From NCBI GenBank assembly GCA_021795355.1, contig JAJYPL010000003.1, forward strand, positions 28,591 through 81,014: DNA of 52,424 bases. The letters are read 5' to 3'. The notes under the pieces are model-generated. The model searched no databases and had not been told where the DNA came from. It worked only from the letters and a program-made list of their open reading frames with translations. This stretch comes from a bacterium (GTDB taxonomy: Bacteria; SZUA-79; Acidulodesulfobacterales; Acidulodesulfobacteraceae). The position numbers and the translations under genes were made by a program. Below, piece by piece: positions 1-52,424 of the stretch (position 1 is its first letter; each line of letters opens with the position of its first letter).

Positions 1-171
1 CTGTGAAAGATTTTAAATACCCTAATGAAAGATTTTAAATAGGCTGTGAAAGATTTTAAATACCCTAATGAAAGATTTTAAATAGGCTGTGAAAGATTTT
101 AAATACCCTAATGAAAGATTTTAAATAGGCTGTGAAAGATTTTAAATACCCTAATGAAAGATTTTAAATAC
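1..171. repeat. Iteron array (four 43-bp units, eight half-units)
   Basis: The 43-bp unit is repeated at 1, 44, 87 and 130, the last copy differing at its final bases. Each unit contains two copies of the core TGAAAGATTTTAAATA, spaced alternately 22 and 21 bp, about two helical turns. The array abuts and slightly enters the 3' end of the rep gene and is probably cut by the window edge. Direct repeats at this spacing beside a RepB-type gene are typical initiator binding sites (iterons) of a plasmid origin. Spacers are constant, so this is not a CRISPR array. Confidence 0.85.
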
Positions 172-1042
172 CTTTTGATTTTTTATTAAAGTATTGCTTG
201 AAAACCTCGCCGAGCGAAACGAAGTCGTCGGGGTTTTTGTCGAGTTCTCTTGCAACTGGGAGAACGGCAGGTAATTTTATAGGGGCTTCGGAGACGGCGG
301 TCGGGGTCATTGGTATTTCAGGCGCCGCAGAGGTTTCTTCTTTTTCGTCCGGGGAACTTTTAAACTTAAATTTAAACCGTATCTCGTCCTTGCCGGCTTC
401 ATAGCTTATTTTGCAATTTATATCCGGATTATTATTAATTTCTGAACAGGCGGGATCTAAAACATATTTTTTAAATTGATTTGTTATTCCTTCATATTTT
501 CCGGCGCAGCCGAAAAGTTTTTTACATTCCTCGACGTTCATTTTCGGGATTTGCACGTTTTGATAGTCTTTGATGAGTTCATACAAGATTATCGCATATT
601 TGCTTTTAAGATTTTTTAATATTAACAGATCTATTTTCGCATAGAGAAAATTATAAATTATATTTTTTTTAATCGTGGGCGGCAAGGCAAACGCGACTAT
701 TCCTATACCGTTCTTGATTAAAATATGTATTTCAGATAACAAAGCAATATCAGACCAGGCGGCCGAATCTTTACCAAGGGAGTTAAATTCGACGTGCGCC
801 GACCTGATTCCGATAAGGTTTTCCTTAATACGTTTATTATCCGTCGATTTATCGCCTATCATATTCTTCAGTTCCTGCAGTGGAATTGTTATGATTTCTA
901 CCGCGGGGTTTTTTATATAAGCGCATTTGGCATAATACAAAAAAACGTTGTAAGCTTTTCTCTGAATTGCGGTCAAATCGGCATTTATAGAAATTATGCC
1001 TGAAGGTTTGCAGAGTATTTTTTCTTCATTCACTCTTTTCAT
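164..1042 (-). CDS. Plasmid replication initiator, RepB/Rep_3 family
   Basis: This 292-residue protein resembles iteron-binding initiators built of two winged-helix domains. The first spans about residues 10-125 (start ISINADLTAIQRKAYNVF) and the second about 130-235 (LKNLKSKYAIILYELIKDYQ), followed by a Pro/Ala-rich linker and a basic tail. It would bind the adjacent iterons and open the origin. The start ATG follows an AAGGT Shine-Dalgarno; the last two codons and the stop lie inside the final iteron. It ends the leftward run of element genes. The family call rests on overall pattern and iteron context; the exact subfamily is not resolved. Confidence 0.8.
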   Translation of the reverse strand: MKRVNEEKILCKPSGIISINADLTAIQRKAYNVFLYYAKCAYIKNPAVEIITIPLQELKNMIGDKSTDNKRIKENLIGIRSAHVEFNSLGKDSAAWSDIALLSEIHILIKNGIGIVAFALPPTIKKNIIYNFLYAKIDLLILKNLKSKYAIILYELIKDYQNVQIPKMNVEECKKLFGCAGKYEGITNQFKKYVLDPACSEINNNPDINCKISYEAGKDEIRFKFKFKSSPDEKEETSAAPEIPMTPTAVSEAPIKLPAVLPVARELDKNPDDFVSLGEVFKQYFNKKSKGI

Positions 1043-1115
1043 CTTTTTTACCTTTTAACTGTTTTATAATTTTTTTAAGCTTTTCGTTCTGGTCGTAGAT
1101 AACCCCGCCGATTAA
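1026..1115 (-). other. In-frame coding-like tail downstream of the stop of the 88-residue ORF
   Basis: Directly after the TAA stop (1118-1116) of the 88-residue gene, the same frame stays open for 29 codons and ends with a TGA that overlaps the rep start by 17 bp. The translation is lysine-rich and helix-like (DQNEKLKKIIKQLKGKK). No ATG, GTG or TTG begins this segment, so it is not an independent gene by normal rules. It may be the lost C-terminus of the upstream protein cut by a nonsense mutation, or a readthrough product. Confidence 0.3.
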
Positions 1116-1382
1116 TTAATAACATTCTTTTTCAAACTCGCCAAGTTTGAAAACTCTTATACTGCTTACGTCTTCTTCTTTGACGAGAATACATGGTTCC
1201 GGAAAAATAAAATCTTCATCAAAAAATCCGTCCGGCTTTTCGACGTAAAACAAATTATCGTTGATAAATTGCAACTTTTCTTTGATTTCCTCGATAGTTC
1301 CGCAAATGTTTATTATATTTTGAATAGATAAAACTACGCTGCAGCTGTAAATTTCTTTTTCTTCATTGTTTTCCTTTTTCAT
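1116..1382 (-). CDS. Hypothetical protein, possibly truncated
   Basis: This 88-residue acidic protein has no recognised domain. Its start overlaps the stop of the preceding gene by four bases (ATGA), indicating translational coupling. The frame continues past its stop codon with protein-like sequence into the start of rep, so the gene may have been longer. Sitting between the secretion genes and rep, it could be a small replication or copy-control accessory protein, but nothing in the sequence shows this. Confidence 0.6.
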   Translation of the reverse strand: MKKENNEEKEIYSCSVVLSIQNIINICGTIEEIKEKLQFINDNLFYVEKPDGFFDEDFIFPEPCILVKEEDVSSIRVFKLGEFEKECY

Positions 1383-1645
1383 AGTTCCCCCTTTCCGTTA
1401 AATTTCTTACTTTTTAGAATATTGTTTATTTTTTCAATAATAGTTTTACAATACCCTTTCGCTTCGATTAATTCAGATTTTATCAGCTCCCTTTTGATTT
1501 CAACAGGTAAATTAAGATGATTAAGATACCAAGATTTTGCTAAATTATGGTATAAGTCAGTTAATTCGTTCTCCTCAATTTCCTCGTTGTAAAAAATTGC
1601 CTGTCCTTCTTTTTTAAAAATATCTTCAATTTCTTCTTTTTTCAT
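1379..1645 (-). CDS. Hypothetical small acidic protein
   Basis: This 88-residue protein (MKKEEIEDIFKKEGQ...) is unrecognised, predicted helical and charged. I chose the internal ATG at 1645 rather than the longest start (1690) because a G-rich ribosome-binding stretch precedes it on the minus strand. It overlaps the next gene by four bases. Upstream lies the left copy of a 71-bp inverted repeat, so its promoter may be in that repeat. Confidence 0.6.
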   Translation of the reverse strand: MKKEEIEDIFKKEGQAIFYNEEIEENELTDLYHNLAKSWYLNHLNLPVEIKRELIKSELIEAKGYCKTIIEKINNILKSKKFNGKGEL

Positions 1646-1677
1646 AAAACCCCCCGTTATTTTAATTTTTATGTTAA

Positions 1678-1748
1678 AAAATCCTTTCAAATTTGCGTTT
1701 TAAGGCCTCTGATTTTTCTTTTAGGTATAAAACCATTAACCTTTTTAA
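1678..1748. repeat. Left copy of a 71-bp inverted repeat
   Basis: This segment matches the reverse complement of 4849-4919. Both outer ends read AAAATCCTTTCA and both inner ends read AACCATTAACCTTTTTAA; about 14 central bases differ. The two copies enclose 3.1 kb carrying the TrbL/VirB6-like, lipoprotein and TrbJ/VirB5-like genes. Confidence 0.8.
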
Positions 1749-1858
1749 CACCAAAACCCGAAACCCGACTACCCACTACCGACGACTAATTAAACCCGAC
1801 CACCGACTACCAAAGACCTTTTTTCTTTTCCAACCAGAAACCAGACTACCAAAAACCC
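1749..1858. repeat. Degenerate GTCGG-type low-complexity tract
   Basis: Read on the minus strand, this 110-base stretch is a run of variants of GGTAGTCGG, GGTGGTCGG and GGGTTTCGGG. It is non-coding and lies just downstream of the 57-residue gene and inside the left inverted repeat. Its strand asymmetry (C/A on +, G/T on -) is unlike its neighbours. Function unknown. Confidence 0.55.
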
Positions 1859-2032
1859 TTAAAGCTTTACGTTAGGATATTTCCCGAATGTCTTATTTGC
1901 GCTGATAGGTTTAAAGCTTTTTTCTTTAGTCGTGTTCGTGTTGGAAAAAGAATTAGGGAACGCATATAAGAATATGAAATATCCTGTCATAATCGCAATA
2001 CTAACGATAATAAATGTAGTTTTCTTACTCAT
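1859..2032 (-). CDS. Small exported or membrane-anchored protein with FG-YP-V tail
   Basis: This 57-residue gene starts at ATG 2032, overlapping the stop of the preceding gene by four bases. The product has a short basic start, a hydrophobic segment (about residues 6-25) ending near YAFPNS, and a C-terminus FGKYPNVKL. That tail resembles FGTYPDV at the C-terminus of the TrbJ/VirB5-like protein 2 kb away. The coupled start, signal-like N-terminus and shared tail support a real gene, probably acting at the secretion apparatus. No family recognised. Confidence 0.65.
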   Translation of the reverse strand: MSKKTTFIIVSIAIMTGYFIFLYAFPNSFSNTNTTKEKSFKPISANKTFGKYPNVKL

Positions 2033-2349
2033 TTCTTAATCTCCTTTTTGATTTTAGTGTTATTTATGTTTTTTATTACTTTTTGAACGCTCGACATCGG
2101 ATTAACCCAACTAATCCGGAGCGGATACCAAGAATTAATTTTAAAGATGTCGCCCGTGAGCGTAAAAAAAATCAACGCCATAATGAATACAATAATTGCA
2201 CCCTGCCATTTTCCTATCTTCTTTTTTTTTAAATATTCATCGAATTTATCGCCAACCTTGCCCATTTGTTCGTTTCCGATTTTCTCAAATTCATCAAGTT
2301 TTTTTTCTATTTTTTCGCTGTTTTCCTGCAATTTTTTTTTAATTGTCAT
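2029..2349 (-). CDS. Small membrane protein of the transfer region
   Basis: This 106-residue protein has a charged, probably coiled-coil N-terminal half (residues 1-48), one hydrophobic helix (about 49-68) and a basic tail, so it is a likely single-pass inner-membrane protein. Its start overlaps the TrbL/VirB6-like stop by four bases, and its own stop overlaps the next start by four bases. It follows the ribosome-binding leader GAGGTAAAAAAG shared by several genes here. It is probably an accessory of the secretion channel; no family recognised. Confidence 0.65.
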   Translation of the reverse strand: MTIKKKLQENSEKIEKKLDEFEKIGNEQMGKVGDKFDEYLKKKKIGKWQGAIIVFIMALIFFTLTGDIFKINSWYPLRISWVNPMSSVQKVIKNINNTKIKKEIKK

Positions 2350-3545
2350 TCTTTTTTACCTCCCTTATTGCCTTTTGCTAAATCTCTAACTGCTTGCGCG
2401 CTTTTAACTGCTGTTTTAATTCCTGCGCCGCCCCCCAAAGTTGCCACACTCGCTATTGTCATCGCAACGCCGACCACGCCCGAAAAGCTTATATTCGGCA
2501 TGCCGCTTACTATTTCGCCGGCAATCGAAGGTACTTTAAGAATTAGATAAGCAAAAATCGCAATTAAAAATAAAATCGCAAGCACCGAACCTAGAGTTGC
2601 CGGACTTGCATTTAGTGCGCTTGAGCTTGCAACAGCAGATAGCGTGCCTTTCTCAAGTGCCATTACAACGTAAAGTAAAAAATAACTGAAACAAGCAGTT
2701 ATAAGGAATTTAAGCCACCCGTTCCAAAGGAACTCTAATGGTTTAAAAATCATAAAAGGTATTAAAATATAGCCGGAAATTAGCGCAATAGCTATATAAG
2801 CGTGAATTAGAACAATCGTGCCAAGAACCACTAAACCAATAAATAACAGAAGAATAGTTAGCGCAAAAAATACTATTATCGTTGCAATATCTGCAACTCC
2901 CGTCAATTGTAACAAAAGCCCCATGGCCATTGAGCCAGAATTAGTAGAAGCTTTGATGATATCTTTATAAACATCTAAAAATACTAATCCGTAATATGTT
3001 AAAGGACTGAGATTCGTTCCAGCCGCCATTTGCCCTAAATCTTTAAAAAATACGGCTACTCCACCCACAAAAAAGAAATTATAGGCCGCTAAAAGTCCTC
3101 TTACTATCATTAAAAAGAAGAAATAGAGGAAAAACTCTTTAATCCCTTTATCTCCGAAAAGAAGATTCTGAACAGACCACAAAATTAAAGAAATTACGGC
3201 CAACAAAAAGAAAAGTCGACCCGACGCGTCTGTTAGGTTTGCGGCAATCTTCGGACCCGCCTGGTCTATCGCCGATCCGAGCAAATAGACTTTTTGATAA
3301 GTTTGTGAAAAATTTGTGCCGGCAGGAGTCTTCCGCGCCGGGGCGGTCGTTCCGCTTGCCGGGGGTTGATTTTGAACGCAATCATTCAAATTAGTGCTGC
3401 ATGTATAATTTGACGGGCAACCATGATTTGCAGAGTAATTAGTTCCGCAACCCATACCAACCGCAGAAACCGCAGAACCGGCATAAGCTTTCCCAGCTAA
3501 AGCCAAAACTAAAAATATAACTAACAATAAAGATATTTTTTTCAT
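2346..3545 (-). CDS. TrbL/VirB6-like type IV secretion membrane protein
   Basis: This 399-residue protein begins with a signal peptide (cleavage near AYAGSA), then a Cys-rich periplasmic stretch (residues 30-65) and six or more hydrophobic helices between about 110 and 365, ending in a basic tail. This polytopic layout after a signal sequence matches TrbL/VirB6 channel proteins of conjugative systems. It sits beside a TrbJ/VirB5-like gene and upstream of a relaxase, as in transfer operons. The Cys-rich segment after the signal is unusual. Family call is by topology and context. Confidence 0.75.
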   Translation of the reverse strand: MKKISLLLVIFLVLALAGKAYAGSAVSAVGMGCGTNYSANHGCPSNYTCSTNLNDCVQNQPPASGTTAPARKTPAGTNFSQTYQKVYLLGSAIDQAGPKIAANLTDASGRLFFLLAVISLILWSVQNLLFGDKGIKEFFLYFFFLMIVRGLLAAYNFFFVGGVAVFFKDLGQMAAGTNLSPLTYYGLVFLDVYKDIIKASTNSGSMAMGLLLQLTGVADIATIIVFFALTILLLFIGLVVLGTIVLIHAYIAIALISGYILIPFMIFKPLEFLWNGWLKFLITACFSYFLLYVVMALEKGTLSAVASSSALNASPATLGSVLAILFLIAIFAYLILKVPSIAGEIVSGMPNISFSGVVGVAMTIASVATLGGGAGIKTAVKSAQAVRDLAKGNKGGKKE

Positions 3546-3558
3546 TTTTTTTACCTCG

Positions 3559-3846
3559 CTAATTTAATTTAGGCGGTTTTGGAACTGTGAATATATTATG
3601 TATCATATAGCCAGATCTTGCATTTGCGCAGTTTGCGATTCGAGTTGCAGCTGCTCTATTTTCCGCCTCTTGACCTTGCCAGCCCGGATAATTTTTATTA
3701 CAGAAACTGTAAACTTTTAATGCTTGTTTTTCATGTTTTGAGTAGTATTTATAGCTGTGATACGGCGGCGTATATTTTGCGCAGCCGGAAAATAGTATGA
3801 CCATGAAAGAAATTGTTAATCCTATTAAACTTATTTTCTTAAACAT
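3559..3846 (-). CDS. Small lipoprotein of the transfer region
   Basis: This 95-residue protein has a type II signal peptide with lipobox LFSGC, so it is a lipoprotein. I take ATG 3846 as start: GAGGTG lies six bases upstream, whereas the longer GTG start at 3855 overlaps that Shine-Dalgarno. The C-terminus IFTVPKPP is shared with the TrbJ/VirB5-like protein, encoded by an identical stretch of about 23 bp. It may play an entry-exclusion or VirB7/TrbK-like role, which is inference from position only. Confidence 0.7.
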   Translation of the reverse strand: MFKKISLIGLTISFMVILFSGCAKYTPPYHSYKYYSKHEKQALKVYSFCNKNYPGWQGQEAENRAAATRIANCANARSGYMIHNIFTVPKPPKLN

Positions 3847-3862
3847 ATTAAACACCTCTTTA

Positions 3863-4828
3863 TTATTTAAAATTCGTTACGTCCGGATATGTTCCGAATC
3901 CGTGTCCTGCCGGTAGTGTCGGCGGTTTTGGAACTGTGAATATTTTTAAGTTTTCAGTGTTTGCCGCTTGCGTTGCCTGCGTTGAATCTTTTTGACCCGC
4001 CTGAACGGCTGCAAGCTTTGCTTTTTCCGCTTCCAACTTATTAAGCTGATTTACTTCTTCGGTTAAAGCGACTAAAGCCTGACCGTTTGCCTGTTCCGCA
4101 GCTACCTGACCTTTTGCGGCTGCGACGTTAGAGCCTAATTGCGAAATTAAGTGCTGATTATTATTTGCGTTATCAAGGACGTTTTGAGCGTATGCGGCCG
4201 ATGTTGCCGCCTGCTTATTTGCGTCGTTATATTGATTATATGCACCTTGTGCCGCCTGCTGAGGCGTTTCGTTCATAAAGTTGTAACTTCCTGAGCCGTA
4301 TTCGTTTTCGTAATTCTGCAAAAAACTTGCCATACTCGGATTACCGAGCTGTTTTTCCTGAGCGATAATATTCTGCATACTTGATTCTTCGCCCGTCAAT
4401 GTATTTTTAAGCCCCTGTAACTCCGCATACGGCATCATAACCGTCCCTTCGATGTTATTGACAGCTCCTATTAATTGCGTGCTTTCCTGCTGGAGTTCCT
4501 GAATTTGATTCATTAATTGCTGCCCCTGCCGTGCGTATTTTAAAGCTGATAATTCTACCTCTATTTTAGACTCCGCCGCCTGAATTGCGGTATTAACGGC
4601 CGTAAGGTGCTGGATTATCGCCTGAATTCCTGCAGTAACAGGGTCGTAAGTAATTATTCCCTGCGCTCCGGCCGTAACCGGAGTTAAAGCTAAAAACAAA
4701 ATCGTAACCGCTGCGAGTGTAAAAGTGTTAACAATGTTAACAGCGTTATGACATTTACGATATAAAGGTGTCAAGCCGCTTGACACCTTCAAAGCCTTGC
4801 TATTACTTGTTTTTTTATTTTGAAACAT
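3863..4828 (-). CDS. TrbJ/VirB5-like conjugal transfer pilus-associated protein
   Basis: This 321-residue exported protein has a long N-region, a hydrophobic signal (about 36-54) with cleavage near AGAQG, then a mostly helical, Gln/Ala-rich coiled-coil body (about 65-280). That is typical of TrbJ/VirB5 pilus-tip or minor pilin proteins. The tail carries two short motifs, IFTVPKPP and FGTYPDV, each also found at the end of a neighbouring exported protein. GGAGAT precedes the start. The right copy of the 71-bp inverted repeat lies just upstream. Confidence 0.7.
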   Translation of the reverse strand: MFQNKKTSNSKALKVSSGLTPLYRKCHNAVNIVNTFTLAAVTILFLALTPVTAGAQGIITYDPVTAGIQAIIQHLTAVNTAIQAAESKIEVELSALKYARQGQQLMNQIQELQQESTQLIGAVNNIEGTVMMPYAELQGLKNTLTGEESSMQNIIAQEKQLGNPSMASFLQNYENEYGSGSYNFMNETPQQAAQGAYNQYNDANKQAATSAAYAQNVLDNANNNQHLISQLGSNVAAAKGQVAAEQANGQALVALTEEVNQLNKLEAEKAKLAAVQAGQKDSTQATQAANTENLKIFTVPKPPTLPAGHGFGTYPDVTNFK

Positions 4829-4848
4829 AATTTTATCTCCGTTTACAT

Positions 4849-4919
4849 TTAAAAAGGTTAATGGTTTTAAACCTACCTTGCCGCTTCAGAGCCTTAAAAC
4901 GCAAATCTGAAAGGATTTT
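4849..4919. repeat. Right copy of the 71-bp inverted repeat
   Basis: This is the inverted partner of 1678-1748. It occupies the gap between the TrbJ/VirB5-like start and the stop codon of the 160-residue gene, overlapping that stop. The arms differ by one substitution and one base indel in the outer half and by the central bases. Confidence 0.8.
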
Positions 4920-5400
4920 ACCTGCCGAAACCCTTATTTTTCGAGTTAGGCGTAAAGGCGTCGGGCTTTGGACCGGGACCGTCGGGACCATCAAGACTTT
5001 TTCTCAGGTCGGCGCATAACTTATTATCTGCTTTAATGTAATTTTCAAGTTTTTCTTTCCAATTTGGATTTTCGGTTTTTTTAAATTTCCATGCTCCGGA
5101 AATTTTAAAAAAAGATTTAAAAATTTCGTGTCTTTTTTGGTTAATTTCACGTAAAATTTTCGCCCGCTCGGACTTCATTACTAAGTCCGTAAATTTCCAG
5201 CCTTTCGGGTTATAAAGTTTTGCGCTGATAATAACTTCTTCTTCTGATTCTGATATATCAATCAGGCTAAGTGCCCGCCCCGGCGCCGCAATTCCTGAAT
5301 TTAAATCTTTAATAAGTTTTTCAATGGCCAATTTAGCAATATCTATGTCGTTAATTTTAAGAATATCAAGCAATTTTTCAATTAATTCCTTTGTTTTCAT
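4918..5400 (-). CDS. Hypothetical charged protein of the mobilization region
   Basis: This 160-residue soluble, lysine-rich protein has no recognised domain and a Gly/Pro-rich C-terminus (DGPDGPGPKPD) ending NSKNKGFGR, reminiscent of the relaxase end NKSKGLGRGL. It starts after the leader AGAGGTAAAAAAG, nearly identical to that of the TrbL/VirB6-like gene. It lies between the relaxase and secretion genes and may be a transfer accessory protein; function unknown. Confidence 0.6.
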   Translation of the reverse strand: MKTKELIEKLLDILKINDIDIAKLAIEKLIKDLNSGIAAPGRALSLIDISESEEEVIISAKLYNPKGWKFTDLVMKSERAKILREINQKRHEIFKSFFKISGAWKFKKTENPNWKEKLENYIKADNKLCADLRKSLDGPDGPGPKPDAFTPNSKNKGFGR

Positions 5401-5436
5401 CTTTTTTACCTCTCTAATTTAATTTAATTTTTATTT

Positions 5437-6648
5437 TTACAATCCCCGCCCTAAACCTTTAGATTTGTTCAACCTGTTTTCTAAGTCTTGAGAAAAAGCG
5501 TCAAGTTGCATTTCTTTATTTTTATCTCTTCCGAAGTCTTGATTTTCCTGTTTTTGTTCGTTATTATTTATGTTATTATTTATAATAATATCTTTTTTGA
5601 GTTCATGTTTGAGTTCCTGCTCTTTTTCAATTTTAGCCAGCCGTTCCTGTTCCTGTCGTGCTAATTCTTCTGAGAAGTTAAGATTTTCAACCCTTTTTTT
5701 GACGTCTTCAACATATTTTTCGTTGTTTTCTGCATCTTTTTTATATTCTTCCCGTTGAGATTTGCCGTATAACCAAGAACCTGCTTTCTTTTTAATTTTT
5801 TCAGTCATCGTTTGAACAGTCGATATTTCCGCTTCTGCTGTCTTTTTTATTTTGTTTTCTTTATTAAATATTGCCTTTTCATATAATTTTGAATTCTGCT
5901 CTGTCGCATAAGCCGCGAATGAAGTATATCTCTCGCTATATTCTTTAATTAATTTACCTGATTTATCGTTAATAGCTCGCTTGTAGGCCTCGCTCACCCA
6001 GCGCGGATAATGTTTGCTTTTCTTTTTTGTAGCTGAAACCTCGCATTTTACGCCGATTTCCTGCTTAATAAATTGCGCTATGTCTTTTTTGATAAAATTA
6101 ACAAAATCTTTAGAATTATACTCTCTTATATTTTTATAATTTTCATCGCAATTAGCAAAAACTATATGCAAGTGCGGATTTTTAAAATCATTTCCGCCGT
6201 CGTGCAAAGCTGCGACAAAAGTTTTTGATACTCCAAAATATTTTTCGTCAATAGTTTTACATAGTTTTTCTAAATTTTTGTCAGGGGAATTCAAAAACTC
6301 GCGCGGAAGCTGCACAACAAATCTGCGCTGAATAACTGCATTTTTGCGCCTCGGCAATAGTTCGTCTTCAATATCTTTAAAAGCTTTTTTTGCCTGTTCT
6401 TTATCGCCGTAAATGCTGAGAGCTTTTTTTTCGTCACAAATATAATCTACGAATTTAGAGCTTCTGCCCCGCTTTTGAGTGCCTGAAATATTTTGTGCAT
6501 TAATAAAAAGTATATGACTCATACTTCCTTTAAAGCTGCCGGAATGCGACGAAAAATGTACACGTGCCGAGCCATTTACGACATGCAATTTTTCATTTTC
6601 TCGTTTTGGCCTTTTTGCATATTTAGTAAGTCCGCCGTATTCGTCCAT
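5437..6648 (-). CDS. Relaxase (MobA/VirD2-like)
   Basis: This 403-residue protein carries the relaxase metal-binding histidines: His149, His159 and His161 in ALHDGGNDFKNPHLHIVF, preceded by a strand QRRFVVQLPREF. A tyrosine in FVDYICDEKK (Tyr69) or near the N-terminus could be the nucleophile. The C-terminal third is charged coiled coil ending in a basic tail. It would nick the transfer origin and pilot the strand during conjugation. The start is not certain; Met43 is an alternative. Neighbours are a small accessory gene upstream and secretion genes downstream. Confidence 0.8.
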   Translation of the reverse strand: MDEYGGLTKYAKRPKRENEKLHVVNGSARVHFSSHSGSFKGSMSHILFINAQNISGTQKRGRSSKFVDYICDEKKALSIYGDKEQAKKAFKDIEDELLPRRKNAVIQRRFVVQLPREFLNSPDKNLEKLCKTIDEKYFGVSKTFVAALHDGGNDFKNPHLHIVFANCDENYKNIREYNSKDFVNFIKKDIAQFIKQEIGVKCEVSATKKKSKHYPRWVSEAYKRAINDKSGKLIKEYSERYTSFAAYATEQNSKLYEKAIFNKENKIKKTAEAEISTVQTMTEKIKKKAGSWLYGKSQREEYKKDAENNEKYVEDVKKRVENLNFSEELARQEQERLAKIEKEQELKHELKKDIIINNNINNNEQKQENQDFGRDKNKEMQLDAFSQDLENRLNKSKGLGRGL

Positions 6649-6688
6649 TTTTCTTTTTCCAACAAGATATTTTTATTTAAAAATTAAA

Positions 6689-7045
6689 TTAACTTTTACT
6701 CTCATCTACAAAATACTCGCTGATGTCGTCGTTATTATTTATATTAAGTTTAAAGTTTATATTTTCGAGTTTTTCTTTTGTATTGTATTTCTCTAAAAGC
6801 GCAGGATTATCCCTTAGCACTAATCCACCTAACAAAAACTTAAAATGATCGTTTATTTTTCTAAGTTTTACCTTCGCCACCTGTTCTGCCGCTGCGTAGT
6901 ATGCTTTTTTGAGCTCATTTAACTGTGCTTCGAGTCTTAGTCTTTCATTTTTGAGATTTAAATATTCGTCATAGTCATCTTTTTTTGTAGCCTTCATTCT
7001 CGTTTTAACCTCTTTTAGTTTTTCATTTATTTCTTTTTTATTCAT
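6689..7045 (-). CDS. Mobilization accessory protein (MobC/TraD-like)
   Basis: This 118-residue protein has a charged coiled-coil N-terminal half (1-55) and a segment KINDHFKFLLGGLVLRDNP resembling the LGGLV stretch of small relaxosome proteins encoded beside MobQ-type relaxases. GAGGTG precedes the start. It lies 40 bp upstream of the relaxase in the same direction. Such proteins help the relaxase melt or bind the transfer origin. Family assignment is tentative. Confidence 0.55.
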   Translation of the reverse strand: MNKKEINEKLKEVKTRMKATKKDDYDEYLNLKNERLRLEAQLNELKKAYYAAAEQVAKVKLRKINDHFKFLLGGLVLRDNPALLEKYNTKEKLENINFKLNINNNDDISEYFVDESKS

Positions 7046-7052
7046 ATTTAAA

Positions 7053-7265
7053 TCACCTCTTTATGTTTATTTTTTTAATTTGTTCAGAAAATGGGGTTAT
7101 TTTATTGGATTCTAAATATTGCTCAATGTCGCTTATCCGGAGCAGAATTTTAGACTTTACGCGGTATGCGGTTATCTCTCGATTATTCACCATTCGTCTA
7201 ATTGTATCCTTATGGCAATTTAGGTATTTTGCGGTTTCGGTAATATCTAAAAATTGAGTTTCCAT
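7053..7265 (-). CDS. Excisionase-family helix-turn-helix protein
   Basis: This 70-residue protein has the HTH_17 pattern: FLDITETAKYLNCHKDTIRRMVNNREITAYRV followed by a strand and the ISDIEQYL helix. Such proteins are excisionases or small regulators. It is the first gene of the leftward run, seven bases before the accessory gene, and 1.7 kb from the tRNA attachment fragment. It could direct excision or control the transfer operon. Confidence 0.75.
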   Translation of the reverse strand: METQFLDITETAKYLNCHKDTIRRMVNNREITAYRVKSKILLRISDIEQYLESNKITPFSEQIKKINIKR

Positions 7266-7292
7266 TTTATCTAAGAATTTAATTAGTAATAA

Positions 7293-7325
7293 TTTTAGTT
7301 ATATATTATGATTATATAACTAAAA
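7293..7325. promoter_or_regulatory. Perfect 13-bp inverted repeat (operator candidate)
   Basis: TTTTAGTTATATA and its exact complement flank a 7-base centre, 28 bp upstream of the leftward operon and in the divergent region shared with the repressor gene. It is well placed to bind the excisionase-like protein or the repressor. In RNA it would be a weak AT hairpin with no following U-run, so an operator is more likely than a terminator. Confidence 0.5.
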
Positions 7326-7397
7326 AATAAAATGTCAAGCGTATTCTTAATTTTTTTAATTTGATTTAAAAATAATTTAAAATATATAGAGTAGTTG

Positions 7398-7444
7398 CTC
7401 AATACTCAAGCTTCGCTTGAATTGAGACCTGCGGTGCTATTGAG
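7398..7444. promoter_or_regulatory. GC-richer nested hairpin, transfer-origin (oriT) candidate
   Basis: CTCAATA (7398-7404) pairs with TATTGAG (7438-7444) around an inner hairpin CAAGC-TTC-GCTTG (7408-7419), followed by ACCTGCGGTGC. It is the only GC-rich patch in a 270-base AT-rich intergenic region upstream of the mobilization genes. Relaxase origins typically have an inverted repeat followed by a nick region. This is a structural candidate only; no known nick consensus is matched. Confidence 0.35.
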
Positions 7445-7454
7445 TAGATTTGTC

Positions 7455-7486
7455 TTGATAGTGTTTTTTAATTAATGTAATATAAT
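7455..7486 (+). promoter_or_regulatory. Promoter of the repressor gene
   Basis: A -35-like TTGATA (7455-7460) and a perfect -10 TATAAT (7481-7486) are separated by 20 bases, longer than ideal. They lie 50 bases upstream of the repressor ATG. Confidence 0.45.
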
Positions 7487-7535
7487 CTGATTAAATAACT
7501 TTAAATATTACTATCCTAATTTACTATTCTTAATT

Positions 7536-8330
7536 ATGAAAAAAGCTGTCTTTGAAATAATTAAAGAAATAAGGAAAGATAAGAATATCTCGCAAGTAGA
7601 GCTTGCCAAAAAATTAAATACAACACAAAGCTACATAGCACAAGTTGAATCCGGAAATAGAAAATTATCTCAAAAAAGCTTACAGAAAATATTCAAAGCC
7701 TTAAACGTTCCAGACGATGAAATTTTAAGTATTCTTTCCGATGAAAACTTTAAGTTAGTTAAATTATCTGAATTTATTATTAGAAATAAAAAAGATTTAA
7801 AAAATCTTTCAGAACATATATTTTTACCTTACCGGTTAAGCTATGAACTCGTTTTCATTAAAAGGGAATTAAGCGCAATTGATAAAGAACCTGAATTTTA
7901 CGCCTATATTATGCCAGACGATTCGATGTCGCCAGAGATTAATGAAGACGATATTTTAATTATTCATTTTTTAGATTTTGATTTTTTAAGTGAAAATTCA
8001 TATTTAGTTTTAGACAGTAACCCTTTTGTTACAGTTGTAATTAAAGAAAACACCGGAATTGACGTAGTTGACGAAGAATCTGGCTATATAAGAAAAGCAG
8101 CTCTTATAAATCTCACAGATGACTTTCCTATAAGCTCCTTAAATTCGATTAATCCTGAACATGAAAGCTTTATCGTTGAATCCGAAAAAAAATATACAAA
8201 ATTTAAACGTGATAATACTACCGGTAAAATGACCGGCATTGTTGATAAATTTGGAGAAGTACAAATTAAAGGAATAGTCGTAGCAGTCATTAAAGAAAAA
8301 ATTATTTTTCCTAATGAATGGGGCATATAA
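7536..8330 (+). CDS. LexA/CI-like repressor (XRE HTH + S24 peptidase domain)
   Basis: This 264-residue protein has an N-terminal XRE helix-turn-helix (about 5-62, with QVELAKKLNTTQSYIAQVESG) and a C-terminal S24-type self-cleavage domain (about 120-255). In the latter, Ser130 in MPDDSM and Lys170 in VTVVIKE fit the catalytic Ser/Lys pair. It would repress the element's transfer or excision genes until autocleavage is induced by DNA damage. It is transcribed divergently from the mobilization operon across a region containing inverted repeats. Confidence 0.8.
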   Translation: MKKAVFEIIKEIRKDKNISQVELAKKLNTTQSYIAQVESGNRKLSQKSLQKIFKALNVPDDEILSILSDENFKLVKLSEFIIRNKKDLKNLSEHIFLPYRLSYELVFIKRELSAIDKEPEFYAYIMPDDSMSPEINEDDILIIHFLDFDFLSENSYLVLDSNPFVTVVIKENTGIDVVDEESGYIRKAALINLTDDFPISSLNSINPEHESFIVESEKKYTKFKRDNTTGKMTGIVDKFGEVQIKGIVVAVIKEKIIFPNEWGI

Positions 8331-8372
8331 AAATATATTACTTTTAATTATATATTATCGCTAAAAATATGC

Positions 8373-8394
8373 TATAATTCTAATTAACGAGGTG
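8373..8394 (+). promoter_or_regulatory. -10 element and ribosome-binding site of hicBA
   Basis: TATAAT at 8373-8378 and GAGGTG at 8389-8394 precede the antitoxin ATG by seven bases. No clear -35 was seen. The short leader suggests a dedicated promoter for the pair. Confidence 0.55.
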
Positions 8395-8401
8395 TAAAAT
8401 C

Positions 8402-8614
8402 ATGGATGAAGTAATATTCTTAGTGGAAGAAGACCTTGAATCCGGTTATACGGCCAAAGCTCTCGGATATTCCATTTTTACGGAAGGGGAAACGATTGCG
8501 GAGCTGAGAGAAAATATTAAAGACGCCCTGGAATGCCATTTTGATAATAAAGCGGATATTCCTAAAATAATCAGGCTTCACCAATCCAAAGAAGAAGTTT
8601 TTGCCTATGTCTAA
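8402..8614 (+). CDS. hicB: HicB-like antitoxin
   Basis: This 70-residue protein matches the short HicB fold: an initial strand VIFLVEEDLESGYTAKALG, then a helix beginning TIAELRENIKDALECHF. It would neutralise the HicA-type RNase encoded next, whose start lies inside its last codons. No C-terminal DNA-binding domain is present. Its place just inside the attachment site is typical of element-stabilising toxin-antitoxin cargo. Confidence 0.75.
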   Translation: MDEVIFLVEEDLESGYTAKALGYSIFTEGETIAELRENIKDALECHFDNKADIPKIIRLHQSKEEVFAYV

Positions 8615-8852
8615 AATTCCGCGTGATATTTCTGGTTTAGAATTAGCAAAACTGCTGTCTAAATACGGTTATAATACTGAACGGCAAAAGGGCAGCCACA
8701 TAAGATTAACGACTAATTTCAATAATGCCGAACATCATATAACAATACCGGATAAGGATTCGATTAAAATCGGAACGCTCAATAATATCCTTATCGATGT
8801 TGCCGGATTTCTCGGCATAGATAAAAAAGAGCTGATTGAAAAATTATTTTAA
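8607..8852 (+). CDS. hicA: HicA-like toxin (mRNA interferase)
   Basis: This 81-residue protein has the dsRBD-like HicA pattern: SGLELAKLLSKYGYNTERQKGSHIRL, with the catalytic histidine in GSHIRL, then HHITIPDKDSIKIGTLNNIL. I use ATG 8607 rather than the upstream TTG at 8601. It overlaps hicB by eight bases, so the two are translationally coupled in antitoxin-first order. It would cleave mRNA when HicB is lost. Confidence 0.8.
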   Translation: MSKIPRDISGLELAKLLSKYGYNTERQKGSHIRLTTNFNNAEHHITIPDKDSIKIGTLNNILIDVAGFLGIDKKELIEKLF

Positions 8853-8925
8853 TCACCCTTTAGCGCACACAAAAATTACAAGTGCCTGATTTATTAATAA
8901 TTTCAATAAGTTATAAAGCATATAA

Positions 8926-8975
8926 GAGGACTGAAAATCCTCGTGTCGACGGTTCGATTCCGCCTCTCGGCACCA
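8926..8975 (+). pseudogene. 3' fragment of tRNA-Phe (attachment site, attR)
   Basis: The sequence reads as the anticodon arm (GAGGA-CTGAAAA-TCCTC, anticodon GAA), variable loop GTGTC, T-arm, acceptor 3' strand TCTCGGC, A73 and encoded CCA. The 50 preceding bases contain no D-arm or acceptor 5' strand, so only the 3' half is present. The T-stem GACGG/CCGCC has one A-C mismatch, consistent with decay. It is the expected scar of an element integrated into the tRNA 3' end. Between it and 9239 are about 260 AT-rich bases in which I see no gene. Confidence 0.85.
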
Positions 8976-9238
8976 CTTTAAAATAGCGAATTAAGCCTTT
9001 CCTAATAAATAAATAATCTTTAAACATCTTTAAATGTATATAAAATATTGTATAGATAAACATATAAGGCGCTTATATTTTATATTTATTTATCTTCAAT
9101 TTAAAAACAATGTTATATTTTTTTAAAAAAAATATTGATTTAATTTTTTTTTTGTAATAAACTAAAAAGGATGTAAAAAATACAGCAATTGTCTAATCTA
9201 TTTTTTAAATACACTTTTAAAAATAAAATATAGGTTTA

Positions 9239-10123
9239 ATGTTGAAAAATCATATTGTTTATTTTCCGGGCTGCGTAAATTCTTTCGAACGCAAAACAAA
9301 AACAGAAAACATTTTTAGGGCATTAGACATAGATATTAAGCCGGTTTCGGAATGGAACTGCTGCGGCGCTCCGCCCTCGCATTATAAACCCGATTTTTTT
9401 AACAAAGCGGTAATGCCCCTTAGAAATTTAGGTTTATGCCAGAATGTCGGCGAAAATTTTTTATATTCCGGCTGTTCGGTATGCGTAAATCAGATAAACG
9501 AATCCGTTAAACTTATAAATTCCGATTCAATGTTTAAAAAACAGGCGGATTACAGTCTGAATCCGTTTAATGCGCGGCTTAAAGAATCGGATCCTTCAAA
9601 GACGGGAGCGATTCACGTTATAGATATTATCGCAGATGCCGCCGTCGAAAATAAACTGCTGAAAGCCGTTCCGTCGAAAATAAAAGGGGACTCCATACTT
9701 CTTTATGCAGGATGTTATAAAAACGAAGCTAAAATCGAATCTTTAAAAAAAATATTCAATATTATGGGCGCCGAAGTTAATATTTTTAACGATTGCTGCG
9801 GAGGCGAAAAATTGCAAAATATGACCCCGGTACATTCCAAAAGAATTGAAAACGCAAATATAGCCGATAATTTTTTCAAACTGATAAACAAAAAAGCCGA
9901 CGAAACAAATTCAGACTATATAGTCACGGTTTGTTCCATGTGCGAAAAAAATATAGACGACGGTATGAAATTATCGGATTTAGATGTATTTGCGCCGGTA
10001 ATAGGCTTAATAGAATTTATCGGTTTCATGCTTGGTATTGAAGGCTGCGGAGAAATATTAAACGGTATACTGCCTTGCGGAGTTAAACATAAAAATGCAG
10101 AGTTAGAAGAGTGCCGGATATAA
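9239..10123 (+). CDS. CCG-domain (HdrB-like) redox protein of the molybdoenzyme island
   Basis: This 294-residue cytoplasmic protein has two complete CCG cysteine motifs: FPGC, NCCGAPPSH and SGCSVC in the first half, YAGC, DCCGGE and VCSMC in the second. In HdrB these bind noncubane [4Fe-4S] clusters and reduce disulfides; relatives serve as electron-transfer subunits in SdhE, LctE/GlpC and similar enzymes. It lies 33 bp upstream of the molybdoenzyme and probably passes its electrons to or from a thiol/disulfide or quinone. It is more divergent than the other two paralogues in the window. Only a weak Shine-Dalgarno precedes the ATG. Confidence 0.8.
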   Translation: MLKNHIVYFPGCVNSFERKTKTENIFRALDIDIKPVSEWNCCGAPPSHYKPDFFNKAVMPLRNLGLCQNVGENFLYSGCSVCVNQINESVKLINSDSMFKKQADYSLNPFNARLKESDPSKTGAIHVIDIIADAAVENKLLKAVPSKIKGDSILLYAGCYKNEAKIESLKKIFNIMGAEVNIFNDCCGGEKLQNMTPVHSKRIENANIADNFFKLINKKADETNSDYIVTVCSMCEKNIDDGMKLSDLDVFAPVIGLIEFIGFMLGIEGCGEILNGILPCGVKHKNAELEECRI

Positions 10124-10155
10124 AAAAATACTTTAATTAAAACGGAGGTAAAAAA

Positions 10156-12699
10156 ATGGATTTTGAGGAGTTAAAAAACGAAAAGTTCATGCGCGTGAAA
10201 GATAACAGGCTTATAAAAATAAAGCCCGATCATCGCCCGCAGGAATCAACGAAAGAATACGACACGGTACGTTATTCCACATGCACCAATATGTGCGAAA
10301 GCGGATGCGGACTTAAAATATTCTTGAAAGACGGCAAAATAGTCGATGTTATGGGAGACCCGGAACATCCGCAGAACAGAGGCGGCCTTTGCTCTAAGGG
10401 CGTCGGTCAGATTCAGTGGTGGTACGACCCCTTAAGAGTACATCATCCGATGATAAGAAAATCTTTAACAGACGATTTTAAAAGGGTTTCATGGGATGAT
10501 GCGCTTGATTTTGCGGCTGAAAAATTAATAAAACTTCATGACGAATACGGTCCCGAGGCATTGACCGTTTTCAGGACGGGAAGATCATCTTTCGGCAATA
10601 AAGAAGGCGGCGCGAGATTCGGCAGGATATTCGGCACGCCTAACGTTTACGGGCAGGGACCTATCTGCTGCGAAAGCCCGGGCGTATCCATGAACTACGT
10701 TTTCGGCGCAAAAGGACTCGGCAGGCTTATGAATCCTACGCAGGATTGGAAAAACTCTAAATGTATTCTCGTAGTAGGGACGAATATGGCGGCGCAGGAA
10801 ACTATAACGATGACGCACCTTCTCGATGCAAGAGATAACGGCGCATTTTTAATAGGCGTCGACCCGCGTTTCAACGCAACGCTTTCAAAATGCGATATAG
10901 GAATGAGAATCCGTTCCGGTTCCGACGCTATATTGTTTTTAGCTATGGGCAATATCATAATAAAAGAAAAACTTTACAACAAAGAATTTGTGGATAAATG
11001 GGTTGAAGGTTTTGAAGAATATGCAAAAGAATGCGCCCAGTGGACGCCTGAAAGAGCCGAAAAACTTACATACGTTCCAAAAGAAATGATTATAGAAGCC
11101 GCAAGAAGATTCGGTTCCGCAAGACCGGCATCGGTAACGGGTAACCTTGGAACGGCGCAGATTTATAACTCCAACAACGTAAACAGGTCCATAGCGGCAT
11201 TGCTAGCTCTTACCGGATCTATAGGCGTTAAAGGCGGCGGCTGGAACTGGCTGCATAACTGCCGTCCTCCTCTGAATTACGGACACGATTTAAAAGATCT
11301 GCCGGATTTTAAAAGACCGCAGATAACAGACAAATTAATATCCTGGGGAGACAGTTCGGTGCCTTGCATAATAAATGCGATGATGTATGAAAAACCGTAT
11401 CCTGTTAAGGGTATTATATGGAACGGCGACCATTTGCCGCAGTTTCCTAATTCTTGGAAAATGGAAGAAGCGATGAAGAAAAATATAATCAATATTCATC
11501 TTTCCATATATCCAAATCATACGTATATGTTCAGCCACGTTGCGTTTCCTATAGCAATCTCCGTAGAAACCGACAGCGTATGCCATCACGGAAACAACAG
11601 GCTTCTTCAGTGGCACAATAAAATAATACCTTATCAGCATGAACACAGGGCAGATATCGACGTTTTCGACGGTCTCGCAAAAAGGCTTAAAGGCAAAGCC
11701 GGACATTTCGACAAAGTTGAATTTAATCCGTGGGGTTACTATAAAGAAGGTCCGGATAAAGGAAGAGTAAACGAAATTAAAATGACCGACTTCTTTAACG
11801 AACAGGAATCGTTTACGAGGGGTATTACATACGAACTTCTTAATCCGGAAAAAAACCCGAAAGGCGGTTTAATGTGGCCCGTTATGTCGAAAGAAGAAGC
11901 GGTATTTCAGGACGATGAAGCTGTTTTAAGGGGCAAATGGATAATGTATAAAGAAGGAGAAAATTACCCTGAATCCGACAAGAGATTTCCGACGCCTTCC
12001 GGCAAAATCGAATTAGCTTCCGAAGCCTTGGAGAAAATAGGCTGGTACAAAGTTCCCACGCAGGTTGAAGGTTCCGAATCGCCTCTCGGAAATTTTGAAA
12101 GAGCCAAGAAGTATCCGTTAGTACTGAATACTACCAGAATAGCGCAGTCCTTCCACGAAGGAGGCCACTGGTGGCCGTGGAACGACGAACTCGAACCCGA
12201 CAGAAATATAGAGATAAATCCTACTACCGCAGCGGTTATGGGCATCGAAGACGGGGACATGGTTATAGTAGAAAACGACAGGGGATGGGTTGAAGGTCCG
12301 GCATGGGTAACCGAAATGGTACCTGAAGACGGAATATGGGCAAACTTCGGGTTTGACAGATATCAGCCGTTTCATCCGTATGAATCTATTAATACCGTTA
12401 TAGACGATATTATAAAAGACCCGGTTTACGGCCAGATACAGTTCAAAGCCGTCCTTTGCAGGGTTTATAGAAAAGGCGATACCGATCCGGATACTACCGC
12501 AAAAAAGACGCTTGAATTTTTACAGAAAAGATTTCCGGAAGTTTGGGATCCTAAGCACCAGGACAAAAATGTTATCGTAGGCAAATGGAAAAATCACTGG
12601 AAAGAATATCATGAACTTAGCATAGGCTGGAAAAAGCTTGTTAATTTTAAAGAGCCTGTCGAATGCACGCCGGTTTCCTGCGATATTCGTAAATATTAA
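10156..12699 (+). CDS. Molybdopterin oxidoreductase catalytic subunit (DMSO-reductase/CISM family)
   Basis: This 847-residue enzyme has an N-terminal [4Fe-4S] site (Cys43, Cys47, Cys51, Cys79 followed by SKG). The Mo/W-bis-MGD domains carry a ligand Cys171 or Cys172 in GQGPICCESPG after GTPNVYG. The C-terminal dinucleotide-binding domain starts near FERAKKYPLVLNTTR. There is no Tat signal, so it is cytoplasmic. A cysteine ligand places it nearer the thiosulfate/polysulfide reductase, formate dehydrogenase and acetylene hydratase branches than true DMSO reductases. Substrate is not evident. A strong GGAGGT precedes the start. It is co-directional with an Fe-S subunit and a CCG protein but no membrane anchor. 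Confidence 0.85.
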   Translation: MDFEELKNEKFMRVKDNRLIKIKPDHRPQESTKEYDTVRYSTCTNMCESGCGLKIFLKDGKIVDVMGDPEHPQNRGGLCSKGVGQIQWWYDPLRVHHPMIRKSLTDDFKRVSWDDALDFAAEKLIKLHDEYGPEALTVFRTGRSSFGNKEGGARFGRIFGTPNVYGQGPICCESPGVSMNYVFGAKGLGRLMNPTQDWKNSKCILVVGTNMAAQETITMTHLLDARDNGAFLIGVDPRFNATLSKCDIGMRIRSGSDAILFLAMGNIIIKEKLYNKEFVDKWVEGFEEYAKECAQWTPERAEKLTYVPKEMIIEAARRFGSARPASVTGNLGTAQIYNSNNVNRSIAALLALTGSIGVKGGGWNWLHNCRPPLNYGHDLKDLPDFKRPQITDKLISWGDSSVPCIINAMMYEKPYPVKGIIWNGDHLPQFPNSWKMEEAMKKNIINIHLSIYPNHTYMFSHVAFPIAISVETDSVCHHGNNRLLQWHNKIIPYQHEHRADIDVFDGLAKRLKGKAGHFDKVEFNPWGYYKEGPDKGRVNEIKMTDFFNEQESFTRGITYELLNPEKNPKGGLMWPVMSKEEAVFQDDEAVLRGKWIMYKEGENYPESDKRFPTPSGKIELASEALEKIGWYKVPTQVEGSESPLGNFERAKKYPLVLNTTRIAQSFHEGGHWWPWNDELEPDRNIEINPTTAAVMGIEDGDMVIVENDRGWVEGPAWVTEMVPEDGIWANFGFDRYQPFHPYESINTVIDDIIKDPVYGQIQFKAVLCRVYRKGDTDPDTTAKKTLEFLQKRFPEVWDPKHQDKNVIVGKWKNHWKEYHELSIGWKKLVNFKEPVECTPVSCDIRKY

Positions 12700-12715
12700 A
12701 ATTAATCAATTTACG

Positions 12716-12744
12716 ACGGTGACGGAATTAAATTCTGTCACCGT
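12716..12744. repeat. Family A palindromic repeat (copy 1)
   Basis: Arms of 14 bases (ACGGTGACGGAATT against AATTCTGTCACCGT, one mismatch) surround a single central base. The preceding CAATTTACG resembles the CAATTTTGTG flank of the other copies. It lies in the 157-base gap between the catalytic and Fe-S subunit genes. Confidence 0.75.
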
Positions 12745-12754
12745 ATTAAAAAAG

Positions 12755-12813
12755 CCGGAAATTTGTATAGAAAATTCATTACAACAAGATAATTATAATA
12801 TGCAAATTTCCGG
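12755..12813. repeat. Long-loop inverted repeat
   Basis: CCGGAAATTTG (12755-12765) is exactly complementary to 12803-12813 across a 37-base AT-rich loop. It directly follows the family A palindrome and precedes the Fe-S subunit. It could modulate readthrough between the two genes. No U-tract is present, so a classical terminator is unlikely. Confidence 0.55.
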
Positions 12814-12856
12814 ACGTTAAAAAAATTTAACTTAAATAAAAAATAGGAGTATAAAT

Positions 12857-13513
12857 ATGTCTTCGGAATACGGATTTGATAGAGTTCACCTTGGAGAAGA
12901 AAGAGCTTCCAGGATCACCCTGAAGTCCTCCACTCCAAAATATTCGATGAAGGTCAATATAGACAGATGTATAGGATGCATGTCTTGCGAAGTCTCGTGT
13001 AAAAAAGAGCATAACCTTCCTGTAGGTCCCCGCAGAATGAGGGTTATACAGGTCGGTCCTTATTTTATAAAAAAAGGACAGCTTAAAACGGTATATCTTC
13101 CAATGAACTGTTTTCACTGCGACGATGCGGCTTGCGTTAAAGCCTGTCCTACCGGTTCTATGCAGAAAAGAGCCGACGGTATAGTGTTCAACGATCCCAA
13201 CACCTGTATCGGTTGTAAATCCTGCATACACGCTTGTCCTTTCGGTTCTCCGCAGTTTAACGAAGCGACCGGAAAGGTAACGAAGTGCGATTACTGCAAA
13301 CACAGAATTGACGCAGGACTTTTGCCGGCATGCGTAACTTTATGTTCGACCGATGCATTATGGTTCGGCAATATAAACAGAATATCGACTATAGACAGAG
13401 AGAAGACCGCCAGAAAATTAACGGAACATTTATTCGGTTTTGTCGCTCCTCATTCAAGCCAAATGGGAACGTCTAACGCAAACGATACCGATAATCCGGT
13501 AAAAGTAGGATAA
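12857..13513 (+). CDS. Four-cluster Fe-S subunit of the molybdoenzyme (NrfC/DmsB-like)
   Basis: This 218-residue protein has four cysteine motifs: CIGCMSCEVSC, CFHCDDAACVKACP, CIGCKSCIHACP and CDYCKHRIDAGLLPACVTLC. This is the layout of the beta subunits that wire DMSO-reductase-family enzymes to a partner. It lacks a C-terminal membrane helix and is not followed by an NrfD gene, so electrons probably leave through a soluble protein. AGGAG precedes the start. Confidence 0.85.
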   Translation: MSSEYGFDRVHLGEERASRITLKSSTPKYSMKVNIDRCIGCMSCEVSCKKEHNLPVGPRRMRVIQVGPYFIKKGQLKTVYLPMNCFHCDDAACVKACPTGSMQKRADGIVFNDPNTCIGCKSCIHACPFGSPQFNEATGKVTKCDYCKHRIDAGLLPACVTLCSTDALWFGNINRISTIDREKTARKLTEHLFGFVAPHSSQMGTSNANDTDNPVKVG

Positions 13514-13565
13514 TTGAAGATGTTTATATTTGTAAAAATATTAAAATAAAACAAGGAGGTTATTT

Positions 13566-13811
13566 ATGGCAGAGGCACTAAAATCGGGAACCGTTTATAA
13601 TGCGCCTATAAGAGTCGATTATATAAACGGAGACTTCGACAAGGCTGAAGAAGCATTAAAAAAAGAAAAAATTCATATACTCGGAAGAAACGTTGCAAGC
13701 GTTACGCCCTATCATGCAACTATATTCGTAAGTTTAGAGGAAGAAGATAAAGCATTAAAGGCTGTTAAAAAAGCGGGAATTAAAACATATCCCGTAGAAC
13801 CATATTTTTAA
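13566..13811 (+). CDS. Small ACT-like protein of the molybdoenzyme island
   Basis: This 81-residue protein has a predicted strand-helix-strand-strand-helix-strand order: APIRVDYINGDFDKAEEALKK, then HATIFVSLEEEDKALKAVKKAGI. That resembles ACT-type ligand-binding domains. AAGGAGG precedes its start and a 20-bp hairpin follows, so it ends the structural part of the operon. It could sense a small molecule or help assembly. The fold is a guess from pattern; no exact family is recognised. Confidence 0.65.
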   Translation: MAEALKSGTVYNAPIRVDYINGDFDKAEEALKKEKIHILGRNVASVTPYHATIFVSLEEEDKALKAVKKAGIKTYPVEPYF

Positions 13812-13817
13812 ATTAAC

Positions 13818-13865
13818 TTTAAACAATAATAGCCGTCGATAGTTTGACGGCTATTATTGTTTAAA
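13818..13865. terminator. Strong 20-bp hairpin between the enzyme and cofactor genes
   Basis: A perfect 20-bp stem (with AATAGCCGTC against GACGGCTATT) and an 8-base loop lies seven bases after the ACT-like gene. On the + strand the stem is followed by A residues, not U, so it is not a textbook intrinsic terminator in that direction; on the minus strand a U-tract follows. It may act as an mRNA 3'-end stabiliser or partial terminator that lowers expression of the cofactor genes. Confidence 0.6.
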
Positions 13866-13880
13866 AAAAATAAAAACTTT

Positions 13881-15170
13881 ATGCAAGATAAAAAAACCGC
13901 TAAAACATTACTCGATATTACCGCAGAAAATATTAAAAAAATTAAGGACGGCGAAATTATTTCCGTCGAAAATTCACTCGGCAGAATAATATCGGAAAAT
14001 ATAATTCCGCAAAACGAAGTTCCTCCTTTTATAAGATCCGCGGTTGACGGTTTTGCGGTTATATCGGGCGATTTTTTAGAAAAAAAAATCGATAAATTCA
14101 GAGTGGAAAATCAAATAACGGCCGGATATTCTAAAGAGATAAGACCGCTTAATTCGGGAGAAGCCGCTTTCGTAACTACCGGCGCTCCTATTCCGCCCAA
14201 TGCCGACAGCGTAGTCTTAATAGAAGACGCAGAAGAATATGCCGGCGGTTATATGGTTTACAAAAAGAAAATCGAAAAGGGTTCGTATATATCTCCTATA
14301 GGAGACGACATAAAGGCCGGAGAAGTTCTTTTTAAGAAAGGCCATAGAATAAGGTTCTGCGATATTGCCGCCTTATCAGGCATCGGAATGAGTTCGGTTT
14401 CCGTTTATAAAAAACCTTCGGTAGGAATATTGTCCGGAGGAAACGAACTGACGCCGCCCGGCGAAAAGTTAAAAACAAATAAAATATACGATATAAATAC
14501 GACGGTTCTTAAATCTTTAGTGTCGGATGCCGGAGGAGTTCCTGAAGTAATAGGCGCGGTCGAAGACGATTTTGAAAAATTAACGCAAACATTAAAAAAA
14601 GCCGATGAGTCTTCAAAATACGACCTTATTGTTTCTACCGGCGGAACCGGCGCCAGTTTTTTAGTTTTGGAAAATAAAGAGATAAAAAATTTTTACGACC
14701 TTGTTCCTTCCGCTATAGAAAAGACTGGAAAATTATTGTTTCACGGGGTAAAATTAGTTCCCGGCAAACCTACGTCGTTCGGCATGCTTAATAACGGAAC
14801 GCCTATTTTTGCGCTTGCGGGTTGGCCATATTCGGTTCTTATTACGTTTGACCTGTTCGTAAGGCCTGCTATTCAAAAAATGTCCAACTATAAAGACCTG
14901 TATAAAAGATACCCCTCCGTTAAAGCCGTTTTAAAAAATGATATAATAAAAGAAGATGGCGTAAGAAAATATTTTCAGGTCAAGTTAACTAAAAGCGGCG
15001 GTTCGTTATATGCGGAAGTAATATCCGCGCCTAAGCCTCCGTCTGCCGCAAGATCTTTAAGTCCGATGATAAATGCCGACGGGAGTTTTGTTATGGAAGA
15101 GCATATCGCGCATTTAAAAGCCGGATGTTTTATAGACGTTACGTTAAACGATTACGAAATCGAAGGTTAA
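13881..15170 (+). CDS. moeA: Molybdopterin molybdenumtransferase MoeA
   Basis: This 429-residue protein has the MoeA pattern: N-terminal ALD-like segment SLGRIISENIIPQNEVPPFIRSAVDGFAV, the central MoCF domain with STGGTGAS, and a C-terminal beta domain. It inserts molybdate (or tungstate) into adenylylated molybdopterin. The motif PPFIRSAVDG replaces the commoner P-FD-S-MDG. The longest frame begins at a TTG inside the preceding hairpin; I use ATG 13881. It heads the cofactor half of the island, 13 bp before the moaA-like gene. Confidence 0.85.
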   Translation: MQDKKTAKTLLDITAENIKKIKDGEIISVENSLGRIISENIIPQNEVPPFIRSAVDGFAVISGDFLEKKIDKFRVENQITAGYSKEIRPLNSGEAAFVTTGAPIPPNADSVVLIEDAEEYAGGYMVYKKKIEKGSYISPIGDDIKAGEVLFKKGHRIRFCDIAALSGIGMSSVSVYKKPSVGILSGGNELTPPGEKLKTNKIYDINTTVLKSLVSDAGGVPEVIGAVEDDFEKLTQTLKKADESSKYDLIVSTGGTGASFLVLENKEIKNFYDLVPSAIEKTGKLLFHGVKLVPGKPTSFGMLNNGTPIFALAGWPYSVLITFDLFVRPAIQKMSNYKDLYKRYPSVKAVLKNDIIKEDGVRKYFQVKLTKSGGSLYAEVISAPKPPSAARSLSPMINADGSFVMEEHIAHLKAGCFIDVTLNDYEIEG

Positions 15171-15182
15171 TAAAAAATAATT

Positions 15183-16028
15183 ATGAAACAGTATTTATTT
15201 GAATTATTTGAAAATAAAGAATACGATTCAAATTTTGAAAGATTTAAATTTAAAATCCCGTCCTTAAGGGTTTCTCTTTTAGGCAGGTGCAACGAAAACT
15301 GTTTTTACTGCCACAACGAAGGCGTTCCCAAAAAAATTTCTTCGATTATTCGGACCGGCGATATAATAAACGTAATATATTCGCTTAAAGGTTTCGGACT
15401 TAAAAAAATTAAATTTACCGGCGGCGAACCCCTGCTCTATAAAGATTTAAAAAATCTTTTGTATAAGGTCAAACATATCAATGATTTAAAACTATATATT
15501 ACGACGAACGGCACTCTTATAAGGAAAAGAATTAAAGACATTAGCCCTAATATTATAGATAAAATATCCGTAAGTTTAGATACGTTAGACCCGAAATTTT
15601 ATAAATATATTACGGGCAAAGACTATTTAAACGAAGTTCTTTCAGGGCTTCAGATGCTAAAAAATTTCGGTTATAACGTAGAAATAGACGCCGTTTTGCT
15701 GAAAAATATAAATTCCGCAAAGGCGTCTTTAAACGAATTAATAGATTATTGCGTAAATAACGGTTTTGATTTGCAGTTTATAGAATTATCCAACGAAGAA
15801 ACCGGCGAGGCGCCGTATTCTAAGTTTTATGCCGACCCTTACGTAACGTTAAAAAAAGCAGGATTAGATTTTTCAAACGACGATACGAACGACAGGCAGT
15901 TTTTTAAAATTAAAAATTCTAAAATTACGCTATGCAGAAAGGTAAGCGACGTCTGCAAATCTACAGGGGACAGATGCAGCGGACTGAGGCTTCTGCCTAA
16001 CGGCGTTCTTAAAAATTTTTATTATTAA
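15183..16028 (+). CDS. moaA: MoaA-like radical SAM protein with altered C-terminal cluster
   Basis: This 281-residue protein has the radical-SAM CxxxCxxC site (Cys36, Cys40, Cys43), FTGGEP and the MoaA-like barrel, suggesting GTP 3',8-cyclase activity for molybdopterin. It is about 45 residues shorter than usual MoaA. The canonical second-cluster motif CxxCx13C is not kept: aligning RCSGLRLLPNGVLKNF leaves Cys265 only, with Gly at the -3 position and Phe279 in place of the last cysteine. Extra Cys251 and Cys258 give a C-x6-C-x6-C arrangement. The usual GG end is absent. It may be a rewired MoaA or a MoaA-derived enzyme. Confidence 0.75.
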   Translation: MKQYLFELFENKEYDSNFERFKFKIPSLRVSLLGRCNENCFYCHNEGVPKKISSIIRTGDIINVIYSLKGFGLKKIKFTGGEPLLYKDLKNLLYKVKHINDLKLYITTNGTLIRKRIKDISPNIIDKISVSLDTLDPKFYKYITGKDYLNEVLSGLQMLKNFGYNVEIDAVLLKNINSAKASLNELIDYCVNNGFDLQFIELSNEETGEAPYSKFYADPYVTLKKAGLDFSNDDTNDRQFFKIKNSKITLCRKVSDVCKSTGDRCSGLRLLPNGVLKNFYY

Positions 16029-16051
16029 ATATTTGAGGTAAATAAAATTAA

Positions 16052-16537
16052 ATGATAGTCGAACTGAACGGAAAAGAAGCGGGATTAACGTTTGAATGTA
16101 TGCATATAGTGCCGGGAAGAGGAGACTGCTCAAGAATACATCCGCATTTTCATTACGTGGACGTTTTGATTGACGGAGAATTCGACGATAAAAGAAGGAT
16201 AGTCCATCTTTATAACTTAAAAGCCGTTATAAAAAGAATATGTTCTACGTTTGAGGATAAAATATTAATAGCGGATTATCCCGAAAGCGTTCAGCGCATT
16301 ACCGTAGAAGAACAGCATTACAGGATAGAAATTAACGGCAAAATATATCTTATACCGAAAGCCGATATTTTTAAAATAAAGTGTCCGTCGTTAAATATCG
16401 AAGATTTGACTGTTTATTTTGCCGGCGAACTTGCTGCAGATTTAAAAAACAAGGAAATGTTTAACCCTATAAATTATTTTGAAGTTACGTTAAGCGAAGG
16501 CCACGGCCAAAGAGGCAGAATAAAGATAGAATTATGA
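16052..16537 (+). CDS. Divergent 6-pyruvoyltetrahydropterin synthase/QueD-like protein
   Basis: This 161-residue protein keeps the T-fold signature of the PTPS/QueD family: zinc-ligand histidines in FECMHIV and IHPHFH, the catalytic cysteine in DCSRIHPH, the LKAVIKRI helix and a late glutamate in VTLSEGHGQRG. The usual catalytic DHxxLN reads EDKILI, so Asp remains but His is replaced by Lys. A roughly 30-residue insertion follows. Canonical enzymes act on dihydroneopterin triphosphate; this protein's substrate is unknown. It sits between moaA-like and mobA genes, pointing to a pterin/molybdenum-cofactor role. Confidence 0.65.
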   Translation: MIVELNGKEAGLTFECMHIVPGRGDCSRIHPHFHYVDVLIDGEFDDKRRIVHLYNLKAVIKRICSTFEDKILIADYPESVQRITVEEQHYRIEINGKIYLIPKADIFKIKCPSLNIEDLTVYFAGELAADLKNKEMFNPINYFEVTLSEGHGQRGRIKIEL

Positions 16538-16560
16538 TTGCGGCCGTTTTATTTAATTAA

Positions 16561-17514
16561 ATGCGAAAATTAAGCTGTATAATACTTGCCGGGGGCGAAT
16601 CTAAAAGATTTGGAGAAAATAAAGCTTTCTTTAGTTTTAACGGAAAATCGTTTATAGAAAGAGCGGCCGAAACAGCTTTAAAATTAAGCGGCGAAATAAT
16701 AATTTCGGCAAGAGAAAAAGAAAGCGCCGGACTGTATATCAATGAATTAAAAAATAAGTTAAATATAAATCCTCCTGTAATAGCCGACGATAAAAACTGC
16801 GGCTTTATAGGTCCGCTTAAAGGGATTTACAGTTGCATTAAACATCTTAAAGGCAAATACGTCCTTGTTATGGAGTGCGACGCGCCTTTATTTAATTTTT
16901 CGGCTGCAAAAGAACTTATGGAAAAAATGGAGAAGGAGAACGTAAATGCGGTAGTGCCTTTATGGCCGGATTCTACCGTAGAACCCCTCCTTGGAGTTTA
17001 TAATACAAAAAAAACGGCTGCGGTTTTAGATATTTTAAACGATTACGCATTGAATCTCGAAAAAAATTTTCCTTTTAAGGATTCGGTGAATATTTCAAGA
17101 TTTTTGCCGTCCGTATATTATTACAGTATATTAGATATAATAAGAAAAAATACGGATTTAAAAATTGAATTTTTTATGAATATTAATTCTAAGAAAGATA
17201 TTGAAAATTACTTGTCAGGAAAAATTAATATTGATAAACAAAAATACGCAAAAAGCGTTAAAATAATAAAAGCTAATAAATTTTTTAACATAAAAAATCC
17301 GGAGGGAAAACCGGCGGGAATACTTGCAAATGCTCTCTATTACTGGTGGATATATTCAAAAACGGGAAATTGCATATATTTAAAAAAATCATACGGCTAT
17401 TTTAAAAAAGACGCCGATAAATATTACGCAGGCGGATTAGATTTTATGGGCGGAAAATTAATTAAAACGATACGCGGACATGTAGGCTCATTTAGCGAAG
17501 AAATATGCAAGTAA
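16561..17514 (+). CDS. mobA: MobA-like molybdenum cofactor guanylyltransferase with C-terminal extension
   Basis: This 317-residue protein starts with the nucleotidyltransferase signature LAGGESKRFGENKAFFSFNGKSF and has the MECDAPLF metal site, giving a MobA domain over about residues 1-205. MobA attaches GMP to molybdopterin, needed for the bis-MGD enzyme upstream. About 100 further residues (with AGILANALYYWWIYSKTG and FMGGKLIKTIRGHVGSFSEEICK) are not part of normal MobA and resemble nothing I recognise. It lies 30 bp before the CooF-like gene. Confidence 0.8.
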   Translation: MRKLSCIILAGGESKRFGENKAFFSFNGKSFIERAAETALKLSGEIIISAREKESAGLYINELKNKLNINPPVIADDKNCGFIGPLKGIYSCIKHLKGKYVLVMECDAPLFNFSAAKELMEKMEKENVNAVVPLWPDSTVEPLLGVYNTKKTAAVLDILNDYALNLEKNFPFKDSVNISRFLPSVYYYSILDIIRKNTDLKIEFFMNINSKKDIENYLSGKINIDKQKYAKSVKIIKANKFFNIKNPEGKPAGILANALYYWWIYSKTGNCIYLKKSYGYFKKDADKYYAGGLDFMGGKLIKTIRGHVGSFSEEICK

Positions 17515-17544
17515 ACAAAAATAATTAAATAAAAAGAGGCTGTT

Positions 17545-18093
17545 ATGAGTAAAAAACTTACAAATTTAGAAGAAGATTTAAAGAAAAATCAAATAGAAAT
17601 AATGCTCTACCCGTCAAAATGCGACGGATGCGAAAGCGAAGGCTTCGCGGCTTGCGTAAAAGCATGCGAATCGCATATGGCTCAAAAATACGGTTCAAAA
17701 TATGCCGGGGCCAGAATTAATATAAAAAAGAAAGAAAACAAGTTTTTTCCTCTTATATGCCACAATTGCGACGAGGCGCCGTGCGCCGATGCATGTATGC
17801 CGGGCGCAAGATACAAAGATTTGGAATCGGGGTGGACGGTGACAAACTATAAAAAATGCGTCGGATGCTGGATGTGCGTAATGTCGTGCCCGTTTGGAGC
17901 TATAGAAAGAATAGGAAAAGGCCATTTTGCTTCAAAATGCGACGGATGCTCAGACGAGGATACGCCGAAATGCGTAGAAGCCTGCAAGAAAGGGGCGTTA
18001 AAAAGAATCGGCATCAAAAATTATTCATATGAAAGAAGGCTTTCCGTCGCAAAAAAAATATACGGACCTTATATAAAATCGATATCTAAGTAA
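17545..18093 (+). CDS. CooF-like four-cluster ferredoxin
   Basis: This 182-residue protein has four cysteine groups: CDGCESEGFAACVKAC, CHNCDEAPCADAC, CVGCWMCVMSCP and CDGCSDEDTPKCVEAC. It resembles CooF/HycB-type electron-transfer ferredoxins. It lies 21 bp upstream of an FAD/NAD oxidoreductase, the pairing seen beside CO dehydrogenases and other soluble redox enzymes. Here it probably moves electrons between the molybdoenzyme and NAD(H). Confidence 0.8.
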   Translation: MSKKLTNLEEDLKKNQIEIMLYPSKCDGCESEGFAACVKACESHMAQKYGSKYAGARINIKKKENKFFPLICHNCDEAPCADACMPGARYKDLESGWTVTNYKKCVGCWMCVMSCPFGAIERIGKGHFASKCDGCSDEDTPKCVEACKKGALKRIGIKNYSYERRLSVAKKIYGPYIKSISK

Positions 18094-18114
18094 TATTAAA
18101 AAGGGGATAAGATT

Positions 18115-19440
18115 ATGAAATACGTTATTATAGGAAATTCATACGCGGGTTTATCGTGCGCCGATGCAATCAGGCGCTTCGACAAGTCGGGAGAAGTCGT
18201 AATAATATCTGACGAAAACTACAGGGCTTACGCAAGACCTTTGATTTCATATTATTTGGAAGGAAAAACTACCGACGAAACTATATGGTATAAAGAAGAC
18301 GATTATTACGAAAAAAATAATTTCGATTTAATGCTCGGAAAAAAAGTAGTTTCCGTCGATACCAATGCAAAAAGAGTAGTTTTGGAAGACGGCGCAGCAG
18401 TTAATTACGACAAATTGTTTGTCGGACCGGGCGGAACGCCTTTTATACCCCCGACGGAAGGATTCAATCCCGATTCACCTATGATGGGTACTTTTACCCG
18501 TTTCGACGATGCAAAAAAAATGGAAAAAGCCGCAAAAATGTCTAAAAGAAAAGAAGCGATAGTCGTCGGCGGCGGACTTATAGGACTTAAGGCATCGGAA
18601 GGCTTAAGGGCATTAGGTCTTCATACGACGATAGTCGAATTATTGCCGAGAGTTCTCGGGCTTGCTCTCGACGAAGTATCCGGAAATATTACGTCGAAAA
18701 AGCTTAACGAAAACGGCATAGATACGGCTACCGGAGAAACGGTTGTTAAAATAAATTTAGACGAATCCGGCAATCCCGTCAGCGTTTTATTGAAAAGCGG
18801 CAAAGAATTGCCTGCCGATATAGTCGTTGTCGGCGTAGGCGTAAGACCTAACGTCGGATTCCTCGAAGGAAGCGGAGTAAAAATAGACAGGGGTATAATA
18901 GTCGATAAAACTATGATGACGAGCGTTAAAGACGTATATGCAGGAGGCGACGCCACTGTAATCTACGACGTTATAAACAAACGCCCGAATATAATAGCAA
19001 TAGTTCCGTTGGCGTGCGAGGAAGGAAGGGTTGCGGGAACTAACATGGCCGGAGTTTACAGGGAATACCCGGGAGGTATGGGTTTGAATTCCGTCGAAAT
19101 ATACGGACTTCCGATAGTGACTATAGGTTTAACCAATCCGTCTAATGAAACGCAAAATGTTTACGTCTTTCAGGATGATAAGATTTACAGGAAATTAGTA
19201 TATGACGGAGAAGTGCTTGTAGGAGCCATACTTCTCGGCGATATTTCCGGCAGCGGAATATTATCCGCAATTATCAGGCAGGGATTAAAATGCCTAAAAT
19301 ATAAAGACGAATTTTTAAACGGCAATATATATTCATTCGTTATAGATAACGAATTTGAAATATACAACATAAATGAAGGTTACGCCATAAGGGGAGACTT
19401 TGAAGACCTTCCGGAATTTTCGAGGACTAACTGGCGGTAA
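18115..19440 (+). CDS. FAD/NAD(P)-dependent oxidoreductase (FNOR type)
   Basis: This 441-residue flavoprotein has an N-terminal FAD motif beginning YVIIGNSYAG, an internal NAD(H) motif VVGGGLIGLKASE near residue 145, and the FAD motif VKDVYAGGDA near 275. The family covers NADH oxidase, NirB N-terminus, rubredoxin reductase and the FNOR partner of CooF. No redox-active CxxxxC of disulfide reductases is visible. With the CooF-like gene it would form an NAD-linked electron branch. It ends the 10-kb co-directional run. Confidence 0.8.
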   Translation: MKYVIIGNSYAGLSCADAIRRFDKSGEVVIISDENYRAYARPLISYYLEGKTTDETIWYKEDDYYEKNNFDLMLGKKVVSVDTNAKRVVLEDGAAVNYDKLFVGPGGTPFIPPTEGFNPDSPMMGTFTRFDDAKKMEKAAKMSKRKEAIVVGGGLIGLKASEGLRALGLHTTIVELLPRVLGLALDEVSGNITSKKLNENGIDTATGETVVKINLDESGNPVSVLLKSGKELPADIVVVGVGVRPNVGFLEGSGVKIDRGIIVDKTMMTSVKDVYAGGDATVIYDVINKRPNIIAIVPLACEEGRVAGTNMAGVYREYPGGMGLNSVEIYGLPIVTIGLTNPSNETQNVYVFQDDKIYRKLVYDGEVLVGAILLGDISGSGILSAIIRQGLKCLKYKDEFLNGNIYSFVIDNEFEIYNINEGYAIRGDFEDLPEFSRTNWR

Positions 19441-19454
19441 CCGTCAGGCAATCA

Positions 19455-19631
19455 GGAAAAGGTGTCAGATTAATTTTTTGCAAATAACTTTCTATGTTAA
19501 TTGATATAGAAAAGGTGTCAGATTTTATTTTCCGCATATATAAAGTCCAATTTGTGACGGGGAAAGAATTGAATTATTTGCCTGTATTATATAACAAAAT
19601 GCTTGCGGAAAATTAATCTGACGCCTTTTCC
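19455..19631. repeat. Family B composite repeat (truncated copy plus complete 123-bp copy)
   Basis: A complete element spans 19509-19631, with ends GAAAAGGTGTCAGATT and AATCTGACGCCTTTTC and a decayed family A palindrome inside (TTTGTGACGGGGAAAGAATT). Upstream, 19455-19500 matches the other end of the same element in reverse orientation, as if a second copy had been truncated by insertion. The block fills the 228-base gap before a small gene. Confidence 0.75.
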
Positions 19632-19668
19632 GTTCAATATTTTATTTACATACGAAAGGTGATAAATT

Positions 19669-19863
19669 ATGAATAGCGAAAACGAAAAGCCTATAAATGT
19701 TTTACTTGAAGAATTACTCATAGAAGTAAGTGCAGTTTCTTCCGAAAATTTCGACAAGTGGTATGAAAAGAAAAGGAAAGTTTTTAACATAGGCGTTAAA
19801 AATTACCCAACTAAAGAAGAATTTATAAAATACGTAAACTACGCGTTAAGCATCGGGAATTAG
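19669..19863 (+). CDS. Hypothetical 64-residue protein
   Basis: This small charged, helical protein (ends KEEFIKYVNYALSIGN) has no recognised domain. A clear AAAGGTG ribosome-binding site lies seven bases upstream of its ATG, which supports it. It is isolated between two repeat nests and has no co-directional partner. Function unknown. Confidence 0.55.
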   Translation: MNSENEKPINVLLEELLIEVSAVSSENFDKWYEKKRKVFNIGVKNYPTKEEFIKYVNYALSIGN

Positions 19864-19864
19864 C

Positions 19865-20092
19865 GTCATTGCGAGCAAAGCGGACGTACGGAGTCCCGTG
19901 CAGCTAACTAATCTTTAAAGGCGAGATTGCTTCGTCGCTTTCGCTCCTCGCAATGACAGCCTTTATATTTGATGCTTCTGTTTCCCAATCCTTAAGTTGT
20001 GACGGTGCTATACAAACAACTAATGCAACTCATCGTCATTGCGAGCGTTAGCGAAGCAATCTTTGCTGATTTGTGACGATGACACCTTTTCC
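19865..20092. repeat. Nest of GTCATTGCGAG repeats and family A/B remnants
   Basis: GTCATTGCGAG at 19865-19875 pairs with CTCGCAATGAC at 19947-19957, and a further copy starts at 20035. Fragments TTGTGACGGTGC (near 19997) and GACACCTTTTCC (20081-20092) are remnants of families A and B. The GTCATTGCGAG type is a widespread dispersed repeat in bacterial genomes. The 245-base gap contains no gene that I can see. Confidence 0.7.
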
Positions 20093-20108
20093 TATTGCAC
20101 ATAGATAG

Positions 20109-22442
20109 TTATCTGAGTTTTTCCATCAGCGGTTTTTTGATATAGTCCAGCATAATCATGTAAATAAAAGTCGCCGCAAGCAGTATAAATATATATACGA
20201 AAGGAACTTTAGTCATGAGTATGCCGAAACCGGCCATTAAAGTGATAATTATTAAATCTAACGCGCTTGCAAGCATTAAATAGTTTCCCGGTTTAGAACT
20301 CCAGAAATGACGTTCTTCCCTTACTAAATAAACGGTTGCCTGTGCGCTGAATACTAAAGATAAAAACGTAAATGTTTGAACCTCAGGCAAACTCATTCCT
20401 ATCGAGTAATACCCGATATAATATGAAATAAAAGAATAAATCAGCCACGCTCCTGCTATTACGAGAGACGCGGAAACTATAAGTTTTATTTTCCATTTGT
20501 CGGGTTTACGTGAATATACCGCATTGTCTTTTGCTATAGACATAGTGACGAAATCGTTGGCAAAAACAAGTATTAGAATAAGTTTGGGAGTAGTAACGAA
20601 CTTCCCGAAAAATATAAGTCCTAAACTCAAAAAAAGCGCAACCTGAAAAGTTTTTGATATTTTATTTAAAGTATAAGTCAGCATTCTCCTGTAAACCATT
20701 CTGCCGTATTTTACGGCATCCACGATATTTGCAAGACCGGGTTCCGTCAATATCAGGCTCGCCGATGCCTTTGCTACGTCCGTGGCATTAGCTACGGCAA
20801 TGCCGACTTCCGCCTGTTTAAGCGCAGGCGCGTCGTTTACCCCGTCGCCCGTCATTCCGGTAATTTTTTTTAGTTTCTGCAAACCCTGTACGAGATGAAA
20901 CTTATCTTCGGGAAAAACTCCCGCAAACACGTCGCAGCCGGATGGATTTTTAAATTTTTCCTTCGTGCATACGTTGTCTCCAAGGCCGATTAAGCGGGCA
21001 GTCGTTTTAGCGGTGAGTTCCGTATCCCCGGTAACCATACGCACTCTGATTCCTAAATTTTTAAGTTCATTTAATAATTTTTTAGAATCTTTCCTTGGGG
21101 GATCGGAAAGTCCTAGAATTCCAACGGCAAAATATTTATTTTCTTTTTCGTTTTGAATAGTTACAGCTATTACTCTATAGCCCATAGCCTCGAATTTTTC
21201 GGATTCTTCCCTAAGTTTTTTTGCATCGTTTTCGTCAAGATTTTTTTCGACAATTATAGGCGAACCTTTAATCGAACTAATTAATTTTTTTTCGCCTTTT
21301 TCAGATACTTCCAGCAATGCTTCCGCTCTTTTCGTCTGGGGGTCGAACGGCGTAAATTTGACCGTTTTTCCTATTTCCGGCAGGCTCAATTTATTGTTTT
21401 TTATATAAGACAATATAGATAAATCTATAGGGTCCTGCGTAGATTCATCCGATGCCGCAGCCGCATACGCAAAAAGTTCATTTTCGCTGAAAGGTTCAAG
21501 CGTTTTAAAATCTGTAAGAAAAAGCGCATTTTCAGTTAAAGTGCCGGTTTTATCGGAACATAATTCTTCCATAGACGCAATGTCTTCTATTGCGGAAAGA
21601 TGCGTTACCAATATTCCCCTGTTTGCAAGTTCCATCGAAGCAAGCGCGGTAGCCAAAGTAAAAGTAACCGGAAGAGCGACCGGTATAGACGCTACTAAGA
21701 GGATTAAAGCAAAGGGCAGCATTTCGGCAAAATTCAATTTGTATATAAGGGCGTACGCAAGTATTAAAACTACGAGAATGCCGTCTATCATAATAAAATA
21801 GCGTACTATTTTTAAAATTAATTCTTCGATATGTCCCTTAGTTTTTGCAGATTTTATAAGTTCCGCCGTTTTCCCGAAATAGCTTTTTTCTCCGGTCTCC
21901 GTAACTTTGCAGGTAGCTTCTCCTCTTTTAATTACGGAACCGGAATATATAAGACCGCCTTCGTTTCTGTCCACCGGCTGGGATTCTCCGGTCAGAGCCG
22001 ACTGGTCCACCAGTACGCTGCCTGAAATAATTTCGGTATCCGCCGGAACCAAATCGCCCATTCGGACGTGAATCACGTCGCCAGGAACTAACTGTTCGGC
22101 GCTTAATTTAACCCATTTTCCGTCCCTTAATACTCTCGAGATAATTTTAAGCTGTTTTTTTAAAAGTTCGAGAGCTTTTTCCGCCTTGTTCTCCTGTTGA
22201 AACGATATTACTGCGTTAAATAAGATTAAACCGATGATAATATATGCTTCTATGTTTTTCCCCAGTATTAATTCGATAATAAAGGTAAATTCCAACATCC
22301 ATGCTACCGGATTCCAAAATTTTAAAAGAAAAATTTCAATCGGATGCTTTTTTTTCTCTTTTATTTCGTTTAAGCCGTACCTTTTAATTAATTCTTCGGC
22401 TTCCGAAGAAGATAATCCTTTAATTTCTTTGTCCATATCCAT
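20109..22442 (-). CDS. P3A-type proton-translocating ATPase
   Basis: This 777-residue P-type ATPase has ALTGES (about 149-154), the PVALP membrane motif (about 254), phosphorylated Asp297 in CSDKTGTLT, and TGDGVNDAP. It lacks heavy-metal-binding domains and the CPx motif. The length and the opening GLSSSEAEELIKRYGLNEI match plasma-membrane H+-ATPases of fungi, plants and several acidophilic prokaryotes. It would pump protons out at the expense of ATP and help hold cytoplasmic pH. It is transcribed alone, divergent from mobB. Confidence 0.88.
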   Translation of the reverse strand: MDMDKEIKGLSSSEAEELIKRYGLNEIKEKKKHPIEIFLLKFWNPVAWMLEFTFIIELILGKNIEAYIIIGLILFNAVISFQQENKAEKALELLKKQLKIISRVLRDGKWVKLSAEQLVPGDVIHVRMGDLVPADTEIISGSVLVDQSALTGESQPVDRNEGGLIYSGSVIKRGEATCKVTETGEKSYFGKTAELIKSAKTKGHIEELILKIVRYFIMIDGILVVLILAYALIYKLNFAEMLPFALILLVASIPVALPVTFTLATALASMELANRGILVTHLSAIEDIASMEELCSDKTGTLTENALFLTDFKTLEPFSENELFAYAAAASDESTQDPIDLSILSYIKNNKLSLPEIGKTVKFTPFDPQTKRAEALLEVSEKGEKKLISSIKGSPIIVEKNLDENDAKKLREESEKFEAMGYRVIAVTIQNEKENKYFAVGILGLSDPPRKDSKKLLNELKNLGIRVRMVTGDTELTAKTTARLIGLGDNVCTKEKFKNPSGCDVFAGVFPEDKFHLVQGLQKLKKITGMTGDGVNDAPALKQAEVGIAVANATDVAKASASLILTEPGLANIVDAVKYGRMVYRRMLTYTLNKISKTFQVALFLSLGLIFFGKFVTTPKLILILVFANDFVTMSIAKDNAVYSRKPDKWKIKLIVSASLVIAGAWLIYSFISYYIGYYSIGMSLPEVQTFTFLSLVFSAQATVYLVREERHFWSSKPGNYLMLASALDLIIITLMAGFGILMTKVPFVYIFILLAATFIYMIMLDYIKKPLMEKLR

Positions 22443-22530
22443 ATAATTTTATTTTTTTAAGATTAATTTGTAAAATTTATTTTAAATTTTGTTATAATAA
22501 ATAACAGATTGAATCGGCCGGATATTATAT

Positions 22531-22560
22531 TTGCACGATTTATATTATACATAATATGCT
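22531..22560 (+). promoter_or_regulatory. Promoter of the mobB-dus-ferredoxin run
   Basis: TTGCAC (22531-22536) and TATGCT (22555-22560) are separated by 18 bases. The spacer and -10 contain ATATTAT-AC-ATAATAT (22542-22557), an inverted repeat that could be an operator. Confidence 0.4.
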
Positions 22561-22598
22561 TTATATATACAAATACTGACGATAAACGGTAAAAATTT

Positions 22599-23141
22599 AT
22601 GGTTAAAACAAAAAGCGGTAAAATCCCCGCCGTAGTTTCTTTCCTTGCAAGGTCGGGAACGGGTAAAACTACTTTAATAGAAAAAATAATAAAAATACTG
22701 TCTCAAAAGGGGTATAAAGTCTCTTCTATAAAACACACCGACCATAACGTTTCTGCGGATACGGAAGGGAAAGATTCATGGAGGCATAAAAATGCCGGCG
22801 CATTTTCTACGATGCTTATATCTAAAGAAAAAATTTCATTTTTCAGCGATATAGAGCCGTCCGCCGATATTTCCATAGACCGCTTAATATCTATTTTTTT
22901 TACAGGTTCCGACATAGTTATAGTGGAAGGTTTTAAAGAACTCGGCGTAAAAAAAATTGAGCTTGCGAGAAAAGATGCGGGCGGTTTGGAACTAAGATTT
23001 AAAAACGACCCCAATCTTCTCCTAGTCTGCGCCGACGAACCGATAAGCGGCTTGGACGTTCCGCAAATAAATATTAACGATGCAGAAAAAATATCTTCTT
23101 TTATAGAGAACGATATTATTCTGAATAATTCTGCTATATGA
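22599..23141 (+). CDS. mobB: Molybdopterin-guanine dinucleotide biosynthesis adapter MobB
   Basis: This 180-residue P-loop protein has the Walker A LARSGTGKTTLIEKII and the MobB pattern SIKHTDHNVSADTEGKDSWRHKNAGA, followed by DIVIVEGFKELGVKKIELAR. MobB binds GTP and assists MobA. It lies 3 kb from the mobA-containing island on the same strand, and its last codon overlaps the dus start by four bases. Confidence 0.88.
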   Translation: MVKTKSGKIPAVVSFLARSGTGKTTLIEKIIKILSQKGYKVSSIKHTDHNVSADTEGKDSWRHKNAGAFSTMLISKEKISFFSDIEPSADISIDRLISIFFTGSDIVIVEGFKELGVKKIELARKDAGGLELRFKNDPNLLLVCADEPISGLDVPQININDAEKISSFIENDIILNNSAI

Positions 23142-24130
23142 ACGAAATCAGCCTCGGCAGATGCATTTTGGCGCCAATGGCGGGGATTACAGGATACCCT
23201 TTCAGGAAAATCTGCCTAAAATACGGGGCGGAATTCTGTTTTACGGAGATGATAAGCTCCGAAGGCTTTTTGCGAAACGATAAGAAAACGCTTGAACTTC
23301 TTGAAGCCGGTGCAGGTATTGCAAAAACCGGCATTCAGTTATTCGGCAATTCCGCTGCCGTTTTGTCGGAAGCCGCTAAAAAGGCATTCGATGCGGGATT
23401 TAAGGTTATAGACATAAATGCGGGCTGTCCGGTTAAAAAGGTTGTTAAAAACGGCGCGGGAAGCGCGTTATTAAAAGACCCCATGCTTTTTGGGGATATA
23501 GCCTCGTCCGTCAGAAAATCGGTCAAAGACGCTTTTTTCACCGTAAAATTTAGAAGCGGTTTCGATTTTAATTCGGTAAATTTCATAGAGATAGGAAAAA
23601 TTGCCGAAGATTCCGGTATAAATGCTCTTTTTTTTCATCCGAGGACGCGCTCTCAGATGTTCGGCGGAACGGCAGACCATTCCCAGACTAAAAAACTTAA
23701 AGAATCGGTTAAAATTCCAGTTTATGCAAGCGGCGACGTATTTACGGCGGGCGATGCTTTAAATATAATGAATTATACCGGAGCCGACGGAATTATGTTC
23801 GCAAGGGGAGCCGTAGGAAAACCTTGGATATTCGGCGATTATCTAAATATATCGGTTGCCGGCGGACGGGCTGAAAAAAAAGTGCCGGATATGACGGATA
23901 AAATAGATATACTGCTTGAATTAAACGAAGAAATATCTTCTTTTTACGGTGAAGCAAGAGGATTTAACATTATAAAACCCCATCTTTATAATTTTCTAAA
24001 GGGGTTTAAAGGCTCCAAAGAACTGCGGGCGGCCGTCAATAACGCAAAAAGCGGTAAAGAGACCGCCGAAATTTTAGAAATACTTAAAACAAAAGTAGCG
24101 TCTAATGAATATTCTGAATCTGCTGGATAA
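23138..24130 (+). CDS. dusB: tRNA-dihydrouridine synthase (DusB type)
   Basis: This 330-residue flavin enzyme has LAPMAGITGYPFRKICLKYGAE, the catalytic cysteine in INAGCPVKKVVKNGAGSAL, and HPRTRSQMFGG, all typical of Dus. It reduces uridine in tRNA using FMN and NADPH. The start overlaps mobB by four bases; its C-terminus overlaps the ferredoxin gene by 26 bases, indicating a tight operon. Confidence 0.88.
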   Translation: MNEISLGRCILAPMAGITGYPFRKICLKYGAEFCFTEMISSEGFLRNDKKTLELLEAGAGIAKTGIQLFGNSAAVLSEAAKKAFDAGFKVIDINAGCPVKKVVKNGAGSALLKDPMLFGDIASSVRKSVKDAFFTVKFRSGFDFNSVNFIEIGKIAEDSGINALFFHPRTRSQMFGGTADHSQTKKLKESVKIPVYASGDVFTAGDALNIMNYTGADGIMFARGAVGKPWIFGDYLNISVAGGRAEKKVPDMTDKIDILLELNEEISSFYGEARGFNIIKPHLYNFLKGFKGSKELRAAVNNAKSGKETAEILEILKTKVASNEYSESAG

Positions 24131-25226
24131 ATTTTTAAACGCAAATGCAAACGACGGACGGATTTTAATAAATTCCGATTTTTGCGTCAGGCTCAAAACC
24201 CCTATGGCTGGGTGCTACGAATGTATCGAAAGATGCCCCGATTTATCGATAAAAATAACCGACGCCGAAATAAATATTCTGGAAAACTGTACAAACTGCA
24301 ACGCTTGTCTTTACCTGTGTCCGAATTCCGTTTTTTACGTTAAGAAAGATAAAACCGATAAAAATTTAGAAAATTTTTATTTTTGCGGTAAAACCGAAGA
24401 ATATTTTAAAAATTTTAAAATTTCCGCGGGTAACGAAAATTATTTTATCAAATGCGTTTATGAGTTAGAAGATATAGATATAATTTCTTCCGTAAAAAAT
24501 GGGTCGCAGATAACATTCGTTTCGTCCGACTGCAAATCATGCATGCTTAAATATTTCCGTAACAAAAAAATCAAAAGAATAAACGAAATAACAAAGTTTT
24601 TAAACGAAGAAAACGCTTTTAAGGAAATTAAAGCGGAGGATTTTAATTTTAAAGAGTTTGCGGCATATAAGTTTAAACATGCCGACGATAAAGCCGCGGA
24701 TAAGTATAAAGAAACGGATAAAAAAAATAACAAAAACGCAGGCGGCGTTAAAACCCCCGAAACGTTAGACCGAAGAGAGTTTTTTAAAAATTCGTTTAGA
24801 AGTTTAAAAGATAACGCAAAGAAGCTTGCAGAAAACGTTTCGATAGAAGACCTTCCTTTATCGGAATTATATTCTCAATTTATTAATACCGGAAAAAAAG
24901 ATAAAAGCGTAAATTATTCGTTATTAAAAAGGCAGAAAAAAATTTATGAGTTTTTGAAAGAAAATAAAGAGTTAGTGCCGCTTTTTAATATAAGGCTGCC
25001 TAAAATAAACGAAAACTGCGTTTTTTGTTCTAACTGCTGGGAAATGTGTCCTACCGGCGCATTAATTTTTAAGGAAAACAAAATATCGCTCAAGCCGTTT
25101 TTTTGCACTTCCTGCGATCTTTGCAAGGATATATGCAGTTTCGGCGCGTTAAGAATGTACAAGGCTGCCGGCATAAAAGATATTTCCGGCGAAAAACTTC
25201 TCCTTCTAAATAAAAATAATTTTTAA
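24105..25226 (+). CDS. Multi-cluster ferredoxin-like protein
   Basis: This 373-residue protein carries two cysteine groups at the N-terminus (CYECIERCP, CTNCNACLYLCP) and two at the C-terminus (CVFCSNCWEMCP, CTSCDLCKDIC), suggesting four [4Fe-4S] clusters. The middle has a CKSC motif and a lysine-rich linker followed by DRREFFKNSF, which resembles a Tat/RRxFF motif but is internal, so export is unlikely. Similar proteins accompany formate dehydrogenase and other molybdoenzyme maturation loci, which would suit its place after mobB. The exact family is not recognised. Confidence 0.7.
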   Translation: MNILNLLDKFLNANANDGRILINSDFCVRLKTPMAGCYECIERCPDLSIKITDAEINILENCTNCNACLYLCPNSVFYVKKDKTDKNLENFYFCGKTEEYFKNFKISAGNENYFIKCVYELEDIDIISSVKNGSQITFVSSDCKSCMLKYFRNKKIKRINEITKFLNEENAFKEIKAEDFNFKEFAAYKFKHADDKAADKYKETDKKNNKNAGGVKTPETLDRREFFKNSFRSLKDNAKKLAENVSIEDLPLSELYSQFINTGKKDKSVNYSLLKRQKKIYEFLKENKELVPLFNIRLPKINENCVFCSNCWEMCPTGALIFKENKISLKPFFCTSCDLCKDICSFGALRMYKAAGIKDISGEKLLLLNKNNF

Positions 25227-25228
25227 TT

Positions 25229-25276
25229 TGTGACATAAATCACATATTAAAAATACCGGCTCTGCTAATATATAAT
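25229..25276 (+). promoter_or_regulatory. CRP/HcpR-like operator and -10 of the CBS-HPP operon
   Basis: TGTGACATAAATCACA (25229-25244) is a perfect TGTGA-N6-TCACA palindrome, the CRP-family consensus also used by HcpR in deltaproteobacteria. TATAAT lies at 25271-25276, with no good -35. The site centre is about 37 bases upstream of the -10, a spacing suited to activation. It lies three bases after the ferredoxin stop. Confidence 0.65.
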
Positions 25277-25339
25277 AAAACTTATATATAAATAATAAAT
25301 AAATCCCCTAATTTAATTTTAAAAATTGAGGAAAAAATT

Positions 25340-25945
25340 ATGGAAAACTTAAACGAAGAAAAAGAAAAAAGCTGCGTAGAAGTGACCGAAGAAGATATCA
25401 GGGAAGCCTTCGAAAAACACAAAACATACATCGATATCTCTTTGGACGATTTTATTAAAATTTACAGGGATGCGTTTGCGCTGGCAAAGGATAAAGTTCA
25501 CGGCATTACCGTCGATAAAGTGATGTCGAAAAAAGCGGTTTCCGTGCATGAAAATTCGGGGATACACGATGCTATGAATCTCCTTGCGGAAAAAGGATTG
25601 ACTTGCGCTCCGGTAGTCAACGACGAAAACGCAGTCGTCGGATTTTTATCCGATTCCGATATTTTAACCAGCGCGGGAGTCATAAAAAAACATACGTTTA
25701 AAGATTTAGTAAGGCATTTAATAGGCGAACCGACACCTCGCGCGAACAGGACTATCGACGTTAAAAACGTGAAGGATATTATGACTTCGCCGGCAATTAC
25801 CGTATCGACCGATACGTGCATTAAAAAAGCGGCGGCGGTATTTAACGAAAAGCGCATAAAAGTAATGCCGGTAGTAGATATAAACGGAAAACTCGCGGGC
25901 GTAATATCTATGACGGATATCATAAAGCATATCGATAAAAATTAA
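25340..25945 (+). CDS. CBS-domain pair protein
   Basis: This 201-residue protein has two CBS motifs: VDKVMSKKAVSVHENSGIHDAMNLL...VVGFLSDSDIL and VKDIMTSPAITVSTDTCIKKAA...LAGVISMTDIIKHI. CBS pairs bind adenine nucleotides and regulate partner proteins. The N-terminal 55 residues are helical and charged. It lies 41 bp upstream of an HPP membrane protein, a pairing that suggests control of transport by the CBS unit. Confidence 0.85.
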   Translation: MENLNEEKEKSCVEVTEEDIREAFEKHKTYIDISLDDFIKIYRDAFALAKDKVHGITVDKVMSKKAVSVHENSGIHDAMNLLAEKGLTCAPVVNDENAVVGFLSDSDILTSAGVIKKHTFKDLVRHLIGEPTPRANRTIDVKNVKDIMTSPAITVSTDTCIKKAAAVFNEKRIKVMPVVDINGKLAGVISMTDIIKHIDKN

Positions 25946-25986
25946 AAATAAATAAAATTAACCATAATAACGGCGGGGAAACTAAA

Positions 25987-26535
25987 ATGTGGATTAAAGA
26001 ATACTTTGACAGAATGAAAGGCGGAGGAAAGAATGCAACCAACGTGAGCCTGCACGTAATTTTCTGGTCGGGACTCGCTTCTATAATAGGTATAGGGACG
26101 GTAGCTTATATATCCGCAAAATTTTTCAATCCGTACGATTTAACTTTATTAATCGGTTCTTTCGGAGCTTCGGCGGTTCTTATTTACGGCGCTATTAAAA
26201 CTCCTCTCGCTCAGCCGAGGAATCTTTTGGGCGGGCATATACTTTCGGGTTTCGTTGGAGTCGCAAGTTATAAACTGCTCGGTCATATAAATATGCCTTT
26301 AGCGGCCGCGGTAGCGGTTTCGTTTGCAATTATGCTTATGCACGCGACTAAAACGCTTCATCCTCCAGGGGGCGCCACTTCTTTAATAGCGGTAATCGGC
26401 GGCAAAGGAATATACAAGCTCGGTTTTCTTTATCCGCTAATGCCCGCGGGTTTAGGCGCTCTTATAATGCTGATAGTCGCTTTAGTGGTAAATAATCTTT
26501 CTAAATACAGAAAATATCCCGAATACTGGTGGTAA
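25987..26535 (+). CDS. HPP-family integral membrane protein (putative nitrite/anion transporter)
   Basis: This 182-residue protein has four to five hydrophobic helices and the family signature TLHPPGGATSLIAVIGG. HPP proteins in cyanobacteria and plants have been linked to nitrite transport. GGCGGGG precedes the start. With the CBS protein and the CRP/HcpR-like site, it could belong to a nitrogen-oxide response, which is inference. Confidence 0.85.
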   Translation: MWIKEYFDRMKGGGKNATNVSLHVIFWSGLASIIGIGTVAYISAKFFNPYDLTLLIGSFGASAVLIYGAIKTPLAQPRNLLGGHILSGFVGVASYKLLGHINMPLAAAVAVSFAIMLMHATKTLHPPGGATSLIAVIGGKGIYKLGFLYPLMPAGLGALIMLIVALVVNNLSKYRKYPEYWW

Positions 26536-26544
26536 TAAATAAAT

Positions 26545-26573
26545 ACGGGGACAGAATTGAATTCTGTCCCCGT
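26545..26573. repeat. Family A palindromic repeat (copy 2)
   Basis: Perfect 14-base arms (ACGGGGACAGAATT) surround one base and are followed by CACAAAATTGGAC. It lies ten bases after the HPP stop codon, and as RNA it would form a very stable hairpin able to protect or terminate that transcript. Confidence 0.85.
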
Positions 26574-26598
26574 CACAAAATTGGACTAAAAAAAATTC

Positions 26599-26626
26599 TT
26601 GACAAAAAAGCATAATTATTTAATAA
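26599..26626 (+). promoter_or_regulatory. Promoter of rplM-rpsI
   Basis: A perfect -35 TTGACA (26599-26604) is followed after 16 bases by TAATAA (26621-26626); TAATAT at 26624 is an alternative with a 19-base spacer. Confidence 0.55.
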
Positions 26627-26684
26627 TATAAAACTACGCTTAAATTGTACATATTATTTTATATTTTATTTCGGGAGATTTTGA

Positions 26685-27101
26685 ATGACTGAAAGCAAGT
26701 GGATATTGGTTGACGCAAAAGATATAAGCCTTGGAAGAGTAGCAAGTTTTGCGGCTAACAGGCTTATGGGCAAAGATAAAGCGGACTGGACGCCGTATGC
26801 GGACAACGGAGATTTCGTTATAATTATAAACAGCGCCAAAGCTAAATTAACCGGAAAAAAAACCGAAGATAAAGAATATCATTTTCACAGCGGTTATCCG
26901 GGAGGACTTAAAACGTTCAAATATAGAGATATGATAAAAAAGGACCATTCCTATCCTCTGCTTTCGGCTATAAAAGGAATGCTTCCGAAGAATAAACTGT
27001 CGGATGCGGTAATAAAAAAAGTTAAAATATACGAAGGCGAAGAGCATCCTCATGCCGCGCAAAAGCCGGTTAGGGTAGAAATAGCCGATAAGGTAAAGTA
27101 A
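26685..27101 (+). CDS. rplM: 50S ribosomal protein L13
   Basis: This 138-residue protein has the L13 pattern: WILVDAKDISLGRVASFAANRLMGKDK, then HSGYPGGLK, and a C-terminal EGEEHPHAAQKP. It is a structural protein of the large ribosomal subunit. GGGAG lies seven bases before the ATG. It is paired with rpsI as in most bacteria. Confidence 0.97.
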   Translation: MTESKWILVDAKDISLGRVASFAANRLMGKDKADWTPYADNGDFVIIINSAKAKLTGKKTEDKEYHFHSGYPGGLKTFKYRDMIKKDHSYPLLSAIKGMLPKNKLSDAVIKKVKIYEGEEHPHAAQKPVRVEIADKVK

Positions 27102-27151
27102 ACAATTAAAAAAATAGAAATTAAATTAAGTTATAATTAAGGTAAAAGCTG

Positions 27152-27547
27152 ATGGCTAAAAAAAGCATTATACACGCGGTAGGCAAAAGAAAAACAGGTA
27201 TTGCAAGGGCTTATTTCAAAGAAGGAGCCGGCAAAATAATTATTAACGGAAGAGATTTCGAGCAGTATTTTCCTCTTGAAAGCCACAGGGTTTCTGCCGT
27301 AAGGCCTTTAGCGTTTTATACGATAGAAAATAAGTTCGATGTATATATAAACGTATCGGGCGGCGGATTAAGCGGTCAAGCCGGAGCGGTTAGGCTTGCG
27401 CTTGCAAAAGCTATTCTTCTTGTAAATCCGGAATTAAAAGAAACTCTTGCAAAAGCCTCTATGCTTACAAGGGATCCGAGAGTCAAAGAAAGAAAGAAAT
27501 ACGGACAGAAAGCGGCAAGAGCAAGATTCCAGTTCTCTAAGAGATAA
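27152..27547 (+). CDS. rpsI: 30S ribosomal protein S9
   Basis: This 131-residue protein shows the S9 pattern: AVGKRKTGIARAYFKEGAGKIIINGRDFEQYF, GGGLSGQAGAVRLALAKAIL and the C-terminal RARFQFSKR whose last Lys-Arg reaches the tRNA-binding P site. It is co-transcribed with rplM. Confidence 0.97.
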   Translation: MAKKSIIHAVGKRKTGIARAYFKEGAGKIIINGRDFEQYFPLESHRVSAVRPLAFYTIENKFDVYINVSGGGLSGQAGAVRLALAKAILLVNPELKETLAKASMLTRDPRVKERKKYGQKAARARFQFSKR

Positions 27548-27569
27548 TATAATCGTTATATATCCTTAA

Positions 27570-28682
27570 ATGATAAGAGTTTCGATTGTAGGGGCATCCG
27601 GTTACAGCGGCGTATATCTTATACAGGCGCTGTCGTCAAGACCGGATGTTTCTATATCGGTAATTACTTCAAACAGTAATGCCGGCAAAAAACTTTCCGA
27701 TTTTTTCCCTCTGTTTGCAAAGACGACCCCTAAAAACCCTTTATTATCCGAAATTAAATTTTCGCTTTTCGACGAAGATTTAATAGGCGGGTCTTCCGAT
27801 GCCGTATTTTTTTGCCTTCCCCACAACGAAAGCTCCAAGCTTATACCTGCTGTTTTAAAGAAAAACAAAGACGTTAAAATAATCGACGTAGGCGCAGATT
27901 TCAGATTCGACGACGTATCGGTCTATGAGCGGCATTACGGCAAACATAACGCGCCGGAATTAAACGGAGGTTTCGTTTACGGACTTTCCGACGTTTTTTA
28001 CGATAAAATCGAAAATTCGCAGTTTATCGCCAACCCGGGTTGTTATCCGACAGGCGCATTGCTCCCTATACTCCCCCTTGTTTTTAAAGGGTGCGTAGAT
28101 TTTTCGTTTCCGGTTATAATAGATTCTATGTCGGGGATTTCCGGCGCAGGCAGAGGCTTAAAATTGCAGAATCTTTTTTGCGAGATAGAAAATTCGGCAA
28201 AAGCCTATAACGTCTGGACGCACAGGCATCTGCCGGAAATTAAAGAAAAAATAGAAAAAGCCTTTTTAGATTCGCCGCCGCATCAGACCGGCAAACTTAT
28301 GCCCGACGTTATATTTACTCCCCATGTTATTCCGGTTTCCAGGGGCATACTGACCACCGTATATTTAAAATTAAATAAAGGTTTATCCAAAGAAAATATA
28401 ACGGCAATATATAAAAATTTTTACTGCGGAAGCCCGTTTGTTTCAATACTTAATAATATCGAAGACTGCAATATAAAAAACGTCATTTACACGAACAACT
28501 GCCATATCGCCTTTGAAATGCGCGAAGAAAACGGAGGCGGCTCCTGCGGCTCTATGATTAAAATAGTAAGCGCAATCGATAACCTTGGAAAAGGGGCTTC
28601 GCTTCAGGCAATTCAGAATATGAATCTTATGTTCGGTTTGGAGCCGGACTTTGGAATCCCCCAATATTCGCCTTATCCGTAA
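27570..28682 (+). CDS. argC: N-acetyl-gamma-glutamyl-phosphate reductase
   Basis: This 370-residue enzyme has the NADP-binding start VSIVGASGYSG and the catalytic cysteine in FIANPGCYPTGALLP, with a conserved SGISGAGRG. It catalyses the third step of arginine biosynthesis. It lies 23 bp after rpsI, so it is probably co-transcribed with the ribosomal genes. Length is slightly above the usual 345. Confidence 0.92.
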   Translation: MIRVSIVGASGYSGVYLIQALSSRPDVSISVITSNSNAGKKLSDFFPLFAKTTPKNPLLSEIKFSLFDEDLIGGSSDAVFFCLPHNESSKLIPAVLKKNKDVKIIDVGADFRFDDVSVYERHYGKHNAPELNGGFVYGLSDVFYDKIENSQFIANPGCYPTGALLPILPLVFKGCVDFSFPVIIDSMSGISGAGRGLKLQNLFCEIENSAKAYNVWTHRHLPEIKEKIEKAFLDSPPHQTGKLMPDVIFTPHVIPVSRGILTTVYLKLNKGLSKENITAIYKNFYCGSPFVSILNNIEDCNIKNVIYTNNCHIAFEMREENGGGSCGSMIKIVSAIDNLGKGASLQAIQNMNLMFGLEPDFGIPQYSPYP

Positions 28683-28734
28683 CCTGCTTTTGACACCTTT
28701 TATTTTGCCCGTTAATCTGAGATAATAAATAAAT

Positions 28735-30387
28735 ATGAAATTATCCGGATATAAAAAAAGCAATAAATATTTACTCTTCATTTTAGCGGTTATAGGAGTA
28801 TCCGCTTTAGCCGCTATATTTTTTTATTCAAAACCCGGCGTTAAAAATAGCCGCAGTAAAAAAATAATAAAACCTTTAAAAAACTATCAAAATTCCTCTT
28901 TAATAATCGGTTTACCCGCCGACGCGACGAATCTTATCGGAAATATGGCTGCCGATGCGCCTACCGCTGAAGTTACCTCTCAAATTTACGACGGTTTGGT
29001 CAGGTATAACCGCAATTTTAAAATAGTTCCGGATCTTGCGAAATCTTGGAAAATAAGCAACGGCGGCAAAACTATAACTTTTTATTTAAGGCGCAACGTT
29101 TACTGGCAGAACGGCCAAAAATTTACCGCAAAAGACGTCATGTTTACTTACCGTTTAATGGTAAATCCCAAAACGCCTACGCCTTATGCGGAGGAATACC
29201 TTAAAGTTTACAAAGCTCAAACTATAGGAAAATATATTTTTCGCGTTACCTACAAAAAACCTTATGCTCCGGCTCTTTCTTCCTGGGGATTAAGTATATT
29301 GCCGGAAAAACTTTTAAAAGGAAAAAATCTCTTAACGACTAAGTTAAGAAGCCGTCCGGTCGGCACCGGCCCTTACGAATTCGATAAATGGATCCACGGT
29401 TACGAAATAGTTTTAAAAGCAAATCCTCATTATTTTATGGGCGCCCCAAGAATAAAACGCCTTGTGTATAAAATAGTGCCGGATATTTCGTCCATGTTTC
29501 TGATGCTTAAATCCAACGGCATAAGCTACATGGGGTTAAGCCCTATTCAGTATAAATATGAATCTAACGGAAAGGGATTTAATTCAAAGTTTAAAAAATA
29601 TATTCATCCCTCTTTAAGTTTTACTTTTCTGGGATATAATCTTTTAGACCCTCTGTTCAAAAACGTAAATGTCCGGCGGGCTTTAAGCTATGCGATAAAT
29701 AAAAAAGAGATAATAAAAGGGGCTCTGTTCGGATTAGGAATTCACTGCTACGGTCCTTTTATGCCTGGAACTTATTTTTACGATAAGAACGTAAAAAAAT
29801 ACCGCTATAATCCCCATAAAGCCCTTCGGCTTTTAAGGCAGGCGGGATGGCGCTTAAAAAGCGGAATTTTGAAAAAAAACGGCATTCCCTTCAGGTTTAC
29901 GATACTTACTCCGCAGGGAAATCAGGAAAGGCTTTCCGCCGCCGAGATAATACAGCAGAATTTGAAAAAAATAGGCATAAAAGCCGAAATAAGAGTTATG
30001 GAATGGACGTCGCTTATATCCGAATTTATTATGAAAAAAAAGTTTCAGACCGTTTTGCTGGGATTTACCATAACACCCGACCCTTACGACAACGCTTCTA
30101 TATTTACAGGTTCTAATATCGTTCCAAAAGGCTTAAATTTTACCTCTTTTAATAATCCCGAAATAGACGTTTTGTTCAGAAAAGCAAGGTCGACGTTTAA
30201 TTTAAAAAAACAGAAAAAATATTATTTTGAAATCCAGCGTATTCTTGCAAAAGAAGCCCCTTATACTTTTTTATACGTTCCTTACGCAATGCCGGTAGTC
30301 GTCAGGACGGTAAAAGGAATAAAGCCCGCGCCCGCCGGAATCGGGTACGATATAAGAAAATGGTATTATGCTGAATTTACCGATTAA
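28735..30387 (+). CDS. Peptide/solute-binding protein, SBP_bac_5 (OppA/DppA) family
   Basis: This 550-residue protein has an N-terminal hydrophobic anchor (about 12-31) with no lipobox, then the family pattern EVTSQIYDGLVRYNRNFKIVPDLAKSWKIS, VKDVMFTYR-like segments and NVRRALSYAINKKEII. It would capture peptides or similar solutes outside the inner membrane for an ABC importer. No permease or ATPase genes accompany it. The lack of a lipid-attachment cysteine suggests it stays tethered by its signal anchor. Confidence 0.85.
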   Translation: MKLSGYKKSNKYLLFILAVIGVSALAAIFFYSKPGVKNSRSKKIIKPLKNYQNSSLIIGLPADATNLIGNMAADAPTAEVTSQIYDGLVRYNRNFKIVPDLAKSWKISNGGKTITFYLRRNVYWQNGQKFTAKDVMFTYRLMVNPKTPTPYAEEYLKVYKAQTIGKYIFRVTYKKPYAPALSSWGLSILPEKLLKGKNLLTTKLRSRPVGTGPYEFDKWIHGYEIVLKANPHYFMGAPRIKRLVYKIVPDISSMFLMLKSNGISYMGLSPIQYKYESNGKGFNSKFKKYIHPSLSFTFLGYNLLDPLFKNVNVRRALSYAINKKEIIKGALFGLGIHCYGPFMPGTYFYDKNVKKYRYNPHKALRLLRQAGWRLKSGILKKNGIPFRFTILTPQGNQERLSAAEIIQQNLKKIGIKAEIRVMEWTSLISEFIMKKKFQTVLLGFTITPDPYDNASIFTGSNIVPKGLNFTSFNNPEIDVLFRKARSTFNLKKQKKYYFEIQRILAKEAPYTFLYVPYAMPVVVRTVKGIKPAPAGIGYDIRKWYYAEFTD

Positions 30388-30468
30388 TAAAACAACGTAG
30401 TTCAACTCCTTTTCAAAGTAGTGGTGCCTAAAATGGAGAAGCAAAATAAGTAAAATGAACCTCTAATT

Positions 30469-30545
30469 CCCCTCCTTTTTAAAGGAGGGGTGTCGGCCAA
30501 AGGCCTACAGGGTGGTTCACGGAAAATTAATCCGGCACCTTTTTC
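30469..30545. repeat. CCCCTCC hairpin repeat with family B end
   Basis: A perfect palindrome CCCCTCCTTT-TT-AAAGGAGGGG (30469-30490) is followed by GGCC-AAA-GGCC (30495-30505) and by a family B right end (30519-30545, GGAAAATTAATCC...). The gap 30388-30575 has no gene. Confidence 0.75.
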
Positions 30546-30575
30546 ATAAACTTTTAACACGGAGGAAAATTATAA

Positions 30576-31067
30576 ATGAAAACTAAAAAAGAAACAAAGC
30601 TGACCCATTTAGATAAAAACGGAATGCCTAAAATGGTGGATGTTTCCGAAAAAAAAGATACCGTAAGAACAGCTTCCGCCCACGCAAAAGTGACTATGTC
30701 GGAAGAAGCGTTTAAACTTGCGGTAGGCGGGGGAGGAAAAAAGGGAGACGTTTTCGGGACTGCAAAGATTGCTGGTATTATGGCGGCTAAAAAAACGTCG
30801 GAGCTGATACCTTTATGCCATCCTTTAAATATAGAAGGATGCGATATAGTTTTTAAGCCGGAAGAAAAAGATAATTCCGTAGATATAATTTCCACGGTTA
30901 AAATATCAGGAAAAACCGGCGTGGAAATGGAGAGCCTTACGGCCGTTACCGCAGCGGCTCTTACAGTTTACGATATGTTAAAAGCCGCGGATAAATCCAT
31001 GGAAATATCGGAGATTTACCTTATTAGCAAAGAAGGCGGAAAGAGCGGAATATATAAAAGAAAGTAA
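30576..31067 (+). CDS. moaC: Cyclic pyranopterin monophosphate synthase MoaC
   Basis: This 163-residue protein has the MoaC pattern: MVDVSEKKDTVRTASA, GDVFGTAKIAGIMAAKKTSELIPLCHPL and GVEMESLTAVTAAALTVYDMLKA. It converts the product of MoaA into cyclic pyranopterin monophosphate. CGGAGG precedes the start. It lies 14 kb away from the moaA-like gene and alone, between repeats and the sdh operon. Confidence 0.95.
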   Translation: MKTKKETKLTHLDKNGMPKMVDVSEKKDTVRTASAHAKVTMSEEAFKLAVGGGGKKGDVFGTAKIAGIMAAKKTSELIPLCHPLNIEGCDIVFKPEEKDNSVDIISTVKISGKTGVEMESLTAVTAAALTVYDMLKAADKSMEISEIYLISKEGGKSGIYKRK

Positions 31068-31090
31068 AAAAATTGACGTAAAAAAATTTA

Positions 31091-31119
31091 TTGCAAATTT
31101 TAGACGTTTATCCTATAAT
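31091..31119 (+). promoter_or_regulatory. Promoter of the sdh operon
   Basis: TTGCAA (31091-31096) and a perfect TATAAT (31114-31119) are separated by 17 bases. The leader contains a hairpin CGGCAG-N8-CTGCCG (31172-31191), about 35 bases before the sdhA start. Confidence 0.65.
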
Positions 31120-31226
31120 ATCAAAAACCGTATTCTTATAATAAAAATTAATAAAAATCAATCGATTTAAACGGCAGGATTAAGTCTGCCGCCGTTAAGC
31201 AAATTGTTAAATAATAGAGGTTATAA

Positions 31227-32903
31227 ATGTTAAAACATGACGTTGTTATTGTCGGCGCCGGACTTGCAGGATTAAGGGCGGCCGTAGAACTCAGGAAAAA
31301 AGGCATAGATGCCGTAATAGTCAGCAAGGTTTATCCTACGCGTTCCCATTCCGGCGCGGCTCAAGGCGGAGTCAATGCTGCGTTTGACGAAAACGATTCA
31401 TGGGAATCCCATTTTTTCGATACCGTAAAAGGCAGCGATTATCTCGGCGACCAGGATGCGATAGAAATACTGACGAGCGAAGCCCCTGGAAACATTCTCG
31501 AACTTCAGAGCATGGGCGTGGTTTTTAACAGGAACGATAAAGGCGGAATAGCGCAGAGGCCTTTCGGCGGACAGAGTTTTCCGCGTTCCTGCTATTATGC
31601 GGATGCCGTAGGACATATGATGCTGCACGGATTGTTCGACAACGTACTTAAATATAAAACAAAAATTCTGTATGAATATTTCGTTACAAGCCTGCTTACC
31701 GATAACGGAAAAGTCAGCGGCGTAGTGGCATACGATATTAAAAACGGAAAATTCGAGGGTATTGCCGCAAAGGCGGTTTTATTCGCTACCGGAGGTTACG
31801 GTCAGGTTTATTCTTCCAACACCAATGCGTTAATAAATACCGGAGACGGTATGGCGATATCTATCAATGCCGGCGTTCCGCTTATGGATATGGAGTTTGT
31901 CCAGTTTCATCCGACCACACTTAAAAGCACCGGAATATTGGTAACTGAGGGAGCAAGGGGAGAAGGCGCATATCTTCTTAATTCTTTGGGCGTACGCTTT
32001 ATGTCCAAATATGCTCCTAAAGCGATGGAACTTGCTCCTAGAGACGTAGTAGCAAGAGCCGAGCAGACGGAAATCAACGAAGGCAGAGGCGTTGACGGAG
32101 CCATTCTTTTGGATATAAGACATCTAGGCAAAGAAAGAATAATGGAAAGGCTTCCTCAAATTATGCAGCTGTCTATCGATTTTGAAGGCGTTAATCCAAT
32201 TCATGAACCCATTCCGATTAGACCTGGAGCTCATTACTCTATGGGCGGAATTAAAACTGATTATAACGGAAGAACCGCAATAGAAGGCTACTATTCCGCA
32301 GGCGAGTCTGCCTGCGTGAGTGTTCACGGGGCAAACAGGCTCGGCGGAAATTCTCTTCTCGATACGGTAGTGTTCGGAAGAAGAGCCGGAATAGACATAG
32401 CTGAATATCTTAAATCTGCTTCCGGCGACAGAAAATTCGACGAATCGGCGATAAAAAGAGACGAAGAAAAATTCGAAAAATTAAAAAAATCGGCGGGAAA
32501 AGAAAGACACGGTCTTTTAAAATCCGAACTTCAGGAAGAAATGAGAGCCAATGTAGGAGTTTTCAGGGAAGAAAACGCAATGAAAAAAGCATTGGACAAA
32601 ATAGGCGAACTCAAAGAACGCGCCAAAAACATAGGAATAGACGACAAATCCAAAACATTTAATACCGATATAGTAGAAGCATTCGAGTTTAGCAATATAC
32701 TGCTTATAGCCGAAGTAATTACCAGAGGCGCTATACTTAGGAAAGAATCGAGGGGAGCTCATTACAGAACGGATTTCCCAGAAAGAGATGATTCCAACTG
32801 GCTAAAACATACGCTTGCGACATTAGATGAAAAAGGCAGCGTAAAATTCGATTTTTCCGAAGTTGCGATAACAAAATTTAAACCTCAACCGAGGACGTAT
32901 TAA
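31227..32903 (+). CDS. sdhA: Succinate dehydrogenase/fumarate reductase flavoprotein subunit
   Basis: This 558-residue protein has the FAD motif VVIVGAGLAGLRAAVELRKKG, the covalent-flavin histidine in TRSHSGAAQGG, the catalytic HPTTL segment and the GANRLGGNSLLDTVVFGRRAG signature. It oxidises succinate or reduces fumarate. It is followed by an iron-sulfur subunit and a CCG-domain subunit, marking an E-type enzyme without heme-b anchors. Confidence 0.93.
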   Translation: MLKHDVVIVGAGLAGLRAAVELRKKGIDAVIVSKVYPTRSHSGAAQGGVNAAFDENDSWESHFFDTVKGSDYLGDQDAIEILTSEAPGNILELQSMGVVFNRNDKGGIAQRPFGGQSFPRSCYYADAVGHMMLHGLFDNVLKYKTKILYEYFVTSLLTDNGKVSGVVAYDIKNGKFEGIAAKAVLFATGGYGQVYSSNTNALINTGDGMAISINAGVPLMDMEFVQFHPTTLKSTGILVTEGARGEGAYLLNSLGVRFMSKYAPKAMELAPRDVVARAEQTEINEGRGVDGAILLDIRHLGKERIMERLPQIMQLSIDFEGVNPIHEPIPIRPGAHYSMGGIKTDYNGRTAIEGYYSAGESACVSVHGANRLGGNSLLDTVVFGRRAGIDIAEYLKSASGDRKFDESAIKRDEEKFEKLKKSAGKERHGLLKSELQEEMRANVGVFREENAMKKALDKIGELKERAKNIGIDDKSKTFNTDIVEAFEFSNILLIAEVITRGAILRKESRGAHYRTDFPERDDSNWLKHTLATLDEKGSVKFDFSEVAITKFKPQPRTY

Positions 32904-32921
32904 TAGCGAGGAAAACATATA

Positions 32922-33920
32922 ATGGAATTTAAGGTAAGGGCTTACAGATTTAATCCGGAAACCGACGAGAAACCGTACTATAAAGAATATACGGTAGAAG
33001 ACTATCCGGGCATGACGGTTTTAAACGCCTTAATTAAAATAAAATCGGAACTCGACGGAACGCTCAGCTTTAGAAGGTCGTGCAGAAGCGCTATCTGCGG
33101 TTCCTGCGCGATGAAAATAAACGGAATAACAAAGCTTGCATGTAAAACTCAGGTTAGTTTAGAAATCGATAAATTTGGAATAATAAACGTCGAACCTCTT
33201 GCCAACATGCCGGTAATCCGCGATTTAATCGTCGATCAGGAGGTCTTTTTCGACAAGATAAAAGCTATAAAACCATATCTGCTTGGACAAAGGGAAGACG
33301 AAGCCCATAACCGTTTTAAAACATTAAAAGAAGGCGAAAAAATCAGTCAGCCGGTTTACGATAAATCGGAGTTTAAGAATTTGACCGGAAACGAGGATAC
33401 GCCTAACTGCATTTTGTGCGAATGCTGCTATTCCGAATGCGGCGGAGTAGTCGGCAATAAAGACTATCTCGGACCTGCCGCTCTTGCTAAACTATACAGA
33501 TATGCCGAGGATCCGAGAGATAACGATAAAAACGGTTCGCGTTTAGTAAACGGCTCCATGCCTAACGGTTTTTGGGACTGCGTTCACTGCCAGTCATGCG
33601 AACAGTTCTGCCCGAAAGGTATTTCTCCGGTAAAATCGATAGTCAGGCTTCATGAAAAATCGGTTAAAAATTCTATTACTTTTTCGTCAGGCTCAAAGCA
33701 TGTAATTTCTATAGCGAGGTCTATAGGCGAAACGGGAAGGCTTGACGAAATAAAAGTTGCATTTGAATCCGGAGGGGTTACGGGGCTTTTAAACGATCTG
33801 CCGGTTGCGTTCGGCGCGGGTCTTAAGGGAAAGATACCGCCTCTCAGGCATAAATTAATAAAAGATATGGAAGATATCCGGCTTGCATATAAAGAACTGG
33901 ACTTGGAGGATAAATTATGA
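32922..33920 (+). CDS. sdhB: Succinate dehydrogenase/fumarate reductase iron-sulfur subunit
   Basis: This 332-residue protein has the [2Fe-2S] motif CRSAICGSCAMKINGITKLAC and two C-terminal cluster groups (CILCECCYSEC and CVHCQSCEQFCPKG). About 70 residues extend past the last cluster, making it longer than the usual 240-260; such extensions occur in archaeal and E-type enzymes. It relays electrons to the CCG subunit, whose start overlaps its stop by four bases. Confidence 0.92.
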   Translation: MEFKVRAYRFNPETDEKPYYKEYTVEDYPGMTVLNALIKIKSELDGTLSFRRSCRSAICGSCAMKINGITKLACKTQVSLEIDKFGIINVEPLANMPVIRDLIVDQEVFFDKIKAIKPYLLGQREDEAHNRFKTLKEGEKISQPVYDKSEFKNLTGNEDTPNCILCECCYSECGGVVGNKDYLGPAALAKLYRYAEDPRDNDKNGSRLVNGSMPNGFWDCVHCQSCEQFCPKGISPVKSIVRLHEKSVKNSITFSSGSKHVISIARSIGETGRLDEIKVAFESGGVTGLLNDLPVAFGAGLKGKIPPLRHKLIKDMEDIRLAYKELDLEDKL

Positions 33921-34804
33921 TTACTTATGCTTATTATCCGGGGTGCGTAGCTCAGGAAAGCGGCAAAGAACTTGATAACGCCACAAAATTTATTGCAGGC
34001 AAATTAGGTATAAATTTAATTCCTATGCCTGAGGCGTCATGCTGCGGAGGCGGCGTTATCGACGGCTTCGATAAAAACTTAAAACTTTTTATAAACGGAA
34101 GAACCCTTGCTTTAGCTGAAAAAGAAGGGCTCGATATAATGACTATATGCAACACCTGCACCCTGACTCTGAGCGAGGTAAACGAAGAACTTATAAATAA
34201 TCCGGAATCTTTAGAAAAAACAAACGAATATCTTGCTGAAATAGGTTTGAAATATACCGGAAAAGTTAAAGTAAAGCATATTTTATATGCCGTAAGAGAC
34301 GACATAGGATTCGATAAATTAAAAGAAAAAGCGGTTAAAAGCCTAAAAGGAATAAAAATAGCCCCGTTTTACGGATGCCATATACTCAGGCCGTCAAGCG
34401 CAGTTAAGTTCGACGACGTGGAAAATCCTCAAGGATTCGAAGAACTTATTAAAGCTCTGGGAGGCGAACCGGTATCTTATGCCAGAAGGACTAAGTGCTG
34501 CGGATTTCAGACGATACTCGTAAACGAATCTACTTCTACTTCGCTTGCGGGTAACGCCATTTACGAGGCTCAGGAGAAAAACGCCGACGTCATGGTCACC
34601 CCTTGTCCTTTATGCCACTTAAGTTTAGATACTTATCAGACGGTTGCGGCAAAAAATATAAACAAGAAATTATCTCTGCCTATACTTCATTTACCTCAGC
34701 TTATAGGTATAGCTTTAGGCGCCGATTATGCCGAAATGGGTTTTTCGAGGCATAACGTTTCGCTAAGGGGCGTAATGGCTAAAGTCAGGCAGAACGAAAT
34801 ATAA
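33917..34804 (+). CDS. sdhE: E-type succinate dehydrogenase subunit with two CCG domains
   Basis: This 295-residue protein has two full CCG motifs (YPGC, SCCGGG, CNTC; YGCH, KCCGFQ, CPLC) as in HdrB and the SdhE/SdhC subunit of thiol- or quinone-linked succinate dehydrogenases. It replaces the membrane cytochrome and is thought to be peripherally attached. The four-base overlap with sdhB shows it is part of the complex. SdhE here is the quinone-reductase subunit name, not the flavin-insertion factor. Confidence 0.88.
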   Translation: MITYAYYPGCVAQESGKELDNATKFIAGKLGINLIPMPEASCCGGGVIDGFDKNLKLFINGRTLALAEKEGLDIMTICNTCTLTLSEVNEELINNPESLEKTNEYLAEIGLKYTGKVKVKHILYAVRDDIGFDKLKEKAVKSLKGIKIAPFYGCHILRPSSAVKFDDVENPQGFEELIKALGGEPVSYARRTKCCGFQTILVNESTSTSLAGNAIYEAQEKNADVMVTPCPLCHLSLDTYQTVAAKNINKKLSLPILHLPQLIGIALGADYAEMGFSRHNVSLRGVMAKVRQNEI

Positions 34805-34829
34805 TAAAAATAAAAAGAGGAAGGTTAAA

Positions 34830-35123
34830 ATGTCAGATACTATAAACGTAGTTCTTAAAGCTCTTAAAGGTCTTTCGATTATCGCACAGGAAAAATTAGA
34901 CGATTATGTCGATATATCGGATGAAGAAAGCAGGGAAGCTGCAGACCAGATTATCGAAACGGTTAAATACGAATCAGGCGTTATTTTTAAGTCTATAAAA
35001 GAAAAAGCCGCAGATATTCTGCTTGACGAAATGAATTTCGCTTCTACTTACGACGTAGAAGAACTGACCAAAAAAATCCAAAAATTAGAAGCAAAGATAG
35101 AAGAGCTGACTAATAAAAAATAG
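34830..35123 (+). CDS. Small coiled-coil protein of the sdh operon
   Basis: This 97-residue acidic helical protein ends in a coiled coil (VEELTKKIQKLEAKIEELTNKK). It lies 26 bp after sdhE with a good ribosome-binding site, so it is the fourth gene of the operon. In E-type enzymes a small fourth subunit (SdhF) is often present; this protein could fill that place, but it has no membrane helix and I do not recognise its family. Confidence 0.6.
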   Translation: MSDTINVVLKALKGLSIIAQEKLDDYVDISDEESREAADQIIETVKYESGVIFKSIKEKAADILLDEMNFASTYDVEELTKKIQKLEAKIEELTNKK

Positions 35124-35140
35124 CGGCAATCCTCTTAATC

Positions 35141-36487
35141 TTAATCGGCGTCGTATTTTTTATATTCCATTATAACTTCGACGTTCGATTTTATGCCGAA
35201 TGCCTCTTTTATGCTGTTTCTTAAAAATTTTATATCCGTCATAGTAAATATTTTTCCCTTATTGCCCGTAAAAAATATAAAAGTAGGAATTTCTTCTCTT
35301 TCTTTCTGCACTCCGTAGCTTATGTATTTATAAATCCTGCCGCTGCGGGGCCCCGTCTTTGCGGTTTCGATGAATCTGTTTAAATCTTTCTTTTTTATTT
35401 TTACGCTCTTGGAATCGAAAATTTCTATAGACATATCTAAGATTTTATTTAAATTTTTATTCGTTTTTGATGAAATATATACGAAAGGTATTCCGGAAAA
35501 CTCTTTCAGCTTGTACTTAATTTCGTTTTTTAACTGCACGGCGTTTTCCGGCAGTTTTTCTTTTAAATCCCACTTAGTAAAAGCTATTATGACCGGTTTT
35601 TTTTCAAGCGTTATTCTTCTCAGCAAAGAAAGGTCTTCATGCGTAACCTCCGAATTTACGTCCATAAAAAGAACGACCACGTCCGCCATCTTTATCTGAT
35701 TAAGGCTCTGTTTTTGGAATGCTTCGGAATTTAAATCAAGTTTATTTTTTTTTCTTATGCCTGCCGTATCTACTAAAGTTATCAAGCGCCCTTTATATCT
35801 TATATACGTGTCTATGGAATCGCGCGTTGTGCCGGGTTTATCATCCGTAAAAAGCAGGTCTTCTTTTAATAAGGTGTTTATATAGGTAGATTTTCCGCTG
35901 TTAGGTCTTCCTATTATGGCTATTTTAAAAGATTTTCCGCTTTCTTCGTCTGTTTTTTGAGGTTTTACAGGTTTTTTAATATTTATTTCCTCGGCTATTT
36001 TTTCGAGTATTTCATATATACCCGTTCCTTTTTCCGCGCTTACGGCTAAAACCGTTTTTATGCCGAGTCCGATAAATTCGCTTTCCGCACCGCTTGCATC
36101 CCTCGGCGAATCTACTTTATTTATTATCAGGATAATATTGGAGCCGTTTTTTTTAAGCCGTTTAAAAATTTCTCTGTCTTCGGGCAAAAAACCGCTTTTA
36201 TAATCGACGGTAAATAAAACTAAATCCGCTTTTTTTGAATATTCAAAAACTTTGTCCCTGATTTTTTTTTCGGTTTCGTTTGCGGGCGAAACGTTAAACC
36301 CTCCGCTGTCGGAAACAAAAAAATCGGTTCCGTTAAAAGATATTTTTTTTATATTTAAATCTAAAGTAGTGCCGGCGATTTTAGAGGACAAAGCCGAAGT
36401 TTTTCCGGTTATTTTATTAAATATCGTAGATTTTCCGACGTTAGGCCTGCCGATTATAAGTACGAAAAAATCTTTACTTTTTATCAT
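35141..36487 (-). CDS. der: Ribosome-assembly GTPase Der (EngA)
   Basis: This 448-residue protein has two tandem GTPase domains (GRPNVGKSTIFNKITG near 13 and GRPNSGKSTYINTLL near 192, with NKVD and TKWD) and a C-terminal KH-like domain. It acts in 50S subunit assembly. It overlaps the rnc stop by 14 bases and converges with the sdh operon, 17 bases between stops. Confidence 0.95.
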   Translation of the reverse strand: MIKSKDFFVLIIGRPNVGKSTIFNKITGKTSALSSKIAGTTLDLNIKKISFNGTDFFVSDSGGFNVSPANETEKKIRDKVFEYSKKADLVLFTVDYKSGFLPEDREIFKRLKKNGSNIILIINKVDSPRDASGAESEFIGLGIKTVLAVSAEKGTGIYEILEKIAEEINIKKPVKPQKTDEESGKSFKIAIIGRPNSGKSTYINTLLKEDLLFTDDKPGTTRDSIDTYIRYKGRLITLVDTAGIRKKNKLDLNSEAFQKQSLNQIKMADVVVLFMDVNSEVTHEDLSLLRRITLEKKPVIIAFTKWDLKEKLPENAVQLKNEIKYKLKEFSGIPFVYISSKTNKNLNKILDMSIEIFDSKSVKIKKKDLNRFIETAKTGPRSGRIYKYISYGVQKEREEIPTFIFFTGNKGKIFTMTDIKFLRNSIKEAFGIKSNVEVIMEYKKYDAD

Positions 36488-37166
36488 TCAGTTTCTCCAT
36501 AAATTTTTTAATTGCAATTTCAGCTCCGTTTTGTTCAGCATCTTTTTTTGTATTGCCGCGCCCCAGAGCAAATATTTCGTCGTCGATTTTAACGCAGATA
36601 GTAAAGACGGCATTGTGGTCGGGACCTTCTTTGTTAATAGTATGATATTTCGGCGTTCTGCCCGTTTCTTTTTGAACCATCTCCTGAAGTTCGGTTTTAA
36701 AATCAGAATTTTTTAATATTTCTTCATCGATATCGGGAGTAACTTTTAAAATATGCTGCAGAAGTATTTCTTTTGCTTTTTCAAAGGATGAGTCGAGAAA
36801 TACCGCTCCGATTACGGCTTCGTAAACATTTCCTATTACTCTTTTATTTTTAGCTTTTAAATCTGCGGCGCCGTTATCGCGTTCTTTAATTATAAACTCG
36901 GAAATCTTAATATTTTGAGCGATATTATAAAGAGCGTCCAATCTTACGAGCGACGCCCTATATTTTGAAAGTTCTCCTTCATTTAAATTTTTATAATTTT
37001 TATAGAGATATTCCGTTACTATTGCGCCTATAACCGCATCTCCGAGAAACTCCAATCTTTCGTAGTTTTTCTCCGCGCTTACGGACTTATGCGTAAAAGC
37101 AAGGTCTATTAACGACTTGTCCTTAAACGAATATCCAATTCTTTTTTCAATAATATTATAATTCAT
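36474..37166 (-). CDS. rnc: Ribonuclease III
   Basis: This 230-residue enzyme has the signature YERLEFLGDAVIGAIVTEYLYK with metal-binding Glu and Asp, a second acidic site GNVYEAVIGAVFLDS, and a C-terminal double-stranded-RNA-binding domain ending GAEIAIKKFMEKL. It processes rRNA and structured mRNA. Its start overlaps the end of mtaB by 11 bases. Confidence 0.95.
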   Translation of the reverse strand: MNYNIIEKRIGYSFKDKSLIDLAFTHKSVSAEKNYERLEFLGDAVIGAIVTEYLYKNYKNLNEGELSKYRASLVRLDALYNIAQNIKISEFIIKERDNGAADLKAKNKRVIGNVYEAVIGAVFLDSSFEKAKEILLQHILKVTPDIDEEILKNSDFKTELQEMVQKETGRTPKYHTINKEGPDHNAVFTICVKIDDEIFALGRGNTKKDAEQNGAEIAIKKFMEKLNDKK

Positions 37167-38523
37167 TTTTTATATTATGGGGACAGAATTCAATTCTGTC
37201 CCCATCACAAATTTCTACCGTAACTTCCGAAACCTCGTCTTTCCTAACCCGTCTGCCTATATCGATAATTTTTCCTTTAAATTCCGTCCCTTGAGCCAAA
37301 TTAGGATTTCCGGATATTTTTGCTTTAATATAATTCGAGCTTATTGCTTTATCGTTCGTCAGGCTGAGAAATTCTAAAGTTTTACCGCAGAATTTATTAT
37401 GAAATTTTATTTTTTTTTGGAGAGAAATTTCCCTTATTATGCCGGTTCTTCTTTTAATTTCCGATTCCTTAATTTTAGGTTTTAAAAAATAAGATTCGGT
37501 TCTTTCCCTGTCCGAATAAGAAAAAGCATGTATATAATAAATAGGCAGTTTTTCAAGGTTTTTGACGGTTTCGTAAAAGTCTTCTTCCGTTTCTCCGGGG
37601 AAGCCGCTTATTATATCAGTTCCTATTGCGGCGTCCGGCACCGATTCGCAAATTTTTTCGGTAATTTTTAAATAGTCGTTAAAAGAATAATTTCTTTTCA
37701 TTAACTTAAGTATTCCGTCGGAAGCGCTTTGAAGAGGTATATGGAAATGATTTCTGATTTTTTTAGAACCGGCAAAAATTTTAATCATTTCGTCGTCGAT
37801 GTAAATAGGGTCGATGGAGCTTATTCTTATTTTTGCTCCGCTTTTAAGTTCTTCCGCGGCAATAAGAAGTTCTTTAAGCCCTGCGCCGGATTTTTTATCT
37901 TTATACGAGCCTATATTTACTCCGGTCAATATTATTTCGCGGAAACCTTGCCTGCCGAATTCATCGATATAACGCAAAACGTTTTTTATTTCTAGCGACC
38001 ATTTGACCGGTCTTGCTTTGGGTATTATGCAGTAAGAACATTTAAGTCCGCATCCTTCCTGAATTTTCAAGTAAGGTCTGGTTCTTTTTTGATTAAAAAC
38101 CGAATTTGGAAATTCGTCCGCAGAATTTTTTATAATCTCGGCTTTTTTTACGTTATCCATAATTTTTAAACCGGCGATGTCCGAAAATCGGTCTTTATTA
38201 ATCTGAGCCGAACATCCGGTAATAATCAAACGGCTTTCCGGATAGCGTTTTTTAATTTTCCTTAAAGTTCTTTCGGTTTCTGTATCTGCTTTGTCCGTAA
38301 CGGTGCATGTATTTATCAAAAAAAAGTCGATTTCCGGTTCGCCGTATTCTGCGGCAGAAATATTGAACCGTTTAAATATTTCAAAAAGCTGTCCGGATTC
38401 GAACTGGTTAAGCTTGCATCCGGAAGAAACGACGGCGCATTTAACGGATTCTTTTCCGATGCGCAGGCGTTCTTCCCCGAATAGTTCCGCAATGATATTT
38501 TTAGTTATGTTAATATTTTCCAT
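37156..38523 (-). CDS. mtaB: tRNA methylthiotransferase MtaB
   Basis: This 455-residue radical SAM enzyme has an N-terminal UPF0004 domain with three cysteines (SSGCKLNQFESGQL, INTCTVTDKAD, ITGCSAQ), the radical-SAM CGLKCSYC and a TRAM-like C-terminus. It adds methylthio to threonylcarbamoyladenosine 37 of tRNA. I use ATG 38523; the longer frame starts with TTG. The last codons (DGDRIEFCPHN) are encoded by a family A palindrome, extending the protein across the rnc start. Confidence 0.85.
   Translation of the reverse strand: MENINITKNIIAELFGEERLRIGKESVKCAVVSSGCKLNQFESGQLFEIFKRFNISAAEYGEPEIDFFLINTCTVTDKADTETERTLRKIKKRYPESRLIITGCSAQINKDRFSDIAGLKIMDNVKKAEIIKNSADEFPNSVFNQKRTRPYLKIQEGCGLKCSYCIIPKARPVKWSLEIKNVLRYIDEFGRQGFREIILTGVNIGSYKDKKSGAGLKELLIAAEELKSGAKIRISSIDPIYIDDEMIKIFAGSKKIRNHFHIPLQSASDGILKLMKRNYSFNDYLKITEKICESVPDAAIGTDIISGFPGETEEDFYETVKNLEKLPIYYIHAFSYSDRERTESYFLKPKIKESEIKRRTGIIREISLQKKIKFHNKFCGKTLEFLSLTNDKAISSNYIKAKISGNPNLAQGTEFKGKIIDIGRRVRKDEVSEVTVEICDGDRIEFCPHNIKNEL
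37177..37205. repeat. Family A palindromic repeat inside the mtaB 3' end (copy 3)
   Basis: Perfect 14-base arms ATGGGGACAGAATT surround one base; CACAAATTTC follows on the + strand. The repeat lies within the mtaB reading frame, 11 bases upstream of the rnc start. Confidence 0.85.
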
Positions 38524-38534
38524 ATATTTTAATT

Positions 38535-39659
38535 TCAAGTTGTGACGGTGCCAGAATTAAATTCTGGCACCGTATCTATAATTCCGCCGCCTATAACTTT
38601 AATTCCGGAGTAGAGGACGGCGGACTGTCCCGGAGTTATAAATTTAACTTTTTCGCCAAATTTTATTTTTACCGAACCGTCTTCTAAAACAAAAGCTTTG
38701 CATTTATAATCCGGCGAAGAATATCTTATCTTTGCGGAGATTTTAATCTCTTCGAGCAAGTTTTTGTATTCGGGATTAATAAAATTAAAATTTTTAACCG
38801 TTAAAGAATCGGACATGCAGTCTTCCATACTGCCGACGAAAATTTCGTTGTTTTCCGCAGAAATTTTAACGACGTAAAGAGGATTTATAGACGAAACGCC
38901 AAGCCTTTTCCTCTGCCCTACGGTGTAGTTAAAAATACCGTTATGCTCTCCGATTATTTCGCCTTTTAAATTTTTAATAAACCCTTTTTTTAAGCATACG
39001 GCCGATTGCCTTTTTATGAATCCCGCATAATCTTTATCAGGAACGAAGCATATTTCAACGCTGTCTTTTTTGCCGGAAATATCGGTAAATCCGGCATCGT
39101 AAGCAATGCGGCGCGTCTGCATTTTATTCATATTGCCTACAGGAAACATAATATTTTTAAGGTTTTCCTGCGAAAGGCCGTAAAGAACGTAAGACTGATC
39201 CTTAGATAAGTCTTTAGATTTAAGGAGAAAATTGCGTCCTTCCGTATCATTGGTTATTCTTGCATAATGTCCCGTAGCAAGAAAATCCGCGCCGAGTTCT
39301 TTTGCTCTTTTAATCAGCAGGTCGAACTTCATAACGCAGTTGCATACAATGCAGGGATTAGGCGTTTTTCCGCCTAAATATTCCGCGACGAACCGGTCTA
39401 TCACTTCGGTTTTAAATTCATTTTCAAGATTTACGACGAAATGGGGTATGCCGAGTTTTACGCAGACCCTTTTTGCCGAAATTATATCGTCCGTGCTGCA
39501 GCAGGTTTTTAAAGTTCCATGGGATGTATCTTCCGAAACGAGATGCATGGAAACGCCGATTACCGAGTAGCCCCTTTTTTTAAGGATTATAGCGCTAACC
39601 GAACTGTCGACGCCGCCCGACATTGCAACGGCCACGGTCTTGTTTGATTTAATTAGCAT
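38535..39659 (-). CDS. mnmA: tRNA-specific 2-thiouridylase MnmA
   Basis: This 374-residue enzyme has the PP-loop AVAMSGGVDSSVSAIIL, a conserved PNPCIVCN cysteine, DFLATGHYA and the EICFVPDKDY segment. It thiolates U34 of certain tRNAs using sulfur from the cysteine desulfurase encoded just upstream. Its final residues (TVPEFNSGTVTT) come from a family A palindrome. Confidence 0.93.
   Translation of the reverse strand: MLIKSNKTVAVAMSGGVDSSVSAIILKKRGYSVIGVSMHLVSEDTSHGTLKTCCSTDDIISAKRVCVKLGIPHFVVNLENEFKTEVIDRFVAEYLGGKTPNPCIVCNCVMKFDLLIKRAKELGADFLATGHYARITNDTEGRNFLLKSKDLSKDQSYVLYGLSQENLKNIMFPVGNMNKMQTRRIAYDAGFTDISGKKDSVEICFVPDKDYAGFIKRQSAVCLKKGFIKNLKGEIIGEHNGIFNYTVGQRKRLGVSSINPLYVVKISAENNEIFVGSMEDCMSDSLTVKNFNFINPEYKNLLEEIKISAKIRYSSPDYKCKAFVLEDGSVKIKFGEKVKFITPGQSAVLYSGIKVIGGGIIDTVPEFNSGTVTT
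38545..38573. repeat. Family A palindromic repeat inside the mnmA 3' end (copy 4)
   Basis: Perfect 14-base arms ACGGTGCCAGAATT surround one base, with the TTGTG flank on the left, so it is in the orientation opposite to copies 2 and 3. It encodes the end of mnmA and lies 22 bases before the mtaB start. Confidence 0.85.
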
Positions 39660-39677
39660 AATAAATAATTACCGGTA

Positions 39678-40844
39678 TCAGCTGCCCGTCCGCAATTTCA
39701 GCACGCCCTTTTTAATAGCGCTTACGGCATAATCTATATCGTCTTCCGTAGTATATCTTCCTATGCTGAATCTTATAGCCGATTCTATTCTTTTAGCGTC
39801 GTATCCGTGAGCTTTCAATACGTGAGACAGGGAAACCGTTCCCGCATTGCAGGCGGAACCGGCTGAAGCGCTTATTCCGTAAAGGTCGAGATTAAACAGA
39901 AGCGTTTCCGATTTTACGCCGTCGAAAGAAACGTTCAAAGTATTTTTCAGCCTGTTTACGGGATTTCCGTTAAGTTTTATGCCTTCTATGCCGTAAAAAA
40001 GTTTATCGTGGAAAATGCTTCCAAGCGAATTAATTCTCGTCAATTCTTCGTTCATTATATTTTTTAGTATGTTCATACCTTTCGCTATAGAAACTATGCC
40101 CGCTATATTTTCCGTACCCGCCCTTAAGCCCCGTTCCTGATGTCCGCCGTGAATAATAGGCTCTATATTTACCCCTTTTTTTATATAAAGAGCTCCGCAT
40201 CCTTTTAAAGCGTAAAATTTATGCCCCGAAAAACTGCACATATCCAAAGGAACGTCTTTTAAGCTGAAATGCGCTTTGCCTATAACTTGGACTAAGTCGC
40301 TGTGGCAAATAACATCCTCCTTAACTTTTTTAACTTCTTCAAAAATTTGTTTAATCGGAAAAAGCGTGCCGGTTTCGTTATTTGCCCCCATAATAGAAAC
40401 TAACGAGGTATTTTCTCTTATTGCTCCGGTTACTTCTTCGATATCAATCATGCCGAATTCGTTTACTCCGATATAAGTAGTTTCTATGCCTATCGATTCT
40501 AAGAATTTAAAGGTGTTTAATACCGCATGGTGTTCGACCGCGGAAGTTATAACGTGCGGAACCTTTTTTTTGTTGTTTTTCATATAAGCGTAAACGGAGC
40601 CTGTTATCGCAAGATTAATGGATTCCGAACCTGAAGACGTAAAAATAACTTCTCCTGAATTTCCGGCATCCAGAAAAGATTTAACCAAATCGCGCGAGTC
40701 TTCTATCAGTATTCTTGCGGCGCGCCCTTCTTCGTAAACAGAAGACGGATTACCCTGATAATTTTTAAGCGTATTGACTACTTCTTCCAAAACCGCCGGG
40801 TCAACCGGAGTAGTCGCATTATAGTCTAAATAAATTCTCGGCAT
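39678..40844 (-). CDS. iscS: Cysteine desulfurase (IscS/NifS family)
   Basis: This 388-residue PLP enzyme has YLDYNATTPVDP, the PLP-lysine segment SFSGHKFYALKGCGALY and the catalytic-cysteine loop SASAGSACNAGTVSLSHV. It mobilises sulfur from cysteine for Fe-S clusters and tRNA thiolation. It lies between an IscR-like regulator and mnmA; no IscU scaffold gene is next to it. Confidence 0.92.
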   Translation of the reverse strand: MPRIYLDYNATTPVDPAVLEEVVNTLKNYQGNPSSVYEEGRAARILIEDSRDLVKSFLDAGNSGEVIFTSSGSESINLAITGSVYAYMKNNKKKVPHVITSAVEHHAVLNTFKFLESIGIETTYIGVNEFGMIDIEEVTGAIRENTSLVSIMGANNETGTLFPIKQIFEEVKKVKEDVICHSDLVQVIGKAHFSLKDVPLDMCSFSGHKFYALKGCGALYIKKGVNIEPIIHGGHQERGLRAGTENIAGIVSIAKGMNILKNIMNEELTRINSLGSIFHDKLFYGIEGIKLNGNPVNRLKNTLNVSFDGVKSETLLFNLDLYGISASAGSACNAGTVSLSHVLKAHGYDAKRIESAIRFSIGRYTTEDDIDYAVSAIKKGVLKLRTGS

Positions 40845-40862
40845 ATTTTTCTTATTACACCA

Positions 40863-41300
40863 TCACGCTTTAGCCTGTTTCTGCTTATATTCGTCTATTA
40901 CGTCTTGTATAGTTATAGAATTAAGTAATTCTGTGATTTTTTTCGATACCGAATTCCACATATCGAAAGCTAAGCAGACCGATTTCCTGCCGCATTCTTT
41001 TTTTGCTTTAGATTTGCTTATACAGCTTGTAATTTCTATCGGTTCTACCGATTCTATTATATCCCCTATAAATAGCTCGGAAGATTTTTTGTTAAGCAGA
41101 TAGCCGCCGTTGGGACCTCTTAAGCTTTTTACTATGCCAGCCTTTTTTAAAGTAAAGAATATCTGTTCTAAATAGTGCAGGGAAATAGACTCACCGGCGG
41201 AAATTTCTTTCAAGCCTACCGGAACGGAATTGTCCTTTGAATTGAACGACAGATATATAAGCGCCCTCACGGCGTATTGACCTTTAGAAGAAAGTTTCAT
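40863..41300 (-). CDS. iscR: Rrf2/IscR-family transcriptional regulator
   Basis: This 145-residue protein has the Rrf2 winged helix (MKLSSKGQYAVRALIYL, SLHYLEQIFFTLKKAGIVKSLRGPNGGYLL) and three cysteines (CISKSKAKKECGRKSVC) able to hold an Fe-S cluster; the first interval is nine residues rather than the five of IscR. It probably senses Fe-S status or cysteine supply and controls iscS and cysE. Confidence 0.85.
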   Translation of the reverse strand: MKLSSKGQYAVRALIYLSFNSKDNSVPVGLKEISAGESISLHYLEQIFFTLKKAGIVKSLRGPNGGYLLNKKSSELFIGDIIESVEPIEITSCISKSKAKKECGRKSVCLAFDMWNSVSKKITELLNSITIQDVIDEYKQKQAKA

Positions 41301-41303
41301 TTT

Positions 41304-41954
41304 TTATTTTTTTGATGCCTCAATCTCTTTTATCCTATTTTCAAGCTCCGATATTTTTGATTTTAAAAGCGATATCTCGTAAAAAGCGGGATCGAACAGC
41401 CTGTTATGCTCAAGGTCTATGTTGTCGTGAACTTCCGATTCGTCGCGTTTCGCAGATTTCGCAGGTATTCCGACAACCGTCGAATGAGCCGGAACTTCGT
41501 TGACGACTACGGAATTAGCCCCGACCTTAGAGTCGTGTCCTATGGTTAACGGCCCTAATATTTTTGCTCCGGTGCCTATTATCACCCTGTCCCCTATAGT
41601 AGGATGCCTTTTTTCTTTTTTCCAGCTTGTTCCGCCGAGCGTAACCCCGTGATAAATAGTAACGTCGTCTCCTATTTCCGCAGTTTCGCCTATAACGACC
41701 CCCATTCCGTGGTCTATAAAAAATCTTTTGCCTATTTTTGCGCCGGGATGAATTTCGATTCCCGTAAAAAATCTTCCAGTCTGGGAAACGAGCCTCGCCA
41801 AAAGCCTTAACTTATGTTTCCATAAAAAATGCGAGACTTTATGAAAATATACCGCATGGAGCCCCGGGTAGCACAACAAAACTTCCAGAGCGTTTCTGGC
41901 GGCCGGATCTCTTTCGTAAACCGAATTTATATTTTCTTTTAGCGTTTTAAACAT
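41304..41954 (-). CDS. cysE: Serine O-acetyltransferase
   Basis: This 216-residue protein is a left-handed beta-helix enzyme with hexapeptide repeats ([41 protein letters not shown]). It makes O-acetylserine for cysteine synthesis. I use ATG 41954 ([19 protein letters not shown]); the longest frame begins with TTG. It is the first gene of the leftward run, upstream of iscR and iscS, coupling cysteine supply to sulfur use. Confidence 0.92.
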
Positions 41955-42004
41955 CTTTATAATATAACAGAAATGCAAAAAATATGAAAGCGGGCAGCCA
42001 AATA

Positions 42005-42130
42005 GGAAAAGGTGTCAGATTTTATTTTCAGCATAAGTAGCGGTTTATTAATTTGTAACAGTATATAATTGAATGCTGTTCCAGTATTTATGAAAAGTTA
42101 TTTGCGGAAAATTAATCTGACACCTTTTCC
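42005..42130. repeat. Family B composite repeat, complete 126-bp copy
   Basis: Perfect 17-bp terminal inverted repeats GGAAAAGGTGTCAGATT (42005-42021 and 42114-42130) enclose a decayed family A core (TTTGTAACAGTATATAATTGAATGC). The element fills the gap between cysE and macB, ending one base before the macB stop codon. It resembles a miniature inverted-repeat element without a coding sequence. Confidence 0.8.
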
Positions 42131-42131
42131 G

Positions 42132-43367
42132 CTATTCATATCTCAAGGCTTCTACTGGGTTCATCCTTGAGGCTTTAAAGGCGGGATAAAAGCCGAAAAA
42201 TATTCCTACGCACAGGGAAAATACGACGGAGATTATTATCGGTTCTGCGGTAACTACGGTTTTAAGAGGCGAAAAAGCGGAAATTGCGCTTGAAATTCCG
42301 AAACCGAGACCGATGCCGAGCAGTCCGCCGAAAAGGCTTAAAACGGCGGATTCTATAAGAAACTGTTTCAGGATATCTGATTTTTTAGCGCCTATAGCCA
42401 TTCTTATTCCTATTTCTTTAGTCCTTTCGGTAACGGAAACCAGCATTATATTCATTATTCCTATGCCGCCGACCAGCAGGGAAACTGCGGCAATGCTTGC
42501 AAGAAGAATGGTAAACGTCGCCGCGCTAGAATTTGCCGCCTGAGCTATTTCGGTAAGGTTTCTGACGAAAAAGTCGTTGGGTTTATTCAACGGTATATGA
42601 TGTCTTTGCCTTAAAAGCCGCGTAATTTGGGATTGGGCGACAACGGTATCTTTCTGTGTTTTTGCCGAAACCGCAATGGCATGCACCCAAGTCGTGCCGG
42701 CAATTTTTTCCATCATAGTCGTTATAGGTATGACCACTATGTCGTCCTGGTCCTGTCCGAAAGCGTTGAATCCTTTAATAGATAAAAGACCTATAACGGT
42801 AAACGGAACGCTGTGAATAATTATTATGTGTCCGATAGGATTTATAAGTCCAAAAAGTTCAGTGGCAGCCGTATTTCCAATTACTGCTACGTTTGCTGCG
42901 GAAGCAACCTGCTGCGGAGTAAAAAAAGCCCCTTTTGCTACCGGCCATTTCCTGACTATAGGAAATGTAGAGTCTGCTCCGTTAATCAAGGTTGACCAGT
43001 TGTTTCCCCTCCATATTACCTGCTGGGACATGCCGAGTATTGCGGTGTCGGTTTTGACGGAAGGAAGTTTTCTTATGGCGTAAACGTCGTTTAAAGTCAG
43101 CGTAGGCAGTACACCGAATCCGCTGTTTATGCCGCCTAAAGACGACGAACCCGGAAGTATAATCAGCATATTCGAACCCATCGAGTTAATGGAAACCTGA
43201 ATAGCTTTAGAAGCACCCTGTCCTATCCCTATAGTTGCGATAACTGAACCTACGCCTATAATAATTCCGAGTATCGTCAAAAAAGACCTTATTTTATTCC
43301 TCAACAGGGTTTTATATGCCGATTCTAAGTCTAGAAAAAAAGCAAATTTTACGCGTTTGCGTTTCAT
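42132..43367 (-). CDS. MacB-like ABC transporter permease (no fused ATPase)
   Basis: This 411-residue protein has an N-terminal membrane helix after a basic start (LLRNKIRSFLTILGIIIGVGSVIATIGIGQGASKAI), a periplasmic MacB_PCD domain (about 65-280), and a C-terminal FtsX domain with three helices and the motif VTERTKEIGIRMAIGAKKSDIL. It forms the mechanotransmission part of a tripartite efflux pump with the separate ATPase, which precedes it with a four-base overlap. Confidence 0.88.
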   Translation of the reverse strand: MKRKRVKFAFFLDLESAYKTLLRNKIRSFLTILGIIIGVGSVIATIGIGQGASKAIQVSINSMGSNMLIILPGSSSLGGINSGFGVLPTLTLNDVYAIRKLPSVKTDTAILGMSQQVIWRGNNWSTLINGADSTFPIVRKWPVAKGAFFTPQQVASAANVAVIGNTAATELFGLINPIGHIIIIHSVPFTVIGLLSIKGFNAFGQDQDDIVVIPITTMMEKIAGTTWVHAIAVSAKTQKDTVVAQSQITRLLRQRHHIPLNKPNDFFVRNLTEIAQAANSSAATFTILLASIAAVSLLVGGIGIMNIMLVSVTERTKEIGIRMAIGAKKSDILKQFLIESAVLSLFGGLLGIGLGFGISSAISAFSPLKTVVTAEPIIISVVFSLCVGIFFGFYPAFKASRMNPVEALRYE

Positions 43368-44086
43368 ATTTTTTTGACCGTCTCCGAAGACAAAATTATC
43401 CCGTCTTTTACCGTTATAAGCCTTTTTGCATAATCTGCCACGTGCTTATCGTGCGTTACCAAAATTATCGTTGCACCTCTTTCTGAATTAATTTTTTCAA
43501 AAAAATTCATAACGTCGGCCCCTCTTACCGAGTCGAGATTACCCGTAGGTTCATCCGCCATAATTATTGGAGCGTCGTTTACTATGGCTCTTGCTATAGC
43601 CACTCTTTGCTGTTCTCCGCCGGATATCTGATTCGGAAATTTATTTCCTTTATCCGAAAGATCGACGAGTTTTAACGCTTTTAACGCCATTTCCTCCGAA
43701 TCCTTTGAATGATAGCCTGAATAATAAAGGGGCAGCATAACGTTTTCAAGAATAGAAAGCCTCTGTATAAGATTAAAACCCTGAAATACGAAGCCTATTT
43801 TTTTATTCCTTATTTCTGCAAGCTCATCCGGCGTAAGTCCGGAAACATCCCTCCCTTCTAGAAAATAGCTTCCCGACGTAGGCTTATCCAAACATCCGAG
43901 TATATTCATAAGAGTAGATTTTCCTGAACCGGATGCGCCCATTATCGAAACGAATTCTCCGTTTTCGATAATAAGATTTATGCCTTTCAGTACTTCATAG
44001 GCAATATCTCCGATTTTATAGACCATGCCGATATTTTCTAGGCGTATCAGCGGAATATCGCCGTTAATGTCGTAGCTGTTTGTCAT
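43364..44086 (-). CDS. ABC transporter ATPase (MacB/LolD type)
   Basis: This 240-residue ATPase has Walker A GASGSGKST, the ABC signature SGGEQQRVAIARAI, Walker B IIMADEPTGNLD and a switch His in LVTHDKHVADYA. It energises the MacB-like permease encoded directly downstream. Confidence 0.92.
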   Translation of the reverse strand: MTNSYDINGDIPLIRLENIGMVYKIGDIAYEVLKGINLIIENGEFVSIMGASGSGKSTLMNILGCLDKPTSGSYFLEGRDVSGLTPDELAEIRNKKIGFVFQGFNLIQRLSILENVMLPLYYSGYHSKDSEEMALKALKLVDLSDKGNKFPNQISGGEQQRVAIARAIVNDAPIIMADEPTGNLDSVRGADVMNFFEKINSERGATIILVTHDKHVADYAKRLITVKDGIILSSETVKKI

Positions 44087-44116
44087 ATTGTATAATTACC
44101 GTATTTTTCTTTATTC

Positions 44117-44134
44117 GGAAAAGGTGTCGGATTA
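44117..44134. repeat. Family B end fragment at the macA stop codon
   Basis: GGAAAAGGTGTCGGATTA matches the family B terminus. Its last bases form the TAA stop of the MacA-like gene read on the minus strand. Confidence 0.6.
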
Positions 44135-45322
44135 GAAGAACATCCTTCTTCCGGGAGCCGCGGCGCCGTTATAGGAAGATTGCATGCCCGTTATAACTTC
44201 GGTGCCGCTCTTAATATCTTTCGAGATAACTTCCGTATATTCGTCGTTATTTATACCGAGTTTTACAATAACCGGTGCGGGAACGCCGTTTTTTAATATC
44301 CATACGACGCCTTCGCCGACTTTTAATTTTTTCGTGATATTATTTAAAACCTGTTTGTTTTCTCCTGCCGGAATAAATCTTAGAGCCGAATTAGGCACGC
44401 CGAGGATGCCTTTTTTTTCCGAAACGTAAATTTTGACGATAGCCGTCATTCCGGGAAGTATCTTCTCATCGTCGTTATTAAAAAATATAGTAACGTTGTA
44501 GCTGACGACTCCTGAAACGGTCGTGGGGTTAATTCTTATATTGTGAACATTGCCCCATACGGTTTTATCGGGGTATGCATATACGGTGAATGAAGCCTTG
44601 TCGCCTTTTTTAATGCCTCCGAGGTCTGCTTCGTTGGTAGTGGTGTCTATTTCCATTTTTTTTATGTTTTCGCCTATTACGAAAAGATTAGGCGTTTGAA
44701 AACTCGAAGCGACGGTCTGCCCGACTACTACGCCGACGTTAATTATAATGCCATTAACCGGCGAATATATCTTTGTATAAGAAAGGTTAGTTTCGTCCTG
44801 CGCCAACTGCGCTTTAGCCGCGCTTACCGCATTTTCCAAATATTTAAGCTGGGCGACGTCCTGCAGATAAACGCTGTAGGCACTTTGTTCCGTCTGGTGC
44901 GCTATTAAGTTTTCTTTCCATAATTTTTCGTCCCTTATATAAGTAAGCCTATCGTATGATAATACCGCCCTTTGCTTAAGGACGTTTGCTTCGGCGGAAG
45001 CGAGATTGGCTTTATCCTGATCGACTTTTTGGATAAAGGGGGTAGGGTCTATCCGGGCGAGAAGCTGTCCCTTTTTGACTATTGAGTTATACCAGACGTA
45101 AAGTTTTGAAAATATTCCCGATACCTGCGCGCCCACGTTTATAGTATTTATGGGATTAGCCGTTCCGGTAGTAGTAACGTATTTTTGTATAGTAATCGGT
45201 TTTACGGAATAAAGTTCGTAAGAAACTTTTTTCGTTTTCGATTTTATAATAAAATAAGATGCGGCAAAAACAATAAGCAAAATTACGAGTGCGGTTATAA
45301 TAATTTTTTTATTTTTTTTCAT
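44132..45322 (-). CDS. MacA-like periplasmic adaptor (membrane fusion protein)
   Basis: This 396-residue protein has an N-terminal membrane anchor (about 7-26), a biotinyl-lipoyl-like segment VSGIFSKLYVWYNSIVKKGQLLARID, a central coiled-coil hairpin (about 80-180) and beta-barrel and membrane-proximal domains. It links the MacB-like permease to the TolC-like channel. It lies 10 bp downstream of the tolC gene on the minus strand. Confidence 0.88.
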   Translation of the reverse strand: MKKNKKIIITALVILLIVFAASYFIIKSKTKKVSYELYSVKPITIQKYVTTTGTANPINTINVGAQVSGIFSKLYVWYNSIVKKGQLLARIDPTPFIQKVDQDKANLASAEANVLKQRAVLSYDRLTYIRDEKLWKENLIAHQTEQSAYSVYLQDVAQLKYLENAVSAAKAQLAQDETNLSYTKIYSPVNGIIINVGVVVGQTVASSFQTPNLFVIGENIKKMEIDTTTNEADLGGIKKGDKASFTVYAYPDKTVWGNVHNIRINPTTVSGVVSYNVTIFFNNDDEKILPGMTAIVKIYVSEKKGILGVPNSALRFIPAGENKQVLNNITKKLKVGEGVVWILKNGVPAPVIVKLGINNDEYTEVISKDIKSGTEVITGMQSSYNGAAAPGRRMFF

Positions 45323-45332
45323 TTTCTCACCT

Positions 45333-46682
45333 TTATTTTAGATAATGTTCCGGTATTAATCCCAGGTCGGAATACAGTTTTGCTTTAAGATAAAAATATG
45401 TGTATCTGCCGTTTATATAGCTTGTCAATGCCGAGATATACTGGGCGTTTGCCGTCACGAGCTGAACCATGGAGCCTACTCCGACTTCGTAGCTTTTGAA
45501 CGCAAGCGTATAAGCAAGTTTTGAAGCCTTTTCGGAAGATTTCAGCGCCTTAACCGTTAAATACTGGTTGTTTAAAGCGTAGTAATCGCTTGATACGCCG
45601 TAAATCAAGTTGCTTTCGGTGAGCTTTTTATTCCAAATACTGCTGTTTAACGCCGCTTTAGAATAATCTATTTTATTTTTGGTTAAAAATCCGTTAAAAA
45701 TAGGTATGGAAACCGAAAGTCCCGCCGAATAATTTCTGTTAAGCGGAAAGGCGGAATTTGCTCCGGTATATGAAAAATCTGCGTTAAAAGTCGGATAATA
45801 GCCGCCGGCCGACTGTCTAACCGAAGCCTTTGCAGCTTTCACCGCATACAGCGCCTGTTTCAACTGGGGATTATTTTTAACTGCCGATTTAATAAGCCCT
45901 TTCAGTTTGCTTTTGAATGGTTTAAATCTCAATGTATTCACGAAAACGTAGTTTTTTGAAGGCGGGAGCCCTATGGAATTTAACAGAGCCAGCCTTGCTA
46001 TGCGTACGCTGAATATAGAATTTATATATGCGGCTTTTGCCGTTTCCATTGTAGCTTTTGCCGTTTCCGCATCTAAAAGGTCGCCGGTTCCTACTTTGTA
46101 AAACGCCTCGGCGGCTTTATACTGTATTTCGTCGTTTTTAAGGTTTTCTTTGTCTGCTTTCATTAATTCTTTGTCGGCAAAATACTCCGCAAAATTTAAA
46201 ATAACGTTATATAAATCGCTGTTTACCGCATAATTATAACCGGCGTCCGCCCCCTTCATCTCATACTTTGCGTTAAGATAGCCGTAATAGCGCGAACCGA
46301 AGGAGTAAAGCATGTACGTCGCATTTAAAGACGCCGAATAGTCGTTTAAAGAGTAGTTTATGCCCGGCTCGGTAATTATCTGTCCATTGGAAGTTACGGT
46401 ATTATTGTCGACATTCATAAAAGAATTTTTAGAATATCCCGCCGTTGCAGAAATTTGAGGGTAGTACTGGGATAAAGTTTCGTTTTTTGTATAGACGGAC
46501 GAAAGATAGGAATATTTAGAGGTTAAAATTCCCGGATAAAGTTTGACAGCAAGCGTCAGCGCATCTTTTAGCGTGATAATTTTTTTAGTCGCGCCGTAAG
46601 AATTTCCGGCGTTAGTAAAAAATATCGCGGTAATCAGGAAAAACAAAGGCAATATGATTTTTTTTATGGTTTTAATATTCAT
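45333..46682 (-). CDS. TolC-like outer-membrane efflux protein
   Basis: This 449-residue protein has a signal peptide (cleavage near GNSYGA) and two related halves with the OEP pattern (LTLAVKLYPGILTSKYSYLSSVY... and KSAVKNNPQLKQALYAVKAAKASVRQSAGGYYPTF), including long periplasmic helices. It forms the outer-membrane duct of the efflux system and is the first gene of the operon. Confidence 0.88.
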   Translation of the reverse strand: MNIKTIKKIILPLFFLITAIFFTNAGNSYGATKKIITLKDALTLAVKLYPGILTSKYSYLSSVYTKNETLSQYYPQISATAGYSKNSFMNVDNNTVTSNGQIITEPGINYSLNDYSASLNATYMLYSFGSRYYGYLNAKYEMKGADAGYNYAVNSDLYNVILNFAEYFADKELMKADKENLKNDEIQYKAAEAFYKVGTGDLLDAETAKATMETAKAAYINSIFSVRIARLALLNSIGLPPSKNYVFVNTLRFKPFKSKLKGLIKSAVKNNPQLKQALYAVKAAKASVRQSAGGYYPTFNADFSYTGANSAFPLNRNYSAGLSVSIPIFNGFLTKNKIDYSKAALNSSIWNKKLTESNLIYGVSSDYYALNNQYLTVKALKSSEKASKLAYTLAFKSYEVGVGSMVQLVTANAQYISALTSYINGRYTYFYLKAKLYSDLGLIPEHYLK

Positions 46683-46797
46683 TTTAGATTATTATATATT
46701 ATTATATGTTGATATTAAATTTTTTTAAACAGTGTCTATTATAATGCCGCATTGTTAATAAATAATTAATAAATCATAAACAAAAAACATAATAATA

Positions 46798-46826
46798 ATC
46801 ATAATGACTTTAAAGTCATTTGTCAA
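46798..46826 (-). promoter_or_regulatory. Promoter of the tolC-macAB operon with palindromic spacer
   Basis: On the minus strand, TTGACA (46826-46821) and TATGAT (46803-46798) are 17 bases apart. The spacer lies within the perfect 18-bp palindrome AATGACTTTAAAGTCATT (46803-46820). A repressor or DNA-distorting activator bound there would directly control the efflux operon. Confidence 0.7.
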
Positions 46827-46838
46827 TATAAAAAAGAT

Positions 46839-46867
46839 ATGGCGACAGAATTCAATTCTGTCACCAT
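46839..46867. repeat. Family A palindromic repeat upstream of rimO (copy 5)
   Basis: 14-base arms ATGGCGACAGAATT and AATTCTGTCACCAT (one mismatch) surround one base and are followed by CACAAATCGG. It ends 12 bases before the rimO start, so it would form a hairpin just upstream of the ribosome-binding site. Confidence 0.8.
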
Positions 46868-46879
46868 CACAAATCGGAA

Positions 46880-48232
46880 ATGTCTTTAAGTTTTAATCTT
46901 ATAAGTCTCGGATGCCCTAAAAATCAGGTAGATTCGGAAACTATGTTTACGCGTCTCGAAAAGTCGGATATCAGGTTTACTTCCGACCTAGGCTCCTGCG
47001 ATATCTGCGTCGTAAACACATGCGGGTTCATTGAAGCGGCAAGAAAAGAATCTATAGGCGTAATTATGGAAGCCGTAGAGAAAAAAAAGTCCGGCGCAAT
47101 AAAATATATTGCGGTGACCGGATGCATGGTAAACAACAATGTAGAAACACTTAAAAAAGAACTGCCCGAAGTCGATATTTTCCTGACCACTTTCGACGAA
47201 GAAAAAATAGTAGAAGAAATTGAATCGGCGGCTGGAAAAAAAATATCCGGCAGGGGCACGGGGGGATCCTCAAAAAAATATAAAGAATTCGAAAGAGAGC
47301 ATTTTAACTTAAAAAGCACTGCATACCTTAAAATATCGGAAGGATGCAGCAGGTCTTGTTCTTTCTGCACTATCCCCTCCATAAGAGGCGCATACCGTTC
47401 AAAATCTATAGAAGAGATTAAAAAGGAAGCCGCCTATTTAGCTTCGGCGGGAGTCGAAGAGCTGATAATCGTTTCGCAGGACACATCCTATTACGGAATG
47501 GACGCCGGCGTTAAGAACGGTTTATATAATCTGTTAAAAGAACTTATAGAAATAAAAGGCGTCAAATGGATAAGGCTTATGTATCTTTATCCGTCGATAT
47601 CTTTATTTGCTAATGATTTAATAAGTTTATTCAATAACGAAGAAAAAATTTTGAAATATATAGATATGCCGGTTCAGCATATAAGCGGCGAAATTCTTAA
47701 ACTTATGAAACGCGGCGAATCTAAAAAAGACGTTTTAAAAATTATAGAAAAAATAAAAAAAGAAATTCCGGACGCCGCCCTAAGGACTTCTCTTATTACA
47801 GGCTTTCCGGGGGAAACCGAAAAAGATTTCGAAGAATTATTAGCATTCGTTAAGGACGTAAAATTCGACAGCCTCGGAGTTTTTAAATATTCCGACGAAA
47901 GATCCGCCGGTTCATACAAATACAAACAAAAAGTAAGCGCAAAAATTAAGTCCGAAAGATATAAAATTTTAATGGAAACCCAAAAATCGCTTATCGATTC
48001 TATAATGTCTAAGCACATAGGGCGGACGTACGAAGCGGTGATCGACGAAATAAACAATAAAACGGTAAAATTAAGAACCTACTTTCAATCGCCGGATATC
48101 GACGGATATACTTATATGTATTTAGAAGACTTAAAAAATATTCCCGATTATATTGCGAAAAAAAAATTTACCGACGTAAATATCAATAAAATTAAGGATT
48201 ACGACCTGCTATGCATACCCTCGGCTATATAA
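46880..48232 (+). CDS. rimO: Ribosomal protein S12 methylthiotransferase RimO
   Basis: This 450-residue radical SAM enzyme has the RimO opening ISLGCPKNQVDSE, cysteines in VVNTCGFIEAARKES and VTGCMV, the radical-SAM CSRSCSFC, GFPGETEKDFEELLAFV, and a C-terminal TRAM domain. It methylthiolates an aspartate of S12. The family A palindrome lies immediately upstream, and the tolC operon is divergent. Confidence 0.93.
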   Translation: MSLSFNLISLGCPKNQVDSETMFTRLEKSDIRFTSDLGSCDICVVNTCGFIEAARKESIGVIMEAVEKKKSGAIKYIAVTGCMVNNNVETLKKELPEVDIFLTTFDEEKIVEEIESAAGKKISGRGTGGSSKKYKEFEREHFNLKSTAYLKISEGCSRSCSFCTIPSIRGAYRSKSIEEIKKEAAYLASAGVEELIIVSQDTSYYGMDAGVKNGLYNLLKELIEIKGVKWIRLMYLYPSISLFANDLISLFNNEEKILKYIDMPVQHISGEILKLMKRGESKKDVLKIIEKIKKEIPDAALRTSLITGFPGETEKDFEELLAFVKDVKFDSLGVFKYSDERSAGSYKYKQKVSAKIKSERYKILMETQKSLIDSIMSKHIGRTYEAVIDEINNKTVKLRTYFQSPDIDGYTYMYLEDLKNIPDYIAKKKFTDVNINKIKDYDLLCIPSAI

Positions 48233-48249
48233 TTAGGAGTAAAAATTTC

Positions 48250-48278
48250 TTGACTAAAATTTAATTAAGGTTTATAAT
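48250..48278 (+). promoter_or_regulatory. Promoter of hdrCBA-mvhD
   Basis: TTGACT (48250-48255) and a perfect TATAAT (48273-48278) are separated by exactly 17 bases, giving a near-consensus housekeeping promoter and a leader of about 95 bases. Confidence 0.75.
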
Positions 48279-48379
48279 TTAAGAACGGCATTTTAAAATC
48301 GAATAAAAAAACAAAATATACGATTTTCAATCCGCAATCAAAAAAAATAAATTCAATTTTCAATTCAAGGACAATAGCT

Positions 48380-48928
48380 ATGAAGACGGTTTTAAACGAA
48401 CAAAACAGGCGGAATTTTGTCGCTCAGGTGGAGTCTATGCTGCACGACAAGCTGTCAAAGTGTTATCAGTGCGGCAAATGTTCGGCGGGATGCCCCGTTA
48501 ATTTTGAAATGGATTATACTCCGAACCAGATAATAAAAATGACCGAACTTGGAATGGAGGATACCGTTTTAAATTCCAAGACTATTTGGCTTTGCGTTTC
48601 CTGCAATACCTGTTCGACCAGATGCCCGAAAGGATTTGAAGTTACCGGCATAATGGACGTCCTTAGGGAAATAGCCGAGAGAAAAGGAATAACTTCAAAA
48701 ACCGAAAAAGAAGTTCAGATGTTTCACGAAGTATTTCTTGAAAACGTCAAATCGCACGGAAGAATATTCGAACTTGAATTAGTCGGAAAGTATAAATTAA
48801 AAACAAAACATCTTTTCAGAGATATGTTTTTGGCTCCAAAAATGCTCGAAAAAGGAAAACTTAAAATGCACGGAGAAACAATTTCTAATTTAAATCAAAT
48901 AGCAAAAATTTTTAAGGATTTCGAGTAA
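48380..48928 (+). CDS. hdrC: Heterodisulfide reductase subunit C-like protein
   Basis: This 182-residue protein has two [4Fe-4S] motifs (CYQCGKCSAGCP and CVSCNTCSTRCPKG), matching HdrC, which relays electrons from HdrA to HdrB. No membrane helices are evident. It begins a tight rightward hdrC-hdrB-hdrA-mvhD run. Confidence 0.9.
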   Translation: MKTVLNEQNRRNFVAQVESMLHDKLSKCYQCGKCSAGCPVNFEMDYTPNQIIKMTELGMEDTVLNSKTIWLCVSCNTCSTRCPKGFEVTGIMDVLREIAERKGITSKTEKEVQMFHEVFLENVKSHGRIFELELVGKYKLKTKHLFRDMFLAPKMLEKGKLKMHGETISNLNQIAKIFKDFE

Positions 48929-48962
48929 TTCGAGTAAATAGCTAAAGGAGAAATTTAAAAAT

Positions 48963-49841
48963 ATGAAATTAGCATATTATCCCGGATGTTCGTTAAAAGG
49001 AACGTCTTTCGAATATGAAGTATCGCTGTTAAAAATTCTTGAAATTATGGGTATAGAGGTCAAGGAGATTCCCGACTGGAACTGCTGCGGCGCTTCGGCA
49101 GCCCACAGCATAAACCATAATCTTGCCGTAGCCCTTCCGGCAAGAAACCTTGCGATAGCCGAAAAAGACGGCTTTGAATCCATCCTAGCTCCGTGCGCCG
49201 CATGTTCTAACAGGCTCAAAAATGCCGATTATGAATTAAAAAGAGACGATATACTGAAGAAGAAAATAACCAATTCCTTGGAAATGTCTTACGATTCCGA
49301 AATGAGCATCAATAATATGCTCGAATTTCTTATCGGAGTAGTAGGAAAAGACAAGATAAAATCTATGGTTAAAAAACCGCTTGCCGGACTTAAAGTTGCG
49401 TCTTATTACGGCTGTTTGTTAGTGAGGCCGCCTAAAGTTATGCAGTTCGACGACCCCGAAAATCCGGTTACCATGGACGAACTGGTTTCTCTTACCGGAG
49501 CGGAGCCGGTTGACTATTCTTATAAAACCGAATGCTGCGGGGCTATTAATTCCCTTTCCAAACCGGACGTAGTTATGGCTTTGACCGGAAAAGTTTTATA
49601 CGACGCCAAAAATCACGGAGCGGACGTAGTAGTAGTCGCCTGCCCCCTGTGCCATTCGAATTTAGACGTCAGGCAGAAGGAAATAGAAAGAAAATACGAA
49701 GAAAAAATAGGTCTGCCGGTTTTGTTTATTACGGAACTCCTTGGTCTTTCTTTTGGAATTAACCCTAAAGATCTTGCAATAGACGGACATATGGTTGCGG
49801 CAGACAGGGTTTTGAAAAAAATAGAAGAATTATCGAAATAA
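48963..49841 (+). CDS. hdrB: Heterodisulfide reductase subunit B-like protein
   Basis: This 292-residue protein has two full CCG motifs (YPGCSLKGT, NCCGASAAH, CAAC; YGCLLVRPP, ECCGAI, CPLCHSN). HdrB holds the noncubane clusters that reduce a disulfide in methanogens; in bacteria the substrate is unknown and may be a thiol or a protein disulfide. GGAG precedes the start. Confidence 0.92.
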   Translation: MKLAYYPGCSLKGTSFEYEVSLLKILEIMGIEVKEIPDWNCCGASAAHSINHNLAVALPARNLAIAEKDGFESILAPCAACSNRLKNADYELKRDDILKKKITNSLEMSYDSEMSINNMLEFLIGVVGKDKIKSMVKKPLAGLKVASYYGCLLVRPPKVMQFDDPENPVTMDELVSLTGAEPVDYSYKTECCGAINSLSKPDVVMALTGKVLYDAKNHGADVVVVACPLCHSNLDVRQKEIERKYEEKIGLPVLFITELLGLSFGINPKDLAIDGHMVAADRVLKKIEELSK

Positions 49842-49935
49842 GCAGTATATATTATAAAAATTACGGCTTTTAAGTTCTTATTTTAAAGCGGAAATTCAGA
49901 TTATTTATTAAAGTTACTACGAGAGGTAAAATATT

Positions 49936-51918
49936 ATGTCAAGAATAGGCGTATTTGTCTGCTGGTGCGGTTCTAATATAGCGAGCACCGTCGATGTAGA
50001 AAAAGTAAGAGAGGAAGCTGCAAAAATACCCGGAGTAGTCAGCGCCGTCGATTACAAATATATGTGTTCCGATCCCGGACAGAACAGCTTGAGGAACGTA
50101 ATCAAAGAGAAAAATTTGACCGGCGTCGTTCTTGCCGCATGTTCGCCTCATATGCACGAAAACACATTCAGGAAAGCGGCGGTAAAAGAAGGATTAAATC
50201 CGTATTTCGTAGAAATAGCAAATATCAGGGAACAGGTTTCATGGGTTCACGAAGATAAAGAAAGAGCTACCGCAAAAGCCGTCGATTTAATGAAAATGAT
50301 GGTAGAAAAGGTAAAAAGGGATAAACCTATAGAAGACGTCAGAGTTCCTTTGAATAAAAAAGCGCTGGTTATAGGCGGAGGCATTTCGGGAATACAGGCT
50401 GCTTTAGATATCGCAAACGGCGGAGTAGAAGTTATATTAGTCGAGAAAGAACCGTCTATAGGCGGAAGAATGATACAGCTTGACGAAACATTTCCTACCT
50501 TAGACTGCTCCAGTTGTATAATGACTCCAAAAATGGTTGAAGTAAACCAGCATCCAAATATCAAGTTATATACATATTCAGAGATAGAAGACGTTTCCGG
50601 TTATATAGGAAATTTCAAAGTAAAAATAAAGAAAAAAGCAAGAAGCGTCGTAGAAAAAGACTGTACAGGATGCGGCGAATGCTGGAATGCCTGCCCTATG
50701 CACAAAAACGTAAAAAGCGAATTTAACATAAATCTTTCCGAAAGAACCGCTATATATGTTCCGTTTCCTCAGGCTGTGCCTTTAGTGCCGGTGCTTGACC
50801 GTTCGGTCTGTCTGCATTTTAAAAAAGGCGGAAAATGCCAGAAATGTTTCGACGCCTGCGGACCTAAGTGCATAGATTTCAGTATGCAGGACGAAATAAT
50901 AGAAGAAACCGTCGGCGCTATAGTGGCCGCCACCGGATACGACCTTATGGAAACTTCCATGTACGGAGAATACGGTTACGGAAAATATAAAGATGTGGTT
51001 TCGGGATTGCAGTTCGAAAGGCTTCTTTCGGCATCCGGTCCTACCGAAGGCGTCATCAAAAGACCTTCCGACGGAAAGACGCCTCAGACTATAGTGTTCG
51101 TTCAGTGCGTCGGTTCGAGGGATCCCGAAAAAGGAGTTCCTTATTGCTCCAAAGTCTGCTGTATGTACACCGCAAAGCACGCAAAACTTTTTGCCCATAA
51201 GGTTCACGGCTCTCAAAGCTATGTTTTTTACATCGATATAAGAGCTACAAGCAAGGGATACGAAGAGTTCGTCAGGGGAACTATGGAACAGGACGGAGCG
51301 GTTTATTTAAGAGGCAGGGTATCTAAAATATATGAAGACAACGGAAAACTTATAGTAAAAGGAGCCGATACTCTTTCGGGCAATCAGGTTGAAATAGCAG
51401 CCGATATGGTAGTTCTTGCAACCGGCGTAATACCTAAAAAAGGTTCCGACAAACTTGCGCAAATGCTTGGAATATCATACGATAAATACGGATTCTTAAC
51501 CGAATCGCATCCTAAACTGAGACCTGCGGAATCTTCTACGGCAGGCATATTTCTTGCCGGCATGGCGCAGGGTCCCAGAGATATTCCGGAATCCGTTGTT
51601 TCCGGTTCTGCGGCGGCTTCAAAAATACTCGGCTTGTTTTCAAAAAGCGAATATGAGGTCGAAGGAACTATATCGAGCGTTAACGAAGCGACCTGCGTCG
51701 CCTGTTTCTACTGCCAGAGAGTCTGCGCTTATAATGCTATAAGCAGAAAAGAAATTAAAGACAGAAACGGCAGCGTAGTAAAAGTCGTCGCCAACGTGAA
51801 TCCAGGGCTATGTACCGGATGCGGAGCATGCGTGAACGCCTGCTTCTCTAAATCCATCGACGTCAAAGGCTTTATGGACGACCAGATCTATGCGGAAATA
51901 AAATCTTTAGCAATCTAA
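49936..51918 (+). CDS. hdrA: Heterodisulfide reductase subunit A-like flavoprotein
   Basis: This 660-residue protein has the HdrA order: N-terminal Cys-containing region (VFVCWCGSNIA, CSPHMHE), FAD-binding VIGGGISGIQAALD with the conserved TFPTLDCSSCIMTPKM, an inserted ferredoxin motif CTGCGECWNACP, and two C-terminal ferredoxin motifs (CVACFYCQRVC and CTGCGACVNAC). It is the flavin centre that can bifurcate electrons. Length is standard. Confidence 0.93.
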   Translation: MSRIGVFVCWCGSNIASTVDVEKVREEAAKIPGVVSAVDYKYMCSDPGQNSLRNVIKEKNLTGVVLAACSPHMHENTFRKAAVKEGLNPYFVEIANIREQVSWVHEDKERATAKAVDLMKMMVEKVKRDKPIEDVRVPLNKKALVIGGGISGIQAALDIANGGVEVILVEKEPSIGGRMIQLDETFPTLDCSSCIMTPKMVEVNQHPNIKLYTYSEIEDVSGYIGNFKVKIKKKARSVVEKDCTGCGECWNACPMHKNVKSEFNINLSERTAIYVPFPQAVPLVPVLDRSVCLHFKKGGKCQKCFDACGPKCIDFSMQDEIIEETVGAIVAATGYDLMETSMYGEYGYGKYKDVVSGLQFERLLSASGPTEGVIKRPSDGKTPQTIVFVQCVGSRDPEKGVPYCSKVCCMYTAKHAKLFAHKVHGSQSYVFYIDIRATSKGYEEFVRGTMEQDGAVYLRGRVSKIYEDNGKLIVKGADTLSGNQVEIAADMVVLATGVIPKKGSDKLAQMLGISYDKYGFLTESHPKLRPAESSTAGIFLAGMAQGPRDIPESVVSGSAAASKILGLFSKSEYEVEGTISSVNEATCVACFYCQRVCAYNAISRKEIKDRNGSVVKVVANVNPGLCTGCGACVNACFSKSIDVKGFMDDQIYAEIKSLAI

Positions 51919-51934
51919 AAGGAGTTTTTCAGAC

Positions 51935-52417
51935 ATGGAAGATATGAAAGTAGAAAAAAATGAACAAAAAGAAAGAGGGGCGGCGGCTAATACAGGCAGT
52001 CAAAGCGATCCGAGGCTGATAGCTTTCGTCTGCAACTGGTGTACATACAACGGCGCCGATCTTGCCGGAACAAGCAGAATGAAATATTCCGACAACGTAA
52101 GGGTTATTAAACTGCCGTGTACCGGAAGAATAGACCCGCTTTTTATAGTAGAAGCTTTTAAGAAGGGCGCAAAAGGGGTTTTAGTTTCCGGATGTCACCC
52201 GGGCGACTGCCACTATACCAGCGGAAATTATCATTCAAGAAGAAAATATGCGGCGTTTAGAGATTTGCTCGGCTATCTCGGAGTAGATTTAAACAGGGTG
52301 GAATTTTCTTGGATAAGCGCATCGGAAGGAAACAAATGGGTTGCCGTAATTAACGAATTTACGGATAAAATTAAATCTCTGCCGGATAAAACGACGGATA
52401 TATTTACAAAAAAATAA
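51935..52417 (+). CDS. mvhD: MvhD-like electron-transfer subunit
   Basis: This 160-residue protein has the MvhD pattern: FVCNWCTYNGADLAGTSRMKY and VSGCHPGDCHYTSGNYHSRRK, binding a [2Fe-2S] cluster. MvhD docks a hydrogenase or formate dehydrogenase onto HdrA. About 30 N-terminal residues are charged and non-conserved. The partner dehydrogenase gene is not in the window; only seven bases remain after the stop. Confidence 0.92.
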   Translation: MEDMKVEKNEQKERGAAANTGSQSDPRLIAFVCNWCTYNGADLAGTSRMKYSDNVRVIKLPCTGRIDPLFIVEAFKKGAKGVLVSGCHPGDCHYTSGNYHSRRKYAAFRDLLGYLGVDLNRVEFSWISASEGNKWVAVINEFTDKIKSLPDKTTDIFTKK

Positions 52418-52424
52418 AGGATAT

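Follow-up and report, generated by a model that had tools for sequence, protein, structure and literature searches.

Several described systems share parts with the locus analysed here. AorABC, the NAD-linked tungsten aldehyde oxidoreductase of Aromatoleum aromaticum (8c0z), is a soluble NAD-linked metallopterin enzyme whose flavoprotein AorC and carrier AorA resemble two products of the locus. Its catalytic subunit is of the AOR family and not of the MopB superfamily, and CCG, ACT-like, MoaA-like and PTPS-like genes are not known from that system. PsrABC and PhsABC combine a Cys-type MopB subunit with a PsrB-type four-cluster subunit, as does the locus, but the latter has neither an NrfD anchor nor a Tat signal and its catalytic subunit forms a separate branch. 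The sulfite dehydrogenase SoeABC has a membrane anchor, which is without counterpart in the ten-gene operon. Cytoplasmic formate dehydrogenases, including FdhF of the HDCR, are soluble, use HycB-type carriers and give the top profile and structure scores, but residues characteristic of them are missing. Acetylene hydratase (AHy, 2e7z) likewise has a Cys ligand and an acidic residue after the second cluster cysteine, but belongs to a separate branch, and the partners encoded in the locus are electron carriers. Finally, HdrB and SdhE contain two complete CCG motifs, like the first protein of the locus, which, however, shares ~23% identity with an HdrB-like and an SdhE-like protein encoded elsewhere in the window and has no HdrA or HdrC partner among the ten genes.

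Gene content and conservation of the locus

The host genome belongs to Ca. Acidulodesulfobacterales (SZUA-79), bacteria of sulfur- and iron-rich acid mine drainage. In the ORF list of the window (the whole stretch of 52,424 nucleotides that was analysed), ten same-strand ORFs span positions 9239-19440. Pfam or NCBIfam assignments were obtained for nine of them, the exception being a gene of 81 codons, which bears out the original prediction of a ten-gene, same-direction soluble molybdoenzyme island:

9239-10123, +, HdrB-like CCG protein (Pfam CCG, 53.5 bits, two stretches)
10156-12699, +, 847-aa molybdopterin oxidoreductase, MoOR (Pfam Molybdopterin, Molydop_binding, Molybdop_Fe4S4)
12857-13513, +, four-[4Fe-4S] subunit of DmsB/PsrB/ArrB type, FeS4 (16 Cys; DmsB/TtrB-type family matches)
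13566-13811, +, 81-aa ACT-like small protein (low-confidence fold model)
13818-13865, no strand assigned, hairpin with 20 paired bases in the gap between the small gene and moeA (stem-loop folding)
13881-15170, +, moeA with corrected start (Pfam MoeA_N, MoCF_biosynth, MoeA_C)
15183-16028, +, MoaA-like radical SAM protein (TIGR02666, 143.8 bits)
16052-16537, +, PTPS-like protein (Pfam PTPS, 32.3 bits, gathering 22.4)
16561-17514, +, MobA-like NTP transferase with a C-terminal extension of ~100 residues (NTP_transf_3, 92.3 bits)
17545-18093, +, CooF/AorA-like four-cluster electron carrier (PadI-like, 68.4 bits)
18115-19440, +, FAD/NAD(H) oxidoreductase of AorC/PadH type, FNOR (PadH, 286 bits)

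Means over 19 residues of hydropathy revealed no clear transmembrane stretch in the ten products (the highest values were 1.91 for the CCG protein and 1.80 for FNOR). Scans for promoters (31 versus 32.3 in shuffles) and terminators (11 versus 12.3) gave no excess. In a codon-usage comparison the MoOR, FeS4, CooF-like and FNOR genes were among those with the highest GC3 in the window; because the ordinary genes sdhB, argC and macB reach equal GC3, no claim about expression is drawn from it.

A genome scan, which recovers close relatives only, yielded 22 loci. The order and strand of all ten genes were kept in 17 of them, and the other five (L009, L014, L016, L025 and L026, the last two being two contigs of one MAG) are interrupted by contig ends. 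A conserved neighbourhood in relatives was thus found, and given the shared order the cluster is not due to chance. MoOR was detected in 25 of 30 family genomes, with at most two candidates scored per genome; this survey set overlaps a second surveyed genome set, and the loci (L005-L026) overlap the surveyed genomes, so that locus and genome counts are not independent. In G009, a contig end interrupts the locus. Flanks are common to three of the six loci listed.

Across the order, MoOR is 89-99% identical. In nine of 11 loci compared, the protein is 89-96% identical yet fourfold sites match at 35-46%, with 26% expected if they were independent; in the two closest loci, L005 and L007, the match is 77 and 69% (the MoeA fourfold values of these two are wrong-start artefacts and were disregarded). 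Because the protein is near-constant while synonymous sites have strongly diverged, MoOR appears to be under purifying selection. Recent horizontal spread of MoOR was also considered and rejected on the synonymous divergence. The least conserved redox part is the CCG protein (46-90% identity). The CooF-like protein of L020 aligned over 55% only, and a 33% CooF match in L016, which stems from cross-matching with FeS4, does not enter the identity range. A distant genome (L051) carries the MoOR, FeS4 and ACT-like genes in identical order, with 54, 55 and 50% identity; phylum searches around G060 and G059 covered one genome each.

The molybdopterin subunit

MoOR scores above gathering with PF00384 (110 bits), PF01568 (67.4 bits) and PF04879 (53.9 bits), which places it in the MopB / DMSO reductase superfamily. 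Its N-terminal cluster motif CX3CX3CX27C is made of C43, C47, C51 and C79. The putative metal ligand is one of two adjacent residues, C171 in the MAFFT alignment or C172 in the HMMER alignment. Together with the absence of a transmembrane stretch, of a Tat-like N-terminus on MoOR and of an NrfD-type membrane anchor gene among the ten, these domains and columns agree with the cytoplasmic, Cys-ligated enzyme without NrfD anchor that had been proposed. MobA-like and MoeA genes are compatible with either Mo or W. AlphaFold2, given 14 close orthologues, produced a MoOR model of pLDDT 29, too poor to show the pocket.

None of the 25 NCBIfam families matched at E<=0.001 had its cut-off reached by MoOR; the MopB families compared include FDH, PhsA, NasC, ArrA, NapA, TorA and QrcB. 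The best was formate dehydrogenase alpha, with 274 bits; PhsA gave 229 bits (cut-off 694), and the best solved match was HDCR FdhF (233.5 bits, 276.4 with a profile). The enzyme could accordingly be a variant formate dehydrogenase or CO2 reductase, converting formate to CO2 or the reverse and exchanging electrons with NAD(H) via the AorC-like flavoprotein, but 274 bits is far under the 666-bit cut-off, and two residues with catalytic roles in formate dehydrogenase, the post-ligand His and Arg333, are both replaced. The His column holds C172 (MAFFT) or E173 (HMMER), never His. In the Arg333 column both alignments place H367, which all six rows from the order and L051 share; four formate dehydrogenase rows keep both residues. 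Moreover, formate dehydrogenases and Nas form a separate branch with support of 100, and the host genome already has a second, FDH-like protein (L003) with both His and Arg. We consider this reading very improbable.

The tree in question comprises 25 MopB sequences, without SoeA, SreA, TtrA, NapA and NarG. In it the 847-residue subunit, whose phylogeny had been named as a check, lies outside the characterised clades sampled, which are formate dehydrogenase with Nas, acetylene hydratase, Psr/Phs/Arx and Dms. PsrA and PhsA pair with support of 98 and are joined by ArxA-like sequences (88) apart from the MoOR lineage, and AHy falls together with L112-L114 (76) and with Caballeronia (98), likewise away from MoOR. 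The nearest branches are L111, a protein of genome G550 (100), and a pair of Nostoc and Streptomyces plasmid proteins, L116 and L117 (94). All nine rows of the MoOR lineage, and none of the 16 other rows, carry the signature GGGxxxxHN. The plasmid proteins are 26-27% identical to MoOR and L111, unlike MoOR, lacks a Cys where the ligand is expected; all three have different neighbours. We know of no characterised member of this lineage.

Two further readings arise from these comparisons. E48 of MoOR, invariant in A1 and A4, shares a column with the AHy Asp, and the AHy mechanism uses the Asp13 carboxylate next to the second cluster cysteine. A non-redox hydratase of acetylene hydratase type using the E48 carboxylate is nevertheless the least probable of all readings weighed, since AHy and AHy-like loci form a different branch and an enzyme without redox chemistry would hardly be expected to have FeS4, CooF-like, FNOR and CCG partners. 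The sister-lineage Streptomyces plasmid enzyme (26% identical) is encoded in an arsenic resistance island with arsC, ACR3, ArsO and ArsR, which suggests an arsenic oxyanion oxidoreductase, one acting on arsenite or thioarsenate in the cytoplasm and coupled to NAD; acid mine drainage commonly contains arsenic. However, no ars gene occurs among 20 annotated neighbours of the Nostoc relative, none was recognised by reading among the window ORFs, the ArrA score is 93.7 bits against a 1600-bit cut-off, and the plasmid lineage is matched by only three plasmid records at E<=1e-60. An arsenic substrate is thus quite unlikely.

Electron-transfer partners and cofactor genes

All 16 Cys of FeS4 are invariant (22 rows), and its closest solved relatives are PsrB (2vpw_B, 114.8 bits) and ArrB (6cz7_B, 112 bits). 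The best solved match of FNOR is AorC (8c0z_E, 175.8 bits over residues 1-404), and its 286 bits fall under the PadH cut-off of 475. The CooF-like carrier matches HDCR HycB4 best (67.9 bits) and AorA (8c0z_C) with 44.3 bits, the seventh of 12 matches; its invariant-residue counts are lowered by truncated rows. Both an AorC-like flavoprotein and an AorA-like carrier, as in an AorABC-type module, were therefore found, and the NAD(H) link of the original prediction appears well supported. PMC10413684 gives NAD as the acceptor of AorABC.

The likeness of this pair to AorC/PadH and AorA/PadI raises the question of an organic substrate (aldehyde, aromatic or alcohol), as in the NAD-linked AOR and phenylglyoxylate systems. 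The same type of module serves unrelated catalytic subunits (AOR, phenylglyoxylate dehydrogenase) and so carries little substrate information, and no transport or degradation genes travelling with the ten genes were recognised by reading the flanks of six loci. We regard an organic substrate of this kind as unlikely.

The CCG protein has two complete motifs (C12, C41, C42, C79, C82 and C159, C186, C187, C232, C235), and all ten Cys are invariant (22 rows, the window included). Its only two solved matches are HdrB entries (8rvv_B/8rvu_b, 35 bits), and it stays below the HdrB equivalog cut-off (36.4 versus 345 bits). The protein may act on thiols or disulfides, to which we give slightly less than even odds. 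The disulfide link proposed earlier is a putative one, suggested by the HdrB-type sequence; the proposed quinone link found no support, there being no anchor. An HdrCBA-FlpD set lies ~29 kb downstream of the operon. With three electron ports encoded together, a flavin-based bifurcating complex can be imagined, in which the CCG protein and NAD are acceptors of different potential served by the FNOR flavin. It is improbable: the operon has no HdrA, the HdrCBA-FlpD set being distant, and AorC-type flavoproteins are not known to bifurcate.

The 81-aa protein has no Pfam or NCBIfam match. In its AlphaFold2 model, of low confidence (pLDDT 67), the elements follow one another as strand-helix-strand-strand-helix, as in ACT-like folds. 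A fold search with the model gave weak ACT-like matches only, none at E<=0.001. In eight of 12 cases among the sequences listed, the gap between this gene and moeA holds a stem-loop that is stable relative to mononucleotide shuffles (z<=-3); the hairpin has no Rfam match. Because L005, L006 and L007 carry a stop between the two candidate moeA starts, we moved the start to ATG 13881, which is probably used instead of TTG 13857; the moeA row of invariant residues was spoiled by the wrong start.

The MoaA-like protein falls under the TIGR02666 cut-off of 284 bits. Eight family rows were aligned beside five canonical MoaA taken from related genomes; the MoaA-like protein keeps CX3CX2C and lacks the C-terminal CX2CX13C motif and the GG tail. 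Judged from its sequence, the gene called moaA-like is a divergent paralogue and not a normal moaA. The PTPS-like protein reaches the Pfam PTPS cut-off and is below those of NCBIfam (QueD, 27.3 versus 89 bits; 6PTHBS, 46.2 versus 125.5). It keeps CX3HPH and H18, with C26, H18, H30 and H32 invariant in ten rows, and the closest solved proteins are of PTPS type (3m0n/3lze/2a0s, about 59 bits). Distant matches in G232, G229 and G091 (44-54 bits) adjoin no recognised molybdenum genes. In the MobA-like protein, NF001457 covers residues 4-216 only and 13 invariant residues lie past 215 (21 rows).

The evidence on dedicated cofactor supply, part of the original prediction, points both ways. Of the 30 family genomes, 28 have a canonical MoaA over cut-off and 26 a canonical QueD-type protein (counted from strong matches); coexistence of both paralogues with these fits a special role for them. 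On the other hand, genome G006 (99% complete, 6% contaminated) lacks MoOR and retains the MoeA, MoaA-like, PTPS-like and MobA-like genes in order, the other six being gone from the locus, which weakens the word "dedicated". That the two paralogues make or modify a non-ordinary pterin, giving a non-standard pyranopterin in a three-port NAD, thiol-disulfide and substrate molybdoenzyme, is a long shot; if true, this cofactor would serve MoOR and perhaps further enzymes of the genome.

Proposed function

We propose that the ten genes form a single transcription unit for a soluble cytoplasmic MopB molybdenum oxidoreductase, NAD-linked, with a CCG protein as second port and with its own cofactor maturation; the probability of this proposal as a whole is about 0.5. 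That the genes encode a soluble NAD-linked molybdenum oxidoreductase is, taken separately, likely. Substrate chemistry would occur at a Mo-bisMGD whose ligand is either C171 or C172; E173 and H367 would lie close to it. Electrons would pass from the MoOR [4Fe-4S] cluster through FeS4 and the CooF/AorA-like carrier to the AorC-like flavoprotein, in exchange with NAD(H). The HdrB-like protein would give electrons a second way in or out, most likely serving a thiol/disulfide or persulfide partner, though its weak conservation is odd for a central port. The ACT-like protein may belong to the core as a subunit with a structural or regulatory role, and the MoeA, MobA-like, MoaA-like and PTPS-like proteins would mature the cofactor.

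We agree that the substrate is not predictable from sequence. A sulfur compound, small inorganic or organic, is a first guess, more likely wrong than right. According to PMC6776010, the order lacks nuoEFG; it has dsr and sqr genes and a partial sox set.

A link between MoOR and dsrA was tried and did not hold up, as their presence is discordant across 30 family genomes, which speaks against the proposal. Six of these (G015, G016, G025, G027, G028 and G029) have MoOR and no dsrA match. Three others lack MoOR although their dsrA is over cut-off: G006 and G018, each 99% complete, and G007, at 86%. DsrA is 67-69% identical to the same two relatives in which MoOR is 94-95% identical; it was dropped as a rate yardstick because G008 carries two dsrA copies. 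In one genome, G000, dsrA is a full 395-aa frame, an apparent in-frame TAG being read as the normal stop.

The paper that names the order (PMC6776010) does not discuss this enzyme in its main text, where molybd-, thiosulfate reductase, tetrathionate, formate dehydrogenase, heterodisulfide and SreABC are absent. The locus offers two testable cases: a MopB enzyme joined to an AOR-type NAD module, and a molybdoenzyme to which MoaA and PTPS paralogues are tied. That the molybdoenzyme is order-wide, changes slowly and has an NAD route to itself suggests that it carries out a core reaction in these uncultured acid-mine bacteria.

Layout and setting of the ten-gene island

Domain scans bore out the gene list of the original prediction at 9239-19440. 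The ORFs encode, in order, a CCG (HdrB-like) protein, an 847-residue molybdopterin oxidoreductase (MoOR), a four-cluster Fe-S subunit (FeS4), an 81-residue protein, MoeA, MoaA-like, PTPS-like, MobA-like and CooF-like proteins, and a FAD/NAD oxidoreductase (FNOR). The island and its neighbour are:

9239-19440, + strand, ten genes
20109-22442, opposite strand, P-type ATPase (named by reading), the next large gene downstream

Intergenic gaps are, in order, 32, 157, 52, 69, 12, 23, 23, 30 and 21 bases, counting moeA from start 13881. None of the ten products is clearly membrane-embedded. The 81-residue product had no family match in domain scans; it looks ACT-like in a low-confidence model. A stem of 20 pairs (13818-13865) lies between its gene and moeA. 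Using z scores from mononucleotide shuffles, a stable stem-loop (z ≤ −3) was detected at this junction in 8 of the 12 sequences listed, and at the MoOR-FeS4 junction in 14 of 22. The island's stem-loops had no Rfam match, and the terminator scan overall was not above shuffles; the stem-loops would fit a partial terminator dividing the enzyme half from the cofactor half.

Upstream, 164-8852 is a plasmid- or ICE-like stretch with Pfam matches for Rep3 initiator, TrbL/VirB6-like, HTH repressor and HicA toxin-type genes; a relaxase-like gene was recognized there by reading alone and has no Pfam match. The genome carrying the window is 66% complete. Among named contigs, the nearest belong to MAGs of Ca. 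Acidulodesulfobacterales, including Ca. Acididesulfobacter diazotrophicus AP1 and SZUA-79, which a passage of PMC10591310 equates with this order. According to passages of Tan et al. 2019 (PMC6776010), its members are facultative anaerobes that grow autotrophically through the rTCA cycle; they are described as having dsr, sqr and partial sox genes but no nuoEFG.

Conservation in the family and beyond

The gene neighbourhood is conserved in relatives: order and strand of all ten genes are kept in 17 of 22 loci, and the other five are broken by contig ends. MoOR is present in 25 of the 30 family genomes, being missing from G006, G007 (86% complete), G009, G010 (59% complete) and G018. The G009 contig ends in a partial FeS4, from which the remaining operon is present; G018 also misses canonical MoaA (best match 92 bits). 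The PTPS-like protein was found in 27 of 30 genomes.

Protein identity is high for MoOR (89-99%), FeS4 (86-97%), FNOR (79-98%) and CooF (78-97%), and lower for the MobA-like (36-88%), CCG (46-90%) and MoaA-like (52-92%) proteins. Fourfold sites of MoOR match at 35-46% in 9 of 11 loci (26% expected if independent), about as in neighbouring genes, so the slow change of MoOR reflects selection on the protein. Among six loci with flanks listed, three (L011, L017, L020) share their set of upstream genes and three (L007, L019, L021) have other ones; on the downstream side, many of the 22 loci have MobB, Dus and ATPase genes in common. Gene order is therefore owed partly to conserved surroundings; the ten genes nevertheless stay together even where the upstream side differs. 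In L020 (17609) only 55% of the CooF-like gene aligned, possibly because of a frameshift in this MAG.

A MoOR search of 386 genomes (maximum E 1e-75) matched 26, the 25 family genomes and a distant genome, G312; the other 18 genomes of the G312 phylum gave no match at this threshold. At 1e-90, no match outside the family except G312 was found among 386 relatives of G312, a set overlapping the first. At 1e-80, 345 genomes of another phylum yielded five matches, the best in G550 (494.5 bits) and the remaining four at 271-280 bits. At the G312 locus (L051), MoOR is followed, in the island's order, by the Fe-S subunit and the small protein (54, 55 and 50% identical, respectively), after which the contig ends; these three thus make up the core of the system.

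MoOR lineage and active-site columns

A maximum-likelihood tree (25 sequences, four of them incomplete PDB chains; 706 columns, LG+F+G4, ultrafast bootstrap; SoeA, SreA, TtrA, NapA and NarG left out) joined the order's MoOR with L051 (100), then with the G550 MopB protein (L111; 100), then with Nostoc and Streptomyces plasmid proteins (94). Formate dehydrogenases (FDH) with NasA and a Deinococcus protein (100), and acetylene hydratase types with a Caballeronia protein (98; AHy itself 76), form separate branches. Psr/Phs (98) with an Arx-like protein (88), and DmsA with a protein of the same genome as the window (87), lie away from MoOR. Among the clades in this tree MoOR is outside the characterised ones.

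The putative ligand position of MoOR has two adjacent cysteines, C171 and C172. MAFFT places C171 in the ligand column and C172 in that of FDH His141; HMMER places C172 and E173 there, respectively. Both put H367 in the column of FDH Arg333, which, like His141, is a catalytic residue of FDH. A GGGxxxxHN motif including H367 occurs in 9/9 lineage rows and 0/16 others. The G550 protein lacks a Cys at the ligand position; at its locus (L111 1-4557) it comes directly after a fragment of a corrinoid-type protein and an activator-like protein of ASKHA type, both named by reading. The Streptomyces plasmid enzyme, 65% identical to its Nostoc plasmid counterpart, belongs to an arsenic island (L117 1003-10302) and to a sister lineage. 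PMC10100899 lists known lineages; its main text gave no match to SZUA or to unknown function.

Cofactor supply, electron routes and function

Of the 30 family genomes, 28 have a canonical MoaA scoring above cut-off, and 26 gave a strong match to a canonical PTPS/QueD-type protein; the island's MoaA-like and PTPS-like genes are therefore additional paralogues. The SAM cluster motif is intact in the MoaA-like protein, which has no C-terminal cluster motif and stops short of the GG tail region; CX3H-P-H and H18 are retained in the PTPS-like protein. These paralogues fit the dedicated cofactor supply originally proposed, which is supported in part only: G006 (99% complete, 6% contaminated) keeps moeA, moaA-like, PTPS-like and mobA-like genes intact, adjoining ATP synthase genes, with no MoOR match in the genome search and none of the remaining six island genes in that 19.9-kb stretch. 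Retention of the cofactor genes thus does not require MoOR, for some time at least, and they may also serve other enzymes. At this locus (L094, G006:C34) they lie between ATP synthase genes, with a 130-residue c-type gene present twice, and mobB. In the window, MobB-like (22599-23141) and MoaC-like (30576-31067) genes, named by reading, sit close to the island, so cofactor genes are scattered over the window.

The predicted NAD branch holds: the closest match of FNOR is AorC, from the NAD-linked AOR of Aromatoleum. AorA of that enzyme matches the CooF-like protein, for which HDCR HycB4 is the top match and AorA seventh of 12. Combined with GxGxxG, an acidic residue that ends the second strand usually means NAD, not NADP; by reading, FNOR has both features, which points to NAD. 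Both cluster motifs are intact in 22/22 rows of the CCG protein, whose only solved matches are HdrB. These features make the proposed disulfide link plausible, although the partner, which may be disulfides, persulfides or another molecule, is inferred; nothing in the analysis speaks for the quinone link.

Two further CCG-bearing regions were noted. About 29 kb downstream, HdrC-, HdrB-, HdrA- and FlpD/MvhD-like genes (48380-52417) make up a second CCG system; a passage of Tan et al. (PMC6776010) places hdrB2/hdrC2, not assigned to these genes, among top transcripts. At 31227-34804, fumarate reductase/succinate dehydrogenase-like A and B genes precede, by reading, an SdhE-type CCG protein (23% identity to the island's).

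MoOR and dsrA do not co-vary across family genomes, so MoOR is not simply a part of the Dsr pathway. No dsrA match was found in 6 of 30 genomes (G015, G016, G025, G027, G028, G029; five of one genus), and sulfate/sulfite metabolism thus looks patchy in the family. With few subscription journals covered, no title on Acididesulfobacter/SZUA-79 molybdopterin, on Mo enzymes with CCG/Hdr/FNOR or on PTPS with MoaA/MoeA described the ten-gene set; nor did any on sulfur disproportionation and Mo enzymes among the matches listed. Passages of PMC4911364, PMC5165239, PMC3949148 and PMC12998232 concern other enzymes, mostly membrane-linked or extracellular.

The island is real and conserved. On the best reading, it encodes a soluble molybdenum oxidoreductase that is linked to NAD and has a side port for thiols or disulfides; the HdrB-like partner and the PsrB-like subunit, together with the habitat, lead us to guess that its substrate is a sulfur compound.
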